64,000 nt of DNA. It comes from Bryobacterales bacterium (GTDB lineage: Bacteria > Acidobacteriota > Terriglobia > Bryobacterales > Bryobacteraceae). Numbering within the stretch: the first letter of the stretch is position 1; every line of letters begins with the position of its first letter. Positions 1 to 64,000 of this stretch are shown in pieces. The stretch spans positions 1 through 64,000 of the forward strand of contig CANFEY010000020.1 in NCBI GenBank assembly GCA_947446025.1, in the 5' to 3' direction. The notes under the pieces are model-generated. The model was not told the DNA's origin. It was given only the letters and a program-made list of their open reading frames with translations, and did no database searches. The position numbers and the translations under genes are program-made.

Positions 1-33
1 AAGCGCATCTTGGCATGGCGTGCAACTGGCACT

Positions 34-137
34 GAGTGTATCAAAGCAGCAATTCCCGGCCAGCCCAAGCCGGCGAATCTAATGGCTTTATCGGCTATCG
101 AGTGTATCAAAGCAGCAATTCCCGGCCAGCCCAAGCC
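34..137. repeat. Two 38-bp direct repeats separated by 28 bp
   Basis: The same 38 bases (starting GAGTGTATC and ending CCCAAGCC) occur at 34-71 and 100-137 with no mismatch that I can see. The 28 bases between them are unrelated to the repeat. The geometry resembles two CRISPR units, but there are only two copies, no cas gene is visible and the window edge cuts off anything to the left. A simple 66-bp tandem duplication is equally possible. No gene is seen in 1-240. Confidence 0.7.
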
Positions 138-207
138 TAACACCCTTCGCTCCCGCAGTCGGCCCTATTAGGGTTGTGAGATTTGTAATGGCTGAGGGGC
201 CGACGTG

Positions 208-226
208 GCGGGGCGATGAGCCCCGC
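208..226. terminator. GC-rich hairpin downstream of brnTA
   Basis: A perfect 7-bp stem (208-214 with 220-226) closes a 5-base loop, 15 bases beyond the antitoxin stop codon. There is no T-tract on the minus strand, so calling it a terminator is an inference from position only. Confidence 0.35.
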
Positions 227-240
227 GAAAACTTAGATGC

Positions 241-492
241 CTACTTTGGCGCGTTCATGGCCTGTTCGAGGGTTTCCCGAATGAAGCGCGTGTAGGGAAT
301 GCCTCTGTCACGTGCACGGGCTTTCACGGCTTCCAGTAACGGCCTGGGGACGCGCATGTTAATTTGGTCGTCCTTCTTCTCGAATTCGAACCGGGTGGGC
401 TTGAACTGAGAGAAGTCGAGCGTGGACAGGTCTTGGGCTAGGAAGGCCTCGGCCTGTTTGTCAGTCTTCAGTCGTGGCACTTTCTTTTTCAT
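241..492 (-). CDS. brnA: BrnA/CopG-type antitoxin
   Basis: This is a small (83 aa) ribbon-helix-helix-type protein. Its C-terminal half, with INMRVPRPLLEAVKARA and a GIPYTRFIRETLEQA helix, matches the CopG/BrnA antitoxin family, which neutralises BrnT by direct contact and represses the shared promoter by binding DNA. The ATG at 492 is chosen because AGGAGG lies at 502-507, nine bases upstream; an in-frame TTG at 501 would sit against the SD. The gene starts inside the 3' end of the toxin gene (32-bp overlap), so the two are co-transcribed. The strong SD here, against none on the toxin, would favour antitoxin synthesis. The family assignment is by recognition of the pattern, not by alignment. 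Confidence 0.8.
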   Translation of the reverse strand: MKKKVPRLKTDKQAEAFLAQDLSTLDFSQFKPTRFEFEKKDDQINMRVPRPLLEAVKARARDRGIPYTRFIRETLEQAMNAPK

Positions 493-766
493 AAGCGGCA
501 ACCTCCTTGGCGTGCATATAACGCACCGACACGGGACGGATGAAGTGGCGCTGATTCATCGTCCGCAGGGTGAAAGCCACAAAAATGGGCCTCCCTGTAT
601 TCGTTCTTCCTATCGCAATCAGGCGGTCTTCCGCCACTGAGTGCTTCAGATCGGGTGCAACGCGCGGGTTGTTTTCAAACACAGCCTCGATCTCAGCGAC
701 GGATAGGCCATGTTTCTGACATTTTGCGCGATTGCCGTCATCCCAATCGAATCCGCTGACCCGCAT
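461..766 (-). CDS. brnT: BrnT family ribonuclease toxin
   Basis: This 101-aa protein has the BrnT hallmarks: an N-terminal FDWDDGNRAKCQKHGLS segment, an acidic DLKHSVAEDRLIAIGRT strand and a C-terminal RPVSVRYMHAKEVAAYE segment. Known BrnT toxins are RelE-fold ribonucleases that inhibit translation and are held by BrnA. The order toxin-then-antitoxin is typical of brnTA. The ATG at 766 has no Shine-Dalgarno sequence; a near-leaderless promoter lies just upstream. The gene appears intact. Confidence 0.85.
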   Translation of the reverse strand: MRVSGFDWDDGNRAKCQKHGLSVAEIEAVFENNPRVAPDLKHSVAEDRLIAIGRTNTGRPIFVAFTLRTMNQRHFIRPVSVRYMHAKEVAAYEKESATTED

Positions 767-775
767 TCCGATCCC

Positions 776-804
776 AGGATATCACTATACAAATGTATAT
801 ACAA
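776..804 (-). promoter_or_regulatory. brnTA promoter with overlapping palindromic operator
   Basis: On the minus strand TTGTAT (804-799) and TATCCT (781-776) are separated by 17 bases, and the -10 ends 9 bases before the brnT ATG. The -35 region overlaps a perfect palindrome TGTATATACA (794-803) and an inverted repeat TATAC-aaat-GTATA (786-799), a plausible binding site for the BrnA-BrnT complex. The elements are seen directly; the autoregulation is inferred from the family. Confidence 0.6.
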
Positions 805-820
805 TAGGTAGCCGCCGTGG

Positions 821-1273
821 TTAGGTGCGCTGCTCGGAGACGGAGCGGTCGGCCAACTCGCCCAGGATCGGGAGGCGGTAGTCTTCGTTGTTGTGGACTT
901 TGATGAGCATGACGATCCAGGCGGCGAAGACGGCTAGGGTGAGCAGGCGGGGGATGATTTGGCCGGGCATGCTGGGGCCGAAGCGGAAGACCGGGGAGAC
1001 GAACCAATCCACGAGCAGGTAGGCGACGAAGATGTAGAGTCCTTGGAAGGCGTGGAAGAGGACGCGGCGGTTGGCTTTGAATTGGTGGCTGGAGAGAACG
1101 GCGATGGCGGGGATCCAGCCGACCCAGGGGATGTAGCAGAGCACGGTGGCGTTTCGGTCGGAGAGGTTGGCCCAGAAGTTGGCGGGGTTGCTGGGCTGCT
1201 GTGGGCGGCCGCAGCTGGGGCAGAATTTGTCGGCGTCGCCGAGTTGCTTGCCGCATTGTTGACAGAATGCCAT
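821..1273 (-). CDS. Zinc-ribbon DUF4870-like membrane protein
   Basis: The protein (150 aa from the ATG at 1273) opens with a double CxxC zinc ribbon (CQQCGKQL, then CPSCGRPQ) and continues with three or four hydrophobic segments beginning near NATVLCYIPWVGWIPAI. That layout fits DUF4870/Tic20-like membrane proteins carrying an N-terminal zinc_ribbon_2 domain. The function is unknown. The reading frame extends upstream to 1435, but that part runs under the divergent MBL gene and looks non-coding. ATGs at 1282 and 1273 are both possible, and neither has a convincing SD. Confidence 0.75.
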   Translation of the reverse strand: MAFCQQCGKQLGDADKFCPSCGRPQQPSNPANFWANLSDRNATVLCYIPWVGWIPAIAVLSSHQFKANRRVLFHAFQGLYIFVAYLLVDWFVSPVFRFGPSMPGQIIPRLLTLAVFAAWIVMLIKVHNNEDYRLPILGELADRSVSEQRT

Positions 1274-1286
1274 CTCTGCCATAGGG

Positions 1287-1292
1287 TACGAT
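1287..1292 (+). promoter_or_regulatory. -10-like hexamer TACGAT, leaderless arrangement
   Basis: TACGAT ends six bases before the ATG at 1299, with no SD between. Transcription from it would begin at or next to the start codon. Confidence 0.45.
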
Positions 1293-1298
1293 ATCGGC

Positions 1299-2269
1299 AT
1301 GAAGCTTGTTCCGCTATTTTTGTTGGCTGGATCGCTGTGGGCGGCGGATCCGCTGCGGCTGTATTTCATAGACGTCGAGGGCGGGCAGGCTACGTTGGTG
1401 GTGACGCCTTCGAAGCAGACGCTGTTGATTGACACCGGCTACGACGGTTTCGGCGGGCGGGACACGGTGCGCATCCAGGCGGCGATGAAGGATGCGGATG
1501 TGAAGAAGATCGACTACCTGTTGATCACGCATTTTCACAGCGATCATGTGGGCGGCGTGACGAACTTGATGGCGCAGGTTCCTGTGGGCGCGTTTCTGGA
1601 TCATGGGGTGAGCATTGAGACGGGTTCGTATGATGCGGCCTGGACCGTCGCGTTTGCGAAGGGGAAGCATCAGGTGGTGGTGCCGGGCGATAAGATTCCT
1701 CTGAAGGATGTTGGGGTTCAGATTGTAGCGGGGGCGGGGAAGGATCGGGCGGGGACGGGGTCGGCGAACGCTCAGTGTGCTGGGTTGGTGGAGCGGGGGC
1801 CGGAGACGGGGGAGACACGCAATCGCTGGCGTTGGTGGTGGAGTTCGGGAGGTTCCGGTTTTTGGACCCGGGGGATTTGACGTACAACCGGGAGTTGGCG
1901 CTGCTGTGTCCGGTGAACCAGGTGGGTAAAGTGGATTTGTTCTTATCGACGCATCATGGGTCGGAGTCGCCGCGGGCCATTTGGGATTTGGGGGCGCGGG
2001 TGGCGATCATGAATAATGGTCCGCGCAAGGGCGGAGATGCGGCGGGGTGGAAGAACATAGCGGCGTCGCCGGGGCTAGAGGATTTATGGCAGCTGCACTA
2101 CGGCATCGCGGCGGGCGGCGACGGCAATTCGCGGGATGCGCTGATCGCGAATTTGGTGCCGGGCGGGGATGAGGACGGAAAGTTCCTGAAGGTGGAGGCG
2201 CTGGCGACAGGCGAGTTTTCCGTCACGAATTCGCGCAACAAGTACAGCAAGCGGTACGCGGCGCGCTAG
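1299..2269 (+). pseudogene. Secreted MBL-fold hydrolase with one frameshift
   Basis: The first part (1299 to about 1790) encodes a signal peptide (MKLVPLFLLAGSLWAADP) and an MBL-fold domain with an intact THFHSDHVGG metal motif. The conserved continuation (GRFRFLDPGDLTYNRELALL, THHGSESP, SPGLEDLWQLHY, and a terminal VTNSRNKYSKRYAAR) is in another frame and runs to the stop at 2269. The switch means one base is missing, and G-runs at 1794-1798 and 1809-1813 are the obvious places. The family is the secreted MBL/ComEC-like hydrolases common in acidobacteria; the substrate is unknown. It could be a true pseudogene or a homopolymer base-call error. The 3' end overlaps the convergent phosphatase gene by 4 bp. 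Confidence 0.8.
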
Positions 2270-3033
2270 CCCACGTTGAACACGGCGCGGACCTGCTCCA
2301 CCAGGCGGGGGGCGCATCCGACGGCGTTGCCGCGTTCAATAGAGCGGGAGCCGTCGAGCGCGAAGAACGCGGCGCCGGATTCTTCGAGGATGAGCTTGAG
2401 CGGGGCAAGGTCCCAGGGCGCGACTTTAGGTTCGAACCAAACATCGGCTTGACCTGCGGCGACCATGCAGGCATCGAGTGCGCCACCGTAGGAGCGGACG
2501 GACCAGGATTGCTGGCAGAGCGAGGCGACTTGCATCAGGTAGGGCCGCGCTTCGGCAAGGTGCAGGCCGTTGGGGTTGAAGGCGCACTCGGCCAGTGAGG
2601 TGATCGAGGAGGCGCGCAGAGGCTGGGCATTGCGGAATGCGCCGCCCGCGCGGGTGGCCCAATAAGTCTCTTGCAGCAGGGGGAAGTGGGCGACGCCGGC
2701 GGCGGGCTCGCCATCGGCTTCGAGCGCGAGCAGGACGCACCAGAAGCGGTTGCCGCGGACGAAGTCGCGCGTACCGTCGATGGGGTCGATGATCCAACGG
2801 CGTCCGCTGGTGCCGGGTTTGGTGGAGCCCTCCTCTCCCAGGATGCCGTCGGCGGGGAACTCGGCTTCGATGGCTTCGCGGATGAGGAGCTCGTTCTCTT
2901 TGTCCGCGCGGGTGACGGGTGAGGCGTCGGCTTTCGTCTCGGGTGTGATTCCTTCGTGGCGGATGCGGATGGCTTGTTCGCCGGCGGCGTTGGCCATGCG
3001 CTGGGCAAAGTCGAGTTCTCTCTCAAAAGGCAT
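2266..3033 (-). CDS. Inositol monophosphatase family phosphatase (HisN/SuhB-like)
   Basis: This 255-aa protein has the complete metal-binding signature of Li+-sensitive phosphatases: GEEG near residue 68, IDPIDGTRDF near 81 and WDLAPL near 209. Such enzymes dephosphorylate inositol-1-phosphate, histidinol-phosphate or 3'-phosphoadenosine phosphates. The RDFVRGNRFWC segment resembles histidinol-phosphatase HisN, but no his genes are nearby, so the substrate stays open. The ATG at 3033 is divergent from the ABC-F gene 47 bp away. Confidence 0.85.
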   Translation of the reverse strand: MPFERELDFAQRMANAAGEQAIRIRHEGITPETKADASPVTRADKENELLIREAIEAEFPADGILGEEGSTKPGTSGRRWIIDPIDGTRDFVRGNRFWCVLLALEADGEPAAGVAHFPLLQETYWATRAGGAFRNAQPLRASSITSLAECAFNPNGLHLAEARPYLMQVASLCQQSWSVRSYGGALDACMVAAGQADVWFEPKVAPWDLAPLKLILEESGAAFFALDGSRSIERGNAVGCAPRLVEQVRAVFNVG

Positions 3034-3080
3034 AGTTCATTTTCGCGCGAAAGGGGGCGGTCACGATATCCTGAACTGTA

Positions 3081-4718
3081 GTGATCTCTTTTTCCAACAT
3101 AAGCAAGCAGTACGGCAAGCAACTCATTTTCGTAGAAACATCCTTCCAGTTGAATCCGGGGGAGAAGGCGGGGCTGGTCGGGCCGAATGGCGCGGGCAAG
3201 ACTACGCTGTTCCGGATGATTGTGGGGGAGGAGTCGCCGGATGATGGCGACGTTACGGTTCCCAAGAAGCTCACCATCGGCTACTTCCGTCAGGACGTGG
3301 AGGAGATGCAGGGGCGGAGCGTGCTCGACGAAGCCATCGCGGGGAGCGGGCGCGTCGGCGATTTACATCACGAGCTGAACGAGCTGCAGAACGCGATGGA
3401 GGATCCGTCCAAGGCCGACGAGATGGACGCGATTCTGGATCGCTTTGGGCACGTGCAGGAAGAGTATGAGCATCTGGATGGCTACGCGCTGGAGGCGCAG
3501 GCCCGCGAGGTGTTGCATGGGCTTGGCTTCCACGATGACCAGATCGACGCCGATGTGGGTGCGCTTTCGGGCGGGTGGAAGATGCGCGTGGCGCTGGCTC
3601 GGGTTTTGTTGGGGCGGCCGGATGTGTTGCTGATGGACGAGCCGACTAACCACTTGGACATTGAATCGATCATTTGGTTGGAGCAGTTCCTCAAAGCCTA
3701 TGAAGGCGCGCTGTTGATGACGTCGCATGATCGCGAGTTCATGAACCGGCTGGTGAATAAGATCCTGGAAATCGACGCGGGTGAGGTGTTTACCTACTCG
3801 GGCGACTACGATTTCTACGAGCGGGAGCGGAATATCCGCGAGACGAATCAGCAGGCCTCCTTTGCGAGGCAGCAGGCGATGCTGGCCAAGGAGCAGCGTT
3901 TCATTGATCGCTTCCGGACGCACGCTGCTAAGGCTTCGCAGGTGCAGAGCCGCATCAAGGCGCTGGATAAGATTGAGAAGATCGAGCTGCCGAAGAAGCG
4001 CACGGTGGTAAAGTTTGAGTTCCGCACGCCGCCGCGGTCCGGGGATCAGGTGGCGGTGATTGAGGGCTTGTCAAAGGCGTACGGGTCGCGCACGATTTAC
4101 GACGGGTTCAACATGATTGTGCGGCGCGGGGAGCGCTGGTGTGTGATGGGGCGCAACGGAGCGGGGAAGTCGACGCTGCTGAAGATGATGGCGGGGGCGC
4201 TCAATCCGGATGCGGGTGAAGTGAGGTTGGGCGCGAGTTTGAAGATGGGGTACTTCGCGCAGCAATCGCTGGATGTGCTGAATGCGGATCTGACTGTGAT
4301 TGAGCAGTTGCAGAACGATTTTCCGCAGGATGGGATCGGGTCACTCAGGTCGCTGGCCGGGGCGTTTCAGTTTTCGGGGGATGACACGGATAAGAAGATC
4401 CGGTCGTTGTCAGGTGGCGAGAAATCGCGGCTGGCGATGGCTCGGATGCTGTATGATCCGCCGAATTTCCTGGTGTTGGATGAGCCGACGAATCACTTGG
4501 ATCTGGCTACCAAGGAGATGTTGGTGGAAGCGTTGAAGGAGTTCGAGGGGACGATGATTTTCGTCTCGCACGACCGCATGTTTTTGCGCGGGCTGGGGAC
4601 GCGGGTGCTGGAATTGGGCGGGGAGAGCGGGACGGAGAAGGAGCCTCGGCTGTATCCGGGGACGTATGTCGAGTATGTGGAGGCGATGGGGCAGGAGGCT
4701 CCGGGGACGCATACGTAG
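3081..4718 (+). CDS. ABC-F family ribosome-associated ATPase
   Basis: The protein (545 aa) has two ABC ATPase domains with no membrane segment. The first has GPNGAGKTT, ALSGGWKMRVALAR and LLMDEPTNHLD; the second has GRNGAGKST, SLSGGEKSRLAMAR and FLVLDEPTNHLDL. A charged linker (NQQASFARQQAM to KAASQVQSRIKAL) occupies the position of the P-site-tRNA-interacting motif. This is the ABC-F layout (EttA/Uup/YbiT), proteins that act on stalled or initiating ribosomes. The GTG at 3081 is the first start after an in-frame TGA at 3072-3074. No C-terminal coiled coil is present, so it is shorter than Uup. The subfamily is not resolved. Confidence 0.92.
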   Translation: MISFSNISKQYGKQLIFVETSFQLNPGEKAGLVGPNGAGKTTLFRMIVGEESPDDGDVTVPKKLTIGYFRQDVEEMQGRSVLDEAIAGSGRVGDLHHELNELQNAMEDPSKADEMDAILDRFGHVQEEYEHLDGYALEAQAREVLHGLGFHDDQIDADVGALSGGWKMRVALARVLLGRPDVLLMDEPTNHLDIESIIWLEQFLKAYEGALLMTSHDREFMNRLVNKILEIDAGEVFTYSGDYDFYERERNIRETNQQASFARQQAMLAKEQRFIDRFRTHAAKASQVQSRIKALDKIEKIELPKKRTVVKFEFRTPPRSGDQVAVIEGLSKAYGSRTIYDGFNMIVRRGERWCVMGRNGAGKSTLLKMMAGALNPDAGEVRLGASLKMGYFAQQSLDVLNADLTVIEQLQNDFPQDGIGSLRSLAGAFQFSGDDTDKKIRSLSGGEKSRLAMARMLYDPPNFLVLDEPTNHLDLATKEMLVEALKEFEGTMIFVSHDRMFLRGLGTRVLELGGESGTEKEPRLYPGTYVEYVEAMGQEAPGTHT

Positions 4719-4991
4719 GGTCACGCAAAGGCGCCGCGAACGCAAAGTAGGCTACGACTTGTCGCGTGGGCACCGGCGTGTGGGGAAGTGGGCCGTGGCG
4801 ATTGGTTGGGGATTGGCGGTAGCGGGTGACGTTGGTCGGATGGCAGTGTTGCCCTGTGCTTACTCGACGGAATGGGGGTTTCCGCAAAGGGTGATTCCAG
4901 CCTGATGGAATGCTTGCCGAATAGAGCTACCAAAGTTCGCGGAGATGTTCCCTTGTCCCTACACGATGGCAGGCGGAATCGCCTGCACCAC
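4719..4991. other. Intergenic region between convergent genes
   Basis: I see no convincing gene in these 273 bases. They contain a small direct repeat of ACGCAAAG just after the ABC-F stop and, at 4969-4986, a dispersed palindrome annotated separately. Confidence 0.6.
4969..4986. repeat. REP-like palindrome GCAGGCG-gaat-CGCCTGC
   Basis: A perfect 7-bp stem with a 4-base loop lies just after the stop of the cytochrome gene. Near-identical palindromes recur at 8399, 43399, 55632 and 55673. Confidence 0.75.
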
Positions 4992-5438
4992 CTACTTGAT
5001 CAGGTACTTGTCGTGGCAGGCGGCGCAGGAATCCAGAATCTTGCCGCCGACGTCGCCGCCTAGGAGGTCCATGTCTTTTTTGTTGATGGCAACCAGCGCG
5101 GCCTTGCCGGCGTCGCGCATCAGTTTGGCGGCGGCGTTCCAGGCGGCGGGGTTGGCGGCTTTGGCTTTGGAGGCGACTGTGGTCTTGCCGGTGGCGATGC
5201 GGCCGGGGACCATCATCAGGTTGCCGGCCTCGGCGAGGGCGAGGGCTTGTTTACGGAAGTCGGCCCAGTCGGCGTCGGTGGGCTTCTCTTTGCTGGCCGC
5301 GTCGAACAGCGCGTTGGAGGCGGGGATCGCCATGTCGAGCATGATGTCCTTGGTCGAGGCCACGCTTTCATAGGTTGCGACTTGAGCGAAGAGCGCGCCG
5401 GTGATCGCGAGGGCGGAGAGCGAGATGAGAATGCGCAT
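4992..5438 (-). CDS. Exported monoheme c-type cytochrome
   Basis: The protein (148 aa) has a signal peptide (residues 1 to about 19), a helical body and a single CAACH heme site near the C-terminus (138-142). Late heme attachment after a four-helix body is the layout of class II cytochromes (cytochrome c' type), which carry electrons or bind small gases in the periplasm. No partner oxidoreductase is adjacent. The ATG at 5438 is preceded by GATAAT six bases upstream and no SD. Confidence 0.8.
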   Translation of the reverse strand: MRILISLSALAITGALFAQVATYESVASTKDIMLDMAIPASNALFDAASKEKPTDADWADFRKQALALAEAGNLMMVPGRIATGKTTVASKAKAANPAAWNAAAKLMRDAGKAALVAINKKDMDLLGGDVGGKILDSCAACHDKYLIK

Positions 5439-5444
5439 GGATCT

Positions 5445-5478
5445 ATTATCAGCAACTCTGGGGCCGTTGGGCTACAAT
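5445..5478. promoter_or_regulatory. Divergent -10 hexamers for cytochrome and phosphatase genes
   Basis: On the minus strand GATAAT (5450-5445) ends six bases before the cytochrome ATG at 5438. On the plus strand TACAAT (5473-5478) ends six bases before the GTG at 5485. Both give leaderless or near-leaderless transcripts. No clear -35 boxes were recognised. Confidence 0.5.
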
Positions 5479-5484
5479 TCCCTG

Positions 5485-7342
5485 GTGGCTGGAATCTTCT
5501 CGCAGAGTACCCGATTTCAAGTCGTCGCAGTGGGTCTCTTGGCGTTGGCGGCCTTGGCCTTTGGGGCGGGGTACCTGGGAGCGGGTTGGATTGCGACGGC
5601 GCTGATTGTGAATTTCTTTGGGTTCCGCAAGCGCCTCCTATGGAGTGTGCGCAACCGCCTGCTGCTCACGTTTCTTCTCGCTGGGGTGGTGCCGATGGTG
5701 CTGTTCGCCGGATTGGTTTACTTGGGAGCGGCGATGCTGCTCTCGCAATTCACGGCAGAGCGCGTCAGCCTGGGGGTCAAGGGCCGTCTGGCCGAACTGT
5801 CCGGCGCGGCGCGGGATATCGCCACGGCGGCGTCGCTTGGCCCTGATGACACGCTCATCGCCGACGCCCTGCGACTGCGTGTCCCGCGCATGGCGGTGGT
5901 GATCGGATGGAACGGCCGGGTTACCGGGCTGCCGCAAGATGGCGCGATGGCGGCCGTGCCGGAGGGGCTTCCCGCGGAATTTGAAGGACTGCTCCGTCAA
6001 GGTGCCGCTTACTTCCTGGCCGCCCGTGCCGCAGGGAGCGCGCGCAACGCCGACGTCTTCGTCTACCAACCGTTGGACGGACCGGCGCTGGCCTCGCTCA
6101 CGGGCGGCGCGGTTGAGGTACGGGAAATCGTGGCACCGGACCAGGATGTGAACATTAGGAGCCGTGACATCGGCCCTCGTCAATTGCCGGGTCCGATGGG
6201 TTGGTACGATTCTTTGCTCTTCGGCGTGGTGCAGTGGCCCTTGTTAAACGCTGCCGGTGGCGAACCGGAGGTGGGCCTGGTGGTGTTTTCGAGGCCATCG
6301 CTGCTGCTGGAAGGAATACTCAAGACGCAAATGGCAGCCACGTACGGAAGAATTTTCGCGTTTGTCGGGGTCCTGTTTCTGCTGGCCGAAGCAGTTGCCC
6401 TTTTCTTTACCGTGAAGCTGACCTGGACGGTTACACGCTCCGTGCATGCGCTATACAACGGCACGCAACAGGTGGCGCTGGGGGATTTCACGCACTCCAT
6501 TCCGGTGCGCGGCGCGCATCAACTGAGTGAACTGGCCGCGTCCTTCAACGGCATGTCCACGAAGATCCAGCACTTTTTGGGGGAGATGAAGAAGAAGGAA
6601 AAGATTGAATCGGAGTTGGAGATTGCGCGGCAGGTGCAGGCCCGGTTGTTCCCGCGTACGGTGCCGGAGCTGCGGACGCTGGAGATGCAAGGGGTGTACA
6701 TTCCGGGGCGGTTTATTAGCGGGGACTACTACGACTTTGTGAAGCTGGGTGACCGGTACACGGCGATTGCGTTGGGGGATGTATCGGGAAAGGGAGTTTC
6801 GGCGGCGCTGTTGATGGCGAGCATTCAGGCTTCGCTGCATGCGCAGTTGAGTTTCGCGGGGGAGGGGAATCCGGTGCTGTCAACGGCGACGCTGATGGCG
6901 CTGATCGGGCAGCAGCTGTATGAGAGCACTCCGGCGGAGAAGTACGCTACGTTTTTCTGTTCGGTGTACGACGATGAGACGGGGGTGTTGCGGTACACCA
7001 ATGCGGGGCACCTGCAGCCGATTTTGGTGCGGGAGGGGAAGGCGTCGAGCTTGCCGGGTGATGGGATGGTGGTGGGGCTGTTGCCGAACGTGAAGTATGA
7101 GCAGCAGGAAATACAACTATTGCCGGGGGGACTTGGTCGCGATATTTTCGGACGGGATTCCGGAGGCGGAGAACGCGGCGGCGGAGGAGTACGGGGAGGC
7201 TCGGCTGGCGGAGTTGCTGGTGAAGAATGCGGGGGCTGGGTTGGGTGTGGTGATTGAGCGGGTCACGGCTTCGGTGGATGGGTGGGCGCACGATCCGGCG
7301 GCTCGGGATGATACTACGTTTGTGGTGATGCGGCGGAGGTAG
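5485..7342 (+). pseudogene. HAMP/SpoIIE (RsbU-like) PP2C phosphatase with one frameshift
   Basis: Residues from the GTG at 5485 give two N-terminal membrane segments, a roughly 240-aa extracytoplasmic sensor region, a third membrane helix, a HAMP domain (ALGDFTHSIPVRG) and a SpoIIE-type PP2C domain (ELEIARQVQARLFP, SGDYYDF, GDVSGKG, TNAGHLQP). The conserved end, GDLVAIFSDGIPEAEN to DDTTFVVM, lies one base out of phase, because the six-G run at 7125-7130 has one G too many; removing it restores LPGDLVAIFSDG. RsbU-type phosphatases act on anti-anti-sigma factors. The in-frame ATG at 5401 overlaps the divergent cytochrome gene, so the GTG next to TACAAT is preferred. A sequencing error is as likely as a real mutation. 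Confidence 0.85.
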
Positions 7343-7348
7343 AGCGCC

Positions 7349-7383
7349 TGTCCGCTTGCTGACGCGCGCGGTTCAGTGCTGGG
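7349..7383. repeat. Degenerate half-copy of a dispersed inverted-repeat element
   Basis: The stretch from CTGTCCGCT to GCGGTTCAGTGCTGG between two convergent genes matches one arm of the long inverted repeat at 45398-45495, with a variable middle. Only this one arm is recognisable here. Confidence 0.55.
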
Positions 7384-7393
7384 GGCCTCTGTG

Positions 7394-7897
7394 CTAAAAC
7401 GCGGTGCCGATGAAGGGGAGCATGCGGCCCCAGTACATTACGCCGAACCATAGGAACAGGGACGAGGCGGCGACTACTTTGGCTGCGAGCGGGGCGTCGG
7501 CACCGGGGCCCAGGGCTTCCACGCGTTGGGAGACTTTGGCTCCATAGAAGTACAGCACGTTCAAGCCGGCCAGGAGCACGAACAGCATCTTCATCTGGAA
7601 GGCGATGTTATGGGTGTACTGTTTCGCGTCGGCGGTGTAGAACATGAGTCCGGTGATCAGGTTCGCTGTGAAACCCGCGATGCCCCAGGGGACCAGGCGA
7701 TGCAGGGGGCGCATGGGGATCTGCTTCGCGACGCCCAGCATGCGGAGGTCGAGGACACCGATGGCTCCCACCATCATGGCGAGGCCGAGGAAGTGGATGG
7801 TTTCACAGAATGCCCATAGCCAGGGGTCGTCGCGCATTACAAAAGCTAGCTGAGTGTCATTCAGCCAGGCGGCGAGAGAATCGAGGAGTTTGATCAT
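7394..7897 (-). CDS. DUF6644-like membrane protein, operon gene 8
   Basis: The protein (167 aa) has about four membrane helices, a conserved His in CETIHFLGLAMMVG, and the terminal motif GVMYWGRMLPFIGTAF. It is a paralogue of the three upstream genes: each has an H-x-x-GL(A/G) helix, a mid-protein FYTADAK/LLMADA turn and a C-terminal GR(M/L)(L/M) box. The assignment to DUF6644 is by recognition. The function is unknown; a conserved intramembrane His could ligate heme. The ATG at 7897 overlaps the previous stop as ATGA, which implies translational coupling; a longer reading to 7957 is not needed. Confidence 0.75.
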   Translation of the reverse strand: MIKLLDSLAAWLNDTQLAFVMRDDPWLWAFCETIHFLGLAMMVGAIGVLDLRMLGVAKQIPMRPLHRLVPWGIAGFTANLITGLMFYTADAKQYTHNIAFQMKMLFVLLAGLNVLYFYGAKVSQRVEALGPGADAPLAAKVVAASSLFLWFGVMYWGRMLPFIGTAF

Positions 7898-8367
7898 ACG
7901 CCTGCCACCGGGCCTAGATAGGCCATGAGGCGGCCCGCGGTGGTTGCTCCGACCCAAAGAAAGATGGAGATCCAGGCGAGGGTTTTCGCGTTGGATGGAA
8001 GCGCGCCGCCGCGCATGCGCTTATGGATGATGGTGACGTTCCACACGGCGAGGGCGATCAGCGCCATCTTGACGTAGAAGACGGGGTTGACCATTTTGGT
8101 GGATGCGTCGGCCATGAGGAGAATGATGCCGGAGAGGGCGTTGAGCCAAAACCCGAGCCACAGGAACGGGAAGAGGCGCTCATAGGGCGCGATGGGGGAT
8201 TCAGCGGCGAAGCCGAGGAGACGCAGGTCGAAGGCGAAGCTGATGCCCATGAGCAGCGCGAGGCCGAGGGTGTGGAAGGTCAGGATGAGCGCGTAGCCGA
8301 AGAGGGAGCCGGATTCGCGGACCCAGGTGCTGAAGGGGAGGTTCTCCACCCCTGTAAGGAATTCCAT
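7894..8367 (-). CDS. DUF6644-like membrane protein, operon gene 7
   Basis: This 157-aa protein has about four membrane helices. It carries the conserved helix TFHTLGLALLMG, the turn IILLMADASTKMVN and the C-terminal GRLMAYLGPVAGV. With gene 6 (8425-8910) it forms a subgroup ending in AYxGPVAG, whereas genes 5 and 8 end in LPFIGxAF. An alternation of subtypes along one operon suggests that the products assemble as distinct subunits of one complex (inference). A REP-like palindrome separates it from gene 6. Confidence 0.75.
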   Translation of the reverse strand: MEFLTGVENLPFSTWVRESGSLFGYALILTFHTLGLALLMGISFAFDLRLLGFAAESPIAPYERLFPFLWLGFWLNALSGIILLMADASTKMVNPVFYVKMALIALAVWNVTIIHKRMRGGALPSNAKTLAWISIFLWVGATTAGRLMAYLGPVAGV

Positions 8368-8398
8368 GGGTAGATGCGGAGCAATTTAGGGGCCGACT

Positions 8399-8418
8399 GG
8401 CAGGCGAAACCGCCTGCC
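8399..8418. repeat. REP-like palindrome GGCAGGCG-aaac-CGCCTGCC
   Basis: A perfect 8-bp stem with a 4-base loop lies in the 57-bp gap inside the DUF6644 operon. It belongs to the same family as 4969, 43399, 55632 and 55673. Inside a transcript it would form a stable hairpin that could attenuate or protect mRNA. Confidence 0.75.
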
Positions 8419-8424
8419 CTACCG

Positions 8425-8910
8425 CTACGCCAAGCCAGCGACGGGGCCGACGTAGGCGAGCAGGCGGCCGGCAAGGATGGTGCCGAACCAGCAGAACAGG
8501 GAGAGCCAGGCTAGGCCTTGGATTCCGGCGGGGACTGCGTCGCCGGGTTCCGCCAGCATTTTCTTTTGAATGCGGGTCTGGATGACCAGGCCGATGGCGA
8601 TGAGCACCATCTTCACCCAGAAATCCCAGTTGTTGAGCTTGGTGTTGGCGTCGGCCATGATGAGCAGGACGCCGGTGAGCAGGTTGAGGTAGAAGCCGTA
8701 CCAGATGACGGGGTAGAGCTTGGTGAGCGGCTTGAGGGGCATGGTGGTGTAGCCCAGCAGGCGCAGGTTGAGCATGAAGGTCACGCCGGCGACCAGGCCG
8801 AGGCCGATGGTATGCATGAAGAGGATGAGCGCGTAGCCGTAGATGTCGCCGCCTTCGCGGATCCAGGTGCTCAGGCCGAGTTGTTCGATGGAGGTGAGAA
8901 AGTCCGTCAT
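8425..8910 (-). CDS. DUF6644-like membrane protein, operon gene 6
   Basis: This 161-aa membrane protein resembles gene 7 throughout: STWIREGGDIYGYALILFMHT against STWVRESGSLFGYALILTFHT, and the ends GRLLAYVGPVAGLA against GRLMAYLGPVAGV. It has the conserved His in the second hydrophobic stretch and the VLLIMADANTK turn. The two most likely arose by tandem duplication. Nothing identifies a substrate. The ATG at 8910 lies 12 bp after gene 5. Confidence 0.75.
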   Translation of the reverse strand: MTDFLTSIEQLGLSTWIREGGDIYGYALILFMHTIGLGLVAGVTFMLNLRLLGYTTMPLKPLTKLYPVIWYGFYLNLLTGVLLIMADANTKLNNWDFWVKMVLIAIGLVIQTRIQKKMLAEPGDAVPAGIQGLAWLSLFCWFGTILAGRLLAYVGPVAGLA

Positions 8911-8922
8911 GGCGTGAGTCCC

Positions 8923-9858
8923 CTAGAATGCGTTGCCGATGAAGGGCAGCATGCGGCCTGCGTACATTACGCCGATCCACAGGACCAGCGCGGAGACGGC
9001 GGCGAGTTTGGTGCGTCCGGAAGCGTCGTCGCCGGCCTTGAGTGACCAGGAGTCATCGACGACAGTGAAGTAGATAAGATTGGCGACGGCCACCAGCAGC
9101 AGGCCGACCTTCCAGAAGAAGACGGGGTTGGTCGTGTACTGGCCCGAGGCGGCGATGAAGAACGTCATACCGGTGGCGAGGTTGACGGCGTAGGCGGCGA
9201 CGGCGTAGGGCAGCAGTTTGTGGATGCTCTCAAAGGAGACGCCTTTGAGGAAGCCGAGGATGCGGAGGTCGATCAGCAGGACCATGCCGAACAGGATGGC
9301 GAGGCCCATGAAGTGGAGGGCCTCGCAGGCGGCCCAGATGGTGGTGCTATCGGTGACGGCGGCCTTGATGAGTTCGCCGGACATGGATGAAATCAGCCAC
9401 GAAGCGCGGCCCTCGGCGACGTCGCGGACTTCGGGGTGCATGATATCGCCGCCGAGGTTGGCGGCAACGGCCATCAATCCTAAACTGGCGGCGGCGCAGA
9501 GGAAGATGCCGGGGATGACCCAGGAAGCAGGGCTGCCCTTGCGGCGGTATTGATAGAGGCCGATCCAGGCGAGCAGGCCGTTGAAGGAAATTACGATCAG
9601 GGCCAGCAGCGCCCAGCTTTGATGGGCTTCGATGAGCGGAAGGGAGGCGGCCGGGTTCTTGGCCAGGATGTCCTGGGCGGCGTTGCCGGTCATGTAGGTG
9701 GGCATGGCGATGATCGCGATGCCGAGGAACACGCCGAGCGAGGCTCGCTTGAGATGGTCACTCTTCCAGACCAAGGCGGAGAGGAAGAGCGCCAGGCCGA
9801 TGATCATTCCCACTGTGGGGAAGTGATTCAGCAGGAGATGAAGATGGGCCAGGTTCAA
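8923..9858 (-). CDS. Fusion of DUF2231-like and DUF6644-like membrane domains, operon gene 5
   Basis: The protein (311 aa) is about twice as long as its paralogues. The first half has membrane helices and the HLHLLLNHFPTVGMIIG signature of DUF2231-like domains, with a further His in EAHQSWALLAL. The second half is a DUF6644-like unit with CEALHFMGLAILFG and the end GVMYAGRMLPFIGNAF, closest to gene 8. The clustered intramembrane His residues make heme or metal binding worth testing, but this is inference. The start is TTG at 9858, since no ATG lies early in the frame; it is 5 bp past the preceding stop and has no SD. Confidence 0.7.
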   Translation of the reverse strand: MNLAHLHLLLNHFPTVGMIIGLALFLSALVWKSDHLKRASLGVFLGIAIIAMPTYMTGNAAQDILAKNPAASLPLIEAHQSWALLALIVISFNGLLAWIGLYQYRRKGSPASWVIPGIFLCAAASLGLMAVAANLGGDIMHPEVRDVAEGRASWLISSMSGELIKAAVTDSTTIWAACEALHFMGLAILFGMVLLIDLRILGFLKGVSFESIHKLLPYAVAAYAVNLATGMTFFIAASGQYTTNPVFFWKVGLLLVAVANLIYFTVVDDSWSLKAGDDASGRTKLAAVSALVLWIGVMYAGRMLPFIGNAF

Positions 9859-9863
9859 AGGGG

Positions 9864-10700
9864 CTACCGTGCCGAGCAGGCCGAGGGTTTGAATTTCGAC
9901 GCGTTGGCTTCTTTCTTGAAGTGCGTGCTGGTGCGGAAGAGGCCGGTGAGGTTGGCTGGATCGTCCACGATGGTGGAGATGACCAGGTAGAGGTCGCCGT
10001 TGGGCTCATGGAGGATGTCGTAGTATTCGGTGAGCACGGTGTTCGCGCTATAAGGGACGCCGTTCTTGCGTATGTAGCCGCCGGTCATATTGGTGGTGAC
10101 CACTTTCATTGCGCCGGCGCGGATGGGGGCGGCAGCACCGGGAGCCAGGTTGGTTGCCGCGGTAGGGGCACCGCGTCCACCGCCTGCGCGGCCCATGCCG
10201 TCCCAAGTGGCTTTGGAGAAGCCCTGGAGGCTGGGTGCGCCGGCGACGTCGCCAGTGAAACGCATGAGGCGGGTCTGGGTGCCGGCATCGGTTTGGATGC
10301 GGAGGGTGTTGTCATCGGACCAGTCGACGTTGAGGCGTCCGGGGACGCGCATGAGTCCGGCGGCTCCGTAGGCTTTGCATTGCTGGCCGGCGGCTTCGTC
10401 TTTCGCCGGGTCCCAGGCATCGGCGGCGGCGCGGGCGGCGGGAGTTACGGGCACGCTAGCGATGTCGGCTTTGCCTTTGGCGTCCTTGCCGGGGGTGACC
10501 ATGCGGTAGAGCCAATCTTCGGTGACCAAGGAGACCCAGGTGCCGGTGAGGTCTATGGGTGCCTGTGATTTTGCGGTAGCCGGCGGACCTTTGGCACCGC
10601 CTTTGGCGCCGCCCCCACCGGGGCCTTGGGCCAGCATGAGGGAGACAGCCACGGCCATGGAGGCGGTGAGGGTGAAGACGTTGCGCCCGAATCGAGTCAT
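9864..10700 (-). CDS. Secreted protein of unknown function, operon gene 4
   Basis: This 278-aa protein has a signal peptide (MTRFGRNVFTLTASMAVAVSLMLAQ), a Gly/Ala-rich linker and then the opening DLTGTWVSLVTEDWLYRM. That opening is shared in style with gene 1 of the operon (DLTGMWNPQFTEDQPER), so the two are probably distant homologues. Middle segments with LRIQTDAGTQTR and a GGYIRKNGVPYS strand suggest a beta-rich fold like other acidobacterial secreted proteins of this type. No catalytic motif is recognised. SD-like GAGAGG precedes the ATG at 10700. Confidence 0.65.
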   Translation of the reverse strand: MTRFGRNVFTLTASMAVAVSLMLAQGPGGGGAKGGAKGPPATAKSQAPIDLTGTWVSLVTEDWLYRMVTPGKDAKGKADIASVPVTPAARAAADAWDPAKDEAAGQQCKAYGAAGLMRVPGRLNVDWSDDNTLRIQTDAGTQTRLMRFTGDVAGAPSLQGFSKATWDGMGRAGGGRGAPTAATNLAPGAAAPIRAGAMKVVTTNMTGGYIRKNGVPYSANTVLTEYYDILHEPNGDLYLVISTIVDDPANLTGLFRTSTHFKKEANASKFKPSACSAR

Positions 10701-10722
10701 GTGTTTTCCTCTCGGATAGTGC

Positions 10723-11133
10723 TTAGTTGAAGGTCTGGTTGCCTACCGGCCAAGTCCACTTGTCGGAGGGGCGGAGGATGCTGCGCATGCGCAGACGGTG
10801 GTCTTCGGGGTTGCGTCCCGGGCTGCCGGTCACGACAACTTTGTCGCCGACCTTGAGTGTACCGGTGCGGACGCCCTGTTGCGCGAGTTGTCCGGCCGCG
10901 CCCCATTCGATGGACCAGCGGACCGGCTGGCCGTCCTTATCTTTTAACTTGGGGTCTTCGACGTGGACGAAAGAGTGAGGGTTGCGGACCAGGAACGCCT
11001 TGAGTTCGCCTTCAATGGTCATGGGCGGAGCATCTTCGAGATAGGTGCCGGCAAACGAGTGGTGCGCGGCGACAGGGGTCACGCCGGTCATCATGCCGAA
11101 GGCGGCGGTCAGCAGTGCGAATTTCAGCTTCAT
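10723..11133 (-). CDS. DUF6152 family secreted protein, operon gene 3
   Basis: This 136-aa protein has a signal peptide ending near VAAHHSF and a small beta-barrel-like body (MTIEGELKAFLVRNPHSFVHVE, LKVGDKVVVTGSPGRNPEDHRLRMRSI). The mature N-terminus HHSFAGTY and the NPHS(F)VHV element are typical of DUF6152, a periplasmic OB-like family of unknown role. An SD (GGAGG) lies nine bases before the ATG at 11133. In this operon it may be a periplasmic accessory of the membrane proteins (inference). Confidence 0.75.
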   Translation of the reverse strand: MKLKFALLTAAFGMMTGVTPVAAHHSFAGTYLEDAPPMTIEGELKAFLVRNPHSFVHVEDPKLKDKDGQPVRWSIEWGAAGQLAQQGVRTGTLKVGDKVVVTGSPGRNPEDHRLRMRSILRPSDKWTWPVGNQTFN

Positions 11134-11156
11134 TGTGGAAAACCTCCAGATCTATT

Positions 11157-12155
11157 TTACTTGCCACCCAAACTCTTGTATACGGCTTCGACGAACATGT
11201 CCGTGGTCCAGGGGCCGGTGGTGGAACCCCAGCGAGCGTCATATTCGTAGGTGGGCTTGGCGGCTTTGACCTGCGCCAGAGTTTGCCCTTTGCCAACCAG
11301 ATTCTTCACGCGGTCACGGATGATGGTGACCATGTCACGGTATTCCAGGACGTCATGCTCGTCGGTGAGGCGTCCGCGGCCGGGGATGACGTAGGTGCCG
11401 CCTTCCTGCTCATGCCGGGGGACGCAGAGATCCAGGATGATGTTCAGTGCCTTGATGACGCCTTCGATGTTGCCGCCTTTGGCCAGGTCGACTTTGGGGA
11501 AAGAGGTCATGTCGAACACGTCGCCGGCGGCGATGACGTCGGAGCGGCGGAAGAAGACGATGCTGTCGCCGTCGGTGTGCGCCTTGGGCTGGAACATGGC
11601 GAGCACAGGCTCGTCATTGAAGAAGATTTCCTTCTGGCCTTCGTTGAAGGTGGTGGTGGGTAGGGAATCGGCGTTGGGGACCTTTTGACCTTCGGGCACG
11701 TTGCTCATGCGTCCCAGGACGTTTTCGTGGGCGACGATGGTGGCTCCGTTGTCGAAGGCGACGGCTCCCAGGTTGCCGCCGGTGATGGGCGCTCCGGCGC
11801 GGGAGATGGCAGCATTGGTCGCGGTGTGGTCCATGCTGGTATTGATCAGGTAGCGAATGGGCTTGCTGGAGAGCTTGCGGATCTCGGCGATGACGGCATC
11901 GCTTGCGCCTTCGGCGGGCGTGTCGACGACAAGGACGCCCCAGTCGCCGGTTTGCACGACGACGTTGCCGCCGGGGGCGACGATCATATAGACGTTGCCT
12001 TGGACTTTGAGGGTGCCGATTTCCTGACCCTTAGCGGCGGCCTTGGCTTGCTGTTTGCCCTTCGCCTGTTGCGCGCGGGCTTGCGGGGCAGGTCCCAAGG
12101 CGAAGAACGCGGCCGCTGCGGCCAGGGTGAGTGCGGGGATGGTTTTTGCAGTCAT
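11157..12155 (-). CDS. Secreted MBL-fold protein with degraded metal motif, operon gene 2
   Basis: The protein (332 aa) has a signal peptide and an MBL-fold start (GNVYMIVAPGGNVVVQTGDWGVLVVDTPAEG). Where the HxHxDH motif should follow the IRYLINT strand it reads INTSMDHTATN, so the HxH part is absent and only Asp-His remains. Later elements (PKAHTDGDSIVFF, AAGDVFDM) retain a His and an Asp of the second site. It may bind one metal, or none, and act as a binding or structural protein. Three bases separate it from gene 1, so they are one transcript. Confidence 0.75.
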   Translation of the reverse strand: MTAKTIPALTLAAAAAFFALGPAPQARAQQAKGKQQAKAAAKGQEIGTLKVQGNVYMIVAPGGNVVVQTGDWGVLVVDTPAEGASDAVIAEIRKLSSKPIRYLINTSMDHTATNAAISRAGAPITGGNLGAVAFDNGATIVAHENVLGRMSNVPEGQKVPNADSLPTTTFNEGQKEIFFNDEPVLAMFQPKAHTDGDSIVFFRRSDVIAAGDVFDMTSFPKVDLAKGGNIEGVIKALNIILDLCVPRHEQEGGTYVIPGRGRLTDEHDVLEYRDMVTIIRDRVKNLVGKGQTLAQVKAAKPTYEYDARWGSTTGPWTTDMFVEAVYKSLGGK

Positions 12156-12158
12156 GAC

Positions 12159-13010
12159 TTACTTCGCCACCTTGAGTTTTTCCATGTAATCGGGGTACAT
12201 CGTTTCCGGGCCGCCGAGGACGGCGTCCAGAGAAAGCTTGTACTTGCTGCGGAATTCATCCATGAAGGGGTTTTCGCCCGGCAGGTAGTGGGGGACTTTG
12301 GCGCGATCCGAGCCGGGCAGCTCATTGACGTATTCGCAGGGCCACAACCAGTTGCCGTTGGGGTTGGTGTTGCGGACGTAGTCTTCACTCTTGATCAGGG
12401 GCTCAGAGAGGTAGACGGGGTCGGTGACGACGCTGATGTGGGTGATGGCGTCGCCGTGGAGTACGAAGTGGTCGGTGAGGTCGATGAGATCGCTGGACGG
12501 GATGCCGTTGCGGCGGTGCCAGCCCTGCTTGATGTGGGTGGTGTGGACGGTGAGGACGTTGCCGTCCCACTTGCCGGTGGAGAAGCCCTGCCAGGTGTGG
12601 GCGGCGTATTCGGGCGGATGCGGGCGGCCGTCCATGTACACCACGCGGTTCTGTTCGTAGGTACTGGTGTACATGTGGATCGCGGTGATGTTCTGTGTCT
12701 GCGGATCGCGTTCTTCCCAAATGCGGAGAGCCAAGGGGCCGCGGTGGATGTAGGCGGCGGTGTGGACCTGGCACTGATGTTCCTGGAGGCCGAGGCGGTC
12801 CGGGGCCCAGGCGAGCGCCCATTTGCGGGCGAAGTCATTCAGCGGGATGCCGGCGTAGTCGAGCAATTCGGGGCCGGGAATGCGTTCGGGCTGGTCTTCG
12901 GTGAACTGCGGATTCCACATGCCGGTCAGGTCCACTTGCGCGGAGGCGGACGGGGCGGCGACGAACGCTGTCAGAAGGACCAAAGGACGGGTCCACTTCA
13001 ATAGACTCAC
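12159..13010 (-). CDS. Secreted protein of unknown function, operon gene 1
   Basis: This 283-aa protein has a signal peptide (to about residue 24, ending SASAQ) followed by VDLTGMWNPQFTEDQPER. It is rich in aromatic and His residues (QCQVHTAAYIHRG, TVHTTHIKQGWHRRNGIP). This is a family seen in acidobacterial and proteobacterial secreted-protein clusters, without known function. The GTG at 13010 is preceded by AGGAGG at 13015-13020. It is the promoter-proximal gene of an eight-gene run with gaps of 57 bp or less. Confidence 0.7.
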   Translation of the reverse strand: MSLLKWTRPLVLLTAFVAAPSASAQVDLTGMWNPQFTEDQPERIPGPELLDYAGIPLNDFARKWALAWAPDRLGLQEHQCQVHTAAYIHRGPLALRIWEERDPQTQNITAIHMYTSTYEQNRVVYMDGRPHPPEYAAHTWQGFSTGKWDGNVLTVHTTHIKQGWHRRNGIPSSDLIDLTDHFVLHGDAITHISVVTDPVYLSEPLIKSEDYVRNTNPNGNWLWPCEYVNELPGSDRAKVPHYLPGENPFMDEFRSKYKLSLDAVLGGPETMYPDYMEKLKVAK

Positions 13011-13055
13011 ACTGCCTCCTGCTGTGGGACTAACTACTAAGGGTTAAGTCGAAAC

Positions 13056-13085
13056 AAAGTAGCATTTGGTTACAGTTGCCGTCAA
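13056..13085 (-). promoter_or_regulatory. Promoter of the DUF6644/DUF6152 operon
   Basis: On the minus strand TTGACG (13085-13080), an 18-base spacer and TACTTT (13061-13056) form a recognisable sigma-70-type promoter. It would start transcription about 40 bases before the GTG at 13010, leaving room for the AGGAGG ribosome site, unlike the leaderless genes elsewhere in this window. Confidence 0.55.
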
Positions 13086-13245
13086 GCGTCATCGGGCAGT
13101 TGGGCTTCGTGCCGTTCAGGAGGGTTGTTTCGTCCCAGATAAAGGCCAGGTCTGCGTGGAAACCTCGGGGCCTAGGATGCAAGGGTGCAACGCAGCCGCG
13201 AGTTGGCGCAAGTTTTGCTTCGATCTTGAGTAGCAAAGATCCGGG

Positions 13246-13374
13246 TCAAACGTATTGCGCGCACTGCCTAGAGAGTTCGTGGGCGTCGGCGATGCGGCTG
13301 CCGGGTTTGGGGTTCATGAGGGCTTGGCGGGCGCGTTCGAATTCTTCGGGAGTGAGTGCGCGAAGTTCCCTCAT
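13246..13374 (-). CDS. Small 42-aa protein coupled to the GGDEF/EAL gene
   Basis: The ATG at 13374-13372 overlaps the TGA of the upstream gene as ATGA, and an open frame of 42 codons follows to a TGA at 13248-13246. The product (MRELRALTPEEFERARQALM, then a Pro/Gly turn and a short helix to QCAQYV) is charged, helical and natural-looking. I do not recognise it. The ATGA coupling is the main evidence that it is real; it could be a modulator of the cyclic-di-GMP protein. No homologue search was possible. Confidence 0.5.
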   Translation of the reverse strand: MRELRALTPEEFERARQALMNPKPGSRIADAHELSRQCAQYV

Positions 13375-15368
13375 GGTCCTAGTTCGAGTGTAGTCCGGCA
13401 TCCGGACGGCGCAAGCTGGCTGGGAAGAAAGATCGCCGGTTGGGTGGAATTCGCCGCTCCGCTCAGGAGCGCGGTTACCGCTTGCGGGGGCATGGGGCGG
13501 TGCAAGTAGTAGCCCTGTAGCAGGTCACATCCGAGGTGGGTCAGCCACTGGAGCTGCTGGTGGGTTTCAACTCCTTCGGCCACGACTTGAAGGCCAAGGG
13601 AGCGGGCCATGGCGAGGATGGTCTGGGCGAGTCCAGCGGGGGCCGTGTCGTCACCGGCGGAGGGAGCGTCCATCGCTTGTACAAAGGAGCGGTCGATTTT
13701 GAGCGTGTCGACCGAGAGGGTATGGAGGTAACTCAAGGACGAATAGCCAGTGCCAAAGTCGTCGATCGCAAGCGTGACACCGAGGGCGCGAAGGTTTCGG
13801 GTATGGCGCTGGAGGTCTTCGAGAGGCATGAGGGCGCTTTCGGTGAGTTCGAGTTCAAGGAGAGCGGGGCGGAGGCCGGAATCGGCGAGGGCGGCGCGGA
13901 CGATTTCACAGAAGTCCCCGTTCGCGAGCTGTGTGGAAGAAACGTTGACGGCCACGCGGACGCCGGGAGAATGACTCTGCCAGGAGACCGCGTGGTTACA
14001 GGCCTGGTTGAGGGCCCAGCGGCCGATTTCCTGGATGAGGCCGGTTTCTTCGGCCACGGGGATGAATTGCGCGGGAGAGACAGAGCCCAGGGTAGGGCTA
14101 AACCAGCGAAGGAGAGCTTCGAAAACGGGAATCGAGCCGTACCTGCAGGACACCAAGGGTTGGAAGTAGAGTTCCAGTTCACCGAGTTCGAGGGCGCGGC
14201 GGAGATGGAACTCGACTTGAAAAGACTCGAGCGCCAAGGCTCCCGTGGCGGGATGGAATACGATGCAACTATGCGGGCCGGCGCGCTTGGCCCCGTACAT
14301 GGCGATGTCGGCGTTGCGGATCAACTCTTCGGCATCCTGGGCATGGTCTGGAAATAAGCTGACGCCGATGCTGAGGCTCAGGGCCTGCTGGTGATCGGCT
14401 AGGCCGAAAGGCTCACGGAAGGCGGCAAGAAGTTCGTCCGCCAATTGCGTGGGTTGGCCAGCATCATGCACGCGGCCCATGCGGCCCATAAGGACCACGA
14501 ATTCGTCACCGCCCATGCGGGCCACGGTGCCCCGTTCGCCCACGCAGGCCGACACGCGTTGCGCGGCCATGCGAAGCAGCAGGTCGGCGGTGCGGTGACC
14601 CAAGGTATCGTTCACCTGTTGGAACCGGTCCAGGCCGGTCCACAGAACGGCAACCTTGCTGCCATCCAAGGTGGCGGCGGACAGGGCGCCCGCGAGTGAC
14701 TCGTAGAAGAAAGCACGGTTGGGAAGCGAGGTGAGTACGTCATGATGCGCCTGGAAGAAAAGCCTGTCGGCCATGAAGCGATGATTGAGGCCCATGCTCA
14801 ACAGCGTGGTGGTCTGTTCCACAAGCAGGCGGATGACAGGTTGCTCCAACTGGCCGGGCGTGGTTCCGTAGAGCACCAGCATCCCGAGTAGCCGGCCCCC
14901 GGCGTTGAAGGCGGGGGAGCAGTATAGCGACGTGAAACCGTAGCGTGCGATCAACTGGCTTAGCGGCCCTGCCCCCACCTGATCCGGCTCGGAGCCTTGC
15001 AAAGCCAACACGGGACGTTTGAGAGCCGTGGCCTTGCGTACCGTAGCGGCGGTGCTGAAAGCGAGGTCCTCAAGCTGCAAGATGAGTTGTTCGGGCAGGC
15101 CAAGGGAGCTGGCGTGGCGCAGGTCCTCGCCTAGCGGGAGCAGAAACGAAAAGGCTAGCCCCGGCGACTGCTCCTGTAGTATCCCGGCCAGGCTGGCCAG
15201 CAGGCATTCCTCCGGCCGGTTTTGGGTGACCAGTTCCAGAAACTTGTAGCGGCTCTCCCCAAAGCAGCGGGCCTGCTGCAGTTGGGTGTTGGCCAGGGAC
15301 AGAGCGTGAACTTCGTCACGTAACCTCTCCAATTCGGACTGACCGCCGATGTTGTTGGTATGCATCAT
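13371..15368 (-). CDS. GAF-GGDEF-EAL cyclic-di-GMP protein
   Basis: This 665-aa cytoplasmic protein has an N-terminal coiled segment (SELERLRDEVHALSLANTQL), a GAF-like domain (about 45-195), a GGDEF domain (about 215-375) with intact MGGDEF, and an EAL domain (about 390-640) with FEALLRW, DDFGTGYSSLSYL and EGVET. Both diguanylate cyclase and phosphodiesterase motifs look functional, so its net activity cannot be read from sequence. The start ATG-ATG at 15368 leaves 43 bp to rsfS, which reads in the same direction. Its stop is shared with the small gene downstream. Confidence 0.88.
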   Translation of the reverse strand: MMHTNNIGGQSELERLRDEVHALSLANTQLQQARCFGESRYKFLELVTQNRPEECLLASLAGILQEQSPGLAFSFLLPLGEDLRHASSLGLPEQLILQLEDLAFSTAATVRKATALKRPVLALQGSEPDQVGAGPLSQLIARYGFTSLYCSPAFNAGGRLLGMLVLYGTTPGQLEQPVIRLLVEQTTTLLSMGLNHRFMADRLFFQAHHDVLTSLPNRAFFYESLAGALSAATLDGSKVAVLWTGLDRFQQVNDTLGHRTADLLLRMAAQRVSACVGERGTVARMGGDEFVVLMGRMGRVHDAGQPTQLADELLAAFREPFGLADHQQALSLSIGVSLFPDHAQDAEELIRNADIAMYGAKRAGPHSCIVFHPATGALALESFQVEFHLRRALELGELELYFQPLVSCRYGSIPVFEALLRWFSPTLGSVSPAQFIPVAEETGLIQEIGRWALNQACNHAVSWQSHSPGVRVAVNVSSTQLANGDFCEIVRAALADSGLRPALLELELTESALMPLEDLQRHTRNLRALGVTLAIDDFGTGYSSLSYLHTLSVDTLKIDRSFVQAMDAPSAGDDTAPAGLAQTILAMARSLGLQVVAEGVETHQQLQWLTHLGCDLLQGYYLHRPMPPQAVTALLSGAANSTQPAIFLPSQLAPSGCRTTLELGP

Positions 15369-15411
15369 CCCGTTTCCGAACTCATCGGCAAATCGGGATC
15401 AAATTTGAGCG

Positions 15412-15912
15412 TTAGGCGGTCACGACTTTGGCATCGCGCCAGAGGCGTTCCAGGTCGTAATAGGCGCGGGCTTTTTCGGTGAAGACGTGGACCAGGAAGT
15501 CGCCGTAGTCGAGCAGTATCCAGTCGGCGTTGCTGTAGCCTTCGATGCTGAGGGGATAGCGGCCGAGGTGTTTGAGGCTGACCTCGATGGAGTCTGAGAT
15601 GGCCTGATTTTGACGCGTGTTGGTGCCGTTGCAGACGACGAAGAAATCGGCGAAGGAGGTGACTTCGCGCAGGTCGAGGACTTTGATGTCCTTGGCTTGT
15701 TTTTCATCGGCGGCGGCGACGGCTTCGGGCCAGCTTGGCTCGGACTCGGCTGCCTCAATCGGTTCAGGTGCGGACACAGTTGCCGGGGCGGCAACTTTCT
15801 TTACGATTTTCTTCTTGGTTGCGGGTTTGATGCCCGTCGATTTTGCGCGTGCCAGTGTGGATGAAGCTCCTACTGGTATCGTACTACTAATGCCCACTCT
15901 ACGCGTACTCAT
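15412..15912 (-). CDS. rsfS: Ribosomal silencing factor RsfS
   Basis: The C-terminal 110 residues (EAVAAADEKQAKDIKVLDL, then FADFFVVCNGTN, NADWILLDYGDFLVHVF and YYDLERLW) are a clear RsfS/Iojap domain. It binds ribosomal protein uL14 and blocks subunit joining when nutrients are scarce. About 50 Ala/Pro/Lys-rich residues precede the domain. Possible starts are ATG 15912 and GTG 15897, and both overlap the divergent hpt start at 15890. The usual nadD partner is not adjacent. Confidence 0.9.
   Translation of the reverse strand: MSTRRVGISSTIPVGASSTLARAKSTGIKPATKKKIVKKVAAPATVSAPEPIEAAESEPSWPEAVAAADEKQAKDIKVLDLREVTSFADFFVVCNGTNTRQNQAISDSIEVSLKHLGRYPLSIEGYSNADWILLDYGDFLVHVFTEKARAYYDLERLWRDAKVVTA
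15877..15882 (+). promoter_or_regulatory. -10-like hexamer TATCGT for hpt
   Basis: TATCGT ends seven bases before the hpt ATG at 15890 with no SD, matching the leaderless pattern. It lies within the first codons of the divergent rsfS. Confidence 0.35.
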
Positions 15913-16408
15913 TACCGAGGCTCAGATTCAGGAACGTGTGAAAGCACTTGGCGCACAGATTGACAGGGATTGCGGGCCGGGTCCGATTTACTTGATCGGG
16001 ACGTTGAAGGGCTCGTGTTTTTTTCTGGCGGATTTGGCGCGGGCGATTGATTGTCCGGTGCGGATCGATTTTATTGGCGCGGCTAGCTACGGCAATCGCA
16101 CGGAGACGTCCGGTCAGGTGAAGATCACGAAAGATTTGGATTCGTCCATTGAGGGCTGCGATGTGATTTTGGTGGAAGACATCGTGGACACGGGCACGAC
16201 GCTCGAGTATCTCCTGGAGATGCTGGCGCTGCGCAAGCCAAAGACGCTACGGGTGGCGGCGATCCTGGACAAGCCGTCGCGGCGCAAGCATGACGTACCG
16301 GTGGAGTATGTCGGGTTTTCGGTACCGGACGAATTCCTGGTGGGATACGGGCTCGACTACGCGCAAGACTACCGGCAGTTGCGCGACGTATGCGTGCTGA
16401 GCCAATGA
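15890..16408 (+). CDS. hpt: Hypoxanthine phosphoribosyltransferase
   Basis: The protein (172 aa) is the size of bacterial HPRT and has the PRPP-binding loop VILVEDIVDTGTTLEYL, an early LIGTLKGSCFFLADL motif and a C-terminal VPDEFLVGYGLDYAQDYRQL typical of Hpt. It converts hypoxanthine or guanine plus PRPP to IMP or GMP in purine salvage. The ATG at 15890 is used; an upstream extension in frame would run antisense to rsfS. The two genes overlap by up to 23 bp at their 5' ends. Confidence 0.93.
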   Translation: MPTLRVLITEAQIQERVKALGAQIDRDCGPGPIYLIGTLKGSCFFLADLARAIDCPVRIDFIGAASYGNRTETSGQVKITKDLDSSIEGCDVILVEDIVDTGTTLEYLLEMLALRKPKTLRVAAILDKPSRRKHDVPVEYVGFSVPDEFLVGYGLDYAQDYRQLRDVCVLSQ

Positions 16409-16415
16409 GTTTTGG

Positions 16416-16421
16416 TACCCT
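16416..16421 (+). promoter_or_regulatory. -10-like hexamer TACCCT before the 16429 gene
   Basis: TACCCT ends seven bases before the ATG at 16429, again without an SD. It lies 8 bp after the hpt stop, so read-through from hpt is also possible. Confidence 0.35.
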
Positions 16422-16428
16422 GTGATTT

Positions 16429-16803
16429 ATGCTCGATAACTTCCGCCGCTTCCAAGCCGGGCCCGATCCGTTCGGGCGGACTTGGGAAGTTGAATTCCGC
16501 TGGTTGCAGACCGGCATTTCCATCCGCCACGCGGACACCGTGGACGTTAAGTTCATCGTGTGGCTGAACGGGCCCGAAGGGGCGAAGCAGGAGATGCAGG
16601 AGCGGGTGATCGCGATGCTGCATCCGGCGCTGCTCCAGCTGAGCGAGGAATCCGGCCACGCGCTGACCGATCCGTGGTGTACGCGCTTGGCGGCGCGGCA
16701 CCTGGCTTACTCGTATGAATCGGGTGAGGACCTGGAGAAAACACTGATCCAGGCACCGCTTTCGGCGCTGCGCCGGGCGGCTGGTTTAGCGCAGGCGGCC
16801 TAG
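16429..16803 (+). CDS. Conserved hypothetical protein
   Basis: This 124-aa soluble protein begins MLDNFRRFQAGPDPFGRTWEV. I do not assign it to a family. It has a beta-rich first half (EVEFRWLQTGISIRHADTVDVKFIVWL) and a helical second half (AKQEMQERVIAMLHPALLQL). The codon usage and the placement directly after hpt look genuine. Confidence 0.65.
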   Translation: MLDNFRRFQAGPDPFGRTWEVEFRWLQTGISIRHADTVDVKFIVWLNGPEGAKQEMQERVIAMLHPALLQLSEESGHALTDPWCTRLAARHLAYSYESGEDLEKTLIQAPLSALRRAAGLAQAA

Positions 16804-16920
16804 CCGGATTTTGCGTTTCCAAAGTACCGCGTTTGGTGGTACAACAATTATCTAGAGTTTTTAGCCGAGTGTGCCGTTACATCTAGAAAGGGTAACGCGC
16901 CGCTGAGGGAGGAATGGCAT

Positions 16921-17178
16921 ATGGTGAACTGTCCGCAGTGCAATTCCGGGATTGACGTGGACGAAGACGAACTCGACGAAGGCGATTCGCTGATTTGCGA
17001 AGATTGCGGCGCGGGTTTGGACGTCACTGGCGTGTCTCCGTTGGAGTTATCGGCCAGCGAAGCAGACGGCGACGAAGATGAAGACGACGAAGACGAAGAC
17101 GATGAAGATTACGACGACTTCGACGATGATGATGAAGACGATGACGATGACGACGGGGATGAGGACGAAAAGGAGTAG
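16921..17178 (+). CDS. LysW-like zinc ribbon protein with Asp/Glu-rich tail
   Basis: The first 45 residues resemble LysW/ArgW amino-group carrier proteins: MVNCPQCNSGIDVDEDELDEG, a second CxxC (C26, C29) and the DVTGVSPLELSASE segment. The tail from about residue 48 is almost entirely Asp and Glu and ends in EDEKE, rather than the EDWGE motif whose terminal Glu carries the substrate in LysW. No lysine or arginine biosynthesis gene is nearby. A strong SD (GGGAGG) precedes the ATG at 16921. It could be a carrier-like protein or an unrelated acidic zinc ribbon. Confidence 0.75.
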   Translation: MVNCPQCNSGIDVDEDELDEGDSLICEDCGAGLDVTGVSPLELSASEADGDEDEDDEDEDDEDYDDFDDDDEDDDDDDGDEDEKE

Positions 17179-17518
17179 TTTCGCGGTCCTGTTCGCGTGT
17201 TTTGCGCTGGCAACGGTCGAGGCGCAGAAGAAGCCGGAGCCGTACGCGGTGGTGCGCGGCTCAGTGTTTCAAGAGTCCGGGCGGACGCAGCCCGGTGCCA
17301 AGGTGGTGTTGGCGGCTAAGGCCAAGCCGGAAAAGAAGTTGCAGGAGCAAATTTCGAGCCCGCAGGGGGAATTTGCGTTTCGCGTGCCGCCGGGGTCCGG
17401 CGAATACATCCTGACGGCCAGCATGAAAGGCTTCGAGACGGTGTCCAAGGAAGTGGAAATCACCGGGCAGGAGCAGATAAACAAAACGTTATCACTGGTT
17501 CGCGCATCTAAGAAATAA
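17159..17518 (+). CDS. Secreted carboxypeptidase-regulatory-like domain protein
   Basis: The ATG at 17159 gives a 119-aa protein with a signal peptide (MRTKRSSFAVLFACFALATVEAQ) and one Ig-like CarboxypepD_reg domain (YAVVRGSVFQESGRTQPGA, GEFAFRVPPGSGEYILTAS, then a short strand of alternating residues). It overlaps the end of the acidic zinc-ribbon gene by 20 bp in another frame. Such domains serve as extracellular binding or structural modules. A longer reading from 17078 would be a shadow of the Asp/Glu codons. Confidence 0.75.
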   Translation: MRTKRSSFAVLFACFALATVEAQKKPEPYAVVRGSVFQESGRTQPGAKVVLAAKAKPEKKLQEQISSPQGEFAFRVPPGSGEYILTASMKGFETVSKEVEITGQEQINKTLSLVRASKK

Positions 17519-17530
17519 GAGGATCAACTC

Positions 17531-17890
17531 ATGACACGCCGTGGATTATTGACCGTAACCGTGCTGCTGGCGATGTGTGGGGCGATCTTCGCGCAGCGGA
17601 ACAACGACAAGAAGGAAGACGCCAACCAGCGCACGATTGAAGGCGTGGTGACGGATTCGAGCCGCGCGTTGATACCTCGGGCGATTGTCCAGCTGAAGGA
17701 CATGAAGACGCTGCAGATCCGGTCGTTTGTGACGCAGCCGGAAGGCACGTATCACTTTGCCGGGTTACGGATGGACACGGACTACGAGCTGAAGGCGACG
17801 TTGGACGATCAGGCCAGCGCGGTGAAGCGGGTTTCCACGTTTGAGACGCGGAAGACGGTCACGGTGAATCTACAGTTGGAGAAGAAGTAG
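17531..17890 (+). CDS. Secreted carboxypeptidase-regulatory-like domain protein
   Basis: This 119-aa protein has a signal peptide (MTRRGLLTVTVLLAMCGAIFAQ) and a single CarboxypepD_reg fold (RTIEGVVTDSSRALIPRAIV, then EGTYHFAGLRMDTDYEL). It is a diverged tandem relative of the preceding gene, 12 bp away, and is followed 3 bp later by the amidohydrolase. The run of tight spacings from 16921 to 20906 suggests one transcript. Confidence 0.75.
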   Translation: MTRRGLLTVTVLLAMCGAIFAQRNNDKKEDANQRTIEGVVTDSSRALIPRAIVQLKDMKTLQIRSFVTQPEGTYHFAGLRMDTDYELKATLDDQASAVKRVSTFETRKTVTVNLQLEKK

Positions 17891-17893
17891 ACG

Positions 17894-19192
17894 GTGCGGG
17901 GTGCCGCGCTGGGGCTGGTCGTCGCCAATGCGCTGGCCGCCCAATCGTTGGTATTCCGCAACGTCACGGTGATCGACGCGACGGGCGGGCTGGCGATCTC
18001 CAACACGACGGTGGTCACGCGGGGCGGACTGATTGAACGCATCGCGGTGGACGCGGAGGCTCCGGCGGGAGCGACCGTCATCGACGCGACCGGCAAATTC
18101 CTCATTCCCGGATTGTGGGATATGCACGTCCACGTGACGGACTTCGAGCACGACTTCCTAACGCTCACGCGGTGGGGAGTTACCGGCATCCGCGACATGT
18201 ACTCAGGCTACGCGCCGGAGGTGTACTCGCCATGGCGCGCGCGGCCGGAAACGCCGAGGATTGTGGCGGCGGGGATGATTGATGCTCCGGTGCGGCCGCC
18301 GTCGCCGGGCGCACTGGCGGTGCGCACGGAGGAAGAGGCTCGGTTGGCGGTGCAGGTGCTGGCGGCGAACCGGGCGGAGTTCATCAAGGTCTACAGTAGC
18401 CTTTCGCGGGAGGCGTACTTCGCTTTGGCGGACGAAGCCCGGCGCATTGGGATCGCCTTTGCGGGGCACGTGCCTGAGTCGGTCACTCCGGCGGAGGCGG
18501 CTGAGGCGGGGCAGCTGAGCCAGGAGCATTTGATCAACGTTCTGCTTTCGTGTTCAACGCGCGATGACGAGTTGCGAGCCGAGCGTGCGGCGCTGTTGAC
18601 CGACGCGACGTTGTCGGTGATGGAGCGCGCGCGGCGGTTCGGATGGCCGAAGGAAGAGGGGCTGCTCGATACCTACGACGCAGAGAAGGCGGCTCGGCTG
18701 TTTGAGACGTTTGTAGATCATGGCGTGTGGCACACGCCGACGCTGGTGGTGTCGAAGTATCATGCGGCGGCGACGCCGGAGACCAAGGGGCTGATGATGC
18801 TGGAGGGGTTGGCGGAGGAGCAGTATCCGGTATTCACTTCGCATGTGGGCGCGCTGCTGCGGCGGTATGAGCAGTTGGTGGGGGAGATGCATCGGGCGGG
18901 GGTGGGTTTGCTCGCGGGCTCGGATGCGGGTCCGGCAACGGGCGTGCCGATGGGAGTGAGTCTGCATGAGGAGCTGGAGTTGCTGGTGACCTCGGGGCTG
19001 ACGCCGATGGAGGCACTGCAGAGCGCGACGCGGAATCCGGCATTCTACTTCGGCATCCTGACGTTGCTGGGCACGGTGGAAGAAGGCAAGTCAGCCGATC
19101 TAGTGCTGCTGGAGGCGAATCCGCTGGAGGATATCAGGAACACCCGCAAGATCCGCGGAGTGGTGGTGCGGGGCAGGTATTTCCCACGATGA
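17894..19192 (+). CDS. Exported amidohydrolase
   Basis: This 432-aa protein is an amidohydrolase of the imidazolonepropionase-like group: an N-terminal beta-sandwich with VIDATG, the metal motif GLWDMHVHV (His78, His80), later AGHVPES and SQEHL histidines, a GSDAGP aspartate and the closing EEGKSADLVLL. A short hydrophobic N-terminus (RGAALGLVVANALAAQ) looks like a signal peptide. The start is GTG at 17894. It hydrolyses an amide or cyclic substrate that cannot be named from sequence. Its stop overlaps the next start as ATGA. Confidence 0.85.
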   Translation: MRGAALGLVVANALAAQSLVFRNVTVIDATGGLAISNTTVVTRGGLIERIAVDAEAPAGATVIDATGKFLIPGLWDMHVHVTDFEHDFLTLTRWGVTGIRDMYSGYAPEVYSPWRARPETPRIVAAGMIDAPVRPPSPGALAVRTEEEARLAVQVLAANRAEFIKVYSSLSREAYFALADEARRIGIAFAGHVPESVTPAEAAEAGQLSQEHLINVLLSCSTRDDELRAERAALLTDATLSVMERARRFGWPKEEGLLDTYDAEKAARLFETFVDHGVWHTPTLVVSKYHAAATPETKGLMMLEGLAEEQYPVFTSHVGALLRRYEQLVGEMHRAGVGLLAGSDAGPATGVPMGVSLHEELELLVTSGLTPMEALQSATRNPAFYFGILTLLGTVEEGKSADLVLLEANPLEDIRNTRKIRGVVVRGRYFPR

Positions 19193-20232
19193 GCAATCCG
19201 GCGGACAGCTTGTGGGACACGTTCGTGGAGAACCACGGGTGCGGAGACTTGGTGCAGACCACGGCATGGGCAGCGTCCAAGCGTGCCATTGGACAGCAAT
19301 GCGAACTGGCGGTGGTCCGTTCCGGCGGGCGCGTGCTGGGCGGGGCCATGCTGGTGACCAAGCGCATCGCGGCGGAGATCAGCGTGGGGTATTGCGCTCG
19401 GGGACCGCTGGCGGAAGGCTCCTGCGCCGATGCGGTCGACGCAACCGTCGAACTGGCACGTTCCCGCGGTGTGGGGTTGTTGTTGCTGCAGGCGGCACCG
19501 GGAGACGCGGCGATGGATGAGGCGCTGGCGGCTCGGGGATTTGAGACAGGGTGCCCGTCGGTCGCTCCGGAGGCGACGATACGGCTGGATCTAACCAAGT
19601 CCGACGAGGAGTTGCTGGCGGCGATGAGCGAGATGCGACGCCGCAACATTCGCAAGGCCCTACGCTCAGAACTGGAAGTGATCGAGGATGGCGACGTGGG
19701 TACTTTCCAGCGCCTGCATGCCTCAACCGCGGAAAGGCAGGGGTTTGTGGCTATCAGCCAGGCGGCCATGCAGGCGCAGTGGGATCTCTTGGCCCCGCTC
19801 GGCCAAGCGCGCATCTTTCTCGCTTGGCACCGCGGTGTGCCTGTTGCGGGGATATTTCTAACCAACTTCGCCCGCGTAGTGACCTTCAAGTTCGCCGGCT
19901 GGGATGCCTCCAGCGAAGGGTCCCGCAACGCGAACGAAGCGCTGCATTGGCAGGCGATGCAGTGGGCTCGGAACACGGGTGCCGAGCGCTACGACTTGGG
20001 CGGTTTTGACCGAAAAGCGGCCGAGATCCTGCAGGCCGGCGGCAAATTGGACGACTCTTTTAGTAAGACCCCAGGCTTTTTCAAGCTTGGATTCGGCGGG
20101 CGGCCGATGTTGCTGCCGCAGGCCAGATGGCAGTATTTGGGTCCCGCGGCGGCGCTTATTCGTCCGGTGCTGCGGGGTGCGCTGGCCAGCAAGCGGCTGC
20201 AACGGCTGGCGGGGAGGTTGCGAAACGGATGA
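19189..20232 (+). CDS. FemAB-like GNAT aminoacyltransferase
   Basis: This 347-aa protein has the tandem GNAT layout of FemX/FemAB proteins: ADSLWDTFVENH, then LVQTTAWAASKR, then MRRRNIRKALRSELEV, then NEALHWQAMQWARNTG and YDLGGFD. These enzymes add amino acids to peptidoglycan precursors or act in exopolysaccharide loci. The specific role here is unknown. It is coupled by 4-bp overlaps to the amidohydrolase before it and the methyltransferase after it. Confidence 0.8.
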   Translation: MSNPADSLWDTFVENHGCGDLVQTTAWAASKRAIGQQCELAVVRSGGRVLGGAMLVTKRIAAEISVGYCARGPLAEGSCADAVDATVELARSRGVGLLLLQAAPGDAAMDEALAARGFETGCPSVAPEATIRLDLTKSDEELLAAMSEMRRRNIRKALRSELEVIEDGDVGTFQRLHASTAERQGFVAISQAAMQAQWDLLAPLGQARIFLAWHRGVPVAGIFLTNFARVVTFKFAGWDASSEGSRNANEALHWQAMQWARNTGAERYDLGGFDRKAAEILQAGGKLDDSFSKTPGFFKLGFGGRPMLLPQARWQYLGPAAALIRPVLRGALASKRLQRLAGRLRNG

Positions 20233-20906
20233 TCCGGTGGCTATTTGAGAATACTGTCAGGCCCGCCCAGCTGGCCTTGCGGGAGCGTGTGTCGCTGCGC
20301 ATCGATCGCAAACTGAACGTTAGGACGACCGATGAAGTGATTGCCGAGCAACTGGGTGTGGACATCGGTGTGTTCCGGAATACCCAGCGTGCGCTGGGAT
20401 GGAGCGGGGCCGTGCGTTTGGTACGCAGGATGGATCTGCGGCCTTCCGACGTCTTGCTGGACATAGGCTGCGGTGCCGGCCGCATCCTCTGCGCGGCGGC
20501 GCGGACCCCGGTGCGCAGGGTGATCGGCTTGGATATCGATCCGAAAATCGCGGCAATCGCCCGCGAAAACGCGCGGCACTTGCAGGGACGCCAGGCGGAG
20601 ATAGAAGTGGTGGAAGGCAACGCGCTGAGCTATGAGATCCCTGACGATGTCACCGTGGTATTTCTCTACAACCCTTTCGGCGGCGAAGTCTTTTCCAGCG
20701 TGTTGAAGCGCTTGATCGAGGCGGCGGACCGGGCGCCTCGGCAACTTCACCTGGTGTACGCACATCCTTTCGAGCATGAGCGGGTGATGCAACTGAAGCG
20801 CTTTATTCCCGGCAAGCGCCTCTCCCTGGGATGGCGTCCGGGGAAGAAATGGGCCGTGAAGTTAGCGGTTCAGTTCTATCGGTTGCAGGGCCGCAAAGAA
20901 GCGTAA
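20229..20906 (+). CDS. SAM-dependent methyltransferase
   Basis: The ATG at 20229 overlaps the previous TGA and gives a 225-aa protein with a class I methyltransferase core: LLDIGCGAGRIL (motif I), GLDIDPKIAAIAREN, EVVEGNAL and VVFLYNPFGG. The FLYNPF motif recurs in the methyltransferase at 21795-22493, which suggests the same family. The acceptor is unknown. The 3' end overlaps the convergent hydrolase gene by 45 bp. Confidence 0.82.
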   Translation: MIRWLFENTVRPAQLALRERVSLRIDRKLNVRTTDEVIAEQLGVDIGVFRNTQRALGWSGAVRLVRRMDLRPSDVLLDIGCGAGRILCAAARTPVRRVIGLDIDPKIAAIARENARHLQGRQAEIEVVEGNALSYEIPDDVTVVFLYNPFGGEVFSSVLKRLIEAADRAPRQLHLVYAHPFEHERVMQLKRFIPGKRLSLGWRPGKKWAVKLAVQFYRLQGRKEA

Positions 20907-21761
20907 CACGCGCCGCTCGAATTCTTGCGGGGCCTTAGTGTAAGCTCCCACATGGCGGGCGCCGGGCACTAGCCACAGGTCGGTGTGGTCCGGGTTTGCG
21001 GCGGCCAGTTGACGGGAGTGCTGCGGCGGAGTCCGCGTGTCCGCCAGACCGTGGATCAGTAGTAGTGGGATTTTCAACTTGCCGACACTCTGTACCGGGG
21101 ATGCCTCGGCGAAGTTGAGATCCTTGGTGGCTCGTACGTAGAGATTGCCGCCGCCCACGGCCAGGGCGGCCAGCGGAGTAGGTAGATGGAAAAAGGCACG
21201 GGCCCGCTCCTCCGCGGCCTGCAGCAAATCGGCAAAGGGGCATTCCGCAACCACGGCCTGAAACGCGGTTGGGTCCTGACCCGCAGCCATGATCAGCACG
21301 GAGGCTCCCAAGGATTCGCCGATCCCGAATATTTTCACGCAACCGTGCGCCCGCATCCAGGACGTCCAGCCGAGCGCGTCATGCTGCTCCAGCAGACCGT
21401 AAGTCACGGTATCGCCGCCGGATTCCCCTTGTGCCCGGAGGTCCGGGGCGAGGACGGAGTATCCGGCGGGCAAAAGCCAGGGCAGAAAACGGTGGCTGCG
21501 CGCACGCCATCCGCCGGCACCGTGCAAACTGAGGACGCAACTTCCCTGAAACGAGGGCGATTCCACCCAAGCGGCTTTGAGTGTGAGACGGTCCGTGGAT
21601 TCCAACTGGACAATCTGGGCTCCCGGCCAATCCGGCCGCACGGTGCGCGGCATGTGGAGCATCTGCAAGAGGGCAGATGCAGTGAGCGTGGTGATGCCGG
21701 TGGGAAGGAGTGCCAGCGCGATGGCGGCGAACATTAGGACCCGTTTGACGCTCACATCCAC
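20862..21761 (-). CDS. Membrane-anchored alpha/beta hydrolase
   Basis: This 299-aa protein has an N-terminal hydrophobic anchor (residues 6-30) followed by an alpha/beta-hydrolase fold: CVLSLHGAGGWR (oxyanion region), the nucleophile elbow GIGESLGAS, LLLIHGLADTRTPP (acid) and GARHVGAY (His). It is probably an esterase or peptidase facing the periplasm; the substrate is unknown. TATACT upstream ends four bases before the ATG at 21761 and six before an in-frame GTG at 21755, so the start may be the latter. Confidence 0.82.
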   Translation of the reverse strand: MDVSVKRVLMFAAIALALLPTGITTLTASALLQMLHMPRTVRPDWPGAQIVQLESTDRLTLKAAWVESPSFQGSCVLSLHGAGGWRARSHRFLPWLLPAGYSVLAPDLRAQGESGGDTVTYGLLEQHDALGWTSWMRAHGCVKIFGIGESLGASVLIMAAGQDPTAFQAVVAECPFADLLQAAEERARAFFHLPTPLAALAVGGGNLYVRATKDLNFAEASPVQSVGKLKIPLLLIHGLADTRTPPQHSRQLAAANPDHTDLWLVPGARHVGAYTKAPQEFERRVLRFFAALQPIELNR

Positions 21762-21794
21762 AGTATACGAGGGCGGACCCCGGGTTGGATCTGT

Positions 21795-22493
21795 CTATTT
21801 GTTGGTGTAAACGTAGACGTGGTTGCCGCCCAGGGTGTAGCTTTCGGTGCGAGAGAAGACCCCGGAGACATCGAGGACACCGGCGTGGACAGGAACGCTG
21901 TAAAGTATCCAGACCTGGCGCGGATGCGCTGCGAGGGATTCGCGCAGGCGGTCGAGGAAAAGCCGCAGGATTGCGGCGTCGAACGGGTTGTAGAGGAAGA
22001 AGACGTTTTCCGAGGGGTCTGGGACGCGTTTGGGGGCGTCGGCTTGAATTACCTCGATGGGGGCTCGAAGCTTGCCGCTGGCTCGGAAGACTTGAATGTT
22101 CCCACGGGCTTGCGCACAGAGTTTTGGGGAAAACTCCACACCTACCACACGGGCCAACGAACTCAACTGCGCGGCAAGTAGAAGGACTCTTCCTTTTCCG
22201 CAACCCACATCGACAAAGGTGCTGCCCGGGGGTAAAGGCAGACGTTGCATCAAGTGGAGAAAAGGCCGCTCCTTGGTGGGTTGATAAGAAACTGCCCGGT
22301 CCCGGTTTTCCAGTTCCGGTTCCATGTCTGTGCGCAGGACCACGCTGCGGGTTTCCGTCCCATAACGCCAGTCGAAACCGAGATCGAGCAGCGATGAGTA
22401 GGCCACGCCGACGGTGGAGCGCAAGCCTCGCCGCCGGAAGCTACGCAAGGCCCAGGAAGAGACGGTCGTTAGCTGCACCGCAAGGGTTGGCAT
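21795..22493 (-). CDS. SAM-dependent methyltransferase
   Basis: This 232-aa class I methyltransferase has motif I TFVDVGCGKGRVL, VVGVEFSPKLCAQAR, EVIQADA and VFFLYNPFD. An N-terminal extension of about 80 residues contains an ERPFLHLMQRLPLP segment. It resembles the methyltransferase at 20229 on the other side of the hydrolase. A TATCCT hexamer lies ten bases before the ATG at 22493. Confidence 0.82.
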   Translation of the reverse strand: MPTLAVQLTTVSSWALRSFRRRGLRSTVGVAYSSLLDLGFDWRYGTETRSVVLRTDMEPELENRDRAVSYQPTKERPFLHLMQRLPLPPGSTFVDVGCGKGRVLLLAAQLSSLARVVGVEFSPKLCAQARGNIQVFRASGKLRAPIEVIQADAPKRVPDPSENVFFLYNPFDAAILRLFLDRLRESLAAHPRQVWILYSVPVHAGVLDVSGVFSRTESYTLGGNHVYVYTNK

Positions 22494-22566
22494 GGGAAGG
22501 GCCAGGATAGCGCGCGGTTCGGAAGGGTGCCACCCAACGGAGGTACTAGAACCCGACTACGTGGTC

Positions 22567-23037
22567 CTATTTGCGGGTGCGCCACATGTCAACGAGAAGC
22601 AGGGCGGCTCCGCAGAATACCGCGGAGTCGGCCACGTTGAAGCTGGGGTATTCGTAGGGGCCGATGAAGAATTGAAGGAAGTCGGTGACGGTGCCGATGA
22701 CGATTCGGTCCCAGAAATTGCCCAACGCGCCGCCCAGTACCAGGGCGAGGCCGATGGGGGTGACCGGTGTTTCGCCGGGGTGTTTGGGGCGGAAGAGCAG
22801 GTAGGCGACGATGGCCATGACTAGGCCGGAGAGTCCGATGAGTATGGTGCGGCGAATGGCGAGAGGGGCGTCGGCCAGCATGCTGAAAGCGGCTCCGGGA
22901 TTTTCGGCGTGGACGATGTTGAAGATGCCGGGGATCACCGGCACCGTGTCGAGCGCGGAAAAGTTGGTCTGGATGTAGAGCTTCGTCACGCGGTCCAGTG
23001 CGACGATGGCGGCGATGATAGCTAGACGCACTTTCAT
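22567..23037 (-). CDS. lspA: Lipoprotein signal peptidase
   Basis: This 156-aa protein has four membrane helices and the LspA signatures: ALDRVTKLYI, NPGAAFSML, GGALGNFWDRI and FNVADSAVF, including both catalytic aspartates (DRI and VADS). It cleaves prolipoprotein signal peptides at the inner membrane. The ATG at 23037 overlaps the ileS stop as ATGA, the classic ileS-lspA pair. A longer frame to 23136 lies inside ileS and is rejected. Confidence 0.94.
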   Translation of the reverse strand: MKVRLAIIAAIVALDRVTKLYIQTNFSALDTVPVIPGIFNIVHAENPGAAFSMLADAPLAIRRTILIGLSGLVMAIVAYLLFRPKHPGETPVTPIGLALVLGGALGNFWDRIVIGTVTDFLQFFIGPYEYPSFNVADSAVFCGAALLLVDMWRTRK

Positions 23038-25832
23038 GGGAACATTTCGTGCAGCGCCCCACTGCACGAATCGCACACGGTTGTGTATTTCTCGTCTTGA
23101 CCGACCGTGGTGGAGTACTTCCAGCAGCGTTCGCACTTGATGCCGTCGGCCTTCTCGACGGTGACTTGGAAGTCACCAGATTCCAGGATGACCTGCGAGA
23201 CGATGAACAGGGCGGGGAGATCCTCGGCATGGGATTCGAGGACCTGGTGATCGCCGACGGAGATGCGCAGGCGGGCTTCGAGCGGCGCGCCGATGAGTTT
23301 GGCGGCGCGGGCTTCTTCGAGGGCTTTGAGGACGGGCTCGCGGACCTGCATCAGTGCATCCCAGGCGGCGAGCTGTTCCTTCGACAAACCGCTGGCGAGT
23401 TCTTCCGGAGTGGGGAAGAGTGCCAGGTGGACGCTATCCGGTGCCTTGGCCGGCTTGGGGGTGTGCGTCCACACTTCTTCGGCAGTAAACGACATCAACG
23501 GCGCGATGAGGCGCGTCAGCGCATAGTGCACGCGATACAGCGCGGTCTGCCCGCTGCGGCGGGCGTGGCTATGGGTGGCGGAGGTGTAGAGGCGGTCCTT
23601 CAGCACGTCGAAGTAGACGGCGCTAAGGTCCGTGGTGGCGAAATCGTAGATGGCCCGGTAGACCTTGTGAAATTCAAAGGCGTCGTAGTGTACGAGGCAG
23701 CGGCGGACCACGTCTTGGGCGCGGGCGAGGATCCAACGGTCGATCTCAAGCATGTCGGAGGGGGCCACCGAATGCTTCGCGGGTTCGAAATCGGAGAGGT
23801 TGCCGAGCGCGTAGCGGAACGTGTTGCGCAACTTGCGGTAGGCCTCGATGAGACGTTCCAGGATGGTGTCACTGAAGCGGACGTCTTCGGTGAAGTCGAT
23901 GGAGGCGACCCACAGGCGGATGAGTTCGGCTCCGTATTTGTTGACCATCTTCTCGACGGCTTCGGAGCCTTTGGATTTAGAGAGCGCGTGGCCTTCGCCA
24001 TCGAGCGTCCAGCCGTTGGTGGCGCTGGCGCGGTAGGGTGCAGCGCCTTTGAGGCCCACTGCGACAAGCAGCGAACTGTGGAACCAGCCTCGGTATTGGT
24101 CGCCGCCTTCCAGATACATGTCGGCGGGCCAAGGGAGATCGTTCTTTTCGGTGAGCACGGCGAGGTGCGATGCGCCGGAGTCGAACCACACGTCGAGAAT
24201 GTCGTTCTCTTTGCGGAAGGCTTGGCCGCCGCACTTGGAGCATTTGGCGTCGGGTCCAGCGAGTTCAGCGGCGGATTGCGTGTACCAGATGTCGGAGGTG
24301 TGTTCGCGAAATTTGGCGACTACGCTGTCGAGAATTTTGCGGTCGGTGAGCGGCTCATGGCAGCCTTCGCAATAGAACACGGTGATCGGCACACCCCAGA
24401 CGCGCTGGCGCGAGATGCACCAATCCGGGCGCGAGGCCACCATGTTGGAGATGCGCTCTTCGCCCCAGGTGGGCTTCCACTTCACTTGCTTGATGGCTTC
24501 GAGGGCATTCACGCGCAGGCCGTTTTTGTCCATGCCGATGAACCATTGTTCGGTGGCGCGGAAGATGGTCGGCTTGTGGCAGCGCCAGCAGTGCGGGTAG
24601 CTGTGCTCGATTTTGCGTTGTCCCAGGAGGGCACCCGCGGCCTGCATGAGTCCGATTGCAATGGGGTTGCCTTCCCAGATGGTCTTGCCGATGAGTTCTT
24701 CGGGGAGGCGTCCGGCAGCACCTTCGGCGTGGAAGAATTTGCCCGCGCCATCGACCGGGCAGTAGACGGGCAGGCCGTTTTGCAGGCCGATGACGTAGTC
24801 TTCCTGACCGTGGCCGGGGGCGGTGTGGACGGCTCCGGTGCCTTGTTCAAGGGTTACGTGGTCGCCGAGGATGCCCTTAGAGTCCCGCTCCAGGAAGGGG
24901 TGGCGATAGATGGTGCCCTCAAGTTTCGCGCCCTCGAATTCAGCGATGATGTGGGGGGCAGACCAACCGCAGGCTTCGGCAGTGGCGTTGAGCAGTTCGC
25001 GGGCCACGATGTAGACGTCACCTGCCACGTCCACGGCGACGTAGGGGAAGCGTGGGTTGTAGCAGATGCCCAGGTTGGCGGGGATGGTCCAGGGGGTCGT
25101 CGTCCAGATGAGGCCCCAGACTTTCTTGCCTGCTAGCTTCGCATAGATTAACGCGGGGTCGGTGGTGAGGGCGAAGCGGACCCAGATGGACGGGCTGCTG
25201 TGATTCTCATGCTCGACTTCGGCCTCGGCGAGCGCCGTACGGTCATAGATGCACCAGTTGACGGGCTTCAGGCCCTTATAGACCGCACCTTTGTCCAGGA
25301 AGTCCACGAAGGCCTGCGCGATAACGGCTTCGTAGTCGGCGCTCATGGTGAGGTACGGATCTTCCCAGCGGCCAAGCACGCCTAAGCGGATGAAGTCTTT
25401 GCGTTGCAGGTCGACGTATTTCGCGGCGTATTTCCGGCACGCAGCGCGAATTTCCGCCACCGACATGCCGGCCTTCTTGCCGCCCAGTTCGCTATCGACT
25501 TTGAATTCGATGGGCAGGCCGTGGCAATCCCAACCGGGGACGTAGGGGGAATCGAAGCCCTCCATCGTTTTCAGCTTGACGATGAAATCCTTGAGCAGTT
25601 TGTTGAGCGCGTGGCCCAGGTGGATGTTGCCGTTCGCGTAAGGCGGGCCGTCATGCAGGATGTAGGTGGGGCGGCCCTTGCGGGCCTCGCGGATGCGCTG
25701 GTAGAGCCCGGCTTCGTCCCAACGGGCGAGCATTTTGGGTTCCATCTGGCTCAAATTCGCCTTCATGGAGAAGTCGGTTTTCGGCAGATGAACGGTCTTT
25801 TTTAAGTCGAAGGGCTGAGTTTCGTCGGGCAT
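23034..25832 (-). CDS. ileS: Isoleucyl-tRNA synthetase
   Basis: The protein is 932 aa from the ATG at 25832, or 938 aa from an ATG at 25850. It has the class I signatures PYANGNIHLGHALNK (HIGH) and ALSKSKGSEA (KMSKS), the WDCHGLPIE element, an editing domain and a C-terminal zinc finger with CERCWKY and CDSC. It charges tRNA-Ile with isoleucine. The shorter start matches the usual short leader before the LKKTVHLPKTDF segment. It is the first gene of an operon with lspA. Confidence 0.95.
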   Translation of the reverse strand: MPDETQPFDLKKTVHLPKTDFSMKANLSQMEPKMLARWDEAGLYQRIREARKGRPTYILHDGPPYANGNIHLGHALNKLLKDFIVKLKTMEGFDSPYVPGWDCHGLPIEFKVDSELGGKKAGMSVAEIRAACRKYAAKYVDLQRKDFIRLGVLGRWEDPYLTMSADYEAVIAQAFVDFLDKGAVYKGLKPVNWCIYDRTALAEAEVEHENHSSPSIWVRFALTTDPALIYAKLAGKKVWGLIWTTTPWTIPANLGICYNPRFPYVAVDVAGDVYIVARELLNATAEACGWSAPHIIAEFEGAKLEGTIYRHPFLERDSKGILGDHVTLEQGTGAVHTAPGHGQEDYVIGLQNGLPVYCPVDGAGKFFHAEGAAGRLPEELIGKTIWEGNPIAIGLMQAAGALLGQRKIEHSYPHCWRCHKPTIFRATEQWFIGMDKNGLRVNALEAIKQVKWKPTWGEERISNMVASRPDWCISRQRVWGVPITVFYCEGCHEPLTDRKILDSVVAKFREHTSDIWYTQSAAELAGPDAKCSKCGGQAFRKENDILDVWFDSGASHLAVLTEKNDLPWPADMYLEGGDQYRGWFHSSLLVAVGLKGAAPYRASATNGWTLDGEGHALSKSKGSEAVEKMVNKYGAELIRLWVASIDFTEDVRFSDTILERLIEAYRKLRNTFRYALGNLSDFEPAKHSVAPSDMLEIDRWILARAQDVVRRCLVHYDAFEFHKVYRAIYDFATTDLSAVYFDVLKDRLYTSATHSHARRSGQTALYRVHYALTRLIAPLMSFTAEEVWTHTPKPAKAPDSVHLALFPTPEELASGLSKEQLAAWDALMQVREPVLKALEEARAAKLIGAPLEARLRISVGDHQVLESHAEDLPALFIVSQVILESGDFQVTVEKADGIKCERCWKYSTTVGQDEKYTTVCDSCSGALHEMFP

Positions 25833-25876
25833 GAGGGGTATTCGTACCATGCTAGCAAACCTAAACCGCTTTTCTA

Positions 25877-25905
25877 TTGACAGAATCAGGCTTTCGGGCT
25901 AACAT
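25877..25905 (+). promoter_or_regulatory. Consensus promoter of the CarD gene, near-leaderless
   Basis: TTGACA (25877-25882), a 17-base spacer and TAACAT (25900-25905) are followed after eight bases by the ATG at 25914. Transcription should start within a base or two of the start codon. No SD is present. Confidence 0.7.
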
Positions 25906-25913
25906 TCCACCTA

Positions 25914-26435
25914 ATGACTTTCCAGGTTGGAGAGCGCGTGGTGTACCCCAATCACGGGGTGGCCTTAGTTGAGAACATCAGCAGCCGCGCGTTCGCCGGC
26001 CAGCATGAGCGGTTTTATCTGCTCAAGCTCCCCGCCAATTGCGCCACGGTTTGCGCCAAGGTGATGGTCCCGTTTTCGAATGTGGGCGGGTTGCGGTTAC
26101 GCAAGGTAACGCGCAACGGTGAGATGGCCCGGGTGGTGCAGTTCCTTTCGGAAGGCCGCTGCGGCAAGCATCGCGATTGGAAAGACCGCTTCAAAGACAA
26201 CACAGACAAGATGGCTGACGGCAGTCCGCTGGCGGTGGCTGAGGTGCTCAAGAGCTTGCTGGAGCAGCAGGTGACCAAGGTCCTCAGCTTCCGCGAAAAG
26301 CGCATGCTCGACCGGGCCCGGCATATGCTGATGACGGAATTGTCGACGTCGCGCGGGATGAGCGACCACGAGGCGGCGGGGGTTCTGGAGAAAGCGCTGG
26401 CGAAGGCGCAGCTGCATTTCCCGGAGGCGATGTAG
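25914..26435 (+). CDS. carD: CarD-like transcription regulator
   Basis: This 173-aa protein starts with the RNA-polymerase-interacting Tudor-like domain (FQVGERVVYPNHGVALVENI, FYLLKL, KVMVPFSNVGGLRLRKV), followed by a helical DNA-binding region (DWKDRFKDNTDKMADGSPL, KVLSFREKRMLDRARHML). CarD/CdnL proteins stabilise the open complex at sigma-A promoters such as rRNA promoters. The gene has the best sigma-70 promoter in the window and is divergent from ileS. Confidence 0.9.
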   Translation: MTFQVGERVVYPNHGVALVENISSRAFAGQHERFYLLKLPANCATVCAKVMVPFSNVGGLRLRKVTRNGEMARVVQFLSEGRCGKHRDWKDRFKDNTDKMADGSPLAVAEVLKSLLEQQVTKVLSFREKRMLDRARHMLMTELSTSRGMSDHEAAGVLEKALAKAQLHFPEAM

Positions 26436-26484
26436 GCAAGCCCTGTCCATGCCAAAGCTTCCCGGCTAACGGGCGCGAGGGCGG

Positions 26485-27144
26485 CTAGGAAAACGTTACG
26501 CCGGTGTAAAGGTCTGCGAGGGACACCGTGCAATCCAGGCTGTGGAAACGGCAGACCGCGTCGAGGCCGACGTATTCTGAGAACTCGCCCAACTCTCCGC
26601 TGGGTTTGCGTCCGTAGATTTCGACGCGGGGTTCGGTCGGAGAGATGAAGGCGTACTCTCTTAGAGACGCGATCTTGCGGTATTCGGCGGATTTGAAGCC
26701 TCGGTCGTAGGCTTCCGTGGAGGGGGAGAGGACTTCGACGACGATGGCAGGGTTGGTGATGACGTGGGTGGTTCCCTCAGCGAATTGAAGCTCGCCGCAG
26801 ACTAGAGTGACATCTGGATAGGCGTAAAGTCCACCTCTGGAGACTCGAATTTTAAGGTCACTGCCGTAGACGCCGCAAGATTTGCCCTTTAGGCCAATCC
26901 GCAATTCACTTCCAATCGCGTTTGCAAGCAGCGCGTGTGTGGGGCTGCCCCCGGACATGGCGAACATCGCGCCACGGTAGAACTCGCTCCTGAATTCAGC
27001 CTTCTCTTCAATGGCGAGGTATTCTTCGTCGGAAAGCTTGGTCTGCGGCTGGGCGGAGATGACTCCAGTGTAACGCGCTCTAGCGCCGGCCCGACGCTTT
27101 CGAGCGCACGGGAATTCTACGCGTAGCTGGAGGCGGCGTTGCAA
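26485..27144 (-). CDS. Uma2 family (DUF820) restriction-like nuclease
   Basis: The core has the Uma2 pattern: KLSDEEYLAIEEKAEFRSEF, YPDVTLVCGE, NPAIVVEVLSPSTEAYDRG and K..EYRKIASLREYAFI. This is a PD-(D/E)xK-like nuclease fold often found as solitary genes; the function is poorly known. The only standard start upstream of the core is a TTG at 27144, 27 codons before the expected start near SAQPQTKL. The true start is uncertain. Confidence 0.8.
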   Translation of the reverse strand: MQRRLQLRVEFPCARKRRAGARARYTGVISAQPQTKLSDEEYLAIEEKAEFRSEFYRGAMFAMSGGSPTHALLANAIGSELRIGLKGKSCGVYGSDLKIRVSRGGLYAYPDVTLVCGELQFAEGTTHVITNPAIVVEVLSPSTEAYDRGFKSAEYRKIASLREYAFISPTEPRVEIYGRKPSGELGEFSEYVGLDAVCRFHSLDCTVSLADLYTGVTFS

Positions 27145-27266
27145 AGCGATAGCTGAGGGCCACCAGGCTGGTGGTTTTCAGCCACCTCTCGCGGCGATGT
27201 TCCTGAGTAGTTTCTATTGTTTACCTTTGGCACGTTGCGTGCATCCGATAAGGCATGGAGGCTTCC

Positions 27267-29270
27267 ATGAAAACGGCTCTGGTATTTGCGATGCTGGCGG
27301 TTCCGGTGTGGGCGCAGAATTACGACGAAGGTGACGACCCCGAGCATGGCGTCGCGCGCATCAGCTTGCTCAGTGGCGACGTCACCGTGCAACGAGGCGA
27401 TACCGGCGAAGTGGTGGCTGGTGAGTTGAATGCACCGCTGGTGGCGCTGGACCACGTTCTGACGGGTGCGGGTGCCCGGGCGGAAATTCAGTTCGACTAC
27501 GCGAACATGATCCGGCTGGGAGCGGTGAGCGAGATCCGCATCAATGAGCTGAAGGACAACGACTACTTCATCCAGATCGCGGAGGGCACGGCGACGTTCC
27601 GCGTACTGCGAGACACGAAGGCTCGCATTGAGATCAGCACGCCGACGGTTTCGGTGCTGCCGATGGAGAAGGGCGTCTATCGCATCACGGTGCGGCCGGA
27701 CGGGGCTACCGAAGTTACGGTGCGCGACGGACGGGCCGACATCTACTCGCCGGGTGGCACCGAAACCCTACGCGAAGGCAAGACGCTGCAAGCGCGCGGC
27801 ACCGCGCAGAACCCCGAGTTCATGGTCCGCAACGCCATGGGCAAGGATGATTGGGACCGCTGGAATGAAGACCGCGACCGGGACCTCGAACGCAGCAAGA
27901 GCTATCAATACGTGAGCCGCGACATCTACGGAGCGGACGATCTCGACAATCACGGCCGCTGGGTCTACGATTCGCCCTACGGCTGGGTGTGGGTGCCCAA
28001 CGTCACCACCACGTGGGCTCCGTATCGCGTGGGTCGCTGGAGCTGGGTGAATTACTACGGCTGGACGTGGGTCAGCGGCGACCCTTGGGGTTGGGCTCCG
28101 TATCACTACGGCAATTGGTATTCGAGCTCCTACGGCTGGGCCTGGTATCCGGGCGCGGTCAGCAACCGCTACTACTGGCGGCCCGCGCTGGTCGGCTTCT
28201 TCGGCTGGGGCAATCGCAACGTCAACCTCAGTATCGGAGTCGGCTTCGGTTACGGCAACATCGGCTGGGTGCCGCTCGCGCCGTATGAGATTTACAACCC
28301 CTGGTATGGACCGCGTTATCGCAACAACACCAACGTCGTGGTGGTCAACAACATCAACATTGTGAACGTGTATCGCAATGCGCGCCAGAACGGCGGACGC
28401 GATGGGATCACCAGCGTTAACAGCGGGAACTTTGGGCGGGGGCGGGTGGATAACGTGCGCGTGACCAACACCGATCTGACGCGTGCAGGCCGGGTGCAAG
28501 GTCCCGTCCCGCTGGAGGCCTCGCGGGAGAGCCGCCGCTATTCGGAACGCGCGGCTGCGCCGGAAGCGGCGGCACGCGTGAACAACACCCGGGACCGGAC
28601 GTTTGCTACGGCGAACGTGGATCGGTCGCGACGCGGAGGCGAGGCGGCGGTTACCAACGCGCCGACGCCGGTTGTGGATCGGGGGCAGGGAAATAGGCCC
28701 GATCCGGCGACGCGCACCAATGCAGGCCGCGCGCCCACGACCTCGACGCCGAGTGCTCCGGCGGATACGGGTTGGCGGCGGTTTGATCCTGGAACGTCGG
28801 CTCCGGCGGATCGGGGTGCGGACATCCGGGCTATAGGCGGACGCAGGGAGTCCTCCGTCGTTCCGGAGAGAGCGGTGCCGGAGAGAGCCGTGGATGACAA
28901 CCGTTCGCGCAGAGCGGTGGACCCCGCGCCGCGTGTGGAGCAGCCGGTGGACACTCGTGCTCGACGGAGCGTGGAAACTGCTCCGCGGGTTTCCGCCCCG
29001 CAGGTTCCACAAGTCGACCCGCAGCAGCGTTCGCGCCGGGAGAGCCAGCCGGTGCAGATCAACCCTCCCATCGTGCGCGAGCGTGCGCCGGCACCTCCCG
29101 CGCGGCAAGAGATGCCGAGCGCGCCGGTCCGGTCGATGCCTCGCGCCGATAGCGGTGACCGGGGAGGACCAGCGCCTGCGCCTTCCGCTCGGTCGGCGGG
29201 GCGCGAACGGGGAGCAGTTCCCGCCGCTCCTGCGAACGAGGGCGGCGGGGATCGCGGTCGGCGGCGGTAG
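27267..29270 (+). CDS. Secreted FecR-domain protein with DUF6600 WYG-rich region
   Basis: The protein (667 aa) has a signal peptide (MKTALVFAMLAVPVWAQ), a FecR-like beta domain (about 30-180: RISLLSGDVTVQRGDT, FRVLRDTKARIEISTPTVSVL) and a Trp/Tyr/Gly-rich region of DUF6600 type (WVYDSPYGWVWVPNVTTTWA and repeats to WYGPRYRN). A long Arg/Pro/Ala-rich low-complexity tail follows from about 360. It is probably a cell-surface or periplasmic structural protein. GGAGG lies five bases before the ATG at 27267, which is preferred over 27255. Confidence 0.85.
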   Translation: MKTALVFAMLAVPVWAQNYDEGDDPEHGVARISLLSGDVTVQRGDTGEVVAGELNAPLVALDHVLTGAGARAEIQFDYANMIRLGAVSEIRINELKDNDYFIQIAEGTATFRVLRDTKARIEISTPTVSVLPMEKGVYRITVRPDGATEVTVRDGRADIYSPGGTETLREGKTLQARGTAQNPEFMVRNAMGKDDWDRWNEDRDRDLERSKSYQYVSRDIYGADDLDNHGRWVYDSPYGWVWVPNVTTTWAPYRVGRWSWVNYYGWTWVSGDPWGWAPYHYGNWYSSSYGWAWYPGAVSNRYYWRPALVGFFGWGNRNVNLSIGVGFGYGNIGWVPLAPYEIYNPWYGPRYRNNTNVVVVNNINIVNVYRNARQNGGRDGITSVNSGNFGRGRVDNVRVTNTDLTRAGRVQGPVPLEASRESRRYSERAAAPEAAARVNNTRDRTFATANVDRSRRGGEAAVTNAPTPVVDRGQGNRPDPATRTNAGRAPTTSTPSAPADTGWRRFDPGTSAPADRGADIRAIGGRRESSVVPERAVPERAVDDNRSRRAVDPAPRVEQPVDTRARRSVETAPRVSAPQVPQVDPQQRSRRESQPVQINPPIVRERAPAPPARQEMPSAPVRSMPRADSGDRGGPAPAPSARSAGRERGAVPAAPANEGGGDRGRRR

Positions 29271-29277
29271 TTACTCA

Positions 29278-29347
29278 GAGCGCAGCGTAGCTGACGGGTG
29301 CGGCTCAGATTCAGCGTTGTTACCGGGCCGCGACCGTTAGGGCGCAG
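29278..29347. repeat. Degenerate dispersed inverted-repeat element
   Basis: The segment from AGCGCAGCGTAGCTGACGGG to CCGCGACCGTTAGGGCGCAG has imperfectly complementary ends. It shares GCGGCTCAG and CCGCGACCGTTAGGG-type blocks with the long inverted repeat at 45398-45495. Confidence 0.4.
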
Positions 29348-29379
29348 CTGAAGTACCGCTATTTCATTTCGTAATGTGG

Positions 29380-29385
29380 TACGTT
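29380..29385 (+). promoter_or_regulatory. -10-like hexamer TACGTT, leaderless arrangement
   Basis: TACGTT ends seven bases before the ATG at 29393, with no SD between. Confidence 0.4.
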
Positions 29386-29392
29386 CAGTTTC

Positions 29393-30559
29393 ATGACGCA
29401 TCGGTGGCTGGTTGCTCTGCTCTTCACGGCGATGGGATGGGCCCAGCAAGTCCCCGCGCCTGGGATTCCAGTCCCGCCGTTAGGCAACGGACCGTTCATC
29501 ATTGACACCGCGGAACAGCACAAAGTCAAGATCAGCGTCGTCGCCCGGGGCATTCCGCATCCGTTCAGCTTGGCGTTTCTCTCCGGCGGCGACATGCTGG
29601 TAACCGAGCGTGCGGGTAAACTGCGGCTGATCCGCAACGGAATCCTGCTGCCGGAGCCGGTGAAGGGCGTCCCAGCAGTGCGCGCGGCGGGCGGGGGACT
29701 GCTCGACATCGTGCCCGACCCCAACTTCGCCACCAACAAGCGGCTCTACTTCACCTTCAGCAAGCCTGTCGGCACGGGCACGGATGCGATGACGGTGCTG
29801 GCGCGGGCTCGCTGGGAAGGTGACGCGCTGGTCAATGTCGAAGAGCTGGTGATCGGCAGCGCGAAGGCCCGCAGCAGCGGAGCGCGCATGGCGTTCAAAG
29901 ACGGTTTGATTTACATGACCACCGGCGGGCCGTTCGACAACGACTCACAGGAACCGGGCAGCATCTACGGGAAGGTTCTGCGCGTGACCATGGACGGCAA
30001 ACCCGCTCCCGGCAATCCGTTCCTCGGAAAGGCGGGCGCTCGCGAAGAGGTTTACAGCATGGGCCACCGCGATCAGCTCGGCCTGACGATTCATCCGGTG
30101 ACCGGCGCGGTGCTGGCAGTCGAGCACGGCCCCAACGGAGGGGACGAGATGAATGTAATCGAGGCCGGCAAGAACTACGGCTGGCCGCTGGTGAGCTATG
30201 GGCGGCAGTACGACGGGTCACTGGTGGCGGACAAGCCGACTCGCGAAGGCATCACCGATCCCACGGTGCTGTGGATTCCGTCCATCGCGCCGTCGGGGCT
30301 ACTGGTGTACTCAGGCGACAAGTTGCCGGCATGGAAAGGCAACCTCTTCGTCGGCAGTAATCGCGAAGGCGAGATCCCCGGCACAGGCCACCTGGAGCGC
30401 GTGGTGTTCAACGACAAACTCCAAGAGCTGCGCCGCGAGTCGATGTTCACCGAGCTACACCAGCGCATCCGCGATGTGCGCCAGGGTCCAGACGGCTTCA
30501 TCTACGTGATTACCGATGAGAATGACGGCGCGGTGTTAAGGATCGAGCCAGCGAACTAG
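29393..30559 (+). CDS. PQQ-dependent sugar (sorbosone/glucose) dehydrogenase family protein
   Basis: This 388-aa exported protein (signal peptide to about residue 18, MGWAQ) has the six-bladed propeller of the soluble aldose dehydrogenase (YliI/Asd) family: HPFSLAFLSGGDMLVTERAG, GGGLLDIVPDPNFATNKRLY, YSMGHRDQLGLTIHP, EHGPNGGDEMNVIEAGKNYG and GNLFVGSNREGEI. These enzymes oxidise aldose sugars in the periplasm using PQQ. No PQQ synthesis gene is in the window. The 3' end overlaps the convergent PEP-CTERM gene by 4 bp. Confidence 0.87.
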   Translation: MTHRWLVALLFTAMGWAQQVPAPGIPVPPLGNGPFIIDTAEQHKVKISVVARGIPHPFSLAFLSGGDMLVTERAGKLRLIRNGILLPEPVKGVPAVRAAGGGLLDIVPDPNFATNKRLYFTFSKPVGTGTDAMTVLARARWEGDALVNVEELVIGSAKARSSGARMAFKDGLIYMTTGGPFDNDSQEPGSIYGKVLRVTMDGKPAPGNPFLGKAGAREEVYSMGHRDQLGLTIHPVTGAVLAVEHGPNGGDEMNVIEAGKNYGWPLVSYGRQYDGSLVADKPTREGITDPTVLWIPSIAPSGLLVYSGDKLPAWKGNLFVGSNREGEIPGTGHLERVVFNDKLQELRRESMFTELHQRIRDVRQGPDGFIYVITDENDGAVLRIEPAN

Positions 30560-31194
30560 CGCCTTCTTTTGCGCGCGACAGCAAGTAGCCCCAGGCCAGT
30601 GGCGGCCATCAGCCAACTGGCTGGTTCCGGGACCGCTGCGGCGTTATCGAACAATTGGAAGCCAAGTTCGTTGACCGTACTCCCAGGAGCGGGAAGATTT
30701 GGTGTAGAACTTTGCATCGCGTTGCCGCCGGTCAAGCTGCTGATCCCCCAATAGACCTGACCGGAGTTCGCGGTGGTCAGAGTGGCTCCGTCATGCAGCT
30801 CGAGCCAGTAGGTGCCCGGACCGAGTGTCAACGGCACGGCGAGGTTAAAATCTACTTGATAGTAGGAATAGATGAATGCGGGTACCTGTTTCAGGAAGGT
30901 GGGGACAATACCGCTTACCGAACCTGAAGCTACCAAACTTCCCAGGGAACCCGCGGCGTTTTGGTGGAACGCGTAACTGATGGTGCCCGCGAAGTCACCA
31001 TCCACACTCAGCATCCAGAATCGGATGTCTGAGATGTTTGCGGTGCCGCTAAGGACGAAATTGTCGGCGGAGCGAAAAATCGTGATGCTGCGGGCGTCCG
31101 CCTGGTTGGTGTCGGGCGCGCCGTTATCCCAGATAATAGAACCCCAAGCCATCGAACTGGTAGCGAGAAGCGCTACGACTGACAAAACTTTCAT
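30556..31194 (-). CDS. PEP-CTERM sorted secreted protein
   Basis: This 212-aa protein has a signal peptide (MKVLSVVALLATSSMAWG), a beta-rich body without recognised catalytic motifs and a C-terminal PEP-CTERM anchor: VPEPASWLMAATGLGLLAVA followed by RKRRR. Exosortase would cleave near PEP and release it to the cell surface or exopolysaccharide; no exosortase gene is in the window. A strong SD (GGAGG) precedes the ATG at 31194. Confidence 0.88.
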   Translation of the reverse strand: MKVLSVVALLATSSMAWGSIIWDNGAPDTNQADARSITIFRSADNFVLSGTANISDIRFWMLSVDGDFAGTISYAFHQNAAGSLGSLVASGSVSGIVPTFLKQVPAFIYSYYQVDFNLAVPLTLGPGTYWLELHDGATLTTANSGQVYWGISSLTGGNAMQSSTPNLPAPGSTVNELGFQLFDNAAAVPEPASWLMAATGLGLLAVARKRRR

Positions 31195-31247
31195 GAACCC
31201 TCCGGAACTCCTCCCAGAGTGGCACGAAGCGCGGGGCGAAGACTATG

Positions 31248-31268
31248 GGACTATCGTCCTAGTAGTCC
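31248..31268. repeat. Inverted repeat GGACTA-N9-TAGTCC upstream of the PEP-CTERM gene
   Basis: A 6-bp inverted repeat with a 9-base centre lies about 55 bases before the PEP-CTERM start and next to the dif-like site. It may be an operator; there is no direct evidence for a binding protein. Confidence 0.4.
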
Positions 31269-31275
31269 GTCCATA

Positions 31276-31303
31276 TTACGACATAATATACGTTATCGGA
31301 AGA
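31276..31303 (-). other. dif: Candidate dif (XerC/XerD recombination) site
   Basis: Read on the minus strand the 28-mer is TCTTCCGATAA / CGTATA / TTATGTCGTAA. It has the 11-6-11 dif layout and shares an uninterrupted GTATATTATGT with the E. coli dif core. Its left arm resembles the ACTTCCTAGAA arm of B. subtilis dif. It lies near the point where + strand GC skew changes sign. The left arm overlaps the last codons and stop of the HAD gene, which is unusual for dif. Confidence 0.55.
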
Positions 31304-31892
31304 TAATGCCGGCGAGGTGTTGGCGCAGCGCGGCCGGCATGCTCTCCACTGAAACCACCCGCAGGACCTCCAACCCCGCGGCGAGTCCCGATGCGATTCC
31401 GGCTTCTGAGTCCTCTATCACCAACGGGCTGCGGACGCCCAAGCGCCCTACGGCGAGCAGGTACGGGTCCGGTGCCGGCTTCAGGTGTTGCACATCATTA
31501 CCGCAGACAATCGTGTCAAACAAAGGGAGTAAGCCGGCACGCTCGATGGGCGGGAGGATCTCGGTTTGAAAGCTGGAGGAAACCACCGCCATGCGGTACG
31601 AACCGGCTAACTCGCGCAATAGGCCGAGCGTCTCGGCCAAGAACGGCGGATGTTCCTCTAGACCCTGACGGAATAGCGCCTGCTTCCGCGCGACGGCTTG
31701 GGCGGGCTCCGGTAACTTCAAGCGCTGAGCGACGACTGGGTCGGCAATTCCAACGCATTGCTTGAGGTATTCTTCCCAAGTGAATTGAATTCCATAGGGT
31801 TCCAGGACCGCATTCCAGCTCGTGTGATGCACACGTTCCGTGTCAGCCAGGACTCCGTCGAAGTCGAACAAGAGGGCGTCGGGCTTCCTCAC
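31293..31892 (-). CDS. HAD-superfamily phosphatase/phosphoglucomutase-like
   Basis: The GTG at 31892 overlaps the preceding stop as GTGA and gives a 199-aa protein with all four HAD motifs: LFDFDGVLADTE, VVSSSFQTE, LKPAPDPYL and VIEDSEAGIAS. The small helical cap (WNAVLEPYGIQFTWEEYLK) is that of the beta-phosphoglucomutase/sugar-phosphatase group. It probably acts on a phosphorylated sugar. It is coupled to the M48 protease gene. The last four codons lie in the dif-like sequence. Confidence 0.85.
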   Translation of the reverse strand: MRKPDALLFDFDGVLADTERVHHTSWNAVLEPYGIQFTWEEYLKQCVGIADPVVAQRLKLPEPAQAVARKQALFRQGLEEHPPFLAETLGLLRELAGSYRMAVVSSSFQTEILPPIERAGLLPLFDTIVCGNDVQHLKPAPDPYLLAVGRLGVRSPLVIEDSEAGIASGLAAGLEVLRVVSVESMPAALRQHLAGIIFR

Positions 31893-33250
31893 TTGGTGAA
31901 CTGGAAGCTCGCGACTACGTCGTCGAAGGCTTTCTGGGTCGCGGCCCACTCGGATTCGGGGGAGATGAAAACGATGTAGAACAGCGCCTCGGGCCGGGCG
32001 ATGGTAAGCAGCATGTCGATCTCGCGCTGGCCGTTGAACGGCGAGGGGCTCTCCATCGGCGTCAGGCGCGCAGGCTGGCCGCCCACCCTGACCGATTTCG
32101 CATTGGCCGTCTGCTTCACCTGGCTCGCCTGGAGCTGCTTCACCAGATCGGCGGTATCGCGCTGGAGGTTGCCGCGGCCGTCCTGCGGGAAATAGTAGGA
32201 CGTCATCAGGCCATAGCCGATGGCACTGCCTTGCTGGCTTTGCACGACGCCCGCGCGCGGGGCAATGGTGACAGAGGGCGAGTTGGGGTCGCCGAAGACC
32301 TCCCAGTTATCGGGATAGCTGAGGACGAAATCGGGCCCTTGGTGCTGGCGATATTTCCCGGAAGGGAGCGGGTTTGGGGTTCCCTGCCCGCCGCCTGTCT
32401 GCGGAGCGATCGGCTTGGGGGGCGGCGGAGGCGGCGGGAGTCCGGCGACAAGCTGCTTCACGCGCGGCAGCGCGGCGGCCTCTGGCTCACTGAACGCTTT
32501 CTTGGGGAGCAGCTTGTTCTGGTCGTTCACGTACTTCACACGGTTGCCCGGTGTGGGGTGGTCCGACATGAAGTTCGCGAGCTTGCTGTTGTCGCCGCCG
32601 TTGGGGCCTTCCAGCTTCTGGAAGAAGGCGGCCATCTGCGTGGGATCGTAGCCGGCGTCATGCATGATTTGCGCGCCGTTGAGGTCGGCGTCCTGCTCGG
32701 CACCGCGTGAGTACTTTAGCAACAAGGACTGCGCGCCGAGGCCGATGCCAAGCTGACCGAGCGTGCCCCAAATGCCTCCCTTGTTACCGAGCATTTGGCC
32801 GCCGAGCATGGCCGGCAGTTGAATGACGTTCGCCTTGGAGACATTGCTTGTTCCGTGCCGGAGTGCGACGTGCGAGATTTCGTGCGCCAGCACTCCGGCG
32901 AGCTGCGATTCGTTGTCGAGCGAGGCGAGCAGGCCTGTGTGGACGAACATCGGGCCACCAGGGAGCGCGAAGGCGTTGATGCTGGGGTCGTTGACGACTT
33001 CAAAGGTGTAGGGGTAGCCGCCGGCGCGCTTGGACTTGGCGAGGCGGGCTCCGATGCGGTTGACGTAGGCTGTGAGTTCGGCGTTGTTGAGCACCGGCAT
33101 GGTCTTGCGGACCTCGTCGGCGGACTCCTTGCCGAGTTGGACGTCTTGCTCCGGTGAAAAGAGGTTGAAGCGCCCGGGTTTGAATTCCTTGAGCTTGGGT
33201 TCGGCGGCGAAAGCGGATGCCGCAAGCGCACCGAGGATGAAAAGTCGCAT
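31889..33250 (-). CDS. M48 family metalloprotease
   Basis: This 453-aa exported protein (signal MRLFILGALAASAFA) has a BepA/LoiP-like M48 domain: FALPGGPMFVHTGLL, the zinc motif VLAHEISHVALRH and EQDADLNGAQIMHDAGYDP with the third ligand Glu. A Pro-rich linker (GLPPPPPPP) leads to a C-terminal domain of about 150 residues. These proteases process or degrade misassembled outer-membrane proteins. The ATG at 33250 has GAGG eight bases upstream; ATG 33262 is an alternative. Overlapping stop/start couples it to the HAD gene. Confidence 0.87.
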   Translation of the reverse strand: MRLFILGALAASAFAAEPKLKEFKPGRFNLFSPEQDVQLGKESADEVRKTMPVLNNAELTAYVNRIGARLAKSKRAGGYPYTFEVVNDPSINAFALPGGPMFVHTGLLASLDNESQLAGVLAHEISHVALRHGTSNVSKANVIQLPAMLGGQMLGNKGGIWGTLGQLGIGLGAQSLLLKYSRGAEQDADLNGAQIMHDAGYDPTQMAAFFQKLEGPNGGDNSKLANFMSDHPTPGNRVKYVNDQNKLLPKKAFSEPEAAALPRVKQLVAGLPPPPPPPKPIAPQTGGGQGTPNPLPSGKYRQHQGPDFVLSYPDNWEVFGDPNSPSVTIAPRAGVVQSQQGSAIGYGLMTSYYFPQDGRGNLQRDTADLVKQLQASQVKQTANAKSVRVGGQPARLTPMESPSPFNGQREIDMLLTIARPEALFYIVFISPESEWAATQKAFDDVVASFQFTK

Positions 33251-33319
33251 GAGTGGCCTCATGGGTACGATTCTCTCACAGGGGGAAACGCTTCGTCTCT
33301 TCCCGGCGGCTCCGTCACG

Positions 33320-33535
33320 TTGGCCGTTCCTCCGGTCCTGTTGGAAGTGCTCAATTTGGAGGCTGGATCGCAGGTCACCGTCGGTATCGAACGCGGACAA
33401 CTGGTCGTCGAACGCAAGACGCGCCGCCGCTATACGCTGGCAGAGCTCCTAAAACAGTGCGACCCCAAAGCCCGCCGATCCTCCGAAGAGAAACTGTGGG
33501 TGGCTAACAAACCGGTTGGGCGTGAGTTGCTCTAA
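33320..33535 (+). pseudogene. MazE/ChpS-like AbrB antitoxin, N-terminus displaced
   Basis: From the TTG at 33320 the frame encodes 71 residues that match the ChpS/PemI antitoxin pattern: LAVPPVLLEVLNLEAGSQV, IERGQLVVE, RRYTLAELLKQCD and the closing VGRELL. The preceding bases encode the conserved GGSVT in the same frame, but no start codon lies upstream of them. An ATG at 33261 reads toward it in a frame that would need one extra base near 33300-33305. Either a TTG start gives a truncated protein or the 5' end is frameshifted. Its stop overlaps the toxin ATG. Confidence 0.65.
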
Positions 33536-33876
33536 TGAAACGCGGGGAGATTTGGCTGGTAGGACTCGACCCAACATCGCGACACGAGCAACAGGGGCGG
33601 CGGCCAGTGCTGATCGTTTCGCCCGAGGCCTTCAACCGCCTCACCCAGGTGCCCGTGGTGGTACCCATCACCAGTGGCGGGAATTTCGCGCGCATGGCCG
33701 GCTTCGCCGTGCCGCTTGCGGGAACCAAGACTACAGGCGTCGTGCGCTGCGATCAGCCTCGTGCAGGTCTTGGCCAAGCTTGCGCCGCTCTTCGAGCAGC
33801 CAATAACAGCGAATTATCGCGCTATAATGGTGCATGCTCAAGGCCACCGAGAAGATCTGGCATAACGGAACGCTGA
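33535..33876 (+). pseudogene. MazF/ChpB toxin with internal deletion and frameshift
   Basis: The first 80 residues are a clear MazF/ChpB start: MKRGEIWLVGLDPTSRHEQQ, RPVLIVSPEAFNRLT, VPITSGGNFAR and TTGVVRCDQPRA. The family's C-terminal VLAKLAPLFE appears only about 20 bases later and in another frame (ending near 33796), so roughly 20-27 codons between them are missing. The original frame then runs out to 33876. The missing part contains core MazF structure, so the toxin should be inactive. The region also houses the ilvE -10 box. Confidence 0.8.
33823..33828 (+). promoter_or_regulatory. -10 box TATAAT of ilvE, leaderless arrangement
   Basis: A consensus TATAAT ends five bases before the ilvE ATG at 33834. 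No convincing -35 is present and there is no SD. The box lies in the remnant 3' end of the broken toxin gene. Confidence 0.5.
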
Positions 33877-34757
33877 TTCCGTGGAACGAAGCCAAGATCC
33901 ACGTCCTATCCCACGTGCTGCATTATGGCAGCTCCGTTTTTGAAGGCATCCGCTGCTACGATACTCCGGCCGGACCCGCGATTTTCCGGGGACCGGAGCA
34001 CATGCGCCGTCTGCTGGATTCGGCCAAGGTGTACCGCATGGCGGTCCCCTACAACGTCGACCAACTTGTGCGCGGCATGCACGAGCTTGTGAGCGCGAAT
34101 AAGATGACGTCGTGCTACGTGCGTCCGCTGGCGTTCCGCGGCTACGGCGACCTGGGCGTGCTGCCCACCAAAGACACCCCGATCGAAACCTACATGGCGT
34201 GCTGGGAGTGGGGCAAGTATCTGGGTCCCGAGGCCATGGAAGAGGGCGTGGACGTGTGCATTTCCAGCTGGACGCGCATCGCTCCCAACACGCTGCCTGC
34301 CTTAGCGAAGGCCGCGGGCAACTACTTGAACTCGCAGTTGATCCGCATGGAGGCGCACGCCAACGGGTACGCCGAAGGCATCGCATTGGACGCGTCGGGC
34401 TATATAAGCGAAGGCTCGGGCGAGAACATTTTCGTGATCCGCGACGGCAAGATTACCACGCCTCCGCTGGGCGCGAGCGTGCTCCCAGGCATCACGCGCG
34501 ATTCGGTGATGACGCTGGCCCGCGAACTCGGCTTCATCGTGACGGAAGGCCTGGTGCCGCGCGAAGCGCTCTACTTGGCCGACGAAGTCTTCTTCACCGG
34601 CACCGCTGCCGAGGTCTCGCCCATCCGGTCGGTGGATAAAATCCCCGTCGGCACGGGCAAGCGCGGGCCGATTACAGAGAAGATCCAGTCTGCATTCTTC
34701 GATATTGTCGAGGGGCGTGCGGCGGACAAGCGCGGCTGGCTTGTGCCTGTGAAATAG
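33834..34757 (+). CDS. ilvE: Branched-chain amino acid aminotransferase
   Basis: This 307-aa fold-type IV PLP enzyme has HVLHYGSSVFEGIRCY, YVRPLAFRGYG, the lysine region NYLNSQLIRMEAHANGY, GYISEGSGENIFV, PGITRDSVMTLARELG and DEVFFTGTAAEVSPI. It interconverts Val, Leu and Ile with their 2-oxo acids. The length is standard and the gene is intact. It stands alone, with no other ilv/leu gene in the window. Confidence 0.94.
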   Translation: MLKATEKIWHNGTLIPWNEAKIHVLSHVLHYGSSVFEGIRCYDTPAGPAIFRGPEHMRRLLDSAKVYRMAVPYNVDQLVRGMHELVSANKMTSCYVRPLAFRGYGDLGVLPTKDTPIETYMACWEWGKYLGPEAMEEGVDVCISSWTRIAPNTLPALAKAAGNYLNSQLIRMEAHANGYAEGIALDASGYISEGSGENIFVIRDGKITTPPLGASVLPGITRDSVMTLARELGFIVTEGLVPREALYLADEVFFTGTAAEVSPIRSVDKIPVGTGKRGPITEKIQSAFFDIVEGRAADKRGWLVPVK

Positions 34758-34966
34758 GGGCGCAAAAAAGATCCGCGCGGGAACCAAACCCCGTGGCCAC
34801 CTCCCCCGAGACTGACACACTTGATCCGGCCCGCGCGAAACTCTGTATCAGTTTTATCAGGACGCGGGTTCGATGGGAAGAGTAAAGTCGCGTTTTCCTG
34901 CAACTGAATCTGCTTTAGAATCGGGCGTTTAACGGGGTCCCTCTGTTGGTAACCTGTGTATAAAAC

Positions 34967-35959
34967 ATGCAGCTCACAAAATGTGCGGACGGGACGTGGC
35001 TTGCGCCAGGATTTATCGATCTTCAGGTGAACGGTTTCGCGGGCGTAGACTACAACTCGCCCACGGCTCCCGCGGAAGAAATCTCGCGTTCTCTTCGCAT
35101 CATGTTCTCCACCGGAGTCACGCAGTGCCTGCCGACGGTGATCACAGGGTCGCCGGAGAATATGCTGGGCGCGCTGCGGAACCTGGCTGGTGTGGACCAT
35201 GCAATGATCGCCGGCTTCCACGTGGAGGGCCCGCACATTTCACCCGAGGATGGCCCGCGGGGCGCGCATCCATGGCGCTGGGTGCGGTCGCCCGAAGTGA
35301 GTGAGTATCGCCGCTGGCAGGACGCCACCGATGGCCGCATCAAATTAGTGACGTTGTCGCCGGAGTGGCCTGAAGCTCCGCGCTATATTGAAACGCTGGT
35401 GCGTGACGGAGTTGCCGTGAGTATCGGACACACGTCGGCCACTGCGGCGCAGATCACTGACGCAGCCAGCGCCGGGGCGACACTTTCCACGCACCTCGGC
35501 AACGGAGCCCACGCTTCGCTGCCTCGGCACCCGAATTACATTTGGGAGCAGCTTGCCGAGGACCGCTTGAGTGCGAGCTTCATCGTGGATGGGCTGCACT
35601 TGTCCGACACGTTTCTGCGCGTCGCGCTGCGTGCCAAGGGGATTGCCCGCAGCGTACTGGTGACGGATGCGGTAATGCCCGCGATGTGCGCGCCGGGTCC
35701 GTACATGCTCGGCGAGGTCGAAGTGGAATTGAAAGACGACCAACGAGTTGTATTGCGCGGGGGCACGCGTTTGGCAGGGTCGAGCCTGCGCATGGATCAC
35801 GCGATCTCAAACGTCATGCGCATCGCCGCCGTGAGTTTGGAAGATGGGGTCGCGATGGCGACGGCAAACCCGGCGCACATTGTCGGAATCGAACCGCGCG
35901 GGAGGGTTCGATTCCGAATGGAGAACGAACAAGTTCAGGTTATCGAGACGCAGCCGTGA
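34967..35959 (+). CDS. nagA: N-acetylglucosamine-6-phosphate deacetylase, short N-terminus
   Basis: This 330-aa amidohydrolase has the NagA motifs APGFIDLQVNGFAGVDYN, FHVEGPHIS (metal Glu), SIGHTSAT, STHLGNGAH and VTDAVMPA (catalytic Asp). It deacetylates GlcNAc-6-P in amino-sugar recycling. It begins just before PGFID, so the N-terminal strands of the small beta-sandwich (about 40-50 residues in E. coli NagA) are missing; an in-frame TAA at 34961 precludes a longer start. It may be a natural short form. No nagB or transporter is adjacent. The preceding 209 bp holds no gene that I can see. Confidence 0.85.
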   Translation: MQLTKCADGTWLAPGFIDLQVNGFAGVDYNSPTAPAEEISRSLRIMFSTGVTQCLPTVITGSPENMLGALRNLAGVDHAMIAGFHVEGPHISPEDGPRGAHPWRWVRSPEVSEYRRWQDATDGRIKLVTLSPEWPEAPRYIETLVRDGVAVSIGHTSATAAQITDAASAGATLSTHLGNGAHASLPRHPNYIWEQLAEDRLSASFIVDGLHLSDTFLRVALRAKGIARSVLVTDAVMPAMCAPGPYMLGEVEVELKDDQRVVLRGGTRLAGSSLRMDHAISNVMRIAAVSLEDGVAMATANPAHIVGIEPRGRVRFRMENEQVQVIETQP

Positions 35960-36679
35960 GGATTACGGAACGTTGCTATGCGGTGCCGGCCTCGCCTACG
36001 CTTTACCGTGGATGGTAAACGCAGGCTTCATCGTCCGAGAAGAAGAGACGCTGGTCGTGGATACCGGAGCCAACGCCCTCGCGGCCGCCACCATTCACGG
36101 GTACGCGACGGCGGTACGTCCGGAGAATCGCCTTCGCGTCGTCAATACCGAAAAGCACTTCGACCACATTGGCGGCAACGGCTTCTTTCACGAACTCGCG
36201 GTGCCTATACACGGACACTCCGGCATCGCGCGGACTTCAGCGGTATTTGCTGACGAACGATCCGGGGTTCACCCCGCGTTCCACTACGGGACTCCGCTGG
36301 TCAATCCAGGCGCTACGCTCCCAGCTGTTTTTGAACTCGGCTCGTGCAGAGTGGAGGTTCTTCTCACGCCGGGCCACACACCCACCAACATTTCTTTGTA
36401 TGTGCCAGAGGAAGGCGTAGTCTATTGCGGTGACTGCCTGACAGTTTGTACGCGCCCAACCTCGACGCGACGGACGGCCTTGCGGATTGGAAAATCTGGC
36501 TCACGTCCCTGGATCGGATTCAGGCTCTCTCGCCGCAAGCCATCGTGTGCGGCCATGGCCCTGTGGTGCGCGGCGAGAATGTGGCCCAGGCCATCGAGAG
36601 GGTACGCGAGGCGCTCTATCAGCGAGTCGCGGAGACCTTGGCGATTACAACCGCCGAACCCGACGACATCGATTCGTAG
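35956..36679 (+). pseudogene. MBL-fold hydrolase with two frameshifts
   Basis: Three frames are needed to read this protein. GTG 35956 starts RITERCYAV. From about 35980 a second frame gives AGLAYALPWMVNAGFIV, VVDTGANALAAATIHGYA, VINTE-type NTEKHFDHIGGNGF and LLTPGHTPTNISLYV to GDCL. From about 36440 a third frame gives YAPNLDATDGLADWKIWL to VCGHGPVVRGENVA and a stop at 36679. Each junction corresponds to one lost base, and neither is in a long homopolymer, so these look like real mutations. The end overlaps the convergent cytochrome remnant by 61 bp. Confidence 0.8.
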
Positions 36680-38225
36680 TAGCCGACCATGCGCTTCGGC
36701 TCCATGGAATCGTACTTCTTCAGGTTTTCATTCCAGCGGAACGAGATGGGCTGAAAGTACAACTCGGCGTCGACGTTGAACGGGCCTTGCGCGGTTCCGG
36801 TTGCAACCGAGTAAGTCACGCGGTCGCCGCCGCCTTGGAAGTTCGCGTCCGTCGAGGCCGTACCCTTCACGCCGATTTCATCGTCAGCCGTTGCCTTGTT
36901 GAAACCCTTCGGCAACATGCGATTATCCTTCTCATAGCGGACCGCGTTCAGCAGTCCCGTGGTGGGCTTGCCGGCGGAGTCGACCATGATGCCCTCATAG
37001 ATCTGAACCTGATCAGGCGTAGTGATCTGGGCGTAATGCGGCTCGTACTTGAGCGCGTCGATGTCGTTGTCGTTGCCGGTGATCGAGCCGTTCGGGTTGA
37101 TCGCTCCCGATTCGAATACGGTGTTGCCGTTACGGTCCTTCACCGTCACATGCAGCCAGCTGCGGCGCGACGGATATGCCGTCGGAAACTTGTGGCCGCT
37201 CAGGTTCTCGATGGCGAGTTCCACATCGAGACGTCCGTTGGCCGTCTGCGTGCTGGCAACGGTCAGCTTCGCGGTCTCCGACTGCAGGTGTTTCACCGTG
37301 CGGTCGGCTGCGTTCTCCATCTCGGTGGGCATGGCGGGCACACCCATTTCGACGCGGTATTTGCCCAGCACGCGCTGCATGAAGAAATTGCCTCCGATGA
37401 AGGTGTGTTGGCCGAGCTCCTCACGCTTTCCCCGAGGGTCCGCGTGATCGGGGTATCTTTCACCGACGGCATGTGGCAATTCTGGCAGCTCTTTTGTTCT
37501 TTGTAGTCGCTGTGGAGCCATTCCTGATACGGCATCTGCTCCGGCAGTGAGCCGATGACCTTGCCGTCAGGACCAAGAGCCTGTGTAATCAGCGTGTGGC
37601 AAGTGGCGCAGAGTTCGGACTTGCGGACATGTTCGCCTTCCGTCGGTTTCCACCCGCCGGAGGACGACATCATGATGGTCTGGTGGCCTTCGTCAATTTT
37701 GTAAGGACCATACACCGCCTTCTCACCCAGCGGCTTGCTGGTATCCACAACGAAGCGGCCCACCAGGCTTTCGCGGGTTCCGAGTTTTTCCGGCGTGATT
37801 TGGTGGCACAGCGAACAGGACACCCCGTCCGCAGCCAACTTGTCTTCGGCGCTATCCCCCACGGGAGGCATGTGGTTGAAGGCGGTGCCTTCCCTGCCCT
37901 CCGAATGGGCCTGATAACGCGCCATCGGCATGTGGCAGATGGTGCATTCGTCTTCGATAAGCTTCACGGACTCAGGATGATCGATGGCTTCGCGCCGCAC
38001 GCCCGCCATCCAATACGGATCGCGGCCCGCGTTCGCCATCATCGATGTACGCCAGTTGAGGCCGATGGAAACATCTTGCCCTTGGGGCGTGTAGAGATTG
38101 TTGTGGCAGGCAAAACACCGGTCCGAAGTTTGGAAGTGCTGGACCGTCTTGTCCTTGCTGTGTAATACGGACGTGGCCAACCCGAAGATAGCGGCGAACA
38201 GTGCGAAAGAACCTAGCAGTTTCAT
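36619..38225 (-). pseudogene. Pentaheme c-type cytochrome with a frameshift
   Basis: The ATG at 38225 opens a protein with a signal peptide and five CxxCH heme sites: CFACH (37-41), CTICH (94-98), CSLCH (137-141), CATCH (206-210) and CQNCH (247-251). After TPITRTLGE (about residue 265, near 37430) the conserved sequence (KREELGQHTFIGGNFFMQRV, then a beta-rich C-terminal domain with ENLSGHKFPTAYPSRRSWLH) continues in another frame to the stop at 36619. One base is missing in or near CGGGGAAAG. The family is the cytochrome c554-like multiheme proteins of periplasmic or extracellular electron transfer. It follows the cytochrome-barrel gene by 4 bp. Confidence 0.83.
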
Positions 38226-38229
38226 GCGC

Positions 38230-39387
38230 CTATCTCCACCCTTCCGTGAACTTCCCGTCGAACATATCCCACAGCAAGTAAGTGATCAATTGCGATTGCC
38301 GCGACCCTACGTTCATCACCGGCACTCGATAGCCGATGCCGATCCGCATGTGCTGCCGCTTGCTGATGCTGAATTGTATCTGCGGCACCAAGTCCAGCGT
38401 CCATCGCTCACGCGGCCCGAACTCGCGGATGCCCACAAATTCATTGGCCACGTTGAACAGCCGCCCGTATCCCTTGTCGAAATTGAATGCCTTGCCTACG
38501 GCTGTACGGGTGTAAATCTCGGCCTTGGTGTCGTGCCTACGAAACGGCGGACCCTCAAACCCGAGCTGCGTTTGAATGTAGGATTTCTTCGGTAGCACTT
38601 GCCCCAACGACAGAAACGATTCGTACTTGGTGATGCCGTTGCCCATGCCGCGCCGCGAATCGCCAGTAGGCAGTGTAATCTCGTTACCCCAGGCCAGCAG
38701 CGTTCCCGACTTGTTATTGAGATACACGCTCTTCTTCAACTCAAAGCTGGTGTCGCCCACACCGCCCATCCACGTGCCGGCTCCGTCCTGCTTGAGTTGG
38801 CCGCGAAAGCGCAGCTCGATGTTCGTCTGTGCTCCGTAACGTTTTTCCACGATCAGGTGGTTGGTCAGCCCCGGCGTTCCGTCGGTGTTGATGAACACCA
38901 TGTTGACGGCTTCGTCTTCGGGAAACGACTTTTCCGTGAACATGGGCCGGGCAAAGTTGAATTCGCCGGACGGCCACTTGTCTTTTTCTTCGCAGAAACT
39001 GCGCACGAACTGGATCACCTTTTCGATCTCGTCGTCGGTCAGCGCAGGATTATTCTCTGGCCCGAATGAAGGCATAATGGTTGTGAATGCGCGAATGCCT
39101 CCTCCGCGGTGAATCACCGAGCGCCACTGCAGGTTTGACTTGCGCGTTGATCCGCTACAGTCCGTGAAGTCTGGAAATGTGTACGGCGGCTCAAAGCCCA
39201 ACACGTGCTCGGGCTGTCCTGAGCCATCCGGCGCGTGGCACCCGGCGCAGGTGGCCTGGAAAATCTGCTCGCCGGTGGCTAAGCCCAGCTCTTTCGCGGT
39301 CTGCGCCTGCGCTGAAGGCTACAGGAAGGCTGCTGCGCACAGCGCAAACAACACGTGCAATCCTTGTTTCAAAGGTCTGAAAGACAT
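38230..39387 (-). pseudogene. Cytochrome c / beta-barrel fusion with amber stop in the signal peptide
   Basis: From ATG 39387 the frame reads MSFRPLKQGLHVLFALCAAAFL, then TAG at 39321-39319, then PSAQAQTAKELGLATGEQIF and CAGCH (47-51). The class I cytochrome c domain continues to TTIMPSFGPENNPALTDDEI and IQFVRSF. The same frame then enters about 240 residues of alternating hydrophobic strands (TNIELRFRG, SFELKKSVYL, AEIYTRTAV, WTLDLVPQIQFSI) ending KFTEGWR, which looks like an outer-membrane beta-barrel. The layout recalls Cyc2-type fused cytochrome-porins, though sequence relation is not shown. Only the single TAG interrupts 385 codons. Confidence 0.78.
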
Positions 39388-39439
39388 GCGAGCCCAAGAA
39401 TAGCAGGACGAGTAGCGCGGCCTGCGGGATTACAAGAGA

Positions 39440-39916
39440 TTAGCCGAAAATCCGCCTAAAGAAGGGGCCGAATTGCAGGTGTTTCCCGGGGCAACGCTGC
39501 CACGGAGCGAAGCTGATCATGCCGCTGGACCGCTCCACCCATAGTCCGAATGGCTGAGCGTTTGGATAAGTGCCCTCAAAGACAACGCCGCTCTCACAAT
39601 AATCGATGTTCTCGAATTTCAGCGCGGTGAGATTTCCGTACTGGCCGGAGGGTCCCCAATCTTCCTTGAATTTCTCCAGGGGATAGTAGCGGCACGGCTT
39701 TTCGGGCGTACACCACATCCGGTACGCCTCTTCATATTTCTTGTCTTCGAGGGCGCTGAGGAAGGCGCTGACCGTACGCTCCTGGCTCCAGGTGCGGAAG
39801 TAGAAAAAGGCCGCGACCAGAAGCAGAACCGACGGGAGCCCGATGAAGAGGACCCGTTTGATCCAGCGCCAGCGTTGCTCCTCACCGGCCCCGTAGCCTT
39901 CCATGTAGCAGGCCAT
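39440..39916 (-). CDS. Membrane-anchored conserved hypothetical protein
   Basis: This 158-aa protein has one membrane helix (VLFIGLPSVLLLVAAFFYF, about 22-41) and a small extracytoplasmic domain (TVSAFLSALEDKKYEEAYRM, PLEKFKEDWG) like the NTF2/DUF4878-type fold. The function is unknown. AGGAG lies nine bases before ATG 39916. It ends 12 bp after ompH begins its run and may be co-transcribed with it. Confidence 0.7.
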   Translation of the reverse strand: MACYMEGYGAGEEQRWRWIKRVLFIGLPSVLLLVAAFFYFRTWSQERTVSAFLSALEDKKYEEAYRMWCTPEKPCRYYPLEKFKEDWGPSGQYGNLTALKFENIDYCESGVVFEGTYPNAQPFGLWVERSSGMISFAPWQRCPGKHLQFGPFFRRIFG

Positions 39917-39928
39917 GGCGCGAAGCTC

Positions 39929-40432
39929 CTATTTTGCGGGATGGGCGGCGTTGTAGGCCGCGATGGCTGCGTCGGTGACGTCCAGCGTGGGTCCGTAGAA
40001 GTGCAGCGCGGTCGTATCCGCGATGATGTCCAGCCCCTTTTCCGCCGCGACCTTCTTCAATACGTCGGTATAGCGGGTGGTGACCACGCGAAGCGCGGCG
40101 TCCCGGTCAGCCTCGAAGTCTTCTTGCAGATCCTGGGTGAGCCGGTCCACGGTTACCTGGGTACGCTGACCTTTGGCGTTCAACTCCGCTGTGCCTGCCT
40201 GGCTCAGTTGGCCCTGCGTAGCGCTCAATTGCGCCTGGATGTCCTGAAGCGTCTGCTGCGCCTTCTGCAGCTGGTCCTGCTTGGGTTTGTACTTGGCTTC
40301 CAACTCAGCGTAGGCCTTCTTGAATTCCGCGCTATCAACCACGGCGCGCTGGAAATCGATGACACCGACCTTTTGGGCCATGGCGGGGGCTGCCATCACG
40401 ATGGCGGCAACCAGGGGAAGAACGAAACGCAT
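39929..40432 (-). CDS. OmpH/Skp family periplasmic chaperone
   Basis: This 167-aa protein has a signal peptide (to MAAPAMAQ), KVGVIDFQRAVVDSAEFKKA, a long coiled coil (ELEAKYKPKQDQLQKAQQTL and onward) and a closing segment KGLDIIADTTALHFYG. This is the Skp/OmpH jellyfish fold that holds unfolded outer-membrane proteins. bamA and lpxD, its usual neighbours, are not here. Confidence 0.87.
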   Translation of the reverse strand: MRFVLPLVAAIVMAAPAMAQKVGVIDFQRAVVDSAEFKKAYAELEAKYKPKQDQLQKAQQTLQDIQAQLSATQGQLSQAGTAELNAKGQRTQVTVDRLTQDLQEDFEADRDAALRVVTTRYTDVLKKVAAEKGLDIIADTTALHFYGPTLDVTDAAIAAYNAAHPAK

Positions 40433-40467
40433 GTGTGTAAAACTCCTTCGAGAGACTTTTCTCTATC

Positions 40468-42459
40468 TTACCGCGCAAGCTGCTTGCGTGCCTGCTCTAA
40501 CTTATTGCGCACCTTGTCGATCTCAGACTGGTCCTTTTCCGCCGGTGCGCTGGCTTGCCACTGTTTCAGCGCTTCTTCCCACGCGGCCACGGCTTCGCGA
40601 ACCTTTTTCTGCTGGATCAAGGCGTCTCCATAGTGGTCATTCATCGTGGGATCGCCCGGAGCCAACTCCACGGCCCGCCGGATTTGCTCCTCGGCCTGCG
40701 GGAAACGGCCCAAGCGGTAATAGGCCCAGCCCAAACTGTCCAGATAGGCTCCATTATTGGGTTCGCGGGCGATCACTTTTTCGATCATGCCCAGTGCTTC
40801 GTTCAGCCGGACGTTGCGATCGGTGAGCATGTAGCCCAGATAGTTGAGCGCGCCGTTGTGGTCCGGGGCCACGCCCAGCACCTTACGGAACTCGGCTTCG
40901 GCCAGCGGAAGATTCTTCATCTTTTCGTAGAGCGCCCCGCGCATGAACCACACGCCGATCTTGTCGCCCGGCTCGGAAGACCGCTTTTCCGCTTCGTCCA
41001 GGGACTTGCGCGCGTCATCAAACTTCTTGCCCTTTTCGTACAGCTCGGCCAGCGCCATGTAGATTGCGCGGTCATCGGTGCCGTCGATGAGCTTCTTGGT
41101 CTCAGAGGTCGCGGCGTCCACGCGGCCCATGTCCGCATCCAGCGCCGCCCGCGACAAAATGGCTCCGCGATCTTTGGGGAACTTCCGTATGGCCGCGTCC
41201 GATTCCTTCTGCGCCTCAACAAATTTCTTGCCGCCCCGGTAGCTATCCACAATCTCCGATGCGATGCGCGCTTCCACAGACGGGTCCAGCGACAAAATTT
41301 CGCGGTACGCGTTTACGGCCTCATCGGACTGGTCCATCATCCGATGCATGACGGCGAGCCGCTCCAGCAGGTCAATGCGGCGGGCCTTCTGCTGCGCTGA
41401 ATATGTAGGGCGGACGATGCCGCTCAAAATATTCTTGAGCTGTTTGATGGCATCCCGCGGCTTGCCTTCCGCCTGCAGCAGGCTGACTTCGTTCAGCGCG
41501 ATTTCAATGGCTTCGGGGTCAACTTTCAGCGCCCGTGCCTGCGCCTCGCGCGCCTTGACGAAATCGCCGGTCTGGATGTAAAGCTGCGAGATGCGGAGCA
41601 GAGACTCCGAATCATCCGGCTCATCCGCAACCACGCCCTCATAGGCGCTGATGGCTTCCTTGTAATCGCCTGCATTGATCAGATCCACGGCCAGCGCCTT
41701 GCGCAATTCCGGAGCATTTTCCGGATTCAGCGCCAGTGCCTTGCGGATGGTCTCCGCGGCCAGCTTGTATTCCTTGATCTGTTCGTAGGCGGCGGCCAGA
41801 CGCTGCCAACTTTCCGGGCTGGGGTTTTTCTGCGCGGCCTTCTCGAACATCGCCGCCGCGGCTTCCACATCGCCCTTGTCGGCAAAAATTCCGGCGCGCC
41901 CCACCAGTGCGTCTTCGTTGTCCGCCTCCAGCGCCAGTGCCTTATCAAAGGACCGCGCGGCACCGTCCAGATTCTTGGCGGCACCCTGTAAGCGCCCCAG
42001 CGTGACCCAGGCAGTCACGTCCTTGGGGTCCAGATCGGTCACCTTCTGGTATTCTTCCGTGGCGCGGCGCAGCATGGTGGGATCGATCCCGCGCTGGCCC
42101 TGCGGGGTCAACATGCCCACGAAGATGCGGGCCAGCATGCGATGCGCCACCACGTCATTCGGATCCTTCGTAATCGCTGCCTCGGCTTCCGAGCGGGCTT
42201 GGTTTGCGCGGTTGAACTGAATGTAGAACTCCGTCAGCTCTTCGGCCAGCATGGCGGAACGCGGGTCGGCGGCGATGGCGGCTTTGTAGGCACTGATGGC
42301 CTGATCGATATTCGCGGTGCTGTCAATCCCCTCGGCCGCGTGATTCGCGTAGAGGTGCGCCAGCGTGTAGTTGTAATAGGCTGCGCTGCGATCCGCCTCC
42401 TGCGCCCACGCGGATGCACTCAAACAAAGGATCAGTCCTGCTAGTTTTTGGGTTCGCAT
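40468..42459 (-). CDS. Exported TPR-repeat protein
   Basis: This 663-aa protein has a signal peptide (MRTQKLAGLILCLSASAWAQ) and TPR units across its whole length, for example AISAYKAAIAADPRSAMLAE, GRLQGAAKNLDGAARSFDKA and ALNYLGYMLTDRNVRLNEAL. It is a scaffold for periplasmic or outer-membrane assemblies; partners are unknown. The ATG at 42459 with GGAG five bases upstream is preferred to the in-frame TTG at 42474. It lies 35 bp from ompH. Confidence 0.85.
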   Translation of the reverse strand: MRTQKLAGLILCLSASAWAQEADRSAAYYNYTLAHLYANHAAEGIDSTANIDQAISAYKAAIAADPRSAMLAEELTEFYIQFNRANQARSEAEAAITKDPNDVVAHRMLARIFVGMLTPQGQRGIDPTMLRRATEEYQKVTDLDPKDVTAWVTLGRLQGAAKNLDGAARSFDKALALEADNEDALVGRAGIFADKGDVEAAAAMFEKAAQKNPSPESWQRLAAAYEQIKEYKLAAETIRKALALNPENAPELRKALAVDLINAGDYKEAISAYEGVVADEPDDSESLLRISQLYIQTGDFVKAREAQARALKVDPEAIEIALNEVSLLQAEGKPRDAIKQLKNILSGIVRPTYSAQQKARRIDLLERLAVMHRMMDQSDEAVNAYREILSLDPSVEARIASEIVDSYRGGKKFVEAQKESDAAIRKFPKDRGAILSRAALDADMGRVDAATSETKKLIDGTDDRAIYMALAELYEKGKKFDDARKSLDEAEKRSSEPGDKIGVWFMRGALYEKMKNLPLAEAEFRKVLGVAPDHNGALNYLGYMLTDRNVRLNEALGMIEKVIAREPNNGAYLDSLGWAYYRLGRFPQAEEQIRRAVELAPGDPTMNDHYGDALIQQKKVREAVAAWEEALKQWQASAPAEKDQSEIDKVRNKLEQARKQLAR

Positions 42460-42485
42460 AAGGCTCCGGCGCAACTCTCAATGTT

Positions 42486-42514
42486 AGTATACGCGCTCCC
42501 GGCGGCGCTACGAT
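42486..42514. promoter_or_regulatory. Divergent -10 boxes for the TPR gene and miaA
   Basis: On the minus strand TATACT (42491-42486) lies 26 bases before the TPR ATG, leaving room for its SD. On the plus strand TACGAT (42509-42514) ends eight bases before the miaA GTG at 42523. Confidence 0.45.
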
Positions 42515-42522
42515 AGCAGGAA

Positions 42523-43446
42523 GTGCAGCATCCCTTAGTCATCGTCGTGGGTTCTACAGGATCGGGGAAATCGAGCCTCGCGCTCCACCTGGCCGAACGC
42601 TTGAGCGGCGAGCTGGTGAATGCCGACTCCGTCCAGCTGTATAAGGGCTTCAACATCGGCAGTGCGAAAACTCCTCTGCAAGAACGGCGCGGCATTCCTC
42701 ATCACCTGTTTGACGCCTTGGATGCGGAAACAGTTCCCTCGGCCGGCGATTATGCCCGCATGGCGCGGGCGGCGGTGGCGGAAATCGCGGCGCGTGGCAA
42801 ACTGCCGATTGTCGTCGGCGGCACTGGCTTCTACGTCCGGGCGTTTCTGGACGGCCTCCCTGCCCTGCCCGCCCGGGATGAGAGTGTCCGTGCGCGGATC
42901 ATGGCGCGGCCTGTGGAGTCGCTTCATCGGCTGCTCGCGCGCCTGGAACCTGCGGCCGCGGCCCGCATTCAGCCTGCGGACACGCAGAAACTCATCCGCG
43001 CCCTGGAGGTCCGCCTGTTGACGGGCGCGGCTTTACCTTCGCCTGAGACTGCGGATCCTTTGACAGGGTTCGAGGTGTTGCAATTGGGGCTCGATCCACC
43101 GCGCGAGGCGCTGGTTGCCGCAATTGCGGATCGGACCGGGCAGATATTCGCGGGCGGACTGGTGGACGAGGTGCGCGCCTTGCTGGCTTCAGGCTTGAGT
43201 GGGGATGAGAAGCCGTTTGGATCGCTAGGCTACCGGCAGGCAGTGGCGCACTTGGGGGGAGAGTTGAGCCTGGATGAGGCCATCAAATCCACTGAGATCG
43301 GCACCCGCCAGTACGCCAAGAGGCAGCGCACTTGGTTCCGGCGCGACGCAAGGATTCACTGGCTGAGCGGGTTTGGATCGGACCCCGGCGTGGAAGCCGC
43401 AGGCGGAAACGCCTGCGCTACCTTCGTTGGTAGACTTGTTGAATAA
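42523..43446 (+). CDS. miaA: tRNA dimethylallyltransferase
   Basis: This 307-aa protein has the P-loop GSTGSGKSSLALHLAERL, the substrate segment NADSVQLYKGFNIGSAKT, GGTGFYVRAFLDGLP and the closing GTRQYAKRQRTWFRRD. MiaA isopentenylates A37 of tRNAs reading UNN codons. The start is GTG with a short GGA upstream. The last 20 or so residues (EAAGGNACATFVGRLVE) are encoded by a REP-like palindrome and have no counterpart expected in the family, so the natural 3' end seems to have been extended by a repeat. Confidence 0.93.
   Translation: MQHPLVIVVGSTGSGKSSLALHLAERLSGELVNADSVQLYKGFNIGSAKTPLQERRGIPHHLFDALDAETVPSAGDYARMARAAVAEIAARGKLPIVVGGTGFYVRAFLDGLPALPARDESVRARIMARPVESLHRLLARLEPAAAARIQPADTQKLIRALEVRLLTGAALPSPETADPLTGFEVLQLGLDPPREALVAAIADRTGQIFAGGLVDEVRALLASGLSGDEKPFGSLGYRQAVAHLGGELSLDEAIKSTEIGTRQYAKRQRTWFRRDARIHWLSGFGSDPGVEAAGGNACATFVGRLVE
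43399..43416. repeat. REP-like palindrome inside the 3' end of miaA
   Basis: GCAGGCG-gaaa-CGCCTGC, followed by GCTACC, is the same element as at 4969 and 8399. It is read in frame as AGGNACA in MiaA. Confidence 0.75.
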
Positions 43447-43449
43447 CGG

Positions 43450-44646
43450 ATGCGACTCTGCGGCTTCATCCTGGTGACGGCGGTCTCCGTGCTCCCCCTG
43501 CGCGGGGACAGCGTGTTGGAAGGCAGCGCGGCGGTTCTTCCTTTCACCAACGTCTCCGCCACAGCCACGCCGGGAGTGGATTGGATCGGAGAGAGTATCG
43601 CGGAGGCGCTGCGGGAAACTTTGATCGCGCGCGGGTCACCTGTGATTGCGCGGGCCGACGTGATGGAAGCCTACACCGATCTTCGCTTGCGCCCCACAGC
43701 GGAATTGACGCAGGCTTCGGTGCTGAAATTGGGACAGGCTGTGAACGCGGACGATGTGGTGTACGGCACCTATCGCGTGGACGCCGCCACCGGCACCATC
43801 TCCATCCAAGCTGTCGTCTCTGACCGGGCGAAAGCGCAGCTCAGCGCTCCCTTCAGCGAAGCCGGCCCGCTGGCCGAGCTCGACCGGCTGGAGGCGCACC
43901 TCAACTGGCGCGCACTGGCGCACATCGCACCTGCGCTGAATCCAGCCGAAGCCGACTATCGTACACTGCGCCCAGCCGTGCGCACGGTCGCCGAAGAGGC
44001 GTTCATCCGGGGCTGGATCGCCACCGCCGCCGAACAGCGCGAATCTTTCTATCAACAAGCCACCCGCGCCGACGCACGCTTCTCGCGGCCTGCGGTGGAG
44101 TTGGGCAGAATTGAACTGGGAAGGAAGAATTACAAGGCCGCTTCCGAGTGGCTCGGCAAAGTAAACGCGGCCGACCCGCATTTCCCGGAGGCGAGCTTCT
44201 ACCTGGGCGTGGCCAAGTTCCGCGAGAATGACTACGCGGCAGCCCAACAAGCGTTCGAGAGGATCACCGAATCGCTGCCCGCGGCCGAGGTGTTCAACAA
44301 CCTGGGGGTCGCCGAGAGCCGCCGCGGTGCACTGCACGCATTGTCCAGTTTCCGTGAGGCGCTGGACGTGAATCCCAGCCACCCCTACTACCACTTCAAC
44401 ATGGGCTTCATGCTGTTCAAGACCGGGCAATTCGAAGCCGCCGCAGACCGCTTCCGCGCCGTGCTGGACCGCAACCCCTCAGATCAGGTCGCCACGATCC
44501 TGCTGGGCCGGTCGCTAAAAGCCGAAGGACTACGCAAGGGCAACGCGGCCGACGCCCGCTTTGAGACGGTGGAGCGCTTTCGCGATTCCTACGAGGAGCC
44601 GATCTTCCGCGCTCCACATTCCCCCGTATCCAAGGTGGAGCCCTAG
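43450..44646 (+). CDS. Exported TPR protein with TolB/FlgO-like N-terminal domain
   Basis: This 398-aa protein has a signal peptide (MRLCGFILVTAVSVLPLRG), a FlgO/TolB-N-like domain (AVLPFTNVSATATPGVDWIG, ADDVVYGTYRVDAATG) and a C-terminal TPR block (ASFYLGVAKFRENDYAAAQQ, FNNLGVAESRRGALHAL, FNMGFMLFKTGQFEAAADRF). The first domain resembles modules found with acidobacterial kinases. It starts 3 bp after miaA and is followed by the PP2C gene. Confidence 0.8.
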   Translation: MRLCGFILVTAVSVLPLRGDSVLEGSAAVLPFTNVSATATPGVDWIGESIAEALRETLIARGSPVIARADVMEAYTDLRLRPTAELTQASVLKLGQAVNADDVVYGTYRVDAATGTISIQAVVSDRAKAQLSAPFSEAGPLAELDRLEAHLNWRALAHIAPALNPAEADYRTLRPAVRTVAEEAFIRGWIATAAEQRESFYQQATRADARFSRPAVELGRIELGRKNYKAASEWLGKVNAADPHFPEASFYLGVAKFRENDYAAAQQAFERITESLPAAEVFNNLGVAESRRGALHALSSFREALDVNPSHPYYHFNMGFMLFKTGQFEAAADRFRAVLDRNPSDQVATILLGRSLKAEGLRKGNAADARFETVERFRDSYEEPIFRAPHSPVSKVEP

Positions 44647-44653
44647 TGGACGC

Positions 44654-44659
44654 TATAAT
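44654..44659 (+). promoter_or_regulatory. -10 box TATAAT before the PP2C gene
   Basis: A consensus TATAAT ends nine bases before the ATG at 44669, giving a transcript with a leader of only a few bases. No SD. Confidence 0.5.
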
Positions 44660-44668
44660 CGGAACTTC

Positions 44669-45388
44669 ATGCTAGAGTCATTCGGAGCATCGGACCCCGG
44701 TTGTGTCCGTAACAATAACGAAGACACCTTCCTAGTAGTACCGGCAACGGGTCTCTATCTGGTGGCGGACGGCATGGGTGGTGCCGCGGCGGGCGAAACC
44801 GCATCGCGCATTGCCACGGATACCTTGCGCGAGATCCTGGAAGAGGAAGCCGAAGAGGGGATGAACCCTACCAAGCTGATCACCGCTTTCCATGAAGCCA
44901 ACCGCCGCATCAAGGCTGCCGCTTTGGAGAACTCCCGCCTCGAAGGCATGGGGACCACTCTGGTCGCCGCGGTGGAAACCGGCGGGCAGTTGCTGGTCGG
45001 GAGCGTGGGGGATAGCCGCGCCTACAGTTTTTCCGACGGCGTCTTGACGCAAGTCACCGAGGATCAGAGTTGGATCAACGACATCGGCCGGCGCTTGGGC
45101 TTGCCCGAAGAGACGCTGAAGGTGCATCCGATGCGGCATGTCCTGACCATGGCGCTGGGCGTTTCCGAACACTTGAAAGTCAACCTGTACACGCTGCCGC
45201 TGGCGGCGGACATGCTGGTTCTGATTTGCAGCGACGGGCTGTACAACGTGGTCAGCGATGCCGAGGTAGCCGGCGTGCTGAAAAGCGGCGGTTCGCTGGA
45301 ACGGCGCACCAAGTTGTTGATCGACACCGCGCGGGCGCATGGCGCGCCGGATAACGTCACGGTTGTTTTGTTACACCAAGCAGGTTGA
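44669..45388 (+). CDS. PP2C-family Ser/Thr protein phosphatase
   Basis: This 239-aa cytoplasmic PP2C (Stp-like) has SDPGCVRNNNEDTFLV, LVADGMGGAAAGE, GTTLVAAV, VGSVGDSRAY, LTMALG and the closing APDNVTVVLL; the metal-binding aspartates are present. It probably opposes Ser/Thr kinases such as the one encoded at 47865-50489. The TPR gene overlaps nothing here; 22 bp separate them. A frame extending upstream lies within the TPR gene. Confidence 0.9.
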   Translation: MLESFGASDPGCVRNNNEDTFLVVPATGLYLVADGMGGAAAGETASRIATDTLREILEEEAEEGMNPTKLITAFHEANRRIKAAALENSRLEGMGTTLVAAVETGGQLLVGSVGDSRAYSFSDGVLTQVTEDQSWINDIGRRLGLPEETLKVHPMRHVLTMALGVSEHLKVNLYTLPLAADMLVLICSDGLYNVVSDAEVAGVLKSGGSLERRTKLLIDTARAHGAPDNVTVVLLHQAG

Positions 45389-45397
45389 TGCTTTGCC

Positions 45398-45495
45398 GTC
45401 TGTCCGACTCCCTTATGGTCGCGGTTCAGTGCTGGCGTCACGTACCGCCGACGTACCCCCAGCACTGAACCGCGACCATAAGGGAGCGGACAGAC
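45398..45495. repeat. Long inverted repeat (38/37-bp arms, 23-bp loop)
   Basis: Left arm 45398-45435 (GTCTGTCCGACTCCCTTATG and on to GTTCAGTGCTGG) and right arm 45459-45495 are reverse complements except for one bulged A. It fills the gap between two convergent genes, so transcripts from both sides would end in a very stable hairpin. Partial copies occur at 7349-7383 and 29278-29347, marking it as a dispersed, possibly mobile, element. Confidence 0.85.
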
Positions 45496-45496
45496 A

Positions 45497-46666
45497 CTAC
45501 ACCACCACTAACTCACGCTGAATTTCCCCGGTCACCCGAGCACTGCTTTCATCCACGAAAACATCCACCTCACTACGAATACCGAACTCCGGCAGGTAGA
45601 TTCCCGGCTCAATCGAGAAACACGTCCAAGGAATCACGCGCCGTTCATCATGGGTTTCGAGGTTATCCATGTTTGCTCCGGTGCCGTGGACCTCCGCGCC
45701 GATGGAGTGTCCGGTCCGGTGGAAGAAGTAGTCGGCGTAACCCGCGGCGCGGATATGCGCCCGCGCGGCATCATCCACTTGGTACCCGCTGAGCTGCTCC
45801 TTTGCGGCAACGGCGCTGACCACTCTCTCAATAGCCGCGTCGCGCGCGTCGCGCACGATGTGGAAGACGTTACGCACCTTGTCCGGCGCTTGCGGACCGC
45901 AGAAGCCCACCCAGGTAATGTCGTAGTAAACCCCGTCCGCTCGGTCGAGCTTCGCCCACATATCGAGCAACACCAAGTCGCCGCGCTTGATCTCGGCGCA
46001 AGCCTCTTGGGTGGGATTGTAGTGCGGATTGGATGCATTGGCGTTGACCGCCACGTCGGGTCCGTGGTCCGTGAACAGGCTCTCTTCGCGAAACCGGGCC
46101 AGGATGAACTGCTGCATCTCCCATTCGGTGACGCGGTCCCCGGCCTTCTGCTTGGCGGAGATGCGTGCGAATGCTTCCGCCCGGATGCGGTCAATGCGCC
46201 GCCCGGCTTCCAGATGGTTCTCAAGCTGCGAGGCGTTCCAGCGCGATTCAAAAAACTGAATCAGGTTGGCGGACGTCACCACATCCACGCCCAGGCCGCG
46301 GATAAGTTCGATGGTGCCCGCATCCACCATCGCAACGTAGGGCACGGCGCAATTAGGCGAATATTGCATGGCGACCCTCTTTGCTCCGCCCAACAACCGG
46401 CCTAAACCTTGCACCAGTTCTTCCCAACCTGCGTACAAAGTCACCGAGCCGGGCAGCGGCTTCAGCGTCTCCGGTTCGATCTTGTGCGCCATGCCGCGCG
46501 GGTCGCCTTCGGCGGGGATGAAGTAGAACCAGCGCCGCGTCACCATGGAACCGGGCGTGAACTGCAACACGCGATACGCCAATTCATCACGCCTGTGATG
46601 ATCGAAGAACAACCATCCGTCGACTCCTTCCGCTTTCAATGCAGCTTGGATTTCCGCTAGCCTCAT
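45497..46666 (-). CDS. M24 family Xaa-Pro aminopeptidase
   Basis: This 389-aa protein has a creatinase-like N-terminal domain and a pita-bread catalytic domain with metal ligands in LLDMWAKLDRADGVYYDIT, FFHRTGHSIGAEVHG, SIEPGIYLP and IRSEVDVFV. It cleaves an N-terminal residue before proline. The ATG at 46666 overlaps the upstream stop as ATGA, and an extension to 46771 lies inside the ABC gene. It is the last gene of a kinase/ABC/peptidase operon. Confidence 0.88.
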   Translation of the reverse strand: MRLAEIQAALKAEGVDGWLFFDHHRRDELAYRVLQFTPGSMVTRRWFYFIPAEGDPRGMAHKIEPETLKPLPGSVTLYAGWEELVQGLGRLLGGAKRVAMQYSPNCAVPYVAMVDAGTIELIRGLGVDVVTSANLIQFFESRWNASQLENHLEAGRRIDRIRAEAFARISAKQKAGDRVTEWEMQQFILARFREESLFTDHGPDVAVNANASNPHYNPTQEACAEIKRGDLVLLDMWAKLDRADGVYYDITWVGFCGPQAPDKVRNVFHIVRDARDAAIERVVSAVAAKEQLSGYQVDDAARAHIRAAGYADYFFHRTGHSIGAEVHGTGANMDNLETHDERRVIPWTCFSIEPGIYLPEFGIRSEVDVFVDESSARVTGEIQRELVVV

Positions 46667-47862
46667 AATCCATCTCCTATTCGGCGCCATTCCACCTTGG
46701 TTTTCAGATTCAACAGCCCCGCCAGTTCGCGCGTATCCACCACCGTGAACGCGAGCGCGTCGTCCAGCCAATCCTGACTGTAGCCTTCCGGATACTGCGT
46801 CGCCACCGTGAGCGTGTAGTCCTGCCGCGTGAGCGCGCAGTCAAAGCCGAACTCGACCTCGAAACTTTCGCCCGCGCGCACGGACCCAATGTCCACGCCT
46901 TCCACACGCGTGTTCGTGCCCCACACGTCGATGCCGAGCCGATTACGGATCAACACACCGACCACAGGCTGCTCCAGATCCTTCTCCGCACGAGCTCGCA
47001 CACGGATGATGAGCGGATCGCCTGGCTCCACGCTGGCGGCCTTTTCGCGCTTGGCGTCCAGCAGCGCGACTTCGAGGACACGGCTGGCTCCGTCGCCGTG
47101 ACGGTGTGTTCCGCCGATCTCCCGTTGCCCGCCTTGTTCCCGTTCCAGCACGTGACCAACGTAGCGGTTCACCACTTCATTGGGCATGCCATAAGCAGCA
47201 ACGCGCCCGTTGAGCATGAACGCTGCTTTATCGGACAAGCGCTTCACCAGCCCCAGGTCGTGGGAGACAAACAACACCGTGACCTTGCGCTCTTTGAGCT
47301 CATCGAACTTCTTCACGCAGCGGTTGGCGAAGATCGCGTCCCCCACGGCCAGCGCTTCGTCAACGATCAGGATCTCCGGCTCCACGTGAATCGCAGTCGA
47401 GAACGCGAGCCTGACATACATGCCGCTCGAGTATTCCTTTACCGGCCGGTCCATGAAGTTTCCGATCTCGGCGAAGGCTTCCACGGAAGGAAATGCCCGC
47501 TCCATCTCCTGACGCGACAGTCCAAGAATTTCGCCGTTCAGGAAAACATTCTCGCGACCGGTGAACTCGGGGTTGAAGCCAGCGCCGAGTTCCAGCAGCG
47601 CCGCAATCCGGCCCTTGGTCACCACTTGACCCACCGTAGGCTGCAAAATCCCACTGACGATCTGAAGAAGCGTGCTCTTCCCGCTCCCATTCGGCCCCAC
47701 GACGCCGAGAATTTCCCCGCGTTCCACAGAGAGGTTCACGTCGCGCAGCGCCCAAAACTCCTCGCCCGCCCACGAGCCTCCGAAGGGCAGCGCTTCGAGC
47801 AAGCGGTCCATGGGGCGCTTGTAGAGCCTGTACGATTTCGAGACGTTCTGGACTTCCAGCAA
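46663..47862 (-). CDS. Wzt-like polysaccharide ABC transporter ATPase
   Basis: This 399-aa protein has an N-terminal ATPase of the KpsT/TagH/Wzt group (GVVGPNGSGKSTLLQIVSGI, LLELGAGFNPEFTGRENVFL, KEYSSGMYVRLAFS, LIVDEALAVGD) and a C-terminal Wzt-type domain (about 255-399) that in O-antigen exporters recognises the capped glycan end. The partner permease (Wzm) is not in the window, which is odd. The start is TTG at 47862, 2 bp after the kinase stop, so translation is probably coupled. Confidence 0.87.
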   Translation of the reverse strand: MLEVQNVSKSYRLYKRPMDRLLEALPFGGSWAGEEFWALRDVNLSVERGEILGVVGPNGSGKSTLLQIVSGILQPTVGQVVTKGRIAALLELGAGFNPEFTGRENVFLNGEILGLSRQEMERAFPSVEAFAEIGNFMDRPVKEYSSGMYVRLAFSTAIHVEPEILIVDEALAVGDAIFANRCVKKFDELKERKVTVLFVSHDLGLVKRLSDKAAFMLNGRVAAYGMPNEVVNRYVGHVLEREQGGQREIGGTHRHGDGASRVLEVALLDAKREKAASVEPGDPLIIRVRARAEKDLEQPVVGVLIRNRLGIDVWGTNTRVEGVDIGSVRAGESFEVEFGFDCALTRQDYTLTVATQYPEGYSQDWLDDALAFTVVDTRELAGLLNLKTKVEWRRIGDGL

Positions 47863-47864
47863 AA

Positions 47865-50489
47865 CTACTTCCCCGCCCCCAGCTTCCGCCGCAGCTCATC
47901 GGTGAAGTTCAGCAGGAACGTCACGTGCGCGTTGCCCTTGGTCTCGGGCGAAGCCTCCGGCGCGGGAAACACCGCGAAGCGCTTGCCGTCCGGATGGATC
48001 GCATAGCTGAGATTGTTCCCCGAGAGGCGGATCGCCACCGGCGACCACTGCTTGGGCTGCCCATGCGCGATCGAGTCATTCTGCGGCGTGATCTCAGCAG
48101 TCATGATGTGGTTGTCGGGACTCAAGAAATACACCGCGCGTCCGTTCGGAGCCCAGAGCGGGGCGGCACCGCCGTTCGCCGAAACCTGCCACCGTCCGCT
48201 GCCGCTGGGGTACGGCTTTACGTAGATTTCCAAGCGCCCGGACTCATTGGAAGCGTAGGCCAACCACTTCCCATCCGGAGAAAGCGCGGGGAATGTTTCG
48301 CTCGCCGCGGTTTGAACCAGCACACGAGGTGCGCCCGCCTTAGGATGCTCTCGATCCGTCAAATCCAACGGCATCGCGAACAAATCCTGTTGGGTTGCCG
48401 GAGAATTGTCCATGAAAACGAGTTCCTTGCCGTCCGCTGAGAATCCGTAAGCAGTCACGTTGTTCTCGCTGCTGTAGATCCTTTGGCGCTCACCCGCGCC
48501 GTCGGCCCGGTACCAACTGAGGCCGATACCGGGAGGAGTGTTGTCGCGCACCGCTAGATACTTGCCGTCTGACGTCCACACCGGATAGTTCGCCGCACGG
48601 ATCTTGTTGACGCTTCCCCGCACAAGGTCCACAATGCTCAGATCGATCTCGGTTGCCGTGCGGGTGGCCACAGCCAGCTTGGTACCATCTGGCGAAAATC
48701 TCGGCACACTATAGATGGCCCGTTCTTGAATCAACGGGGTCATCTGCCCGGACTGGTCCATCAAAACGATCGGCCAAGTCTGCTCCGCTTCACGACCGGC
48801 GCGATAGAGTAACGTGCCGGATCGCGAAATATCGAAGTGTCCGCTGCCACTGGCCGAATCGCTGGCCAAATCTTCCACCAGGGGAACCGTCGTGCCCACC
48901 AGTTCCAGCTTCTTCGCATCAAAGCGGCTGCCCAAGAGAGCACCGTCGCGTACAAACAGGAAGTAGTCTTCGTCGCCGGATTCCACCACGCGGCCCGCGT
49001 ACGCGCCCCGCACCAAAAATTTGGCTTCGCCCCCAGCCAAAGGTTGAATCCAGATATCGCCGCTGCTCATAGAAGAAACCGAAGTCGAGGCCGTGTAGAG
49101 CACCGCGTTCCCCTTGCTGGAGTAGCTGGGCCAGCGGTGCGTGGAGATCGGTGGCGTCGCCTTCGTCACCAGTTGGGCCGGGCCGCCACCAGCAGGAACT
49201 TTGCTGATCCCCGTGCTGCCGTTTCGAACTAAGAAGCTGCTGCCATCCGCGAGCCAATCACTGCCCAGTCCGAACGCGGCGTCCGCGAACGCAACCGGCG
49301 CGCCGCCGTTCACCGAGCCCTTCTTCATCTTCCCGCCCGCGAAGTAGCTCACTTCCTGCCCATCGAAGGTGAACTGCGGATTCTGCGCGCCCTCGCTCCC
49401 CGGCAGCCGCGTTTCGGTTGGGGAATCGAGAAGGCGCGTCGCAAGCTGCGTTCCCGTGTCCGTCTTCACCAGGTACACGATCCGCCGCCCGTCCGGCGAG
49501 ATGGCGAAGGTGTTGTAGTCCGCCGCAATCGCATTGGGCCCCAGGTCCACGTTGAGACGAGTGAGCGGAGCGTCGGTCACGGGAGCGCTGCGCCACGGTG
49601 CCCACAGAGCCACGCCGAGTCCCGCGGCGAGCACGCCCGCCGCGATCCATCCATATGGATTCGCGGGCGCAGCCCGCTCTACTACTACCGCAGGGGCGGC
49701 CTCGGACCCGATCATTTCCATCGCGTCCGCAATGTCGCGCAGCCGCTTCCGTGGATCTTTCTCCAGACACTTGCGAATAAGCGGACGCATGCGCTCCGGA
49801 ATCGCGTCGAGCTTCACTTCGTCGCGCAGGACGGCGGCCAGCAGCTCCGCCATTTCCGCGCCTTGGAAGGGGCGCTTGCCGGTGAGCAATTCGTAGAGCA
49901 CCACCCCGAACGACCAGATGTCGGCGCGCTTATCCACCGGCTTGCCCTTGGCTTGCTCCGGAGGCATGTAGGCCGCAGTGCCCAGGATCATCCCCGCGTC
50001 CGTCAACTCCATCGTTAGCGTCGGCGAATCCTCGCTCGGCGTCTCCGTGCGAGCCTGCCCCACTTTCGCCAACCCGAAGTCAAGCACCTTTAGCACACCC
50101 TCCGGCGTGATCTTCAGATTCCCAGGCTTCAGATCCCGATGCGTGACCGCCCGCTCATGCGCGTAATCCAGCGCATCCGCCATCTGCCGCGCGTAGTCGA
50201 GCACCGTCTCCACCGGCAGCGGCCCCTTCGGCGATTCGCCTTCAATCAGCTCCATCACCAGAAAGTTAGGCCCGACATCGTAGAGCGTGCAGATGTTCGG
50301 ATGATTCAGCGAAGCGATCACCTTGGCCTCGCGCTCGAAGCGCTCCGTGAACTGCTGCGCGGAAACCTTGATCGCCACCTCGCGTCCCAACCGCGTATCA
50401 CGAGCCCGGTACACCGAGCCCATCCCTCCGCGGCCCAGCTCGTCCAAAATGAGATAGTGGCTAAGCTTTTCTACAGGCGAGAGTTGCAT
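47865..50489 (-). CDS. Ser/Thr protein kinase with C-terminal beta-propeller repeats
   Basis: This 874-aa protein has a Hanks-type kinase domain (1 to about 265: ELGRGGMGSVYRARD, VAIKV, HRDLKPGNLKI, VLDFGLAKV, GTAAYMPPEQ), one membrane helix (YGWIAAGVLAAGLGVAL, about 280) and an extracytoplasmic TolB/PD40-type propeller (for example NTFAISPDGRRIVYLV, VPRFSPDGTKLAVAT, FPALSPDGKWLAYAS). This fusion is abundant in acidobacteria; the propeller is assumed to sense an external ligand. TACCAT lies seven bases before ATG 50489. Confidence 0.92.
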   Translation of the reverse strand: MQLSPVEKLSHYLILDELGRGGMGSVYRARDTRLGREVAIKVSAQQFTERFEREAKVIASLNHPNICTLYDVGPNFLVMELIEGESPKGPLPVETVLDYARQMADALDYAHERAVTHRDLKPGNLKITPEGVLKVLDFGLAKVGQARTETPSEDSPTLTMELTDAGMILGTAAYMPPEQAKGKPVDKRADIWSFGVVLYELLTGKRPFQGAEMAELLAAVLRDEVKLDAIPERMRPLIRKCLEKDPRKRLRDIADAMEMIGSEAAPAVVVERAAPANPYGWIAAGVLAAGLGVALWAPWRSAPVTDAPLTRLNVDLGPNAIAADYNTFAISPDGRRIVYLVKTDTGTQLATRLLDSPTETRLPGSEGAQNPQFTFDGQEVSYFAGGKMKKGSVNGGAPVAFADAAFGLGSDWLADGSSFLVRNGSTGISKVPAGGGPAQLVTKATPPISTHRWPSYSSKGNAVLYTASTSVSSMSSGDIWIQPLAGGEAKFLVRGAYAGRVVESGDEDYFLFVRDGALLGSRFDAKKLELVGTTVPLVEDLASDSASGSGHFDISRSGTLLYRAGREAEQTWPIVLMDQSGQMTPLIQERAIYSVPRFSPDGTKLAVATRTATEIDLSIVDLVRGSVNKIRAANYPVWTSDGKYLAVRDNTPPGIGLSWYRADGAGERQRIYSSENNVTAYGFSADGKELVFMDNSPATQQDLFAMPLDLTDREHPKAGAPRVLVQTAASETFPALSPDGKWLAYASNESGRLEIYVKPYPSGSGRWQVSANGGAAPLWAPNGRAVYFLSPDNHIMTAEITPQNDSIAHGQPKQWSPVAIRLSGNNLSYAIHPDGKRFAVFPAPEASPETKGNAHVTFLLNFTDELRRKLGAGK

Positions 50490-50496
50490 CTAAAAG

Positions 50497-50502
50497 ATGG
50501 TA
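50497..50502 (-). promoter_or_regulatory. -10-like hexamer TACCAT before the kinase gene
   Basis: TACCAT on the minus strand ends seven bases before ATG 50489; there is no SD. The rest of the gap up to about 50730 shows no gene I would support. Confidence 0.4.
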
Positions 50503-50742
50503 ACGCGCCGGAGCAAAATCCACCACTTCAACTTCAGCTTATAGCCTCCATTCCTTCGCCATGGAACTTCCGCCCGTCCGGCGGAGTCCAATGGTTAGGG
50601 GATTGGGTGTATGCTGGAGACAAATCGGAGAGTCGATTGGACCTTGCGGCAACCGCAGGGGTTCGGTATACTCCTCAGAGTGTCCTCTCCGGGGTTTCGG
50701 AGCGGCAAAGACCTGTACTCGTAACGTTATTGGAGGTATGTG

Positions 50743-52173
50743 GTGCAACCAAAGAATCGAATTTTGATGACGATTGCAGCCTTGGGGATTGGGCTGGGCT
50801 CCGGATGGATGCTGCCCGCGCAGGCCCCTGCGGATCCGGCCAAAGGACCGCAATGGAAAGACCGTGCCGAGTATGACTTGGCGGACGCCTACACCAAGGC
50901 CACCGATGCCAAGGGCCGCCTCGCCTCGCTAGACAAGTGGGCGCAAGCCAACCCGGATAGCGAAATGTTTGCCATGCGGGACGAATGGTACCTGGGCACC
51001 TACGGCGAAGTGAAGGACAACCGCAAGGCCTTCGACAAAGCCAAGGCAATGCGGGCCAAGAATCCCAACCACTATTTTTCGATCACCACGATCCTGAGCC
51101 TGATTTACGGCTTCCAACCGACCCCCGCCGCCGCGGATTTGGCCACGGCTGAGGAAACGGCGAAGTATGTCCTGGACAATGCTGACAAAGTTTTCTCCGC
51201 TGCGAACAAGCCGGCCACGCTGGCCGACGCGCAGTGGACTCCGCTGATGACGCAGAACAAGCCCGTGATCTCGGCTCTGGCACTGCGCACCAGCGCCTGG
51301 GTTTGGGTCCAGCGTAAGGACGATGCCCGCGCGGAAACCGAACTGACCAAGGTGATCCAGGCCGATTGCGACCAGCCGCAGTTCTCTTACATGCTGGGAC
51401 AATCTAAGTTCAACCAGTATCAGAAGGGTAAAGACTTAGCCAAGGTCCCCGGAGCGATCTTCCACATCGCCCGCGCCGCCGAATATGCCGGTGCCAATGC
51501 GGCCACCATCAGTGCCGCCAACCGCACAGCGTACAAGAACTTCGTGCAGACCACTTACAAGCAGTACCACGGTAGCGACGACGGCCTCCCCGCGCTGCTC
51601 GCGCAGGCTAAGGCCAACTGCGTGCCCCCGGCCGACTACAAGGTTGAATCCATCACCGACATCCAAGCCAAGGAAATGGCGAATCGCGAAGCCTGGGAGA
51701 AGGAACACCCCGACTTGGCCTTCTGGGACAACACCATCAAGACCAACCTCCTGGGTGCCGACGGCGCTTCCATCTTTGAAAACAACATCAAAGACAGCTT
51801 GATCCCCCCGGGACCTCCCGCCACGCCGTTTTCCACCTTCAAGGCCAAGATCATCTCGCTGACGCCGGAGACCTCGCCCAAGGAAATGGTGGTTGCTGTC
51901 TTCAACGGCACCATCGCCGACGCCAAACTTACCTTTGATCCTGCCCTTCCCGGCACCATGCCTGTTGGCTCTGAGATCGAGTTCAAAGGCGTGCCCACTT
52001 CCTACACGAAGGACCCCTTCATGGTGACCTTCGCCATCGATATGGAAGAAAAGCAGCTCACCGGCTGGACCGGCGTGGGTCCAGTGAACGCCAAGCAGAC
52101 CAAGGGCAAGGCTGCGGCCAAGGGCGCAACCAAGGGTGCCACAAAGGGCGCGACCAAGGGTAAGGCCAAGTAG
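50743..52173 (+). CDS. Secreted conserved protein with Lys/Gly/Ala/Thr repeat tail
   Basis: This protein of about 476 aa has a signal peptide (to MLPAQAP), a mostly helical, TPR-like body (EYDLADAYTKATDAKGRLAS, AETELTKVIQADCDQPQF), a small beta domain (FKAKIISLTPETSPKEMVV) and a C-terminal tail of KGAT repeats encoded by 12-bp units. The function is unknown; the type is typical of acidobacteria. TGGAGG at 50731-50736 favours the GTG at 50743 over GTG 50740. It is followed by a clear terminator. Confidence 0.75.
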   Translation: MQPKNRILMTIAALGIGLGSGWMLPAQAPADPAKGPQWKDRAEYDLADAYTKATDAKGRLASLDKWAQANPDSEMFAMRDEWYLGTYGEVKDNRKAFDKAKAMRAKNPNHYFSITTILSLIYGFQPTPAAADLATAEETAKYVLDNADKVFSAANKPATLADAQWTPLMTQNKPVISALALRTSAWVWVQRKDDARAETELTKVIQADCDQPQFSYMLGQSKFNQYQKGKDLAKVPGAIFHIARAAEYAGANAATISAANRTAYKNFVQTTYKQYHGSDDGLPALLAQAKANCVPPADYKVESITDIQAKEMANREAWEKEHPDLAFWDNTIKTNLLGADGASIFENNIKDSLIPPGPPATPFSTFKAKIISLTPETSPKEMVVAVFNGTIADAKLTFDPALPGTMPVGSEIEFKGVPTSYTKDPFMVTFAIDMEEKQLTGWTGVGPVNAKQTKGKAAAKGATKGATKGATKGKAK

Positions 52174-52193
52174 CTTCCTCCAGTAGTCACGCA

Positions 52194-52221
52194 GGGGATG
52201 CCTCCGGGCATCCCCTTTTTT
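52194..52221 (+). terminator. Rho-independent terminator
   Basis: A perfect 9-bp stem (GGGGATGCC with GGCATCCCC), a TCCG tetraloop and six Ts lie 20 bp after the stop of the preceding gene. It is the best intrinsic terminator in the window. Confidence 0.92.
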
Positions 52222-52240
52222 GTTATCGGGAGGCGATAGA

Positions 52241-53926
52241 ATGAAGCGCTTTTCTCTCTGGCACCTGGCGATCGTCGCCGTGCTCTCCATCCTCACCTAC
52301 GCGAACTCCGCCTCGGGAGCCTACGTGTGGGACGACGAAGTCCAGATCGTCAAGAACGAGAACCTGCGGTCGCTCGCCACCATTCCCTCCGCCTTCACCG
52401 AGCCCTTTTGGGGATTCGCCACGCCGGAGGCCGTCAACCAATCGAACTTCTACCGCCCCATCCAAACCGTGCTCTACACGCTCGCCTACGCCTGGGGCGG
52501 CCTCGACCCCTTCACAGGCCATTTGATGAGCATCGCGCTGCATACGCTGGCCGGAATCCTTGTTTACCTGATTTGCGTGCAGCTGGGGTTGCTGCCCGCC
52601 GTGTCACTACTCGCCGCCGCGCTGTTCGCCACCCACCCCATCCACACCGAAGCCGTCGCCTGGATCGCCGCCACGCCGGACCTCGCCTGCGGTGTCTTCT
52701 ACTTCGCCTCCTTTCTGGCGTTCCTTAAGTCGGACTGCGGAGCGCAGCGCAAGCGGCTCCTCATCTCCGCGGTGTTGCTGCTCCCCGCCCTGCTCTCCAA
52801 GGAAATGGCGGTCACGCTGCCGGTGGTGATTTTTCTCTACAGCTTCCGCCGCCTTACCCTCGCGCAACAAGCCCGGATGCTTGCGCCCTACGGTGTAGTC
52901 ACCGCGATCTACCTCGCGATGCGCATCAATGCGCTGGGCTTCGTCGCCACACAGCACACGAATCTCACTTTGAGCGCGCTCGATTGGTTCACGCTCGGCA
53001 TCCAGGTCTTCGCGCGCTACATCTGGTTCGCACTGATCCCGCATCCGCTACTGGCCTATCACCAGATCCCGCTCCACCTGGACGACCGGCTGGTGCCCTT
53101 TCTCATCGCGCTCACCGCGGTGCTCGGCTTGTCGTATTTGGCGTGGAAGAAGCGAGACTTCTGGTTCCTCGCCTTCGCCGTCATGCTGGTGCCGGTGTTC
53201 TACTTCAACGGCATCAGCACTGCGTTCATGGCGGACCGCTACCTCTACATTCCGAGCCTTGCGGCAGTGATCCTTGCGGCGAGTTCGCTGGCGGCCATGC
53301 CGTCCCGCTACGCGCTGTGGTTCGGCTGGGCCGTCGTCGCGATCTTCGCCGTCCGCTCCATGGACCGCAACCAGGATTGGAAGGACGGCGAGACCATCTT
53401 CAGTCAAACGTTGGCCGACGAACCCAACATCGCCCGCATCCAGCTCGACCTCGCCAAGATCCTGCTCAACCGCGGCAACGATAAAGGAGCCCGCCTCCAC
53501 ATGGAAGTCGCCCTGGCTTCGATGGACAGCGCAAAATACTCGCAACTCCCCGACGACTACTACCGCGCCCACATCGGCCTGGGAGCCATCTTCGCCCGCT
53601 CGCGCGACTACCCTCAAGCCCGCGAACACCTGGAAGCAGCCAAACAAGCCGACCCCAAGGGCGAGTGGCCGTATCTCTATCTGGGCGGCATCGCCATGGA
53701 GGCCGACAACGACATGCCCCGCGCCGTCGAGTTGCTGCAGACGGCCGTCCGCCTGGGCCCCATCAATGAGCTCGCCCGCGACTACCTGGGCATCGCCTAC
53801 TTCAACCTCGGCCGCGTGCAGGAAGCCAAGGCGGAGTTCGAAGCGGCGCTCAAGATCAACCCCACCCACGCCGACGCACGGTCGCATTTGGAGATGGCGA
53901 ACAAGGCGCTCACCTCGGCGCAGTAA
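52241..53926 (+). CDS. TMTC-like membrane protein with C-terminal TPRs
   Basis: This 561-aa protein starts with about ten membrane helices in a GT-C-like layout (SGAYVWDDEVQIVKNENL as the first loop with the DDE motif, FYRPIQTVLY, ATHPIHTEAVAWIA) and ends with TPR repeats (AREHLEAAKQADPKGEWPYL, GIAYFNLGRVQEAKAEFEAA). This matches the TMTC/DUF1736 group, whose eukaryotic members are O-mannosyltransferases; the bacterial role is unknown. GGGAGG precedes the ATG at 52241. Confidence 0.82.
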   Translation: MKRFSLWHLAIVAVLSILTYANSASGAYVWDDEVQIVKNENLRSLATIPSAFTEPFWGFATPEAVNQSNFYRPIQTVLYTLAYAWGGLDPFTGHLMSIALHTLAGILVYLICVQLGLLPAVSLLAAALFATHPIHTEAVAWIAATPDLACGVFYFASFLAFLKSDCGAQRKRLLISAVLLLPALLSKEMAVTLPVVIFLYSFRRLTLAQQARMLAPYGVVTAIYLAMRINALGFVATQHTNLTLSALDWFTLGIQVFARYIWFALIPHPLLAYHQIPLHLDDRLVPFLIALTAVLGLSYLAWKKRDFWFLAFAVMLVPVFYFNGISTAFMADRYLYIPSLAAVILAASSLAAMPSRYALWFGWAVVAIFAVRSMDRNQDWKDGETIFSQTLADEPNIARIQLDLAKILLNRGNDKGARLHMEVALASMDSAKYSQLPDDYYRAHIGLGAIFARSRDYPQAREHLEAAKQADPKGEWPYLYLGGIAMEADNDMPRAVELLQTAVRLGPINELARDYLGIAYFNLGRVQEAKAEFEAALKINPTHADARSHLEMANKALTSAQ

Positions 53927-54538
53927 CTAGGCAGGCCGGATCATCTCAAACCGGTCCTTCGTGCGCACATACACCGGCCCCGCCATGCGCCCGATGGCGT
54001 CCAACTTATCCGCATCGATCTCGCCGATGCTGTTGACCATCCCGTCCTGGACGTGGAAGCGGACCACCTCGCCCAGCACCATCGTGCCCCCCAGGAAATT
54101 GCCGCTCACCGGGACCAGCTGGTGCAGCTTGCACTCCATGTTCACGCGGCTCTCCTTTACGCGCGGCGGTTTCACCACTTCACTCGGCACGGGCGTGAGT
54201 CCTGAAAACTGGAATTCGTCCACTTCAGGAGGATACTCGCCCGCTGTGGCGTTCATCTGCGCGGCGAAGTCTTCGCTACAGATGTTGACCACAAATTCGC
54301 CGGTGGCCTCGATGTTTACCAACGTGTCCTTCTTGGGCCGGTCGCCGCCGCGCACCATGGGGCAGAAGGCGATGATGGGCGGATTCGCGCTCGCCACCGT
54401 GAAAAAGCTGAAGGGTGCCAGGTTCAACACGCCATCCGCGCTGATGGTGGAGACGAACGCAATCGGGCGCGGCAGAATGGACCCGGACAAGAGCCGGTAG
54501 ACATCCCAGTGGTCGCGCGTTTTTGGGTCGATGATCAT
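53927..54538 (-). CDS. Flavin reductase family protein (FMN-binding)
   Basis: This 203-aa protein has a split-barrel flavin reductase fold: YRLLSGSILPRPIAFVSTIS, LNLAPFSFFTVASANPPIIA, FVVNICSEDFAAQMNATAGE and ECKLHQLVPVSGNFLGGTMV. It binds FMN and either reduces flavin or acts on small ligands. ATG 54538 is preceded by TATAAT seven bases upstream. Its stop abuts the stop of the convergent TMTC-like gene with no gap. Confidence 0.87.
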   Translation of the reverse strand: MIIDPKTRDHWDVYRLLSGSILPRPIAFVSTISADGVLNLAPFSFFTVASANPPIIAFCPMVRGGDRPKKDTLVNIEATGEFVVNICSEDFAAQMNATAGEYPPEVDEFQFSGLTPVPSEVVKPPRVKESRVNMECKLHQLVPVSGNFLGGTMVLGEVVRFHVQDGMVNSIGEIDADKLDAIGRMAGPVYVRTKDRFEMIRPA

Positions 54539-54544
54539 TTGCTG

Positions 54545-54551
54545 TATTATA
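54545..54551. promoter_or_regulatory. Shared divergent -10 box TATTATA
   Basis: On the + strand TATTAT (54545-54550) ends six bases before the GTG at 54557. On the - strand TATAAT (54551-54546) ends seven bases before the ATG at 54538. The two -10 elements occupy the same base pairs, and the start codons are only 18 bp apart. Confidence 0.6.
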
Positions 54552-54556
54552 CCGGG

Positions 54557-55621
54557 GTGGGGATCATCAACTGGCAAGGTTGGCTTCGGCGGCCGCAGAA
54601 CGTATGGCTGCGGCGCGCCATGTTTCAGATTCATTTGTGGACCGGTGTCGCGCTTGGCCTGTACATTCTCGCCATCAGCGTGAGCGGTAGCGCGGTGGTG
54701 TTCCGCAATGAGATCTACCGCGAGGCGGATCAGGGTCCGCGCATCGTGCAAGTGCGCGGCGAGAAACTCTCCGATGACGCCCTCAAGGCTGCGGCCACCA
54801 AGGCCCACCCTGGCGACACCGTCAGCTACCTATGGCCCGCGAAACGCCCCGACCAGGCCACGGAAGTTTGGCTCGATCACGACGGCGAACGCAATCAACG
54901 CCTCTTTGATCCCTACACCGCCGAAGACCTTGGGCCCTCAGTGCCCTACGCCATTCAGATCACGGCCTGGTTCATGCGCCTGCACACCGAACTGTTGGGC
55001 GGCGATACCGGCAAGACCATCAACGGTATTGCCTCCATCATCTTCACCCTCCTCTGCATCAGCGGAGCCATCGTCTGGTGGCCCGGCGTCGACAAGTGGA
55101 AGCGCAGTCTGTGGGTCAATCCGAAGTCCGGCTGGAAGCGCATCAACTGGGACCTGCACAGCTCAGTCGGCTTCTGGACCTTCGGGCTGGTGTTCATGTG
55201 GGCCGTGACGGGAATCTTCGTCGTGTGGCCCACGCCGTTCGAGCGCCAGCTGCACAAAGTGATGCCGCTGATTCAGTACGCGGTGCCCGAAGACGCAGCG
55301 GAGGAACCCCGCGCCCTCGCCGCGACCACGGTTCCGGCACAGGTGACGCCGCTGCCTCTTCCGGGTCCAGGAACGGGCAAGGGCGGCTTCGCCAAAGGCC
55401 GAGGCAAGCGCGCCCCCATAAGGCGCAGCCCCGGCGATCAGGTGGTCCGCTGGGCCTACTATCTCCACTTCGGCAACTTCGCCGGGAACAAGACCAAGGC
55501 CCTGTGGGTGGCTCTAGGATTGCTCCCGTCGCTGCTGTTCGTCACCGGGACCATCATGTGGTGGAATCGAGTGCTGAGTCCCAGTGCCCGCCGAGCCAAG
55601 CGCGCCGCGAGATCTACCTAG
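54557..55621 (+). CDS. PepSY-associated membrane protein
   Basis: The GTG at 54557 gives 354 aa with the PepSY_TM layout. The first helix is IHLWTGVALGLYILAISVSG, followed by a periplasmic PepSY-like stretch, HTELLGGDTGKTINGIASII, WWPGVDKWKRSLWV, NWDLHSSVGFWTFGLVFMWA and a last helix near ALWVALGLLPSLLFVTGTIM. Conserved His residues on several helices probably ligate heme, as in PepSY iron-reductase proteins (inference). A Pro/Gly-rich insert lies near 265-300. It is divergent from a flavin reductase, a functional hint at flavin or iron reduction. Confidence 0.85.
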   Translation: MGIINWQGWLRRPQNVWLRRAMFQIHLWTGVALGLYILAISVSGSAVVFRNEIYREADQGPRIVQVRGEKLSDDALKAAATKAHPGDTVSYLWPAKRPDQATEVWLDHDGERNQRLFDPYTAEDLGPSVPYAIQITAWFMRLHTELLGGDTGKTINGIASIIFTLLCISGAIVWWPGVDKWKRSLWVNPKSGWKRINWDLHSSVGFWTFGLVFMWAVTGIFVVWPTPFERQLHKVMPLIQYAVPEDAAEEPRALAATTVPAQVTPLPLPGPGTGKGGFAKGRGKRAPIRRSPGDQVVRWAYYLHFGNFAGNKTKALWVALGLLPSLLFVTGTIMWWNRVLSPSARRAKRAARST

Positions 55622-55631
55622 TCCCACGTGG

Positions 55632-55691
55632 GGCAGGTTCCCGACCTGCCAGCCCGCTGCGGACACCCATCTGGCAGGACGGAATCCTGCC
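55632..55691. repeat. Two tandem REP-like palindromes
   Basis: GGCAGGT-N5-ACCTGCC (55632-55650) and GGCAGGA-N5-TCCTGCC (55673-55691) lie between convergent genes. They share the GGCAGG core with the palindromes at 4969, 8399 and 43399. A third half-site GGCAGGTGAAATT follows within the 3' end of the next gene. Confidence 0.75.
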
Positions 55692-55698
55692 TCACGGC

Positions 55699-57402
55699 CT
55701 ACCGGCAGGTGAAATTCCGAGCGTCCTCAATGCTGCCCGAACCGTTGTAGCGCGCCTGCGTGGGATACGTGCACAGCGGCCGCGTGCGTCCAGGCCAAGG
55801 CGTCGCGTTGCCCGCCGTCGCTGTAATCTGCGCGGGCGGCGCGGATTTCTCCACCCACGCCGTCAGCGCCGTGAAGGCGTCGAACTGGTCCGTAGCCGGC
55901 CCCCCGCTGCAGTGGTTCATGCCCGGCACCGCGAACACCCGCGCGAATTCCGCAGCCGAGCCGTTGTTCACCCGGTTCAGCTCCTCCCACCAGCGCAGCG
56001 TGTCATTAATGGAGAACACCGGATCACTCACCCCGTGGACCACCACCAGCTTGCTTCCGCGATTCTTGAATGCGGCCAGGTCAGTGGAGTCCGCCCGCAT
56101 GAAGTCAGCCACCGGCGTGGTGTATTCGCCGGACGTCGCAGTGAGCTTCGCCGCCGCCGTGGGAATATCCACGCCCCTCAGAAACGCGACCGGCGGGGCT
56201 CCGGCGGAGGCGACTGTGGTGGGCGGCGTTGTAAATAGCGCGGACACCGACGCACTGCCCAACGTAGCGATGATAGCTCCATTCTGCGGAGCGTCGTAGG
56301 CCCCGATTTTCCACGACCGCCAGCCCTGGTTGAACGCGGCCCCGATCTTGCCGCCGATGCCCCGGTCGAACGCCCAGTCGGAATAGAGCAGCTTGCCCTG
56401 CACGTCCTTCGCGCCCGCGTAGACCTTTTGGATCGCGCTGACCTGTGACGCTGAAAGGCACGTGACCCGCTTGGCTCCCATGCATTGCGCCGCCGCCAGC
56501 TTCGGCGTCACCACTCCGGCCGTGCACGCCGGGAAGTTGTCGATCACGCCGTCTTCCAAATTATCCAGCCCGTCGCACGCCGCGAGGATCGCTTGCGAGA
56601 CCATGTCCAGGTCTTCATCCGTGAACGTCTTGTTGAGCAGCGGCTGCCCGTCGCGCCCGAAAATTCCGGTGGCCGCCGAGACCTCGGCGAAGGCCTGCAC
56701 GTCCCAGGAGTGCCCATACAACGCCGCTTTGTGCAAATTAAGCCCCGGGGCGCAAGCCAGCACCCCGTCGAAATGCTGCGGGAATCGCTGCGACACCACC
56801 ATCCCCTCGCGCCCGCCTTCTGAGCAGCCCACGAAGTACGACCGCTGCGGCGCGCGCCCATAGTAGGTCTGGATGATCGCCTTCGCCGTGCGCGCCACCT
56901 GATCGTAAGAGTTGTACCCGAAGTCGACGCGCGCTTGCGGATCGAAGCCGAATGTCACCGTCCCGTTGCGCGCCGGATCGTTGTTCACCGCGTTATCGTG
57001 CCCCGAATCCTGGCTCACCACCGCGTACCCAAGTGACAACGCGTTTCCCGGCTGCGCGCCCTGCAAGCTACCGAACGCCGCACCCAGATTGCCGTTCGAT
57101 CCGCCTCCGCCCTCGAAGAAGAAATCGCCGTTCCAGGCCGTCGGCAAGCGTAGATGGAACTTGATCGCATAGGGCTGCCCATTGATCCCCGTGCGTTCAT
57201 TGATCTTCCCCAGGACCTCGCAGTGCTCCGGCGCGGCGGGAGCCTTACCCTTGGCAGCAGCCGCCCGATTCAGCGCCGCCGACGTGATTTGCCCGGATTG
57301 CTTCAACCCCACGCACTTGTCCGCCGCGGGCGCGTTCTGGCTGCGCGCGCTCCAGACAAATAGCAACACTCCAGCCAGAACGCCCGCCGCGATGGTCCGC
57401 AT
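55699..57402 (-). CDS. Tannase/feruloyl esterase family protein
   Basis: This 567-aa exported protein (signal to about residue 22) has the tannase signature: an early Cys (KCVGLKQ), the nucleophile elbow FVGCSEGGREGM, the acid in VVHGVSDPVFSIND and the closing MNHCSGG with His and Cys (CS-D-HC motif). It hydrolyses ester bonds of gallate, ferulate or similar plant phenolics, in line with a soil saprotroph. The gene is intact. It lies 5 bp downstream of the DinB-like gene and is probably co-transcribed with it. Confidence 0.9.
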   Translation of the reverse strand: MRTIAAGVLAGVLLFVWSARSQNAPAADKCVGLKQSGQITSAALNRAAAAKGKAPAAPEHCEVLGKINERTGINGQPYAIKFHLRLPTAWNGDFFFEGGGGSNGNLGAAFGSLQGAQPGNALSLGYAVVSQDSGHDNAVNNDPARNGTVTFGFDPQARVDFGYNSYDQVARTAKAIIQTYYGRAPQRSYFVGCSEGGREGMVVSQRFPQHFDGVLACAPGLNLHKAALYGHSWDVQAFAEVSAATGIFGRDGQPLLNKTFTDEDLDMVSQAILAACDGLDNLEDGVIDNFPACTAGVVTPKLAAAQCMGAKRVTCLSASQVSAIQKVYAGAKDVQGKLLYSDWAFDRGIGGKIGAAFNQGWRSWKIGAYDAPQNGAIIATLGSASVSALFTTPPTTVASAGAPPVAFLRGVDIPTAAAKLTATSGEYTTPVADFMRADSTDLAAFKNRGSKLVVVHGVSDPVFSINDTLRWWEELNRVNNGSAAEFARVFAVPGMNHCSGGPATDQFDAFTALTAWVEKSAPPAQITATAGNATPWPGRTRPLCTYPTQARYNGSGSIEDARNFTCR

Positions 57403-57407
57403 GACGC

Positions 57408-57953
57408 TTACTTCGCCTTGCCCTTCGCGTTCGCGTTGTCGCTCGAAGGCGGCACCACGCCCTTGGCGCGCATGTAGGGGACCATGGTCCCGTAGGTCTC
57501 GTTGTGATGCGACACGTTAAAGCTCAGCACGCCGATCAGCGTCCGCTGTCCCCGGATAAACGGCCGGCCCTCATTCGCGTTGGCGTCGGTGAGCGCCGCA
57601 TACGCCTGATCGCACAGCGCATTCGATTCCTGCAGCGCCGCGATCAATTCCGTCTTGGTCTTCTTGCTAGCCGCCGTGCCCTGCTTGGGAGCGTTCAGCG
57701 CCATGGAACACAGCATCGTCTGGATATCCGCGCCGTGTGCCACCTCAGCCCCGAAATCGCGCACGTCCGGCGACGGCTTATAGGAGTAAAACTCCTCCGG
57801 CATCTTCTCGGCGGCACGCAGAATGTTGTTCTTGATTCCGGTGTAGTCGCCCTTCACTTCGGCGACGTGGTTCAGAGGAGCGGTGGGAGCCTGAGCCTGC
57901 AACATCACAACTGCCGCAGCTCCGGTGAGCATGGAAAGTAGGAGAGTTTTCAT
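57408..57953 (-). CDS. Exported DinB-like protein
   Basis: This 181-aa protein has a signal peptide (MKTLLLSMLTGAAAVVMLQA) before a DinB/YfiT four-helix bundle (NNILRAAEKMPEEFYSYKPS, FGAEVAHGADIQTMLCS, NVSHHNETYGTMVPYMR). The His of AEVAHGAD and the HH of VSHHNE fit the usual three-His metal site. Export is unusual for DinB proteins, most of which are cytoplasmic thiol-dependent enzymes. TACAAT lies six bases before ATG 57953. Confidence 0.82.
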   Translation of the reverse strand: MKTLLLSMLTGAAAVVMLQAQAPTAPLNHVAEVKGDYTGIKNNILRAAEKMPEEFYSYKPSPDVRDFGAEVAHGADIQTMLCSMALNAPKQGTAASKKTKTELIAALQESNALCDQAYAALTDANANEGRPFIRGQRTLIGVLSFNVSHHNETYGTMVPYMRAKGVVPPSSDNANAKGKAK

Positions 57954-57959
57954 GGAGCG

Positions 57960-57965
57960 ATTGTA
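57960..57965 (-). promoter_or_regulatory. -10-like hexamer TACAAT before the DinB-like gene
   Basis: TACAAT on the minus strand ends six bases before ATG 57953, with no SD. It lies in the 29-bp gap after the GGDEF/EAL gene. Confidence 0.5.
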
Positions 57966-57982
57966 ACACCGCCCGCTGTGCT

Positions 57983-60499
57983 CTAACTGGCCGGCACCGG
58001 CGAGGGCTCGGGGCTCGCCTGCACGTGCTCACTAAGGCGCAACAACGACTGCGTGTCCCTGCTCAGGAACGCTTCCGCCTCGCTGCCCGTAACCGGCCGG
58101 CTCAGCAGGTAGCCCTGGATGTTGTCGCATCCCAGCCGGCATAGCGTCTGGAACTGCATTTCGGTTTCCACGCCCTCGGCCACTACCTTCAGTCCCATGC
58201 CGTGCGCCAGATCGATGATCGCCTGGATCACAGGCACCGTGCTGGACGCCCCAGCCATGTCACGGACGAAAGAAAGGTCAATCTTCACGCTGCTCACAGG
58301 CAGTTTTTGCAGATAGCTCAACGACGAGTAGCCGGTGCCGAAGTCGTCGATCGCCATGCTGACCCCCAAGTTTCGCAGTTGATGGAGGCGCTGCAAAGAC
58401 TCCTCCACGTGTTCCATCAGCGTTGTCTCTGTCAGTTCCAGTTCCAGCATCTCCGCCGCCAGCCCTGAATCCGCCAGGGCTTGCCGGACCACATCCACGA
58501 AATTCTCCTCAGCCAACTGCCGCGCGGAAACGTTCACCGCCATCTTGACCGGTCCATAACCCAGGCTCTGCCAGCGTACGCTTTGCCGGCATGCCTCGGT
58601 GAGTGCCCAGGCACCGATCGGGACAATCAAACTGCTGCCTTCGGCTACCGGGATGAACTCTGCTGGAGACACGCTGCCGAACTCCGGGCTGTTCCAGCGG
58701 ATCAGCGCTTCCATGCCCACCAGATTCCGATGGACATCCGTTTGCGGCTGGTAATGGAGTTGCAATTCCTGATTCTGCAACGCCTGCGCCAGACCGCTCT
58801 CCATGCTCATGCGCTTGCGCAGCACCGAACCGATCTGCGGCCCGTACAATTGCACTCCGTGCCGGCCGCGGCTCTTCACCTGATAGAGTGCCAGATCGGC
58901 GTGCCGGATCAGCGTGGCCGCGTCCTGCCCGTCCGCCGGGAACATGCTGATCCCGATGCTGGCCGCAATCTGCGCGTCCCGGTCGCCCAATGAGATCGGC
59001 TGCACCAGTTTTTCCAGGATGCGGCGCGCGCCCCGCTCCGCTTCCTCGGCACTGGTCACCGAACTCAATACAACCGTGAATTCGTCCCCACCTACGCGAG
59101 CCACGGTGTCGCCCTGCCGGATGGAGTGGGCCAAGCGCTGTCCAACCGCGCGCAAAACCGAATCACCCGCACGGTGCCCGAACTGGTCGTTGACCTGCTT
59201 AAACCAATCCAGGTCGATCATCAACACCGCCGCCACTGTGCCCACGCGTTGCGCTTCCGCTAATGTGCTCTCCAGCCGCTCCTGTAACAGGCGCCGGTTC
59301 GGCAATTCCGTCAACGCGTCCCGCTGCGATTGGAACGCCAGCTTGTCGTAAAGGTACCGGTGTTCAATCACCACTGCGGCTAGTTGCGCCGCACCGCGCA
59401 GGATTCCCGGCTCATTGCCTTCCAGCCGCCGCCGCGAACGGAAGTAGGCGTCCACTGTCGCCAGCGTCTGCCCCGAACTCGATTGCACCGGGTGCGACCA
59501 GCAGTACTGAAACCCATGCGCCAATGCCGACTCCCGCAGCTCCCCCCACAGTTCGTCCGAGGCGATTTCGCTGTACACCGGCTCGCCGCCCCGGAAGGCG
59601 GTCCAGTTTGCCCCGCGCGAGGCTTCGCCCTGCTGTGCAAGATGCCTGTCGATGAACGACCCCGGCAGACCCAACCCCACAATTTCCCGCAGTTGGCCGT
59701 CCTGAAACAACGAAATCGCACCCACAGCTCCAGGAAGCTGCTGCTGCATCAGTGAACATAGGGTGGAAAGAATCTCCGGCAACGGTTCGTTCTTTCCCGT
59801 CATTTCCAGCACCCGGCTGCGCTGCGCGTCCAGGCGAGCATTGCGGGCCAGTTCATCGTTCTTCTCGCGCTCCTGGTTGCGCTCCGTGCGGCTCCCAACC
59901 AGCGCCCAGGCGAACGAACCCAACGTGACCACCAGCAAAATGAGCTCGAAAATCAGCCGGAACAACGTGGATTCAACCATGCCGGATTGCGACTCGGCAT
60001 GGCTCGATACGTGCCGACGGATCTGCTGCAGCGCCTCCGAGGCACCCTGGAACCGGTCCGCTCCATACTCAGCATCAAATCTAACTGCTTGGGACGGCTG
60101 ACCTTCCCCCAACAACGCCACAGCCTGATCCCGCGCCTGTAGATAACTGAACCACTGGGAGCGGAACTGCCCCGTGCCCTGCAAAGCCTCCGCCGGCAAA
60201 CCCAACGCTCCCAGCGCCGCAAAACGCTTCTCTACTTCTCCGTCGGCCTTGCGCGCCTGTTCGATCAGACTAGCCCTTTGGCCCTCGACCTCCGTGGTCA
60301 TCGCGTACAGGAATCTCTGCCGGCTTTCCTGCATGTAAAACTGTACGTCGTCGTGCGCAGCCGAGGCCAACACCACCTCCGTGCGTAAAACGCGCACGGC
60401 CATGACAGCGTTGCGGACCCCAATGCCGGACACAACTAGCCCGATAGAGGCCAGCAACCCGAGGAGGGGCAAGAATCGCAGGTGGCGCTGATTTCGCAT
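57983..60499 (-). CDS. Membrane GAF-GGDEF-EAL cyclic-di-GMP protein
   Basis: This 838-aa protein has two membrane helices (about 10-32 and 180-202) bracketing a periplasmic helical-bundle sensor. A GAF-like domain (about 235-390), a GGDEF domain with RVGGDEF (about 405-560) and an EAL domain (about 575-820) with MEALIRW, DDFGTGYSSLSYL and EGVET follow. Cyclase and phosphodiesterase motifs both appear intact. It resembles the soluble protein at 13371-15368 in its output half. Confidence 0.9.
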   Translation of the reverse strand: MRNQRHLRFLPLLGLLASIGLVVSGIGVRNAVMAVRVLRTEVVLASAAHDDVQFYMQESRQRFLYAMTTEVEGQRASLIEQARKADGEVEKRFAALGALGLPAEALQGTGQFRSQWFSYLQARDQAVALLGEGQPSQAVRFDAEYGADRFQGASEALQQIRRHVSSHAESQSGMVESTLFRLIFELILLVVTLGSFAWALVGSRTERNQEREKNDELARNARLDAQRSRVLEMTGKNEPLPEILSTLCSLMQQQLPGAVGAISLFQDGQLREIVGLGLPGSFIDRHLAQQGEASRGANWTAFRGGEPVYSEIASDELWGELRESALAHGFQYCWSHPVQSSSGQTLATVDAYFRSRRRLEGNEPGILRGAAQLAAVVIEHRYLYDKLAFQSQRDALTELPNRRLLQERLESTLAEAQRVGTVAAVLMIDLDWFKQVNDQFGHRAGDSVLRAVGQRLAHSIRQGDTVARVGGDEFTVVLSSVTSAEEAERGARRILEKLVQPISLGDRDAQIAASIGISMFPADGQDAATLIRHADLALYQVKSRGRHGVQLYGPQIGSVLRKRMSMESGLAQALQNQELQLHYQPQTDVHRNLVGMEALIRWNSPEFGSVSPAEFIPVAEGSSLIVPIGAWALTEACRQSVRWQSLGYGPVKMAVNVSARQLAEENFVDVVRQALADSGLAAEMLELELTETTLMEHVEESLQRLHQLRNLGVSMAIDDFGTGYSSLSYLQKLPVSSVKIDLSFVRDMAGASSTVPVIQAIIDLAHGMGLKVVAEGVETEMQFQTLCRLGCDNIQGYLLSRPVTGSEAEAFLSRDTQSLLRLSEHVQASPEPSPVPAS

Positions 60500-60655
60500 G
60501 ATCTGGATTAGAGATTCCCGCTAATTCCTGGCAAACACACGCCCTCCTACCTCTAGTTTTCGACCGTCCGCCCAATTGTCTGTAGTCCGGCATCCGACAA
60601 AAGGCGTAATCCACTACCCGCGACCTCCCGTCTTATCCTGCATGGCGGGAACCCT
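60500..60655. other. Intergenic region between divergent genes
   Basis: No gene is seen. A TATCCT hexamer at 60634-60639 lies 16 bases before the TTG at 60656 and could be the -10 of the ApbE gene. Confidence 0.4.
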
Positions 60656-61978
60656 TTGATCACCAGTCGTCTATTCACACGTCGGGCGTGGCTCGCGCTA
60701 GCCTCCGCAGTTCCGGCCTTCTCCCGTCCCCAGGTCCATACCTTCCGGCATGACTACGTCCTGTGAACCTCGCTGGACCTAACCCTCACCGGGGTTCCGC
60801 ACTCCCAAGCGCTGGCCGCCGAAACCGCCGCGTTGGCCACCGTAGGGCGTTTGCAGAAGGTGCTGGACACCCGCAACCCGGGTAGCGAAATCAGACGGCC
60901 TGGAGCCCGGCCATCCCCGGATTTGCAGGCAATGCTGGCCGCCTACGAATTCTGGGAACAGCACACCAGCGGCCTGATCCGTTTCCACTGGTCCGACTCG
61001 CTGAACGTGGATGCCTTGGGCAAGGCCTACATTGTGGACCGTGCCGCCGAAGCGGCCCTCGCTGCCGCACCCGGTGCCGCCAGCATCCTGCTCGATATCG
61101 GCGGTGACATCCGCGCGTTCGGCCAGGCCTGCGTAGGCATCGCTGATCCTGCGCAGCCCTTTGACAACGCCCCTCCGCTGACCTCCATTCGCCTTCAAGA
61201 CCGCGCGTTGGCCACCAGCGGAACCTACGCCAGAGGCCGGCATATCCTGGACGGGCGAAGCGGTCTGAAAGCATCAGGGGCTTGGTCCGCTTCTGTCAGT
61301 GCGCCGGATTGCGTCACTGCCAACGCCCTGTCCTTGGCCCTCTGCGTCCTCTCCCCAGAGGAAGGTCTCCGCCTCATCGAAGCCACCCAAGGTGCCGAAG
61401 CCCTACTTGTCACCAGCGCCGGAGGCGTGCTCCGCAGCAGTGGATTCCGCCATTTTGAACAGCCTACGCTCCGCCGCGCCGCCTACGCCGGCTGGACCAA
61501 TGGATCGCAGGTCTCGATTTCCCTTACACTGACAGATCCCGCCCCCGCAGGCGGAGGCCGTTTCGGTGGACGCGGCGGCGGACGTCTGCGCCGTCCCTAC
61601 GTCGCCGTCTGGGCCGAAGATTCCTCCGGGAAAGTCGTCCGCAACATCGCCCTCTGGGCCTCCAAACCCCGCTGGCTGCCAGAACTGCACACCTGGTGGG
61701 GCAAAAACGGCTCCGCCTCCCGCCAGATCAGCCAGATGGCCCGCGCAACCCGCGCGGCCGGGCAATACAACATCTCCTGGAACGGCATGACCGATGCGGG
61801 CGCAGCCGCCCCCGCCGGGTCCTACCGCATCTGTATCGAAACCAATCGCGAACACGGCAGCCACTATCAGGAGAGCGTCACCATCGATTGCACCGGCAAG
61901 CCCGCCTCCGCGGCCATCAAGCCCACCCCGGAATTCGCAGCCAAGGTCGAATTCGGCCCCGTGTCAGGAGTGGTCTAA
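60656..61978 (+). pseudogene. ApbE-DUF2271 fusion with in-frame TGA
   Basis: From TTG 60656 the frame reads a Tat-like leader (RLFTRRAWLALASAVPAF) and VHTFRHDYVL, then TGA at 60764-60766, then TSLDLTLTG and on without interruption to 61978. The family consensus here is about VLGTSLDL, so the stop probably replaced a Gly GGA codon. The body has ApbE motifs (LNVDALGKAYIVDRAAE, LLDIGGDIRAFG, ATSGTYARGRHILDGRSGLK, APDCVTANALSLALCVL) and a DUF2271 domain from about 61500 (VAVWAEDSSGKVVRNIALWA, YNISWNGMTDAGAAAP). ApbE transfers FMN covalently to target proteins. The PepSY gene follows by 3 bp. Confidence 0.82.
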
Positions 61979-61981
61979 GCA

Positions 61982-62572
61982 TTGGATCCCGGACAATTGA
62001 AGCGTGAGACCCTGAAATGGGCACGCACCATCCACATCTATTTGTCGCTCTCGGCTTTCCTGATGCTGCTTTTCTTCGCCGTCACCGGAGTCATGCTGAC
62101 CCACGATTCCTTCGGCATGGATGTGGTCGAAGCCACCACGAAACAAGCCAAGATCCCGCTGGAGGTGGCCAAGCTGGGCAGCCAAGACGCCCTGATTTCC
62201 GCCGCCCGCGCAGCCTTTGGCATCACCATCCCACTCACCAACTTTAACCCCAGCGACGAGGAGATCGAACTCGCCTTCGCCGGTCCCTCCAAGCGAGCCC
62301 AGGTGTTTATCCAGCGCGCAAGCGGCGACGCCGAAGCCACTTTCGAAGCCCGCGGCTTCGTCGGCCTGATGGCCGATCTGCACAAAGGCGCGGAAACCGG
62401 CTGGGTCTGGCGCGGCCTGCTGGACGTGGTCTCGGTCTGGATCGCGCTAAGCTCCATCACCGGCTTCATCATGCTGCTGGCCCTGCCCAAACGACGCGCG
62501 CTGGGCTTGCTGATCACCGCCCTCGGCACCGTGGTCACGCTCGCCGCCTGGGCCGTCTACGTGCCGCGCTGA
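61982..62572 (+). CDS. PepSY-associated membrane protein
   Basis: This 196-aa protein has an N-terminal helix WARTIHIYLSLSAFLMLLFF, a periplasmic PepSY-like domain, DLHKGAETGWVWRGLLDVV and two closing helices. The His of ARTIHIY and DLHKG are the usual PepSY_TM ligands. ApbE, DUF2271 and PepSY proteins are a known genomic grouping linked to flavin-dependent redox at the membrane. The start is TTG 61982 with AGGAG 11 bases upstream. The stop abuts the convergent methyltransferase stop. Confidence 0.83.
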   Translation: MDPGQLKRETLKWARTIHIYLSLSAFLMLLFFAVTGVMLTHDSFGMDVVEATTKQAKIPLEVAKLGSQDALISAARAAFGITIPLTNFNPSDEEIELAFAGPSKRAQVFIQRASGDAEATFEARGFVGLMADLHKGAETGWVWRGLLDVVSVWIALSSITGFIMLLALPKRRALGLLITALGTVVTLAAWAVYVPR

Positions 62573-63577
62573 CTACTTCCCTGCCAGCTTCGCCACCACC
62601 AGCCAGTGGACCGTCCGTTGCTGCGTCCCGGCCGGAGGGAACTGTACATCGCCCACCGAGCTTCCATCCTGCCGCACGATAAACTTCCGCGCGTCCTCAG
62701 AGGTCACCAACATGCTCACCCGATCCACCAACCGCAGCCCAGTAGCACGGAAAAACGCCTCTTCCTGTCCGAACGGGATGCCGAAAATCCACGGCTCGCC
62801 CCACTCCTTCAGCATCGCCACCAGCCGCGCATTCGCTTCATTCGCCGGGGGATCAAAGAACGGATTGAAGTGGTCCAGCACAATCTCGCTCTCCGTATTC
62901 GTGTTGCCGGCAATATCGCTCAAGAAGTCGCGCACCTGCTGCTCAGTCAGGTACATCGAGACGCCCTCCCAGATGAAGAAGGTCTTGCGATCCGCCCTGT
63001 ATCCTGCCCGCTTGAGCCCCGCGCTAGCCTTTTGCTTGGTGAAATCGATGGGAACATAGGTCAAGTTCGCCGGAGCCGGCCCCATCACCTTCAGCGCACG
63101 CTGCTTCTTGTACTCCTGCGTGGGCCCGAAGTCGACCTCGAACACCTTGACGTTCTTAAGCTCCTGCCGAAACCGGTAGGCGCGGCTGTCAAACCCCGCC
63201 CCCAAGATGACCACCTGCTGCCCGCCCGACGCCGCAAACTCACGCATGCGTTTATCGATATACAGCGTGCGAATGTTGACCATCAGCACCCGGGCGCGCG
63301 TCTCCGGCTCCTGCATCGCCAGCCGGTAGTCCTTATCGAGCCCCGTGACCACGGGATTGGCGGCAATCAGCGCCCGCTCTTCCGGCCCCAGGAACCGCTC
63401 CGCCAGCCAGTCCGGATTGCGCACCGTAGGGTCCGGCTCCCGAGCCCCAATCGCACGCGCCGCCAGCACCCAAATCGAGGTTTTGGAGGGCTTGTCCGCC
63501 TCCACGCCAAACAAGCTGGCCGAAGCCAGAAACGAGCCCGCCAGCAAGCGCAGAGTTCGAGAAGTCATCAGGCCCAT
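62573..63577 (-). CDS. SAM-dependent methyltransferase (PPM/LCMT-like) with apparent signal peptide
   Basis: This 334-aa protein belongs to the TIGR00027/LCMT-like O-methyltransferases: ARVLMVNIRTLYIDKRMREF, VVILGAGFDSRAYRF (motif I), VFEVDFGPTQEYKKQRA, YVPIDFTKQ and FIWEGVSMYLTEQQVRDFL. The first 26 residues (SRTLRLLAGSFLASASLFG) look like a signal peptide or anchor, which is strange for a SAM-dependent enzyme. ATGs at 63577 and 63568 are possible. The substrate is unknown. Confidence 0.85.
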   Translation of the reverse strand: MGLMTSRTLRLLAGSFLASASLFGVEADKPSKTSIWVLAARAIGAREPDPTVRNPDWLAERFLGPEERALIAANPVVTGLDKDYRLAMQEPETRARVLMVNIRTLYIDKRMREFAASGGQQVVILGAGFDSRAYRFRQELKNVKVFEVDFGPTQEYKKQRALKVMGPAPANLTYVPIDFTKQKASAGLKRAGYRADRKTFFIWEGVSMYLTEQQVRDFLSDIAGNTNTESEIVLDHFNPFFDPPANEANARLVAMLKEWGEPWIFGIPFGQEEAFFRATGLRLVDRVSMLVTSEDARKFIVRQDGSSVGDVQFPPAGTQQRTVHWLVVAKLAGK

Positions 63578-63586
63578 GCTAACATT

Positions 63587-63615
63587 TTGCGATCCGGCCC
63601 GAGCCGTTGTACAAT
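63587..63615 (+). promoter_or_regulatory. tRNA-Asn promoter
   Basis: TTGCGA (63587-63592), a 17-base spacer and TACAAT (63610-63615) precede the tRNA by about 33 bases. It overlaps the 5' region of the divergent methyltransferase gene. Confidence 0.6.
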
Positions 63616-63648
63616 GGCTTTACCGCTAGTGCAGTAGTCCACTCTTGT

Positions 63649-63723
<75 letters not shown>

Positions 63724-63754
63724 AACCAAATCAGCAACTTACAAATCCTCGCTT

Positions 63755-64000
63755 TCAGTGCAAAACCTCGACCTTAGCGGATTCCTTAGCAGCCTCGTTT
63801 GAAACCTGCTCCAGAACTACTACAGCCGCCTGTTTTTTCACCAACGAATCTACCGCGCGCCGCTTCGCCTGCTGACCGATGTGGGAGTAGTGCTTGAGCA
63901 TTTGTTTCGACACGTGCCCAGCCATGTCTCGAATCGTTTCGTCCCCGGCCTCGCCGCTCTCCGCTAGGTTCGTGATGAAGGTATGCCGGTTGTCATGCCA
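63755..64000 (-). CDS. Tyrosine integrase, C-terminal part (cut by window edge)
   Basis: The 81 visible codons end at TGA 63757-63755 and encode the catalytic end of a phage-type tyrosine recombinase: WHDNRHTFITNLAESGEAGD with HxxR, TIRDMAGHVSKQMLKHYSHI with the His and nucleophile Tyr, then a charged tail. The gene begins outside the window. Orientation toward, and 31 bp from, the tRNA-Asn 3' end is typical of an element integrated at the tRNA, with attL in the T arm/acceptor. Confidence 0.9.
   Translation of the reverse strand, partial: WHDNRHTFITNLAESGEAGDETIRDMAGHVSKQMLKHYSHIGQQAKRRAVDSLVKKQAAVVVLEQVSNEAAKESAKVEVLH

Follow-up and report, generated by a model that had tools for sequence, protein, structure and literature searches.

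The window, the whole stretch of DNA analyzed here at its full length of 64,000 nucleotides, corresponds to bases 1-64000 of contig C20 (65,607 bases) in a draft genome of 4.43 Mb, 120 contigs, and 99.88% completeness. It contains a 28-base site that is almost certainly the chromosomal dif of a soil acidobacterium of the Bryobacteraceae (Acidobacteriota), at which recombination is predicted from sequence, together with neighboring genes and several copies of GGGNAGGG, the KOPS word of E. coli. The features referred to throughout are as follows:

6859..28690, + strand: five KOPS-like GGGNAGGG words (at 6859, 11658, 14090, 22494, and 28683), pointing toward the putative dif
27255..29270, + strand: gene for a FecR/DUF6600 protein, on the other side of the putative dif from the genes below (family search and relatives)
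31276..31286, - strand: predicted XerD arm, TTATGTCGTAA, with inner TTATGT and outer five bases CGTAA
31287..31292, - strand: predicted central region, CGTATA (family consensus CGNATA)
31293..31303, - strand: predicted XerC arm, TCTTCCGATAA, containing the final codon and stop of the HAD gene
31293..31949, - strand: gene for a HAD-family hydrolase (Pfam HAD_2, 1.1e-25), extending into the putative dif; a homologue lies near dif in relatives
31889..33400, - strand: gene for an M48 peptidase, a recurring neighbor (family search and relatives)
32382..62488, - strand: six KOPS-like GGGNAGGG words (at 32382, 37892, 42858, 42863, 51944, and 62481), pointing toward the putative dif
33834..34757, + strand: gene for a class IV aminotransferase, a recurring neighbor (family search and relatives)
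34967..35959, + strand: gene for an amidohydrolase, NagA-like by eye, a recurring neighbor (family search and relatives)

A putative dif site overlapping the end of a HAD gene

Direct inspection of the minus strand from 31303 to 31276 gives TCTTCCGATAA/CGTATA/TTATGTCGTAA, that is, two 11-bp arms with partial dyad symmetry around a 6-bp center, the 11-6-11 layout of XerCD dif sites. At ten of its 11 positions, the XerC arm agrees with the most frequent base in a profile of 52 related sites, the exception being the outermost position, with T for A. The inner TTATGT of the XerD arm is invariant across the profile sites, whereas its outer five bases (CGTAA, 31276-31280) differ from the MAACT of the family, as they do in several congeners. 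The HAD gene ends with the codon CGA and the stop TAA, and this stop (31295-31293) falls inside the XerC arm. Both the site and its unusual overlap with the HAD stop had been pointed out in a preliminary description of this DNA, and both are present exactly as described there. A PemK/MazF-like toxin gene also lies near dif (33535-33876), where it overlaps the start of the aminotransferase gene.

Uniqueness and conservation

An 18-base core searched with up to three mismatches had one match in the window. In the whole draft genome, a 16-base core gave one perfect match and two matches with three mismatches, compared with four matches for the reversed control, and 31303-31276 is the sole close dif match in the 4.43 Mb. 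A family profile, the kind of scoring suggested by the preliminary description, was derived from 66 distinct rows, rows too close to a contig end having been excluded beforehand, by leaving out the window itself, 8 rows whose record titles name other phyla, and 5 that lack ATATTATGT. The window site scores 29.6 bits on this profile; the best score elsewhere was -3.4 in the window and, over 800 kb taken from 20 further contigs of the same genome, -1.4. The profile is biased toward conserved sites, since these were gathered with core patterns, and the window site ranks below all 52 training sites (lowest 35.9 bits) because its outer five XerD-arm bases depart from the consensus.

Matches to a 20-mer core with up to three mismatches were found in 58 of 150 family genomes, including the one studied here, and in none of the other 92. 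As the reversed 20-mer matched 14 of the 150 (manual count), some of the 58 must be chance matches. Within the genus, the core was matched in 19 of 23 genomes and in 14 of the 15 good ones (own genome included in both), and the control in 0 of 23. Among the 52 sites, conservation is limited to the 28-bp positions, give or take one base: information content is about 2 bits over CCGATAA and ATATTATGT and at background level outside the 28-mer. The family consensus is CTTCCGATAA-CGNATA-TTATGTMAACT. The outer XerD arm, mostly MAACT across the 52 sites, is variable within the genus, possibly in step with changes in XerD, with CGTAA in the window, TGCAT in G089, and CTTGT, CTCAT, or AATAC in further genomes, while other congeners retain AAACT, TAACT, or CAACT.

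The order FecR/DUF6600, dif, HAD, M48, aminotransferase, and amidohydrolase recurs in parts among relatives. In a neighborhood search of 138 sequences, many of them overlapping and some non-acidobacterial, HAD homologues were present at 10 distinct dif loci and FecR homologues at 20 (manual count). The HAD stop lies less than 100 bases from dif at four of seven measured loci, at one of which it overlaps dif as in the window; at an eighth locus, the HAD gene is on the opposite side of dif. The orientation of dif relative to the HAD gene varies among loci. At L027, L028, and L032, dif is flipped relative to the adjacent HAD gene when compared with the window, as if small terminus inversions had occurred.

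The chance that these 28 bases merely resemble a dif site by accident is negligible. The diverged outer XerD arm is all that speaks for it, but the score of 29.6 bits compares with a best of 18.9 bits in random sequence (ten 44.3-Mb sequences, 443 Mb in total), the core had no match in 100 shuffles of the window, and the same neighbors recur in relatives. The same diverged arm could instead belong to a mobile element that uses the Xer system (IMEX), with the site being an attachment half-site and the element lying on the low-coordinate side. Known IMEX sites are described as diverging in one arm or in the center (PMC5357621), and the outer XerD arm of the window both differs from that of the family and varies within the genus. 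However, the genome contains no other close match to the dif core, and the half that would have been lost, ATATTATGTMAACTW, is absent from C20 at up to two mismatches; across the genome it has three matches (on C7, C9, and C104), each with two mismatches, against four for the control. The genes on the low-coordinate side, as far back as position 25.9 kb of the window, also look ordinary (PEP-CTERM, GSDH, FecR/DUF6600, Uma2, and CarD), and relatives have a FecR homologue close to dif. We therefore reject the IMEX explanation, which we regard as very improbable, in favor of a chromosomal dif.

Recombination machinery and predicted function

The genome encodes XerD (353 bits, above the cut-off of 329.6) and a second recombinase, with XerC as its best-scoring family, at 307.6 bits and thus below the curated XerC cut-off of 335.15. 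The R and HxxRH motifs of the Xer recombinases were located by pattern search, and the final H and Y by eye. One FtsK gamma domain is encoded, on C14 (95.3 bits). The system resembles that of E. coli in its 11-6-11 layout, its single copy, the presence of genes for two Xer recombinases and FtsK gamma, and the convergence of KOPS-like words on dif in relatives. It differs in the family consensus and in the genus-variable outer XerD arm, and it is known here by sequence. Predicted dif sites have been reported for 641 organisms from 16 phyla, Acidobacteria among them (Kono et al. 2011, PMC3025954).

What the analysis shows directly is a unique and conserved site, genes for the machinery that would act on it, and the convergence of GGGNAGGG on dif in relatives. 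In the mechanism that we propose, FtsK would load at GGGNAGGG-type words, which in the vicinity of dif are oriented toward it on both flanks, and would pump DNA at the closing septum until both dif copies of a chromosome dimer come together. It would then activate XerD at TTATGTCGTAA, and XerC would finish the exchange at TCTTCCGATAA, resolving the dimer into two circles. We infer from the sequence that binding and strand exchange take place and that the divergence of the outer XerD arm leaves this copy functional.

GGGNAGGG words converge on dif

In the window, 11 of the 12 GGGNAGGG words point to dif, the exception being at 14967 on the minus strand, to the left of dif. The eight such words listed in the preliminary description are all present, although the one placed at 32384 begins at 32382, and four had been missed (11658 and 14090 on the plus strand, 42863 and 62481 on the minus strand); its statement that all but one point inward stands. 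Since 41 other words made up of six Gs, an A, and an N also point inward in 367 of 451 cases (81%), the words of the window alone prove little, being confounded with skew.

The relatives are more informative. Within 20 kb of dif in 10 of them, GGGNAGGG points inward in 70 of 83 cases, compared with 1102 of 2282 for the control words, with the right flank of G032 opposing the rule (4 plus to 1 minus). When 51,246 words were ranked by polarity toward dif in 12 relatives (725 kb, net GC skew -0.005), GGGNAGGG, which had not been chosen beforehand, was the most polarized of all, at 90 to 15, with the overlapping words GGNAGGGA and GNAGGGAA (the latter with flanking A's) coming next. CANCAAGG is likewise polar toward dif in the 12 relatives (79 to 26), but in the window, where 10 of 19 point inward, it is not.

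The relative KBS 96 has almost no skew, and on its 6,690,628-base scaffold dif (560,856) and dnaA (3,809,571) are separated by 48.6% of the circle. Here, GGGNAGGG is found 36 times on the plus strand and 8 times on the minus strand across the 560 kb to the left of dif and, among the matches listed, 0 and 11 times, respectively, in the 176 kb to the right. Among these matches, the best polarity split lies between 532,824 and 566,833 and so brackets dif. A direct check of the sequence stretches that contain 16 of the 55 word positions recovered all 16 and no extra words there. Beyond 400 kb from dif, little or no polarity remains (14 to 8; 34 to 33 for a wider word set).

In a second relative, F-183 (AP025252.1, G064:C1; a 6,182,012-base contig), dnaA is at base 10 and dif at 4,610,941. 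The two are thus not opposite each other, dif being at 74.6% of the circle. Five 20-kb stretches sampled over the arc that runs from 4.8 Mb past the contig end to base 20,000 have all 15 of their GGGNAGGG words on the minus strand, and the long arm is mixed, with 16 plus to 11 minus in 14 sampled 20-kb stretches between 0.6 and 4.52 Mb. For the two ends of the contigs of the genome studied here, GGGNAGGG polarity is concordant in 11, discordant in 2, and undecided in 7 of 20; because the wider word set gives 8 to 7, this coherence was not used as evidence.

GGGNAGGG has been described as the KOPS of E. coli, Vibrio cholerae, and Pseudomonas aeruginosa (PMC5357621, PMC6199493), and the 8-base word and its orientation toward dif are identical in the Bryobacteraceae. 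The family departs from those species in that polarity in KBS 96 is pronounced no further than about 400 kb from dif, does not track GC skew in F-183, and extends to GNAGGGAA words. Taken together, the single copy, profile score, genus conservation, Xer and FtsK genes, position in KBS 96, and GGGNAGGG polarity make the identification of dif and of a terminus-proximal window well supported. The work provides a usable dif consensus and KOPS word for a family known here mostly from metagenome assemblies, which should allow contigs from the terminus to be recognized in fragmented genomes without recourse to GC skew.

GC skew is a poor guide to the terminus

GC skew on the plus strand of the window declines in a nearly straight line, starting at about +0.2 and ending at about -0.15 (r = -0.993 for overlapping windows of 10 kb), and its cumulative maximum is at 36,069, 4.8 kb from dif. 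The switch from an excess of G to an excess of C noted in the preliminary description is therefore real. It had been taken to mark the replication terminus independently of dif, which we consider unlikely. A fall in skew between the 20 kb on either side of dif is evident in the window (+0.154) and, among 12 relatives, is clear in three, namely F-183 (+0.133), G124 (+0.103), and G128 (+0.096). In F-183, moreover, skew is negative in six of six stretches sampled over the arc between dif and 0.32 Mb. Against this, skew clearly rises across dif in four relatives (G142, -0.127; G149, -0.118; G027, -0.105; and G032, -0.251) and changes by less than 0.05 in the other five (G041, G034, G007, G089, and KBS 96), so that a single G-to-C switch specific to dif is not seen across these relatives. 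F-183 has further falls from positive to negative, away from dif, at ~4.31 and ~4.41 Mb. In the genome studied here, where reading covered the window (the sole contiguous falling limb), the two 20-kb ends of 20 other contigs, and some loci of 3-4 kb, seven contigs (C1, C3, C5, C6, C7, C16, and C17) also go from positive to negative, one (C12) goes from negative to positive, and 12 keep the same sign, with values ranging from -0.164 to +0.133.

In the window, the fall thus looks like part of a local alternation in skew, as one of its downward limbs, rather than independent proof of a terminus, and alternation of this kind within the family makes whole-genome cumulative skew, the check proposed in the preliminary description, doubtful as a test for the terminus here. 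Of the original terminus interpretation, the dif site and its terminus-proximal location stand on conservation, single copy, neighbors, KBS 96, and converging GGGNAGGG words, and the argument from skew does not. Here, KOPS is a good witness of the location of dif and skew is a poor one.

A sawtooth skew in F-183

The alternation is most apparent in 471 contiguous kb of F-183 (4,200,001-4,670,950; loci L055, L209-L228, L056, L147, and L148), where skew swings between about +0.2 and -0.2 about every 65-125 kb. Measured in 10-kb windows, rises from below -0.1 to above +0.1 take 6.3, 11.0, and 7.8 kb (near 4.26, 4.35, and 4.48 Mb), and falls from above +0.1 to below -0.1 take 22.5, 25.8, and 23.8 kb, the third of these being at dif. 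A shallow fall and rise at 4.53-4.55 Mb, including a weaker rise near 4.55 Mb, stays under the threshold. GC and AT skew are anticorrelated in 20-kb stretches (r = -0.89 in F-183 and -0.72 in the genome studied here). The standard deviation of skew in 20-kb stretches is 0.116 in F-183 and 0.076 in the genome studied here, compared with 0.023 in KBS 96, which lacks the sawtooth.

Gene strand can be rejected as the cause of the skew in F-183, as plus- and minus-strand genes agree in the sign of their third-position skew in eight of eight teeth (in one, only -0.01 for minus-strand genes) and the fraction of plus-strand coding sequence does not track the teeth. Recent inversions are disfavored because an inversion would turn both the control words and KOPS, whereas in the three negative teeth to the left of dif the control words follow skew (133 plus to 843 minus) and KOPS is unreversed (11 plus to 5 minus; p ~1e-6). 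Tooth by tooth, KOPS numbers 1 to 2, 4 to 1, and 6 to 2, and the wider word set 6 to 3, 9 to 4, and 10 to 7. No sequence shared among the three rises was found by self-BLAST (matches longer than 150 bases), whose two hits were local tandem repeats situated outside the rises, and the rise zones contain no strict DnaA box (TTWTNCACA). The genes at the rises, as recognized by eye, presumably include gyrA, ruvB, and leuS.

Some Bryobacteraceae chromosomes might have an N-shaped skew with a period of ~65-125 kb that reflects many zones of replication initiation or some other repeated process that treats the strands unequally, for instance local re-replication or the repair of breaks, alongside one dif, although we judge this to be improbable. 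If it were so, rises of 6-11 kb and falls of 23-26 kb would be independent of gene strand and KOPS, and the window would be one falling limb. With three rises and three falls in one genome, we offer the sawtooth as an observation. Among the matches listed from the open-licence literature, no title or beginning of an abstract reported a sawtooth GC skew in bacteria; a Helicobacter paper (PMC7551074) contains both "GC skew" and "saw-tooth." In a 2018 survey, chromosomes showing "multiple alternating GC-skew domains" were excluded on the view that they had been rearranged or might have more than one origin (PMC6199493). That description also fits F-183, but here the rises are short and the falls long, and the KOPS words remain unreversed through the alternation, unlike what recent inversions would produce. 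KOPS polarity and GC skew are uncoupled in this chromosome, with a bearing on why the two usually coincide.

Elsewhere in F-183, the sign of GC skew and that of GGGNAGGG polarity both switch between stretches sampled at 0.3-0.9 Mb, rather than at dnaA, and the origin of this chromosome may therefore sit away from dnaA, a reading that rests on few words.
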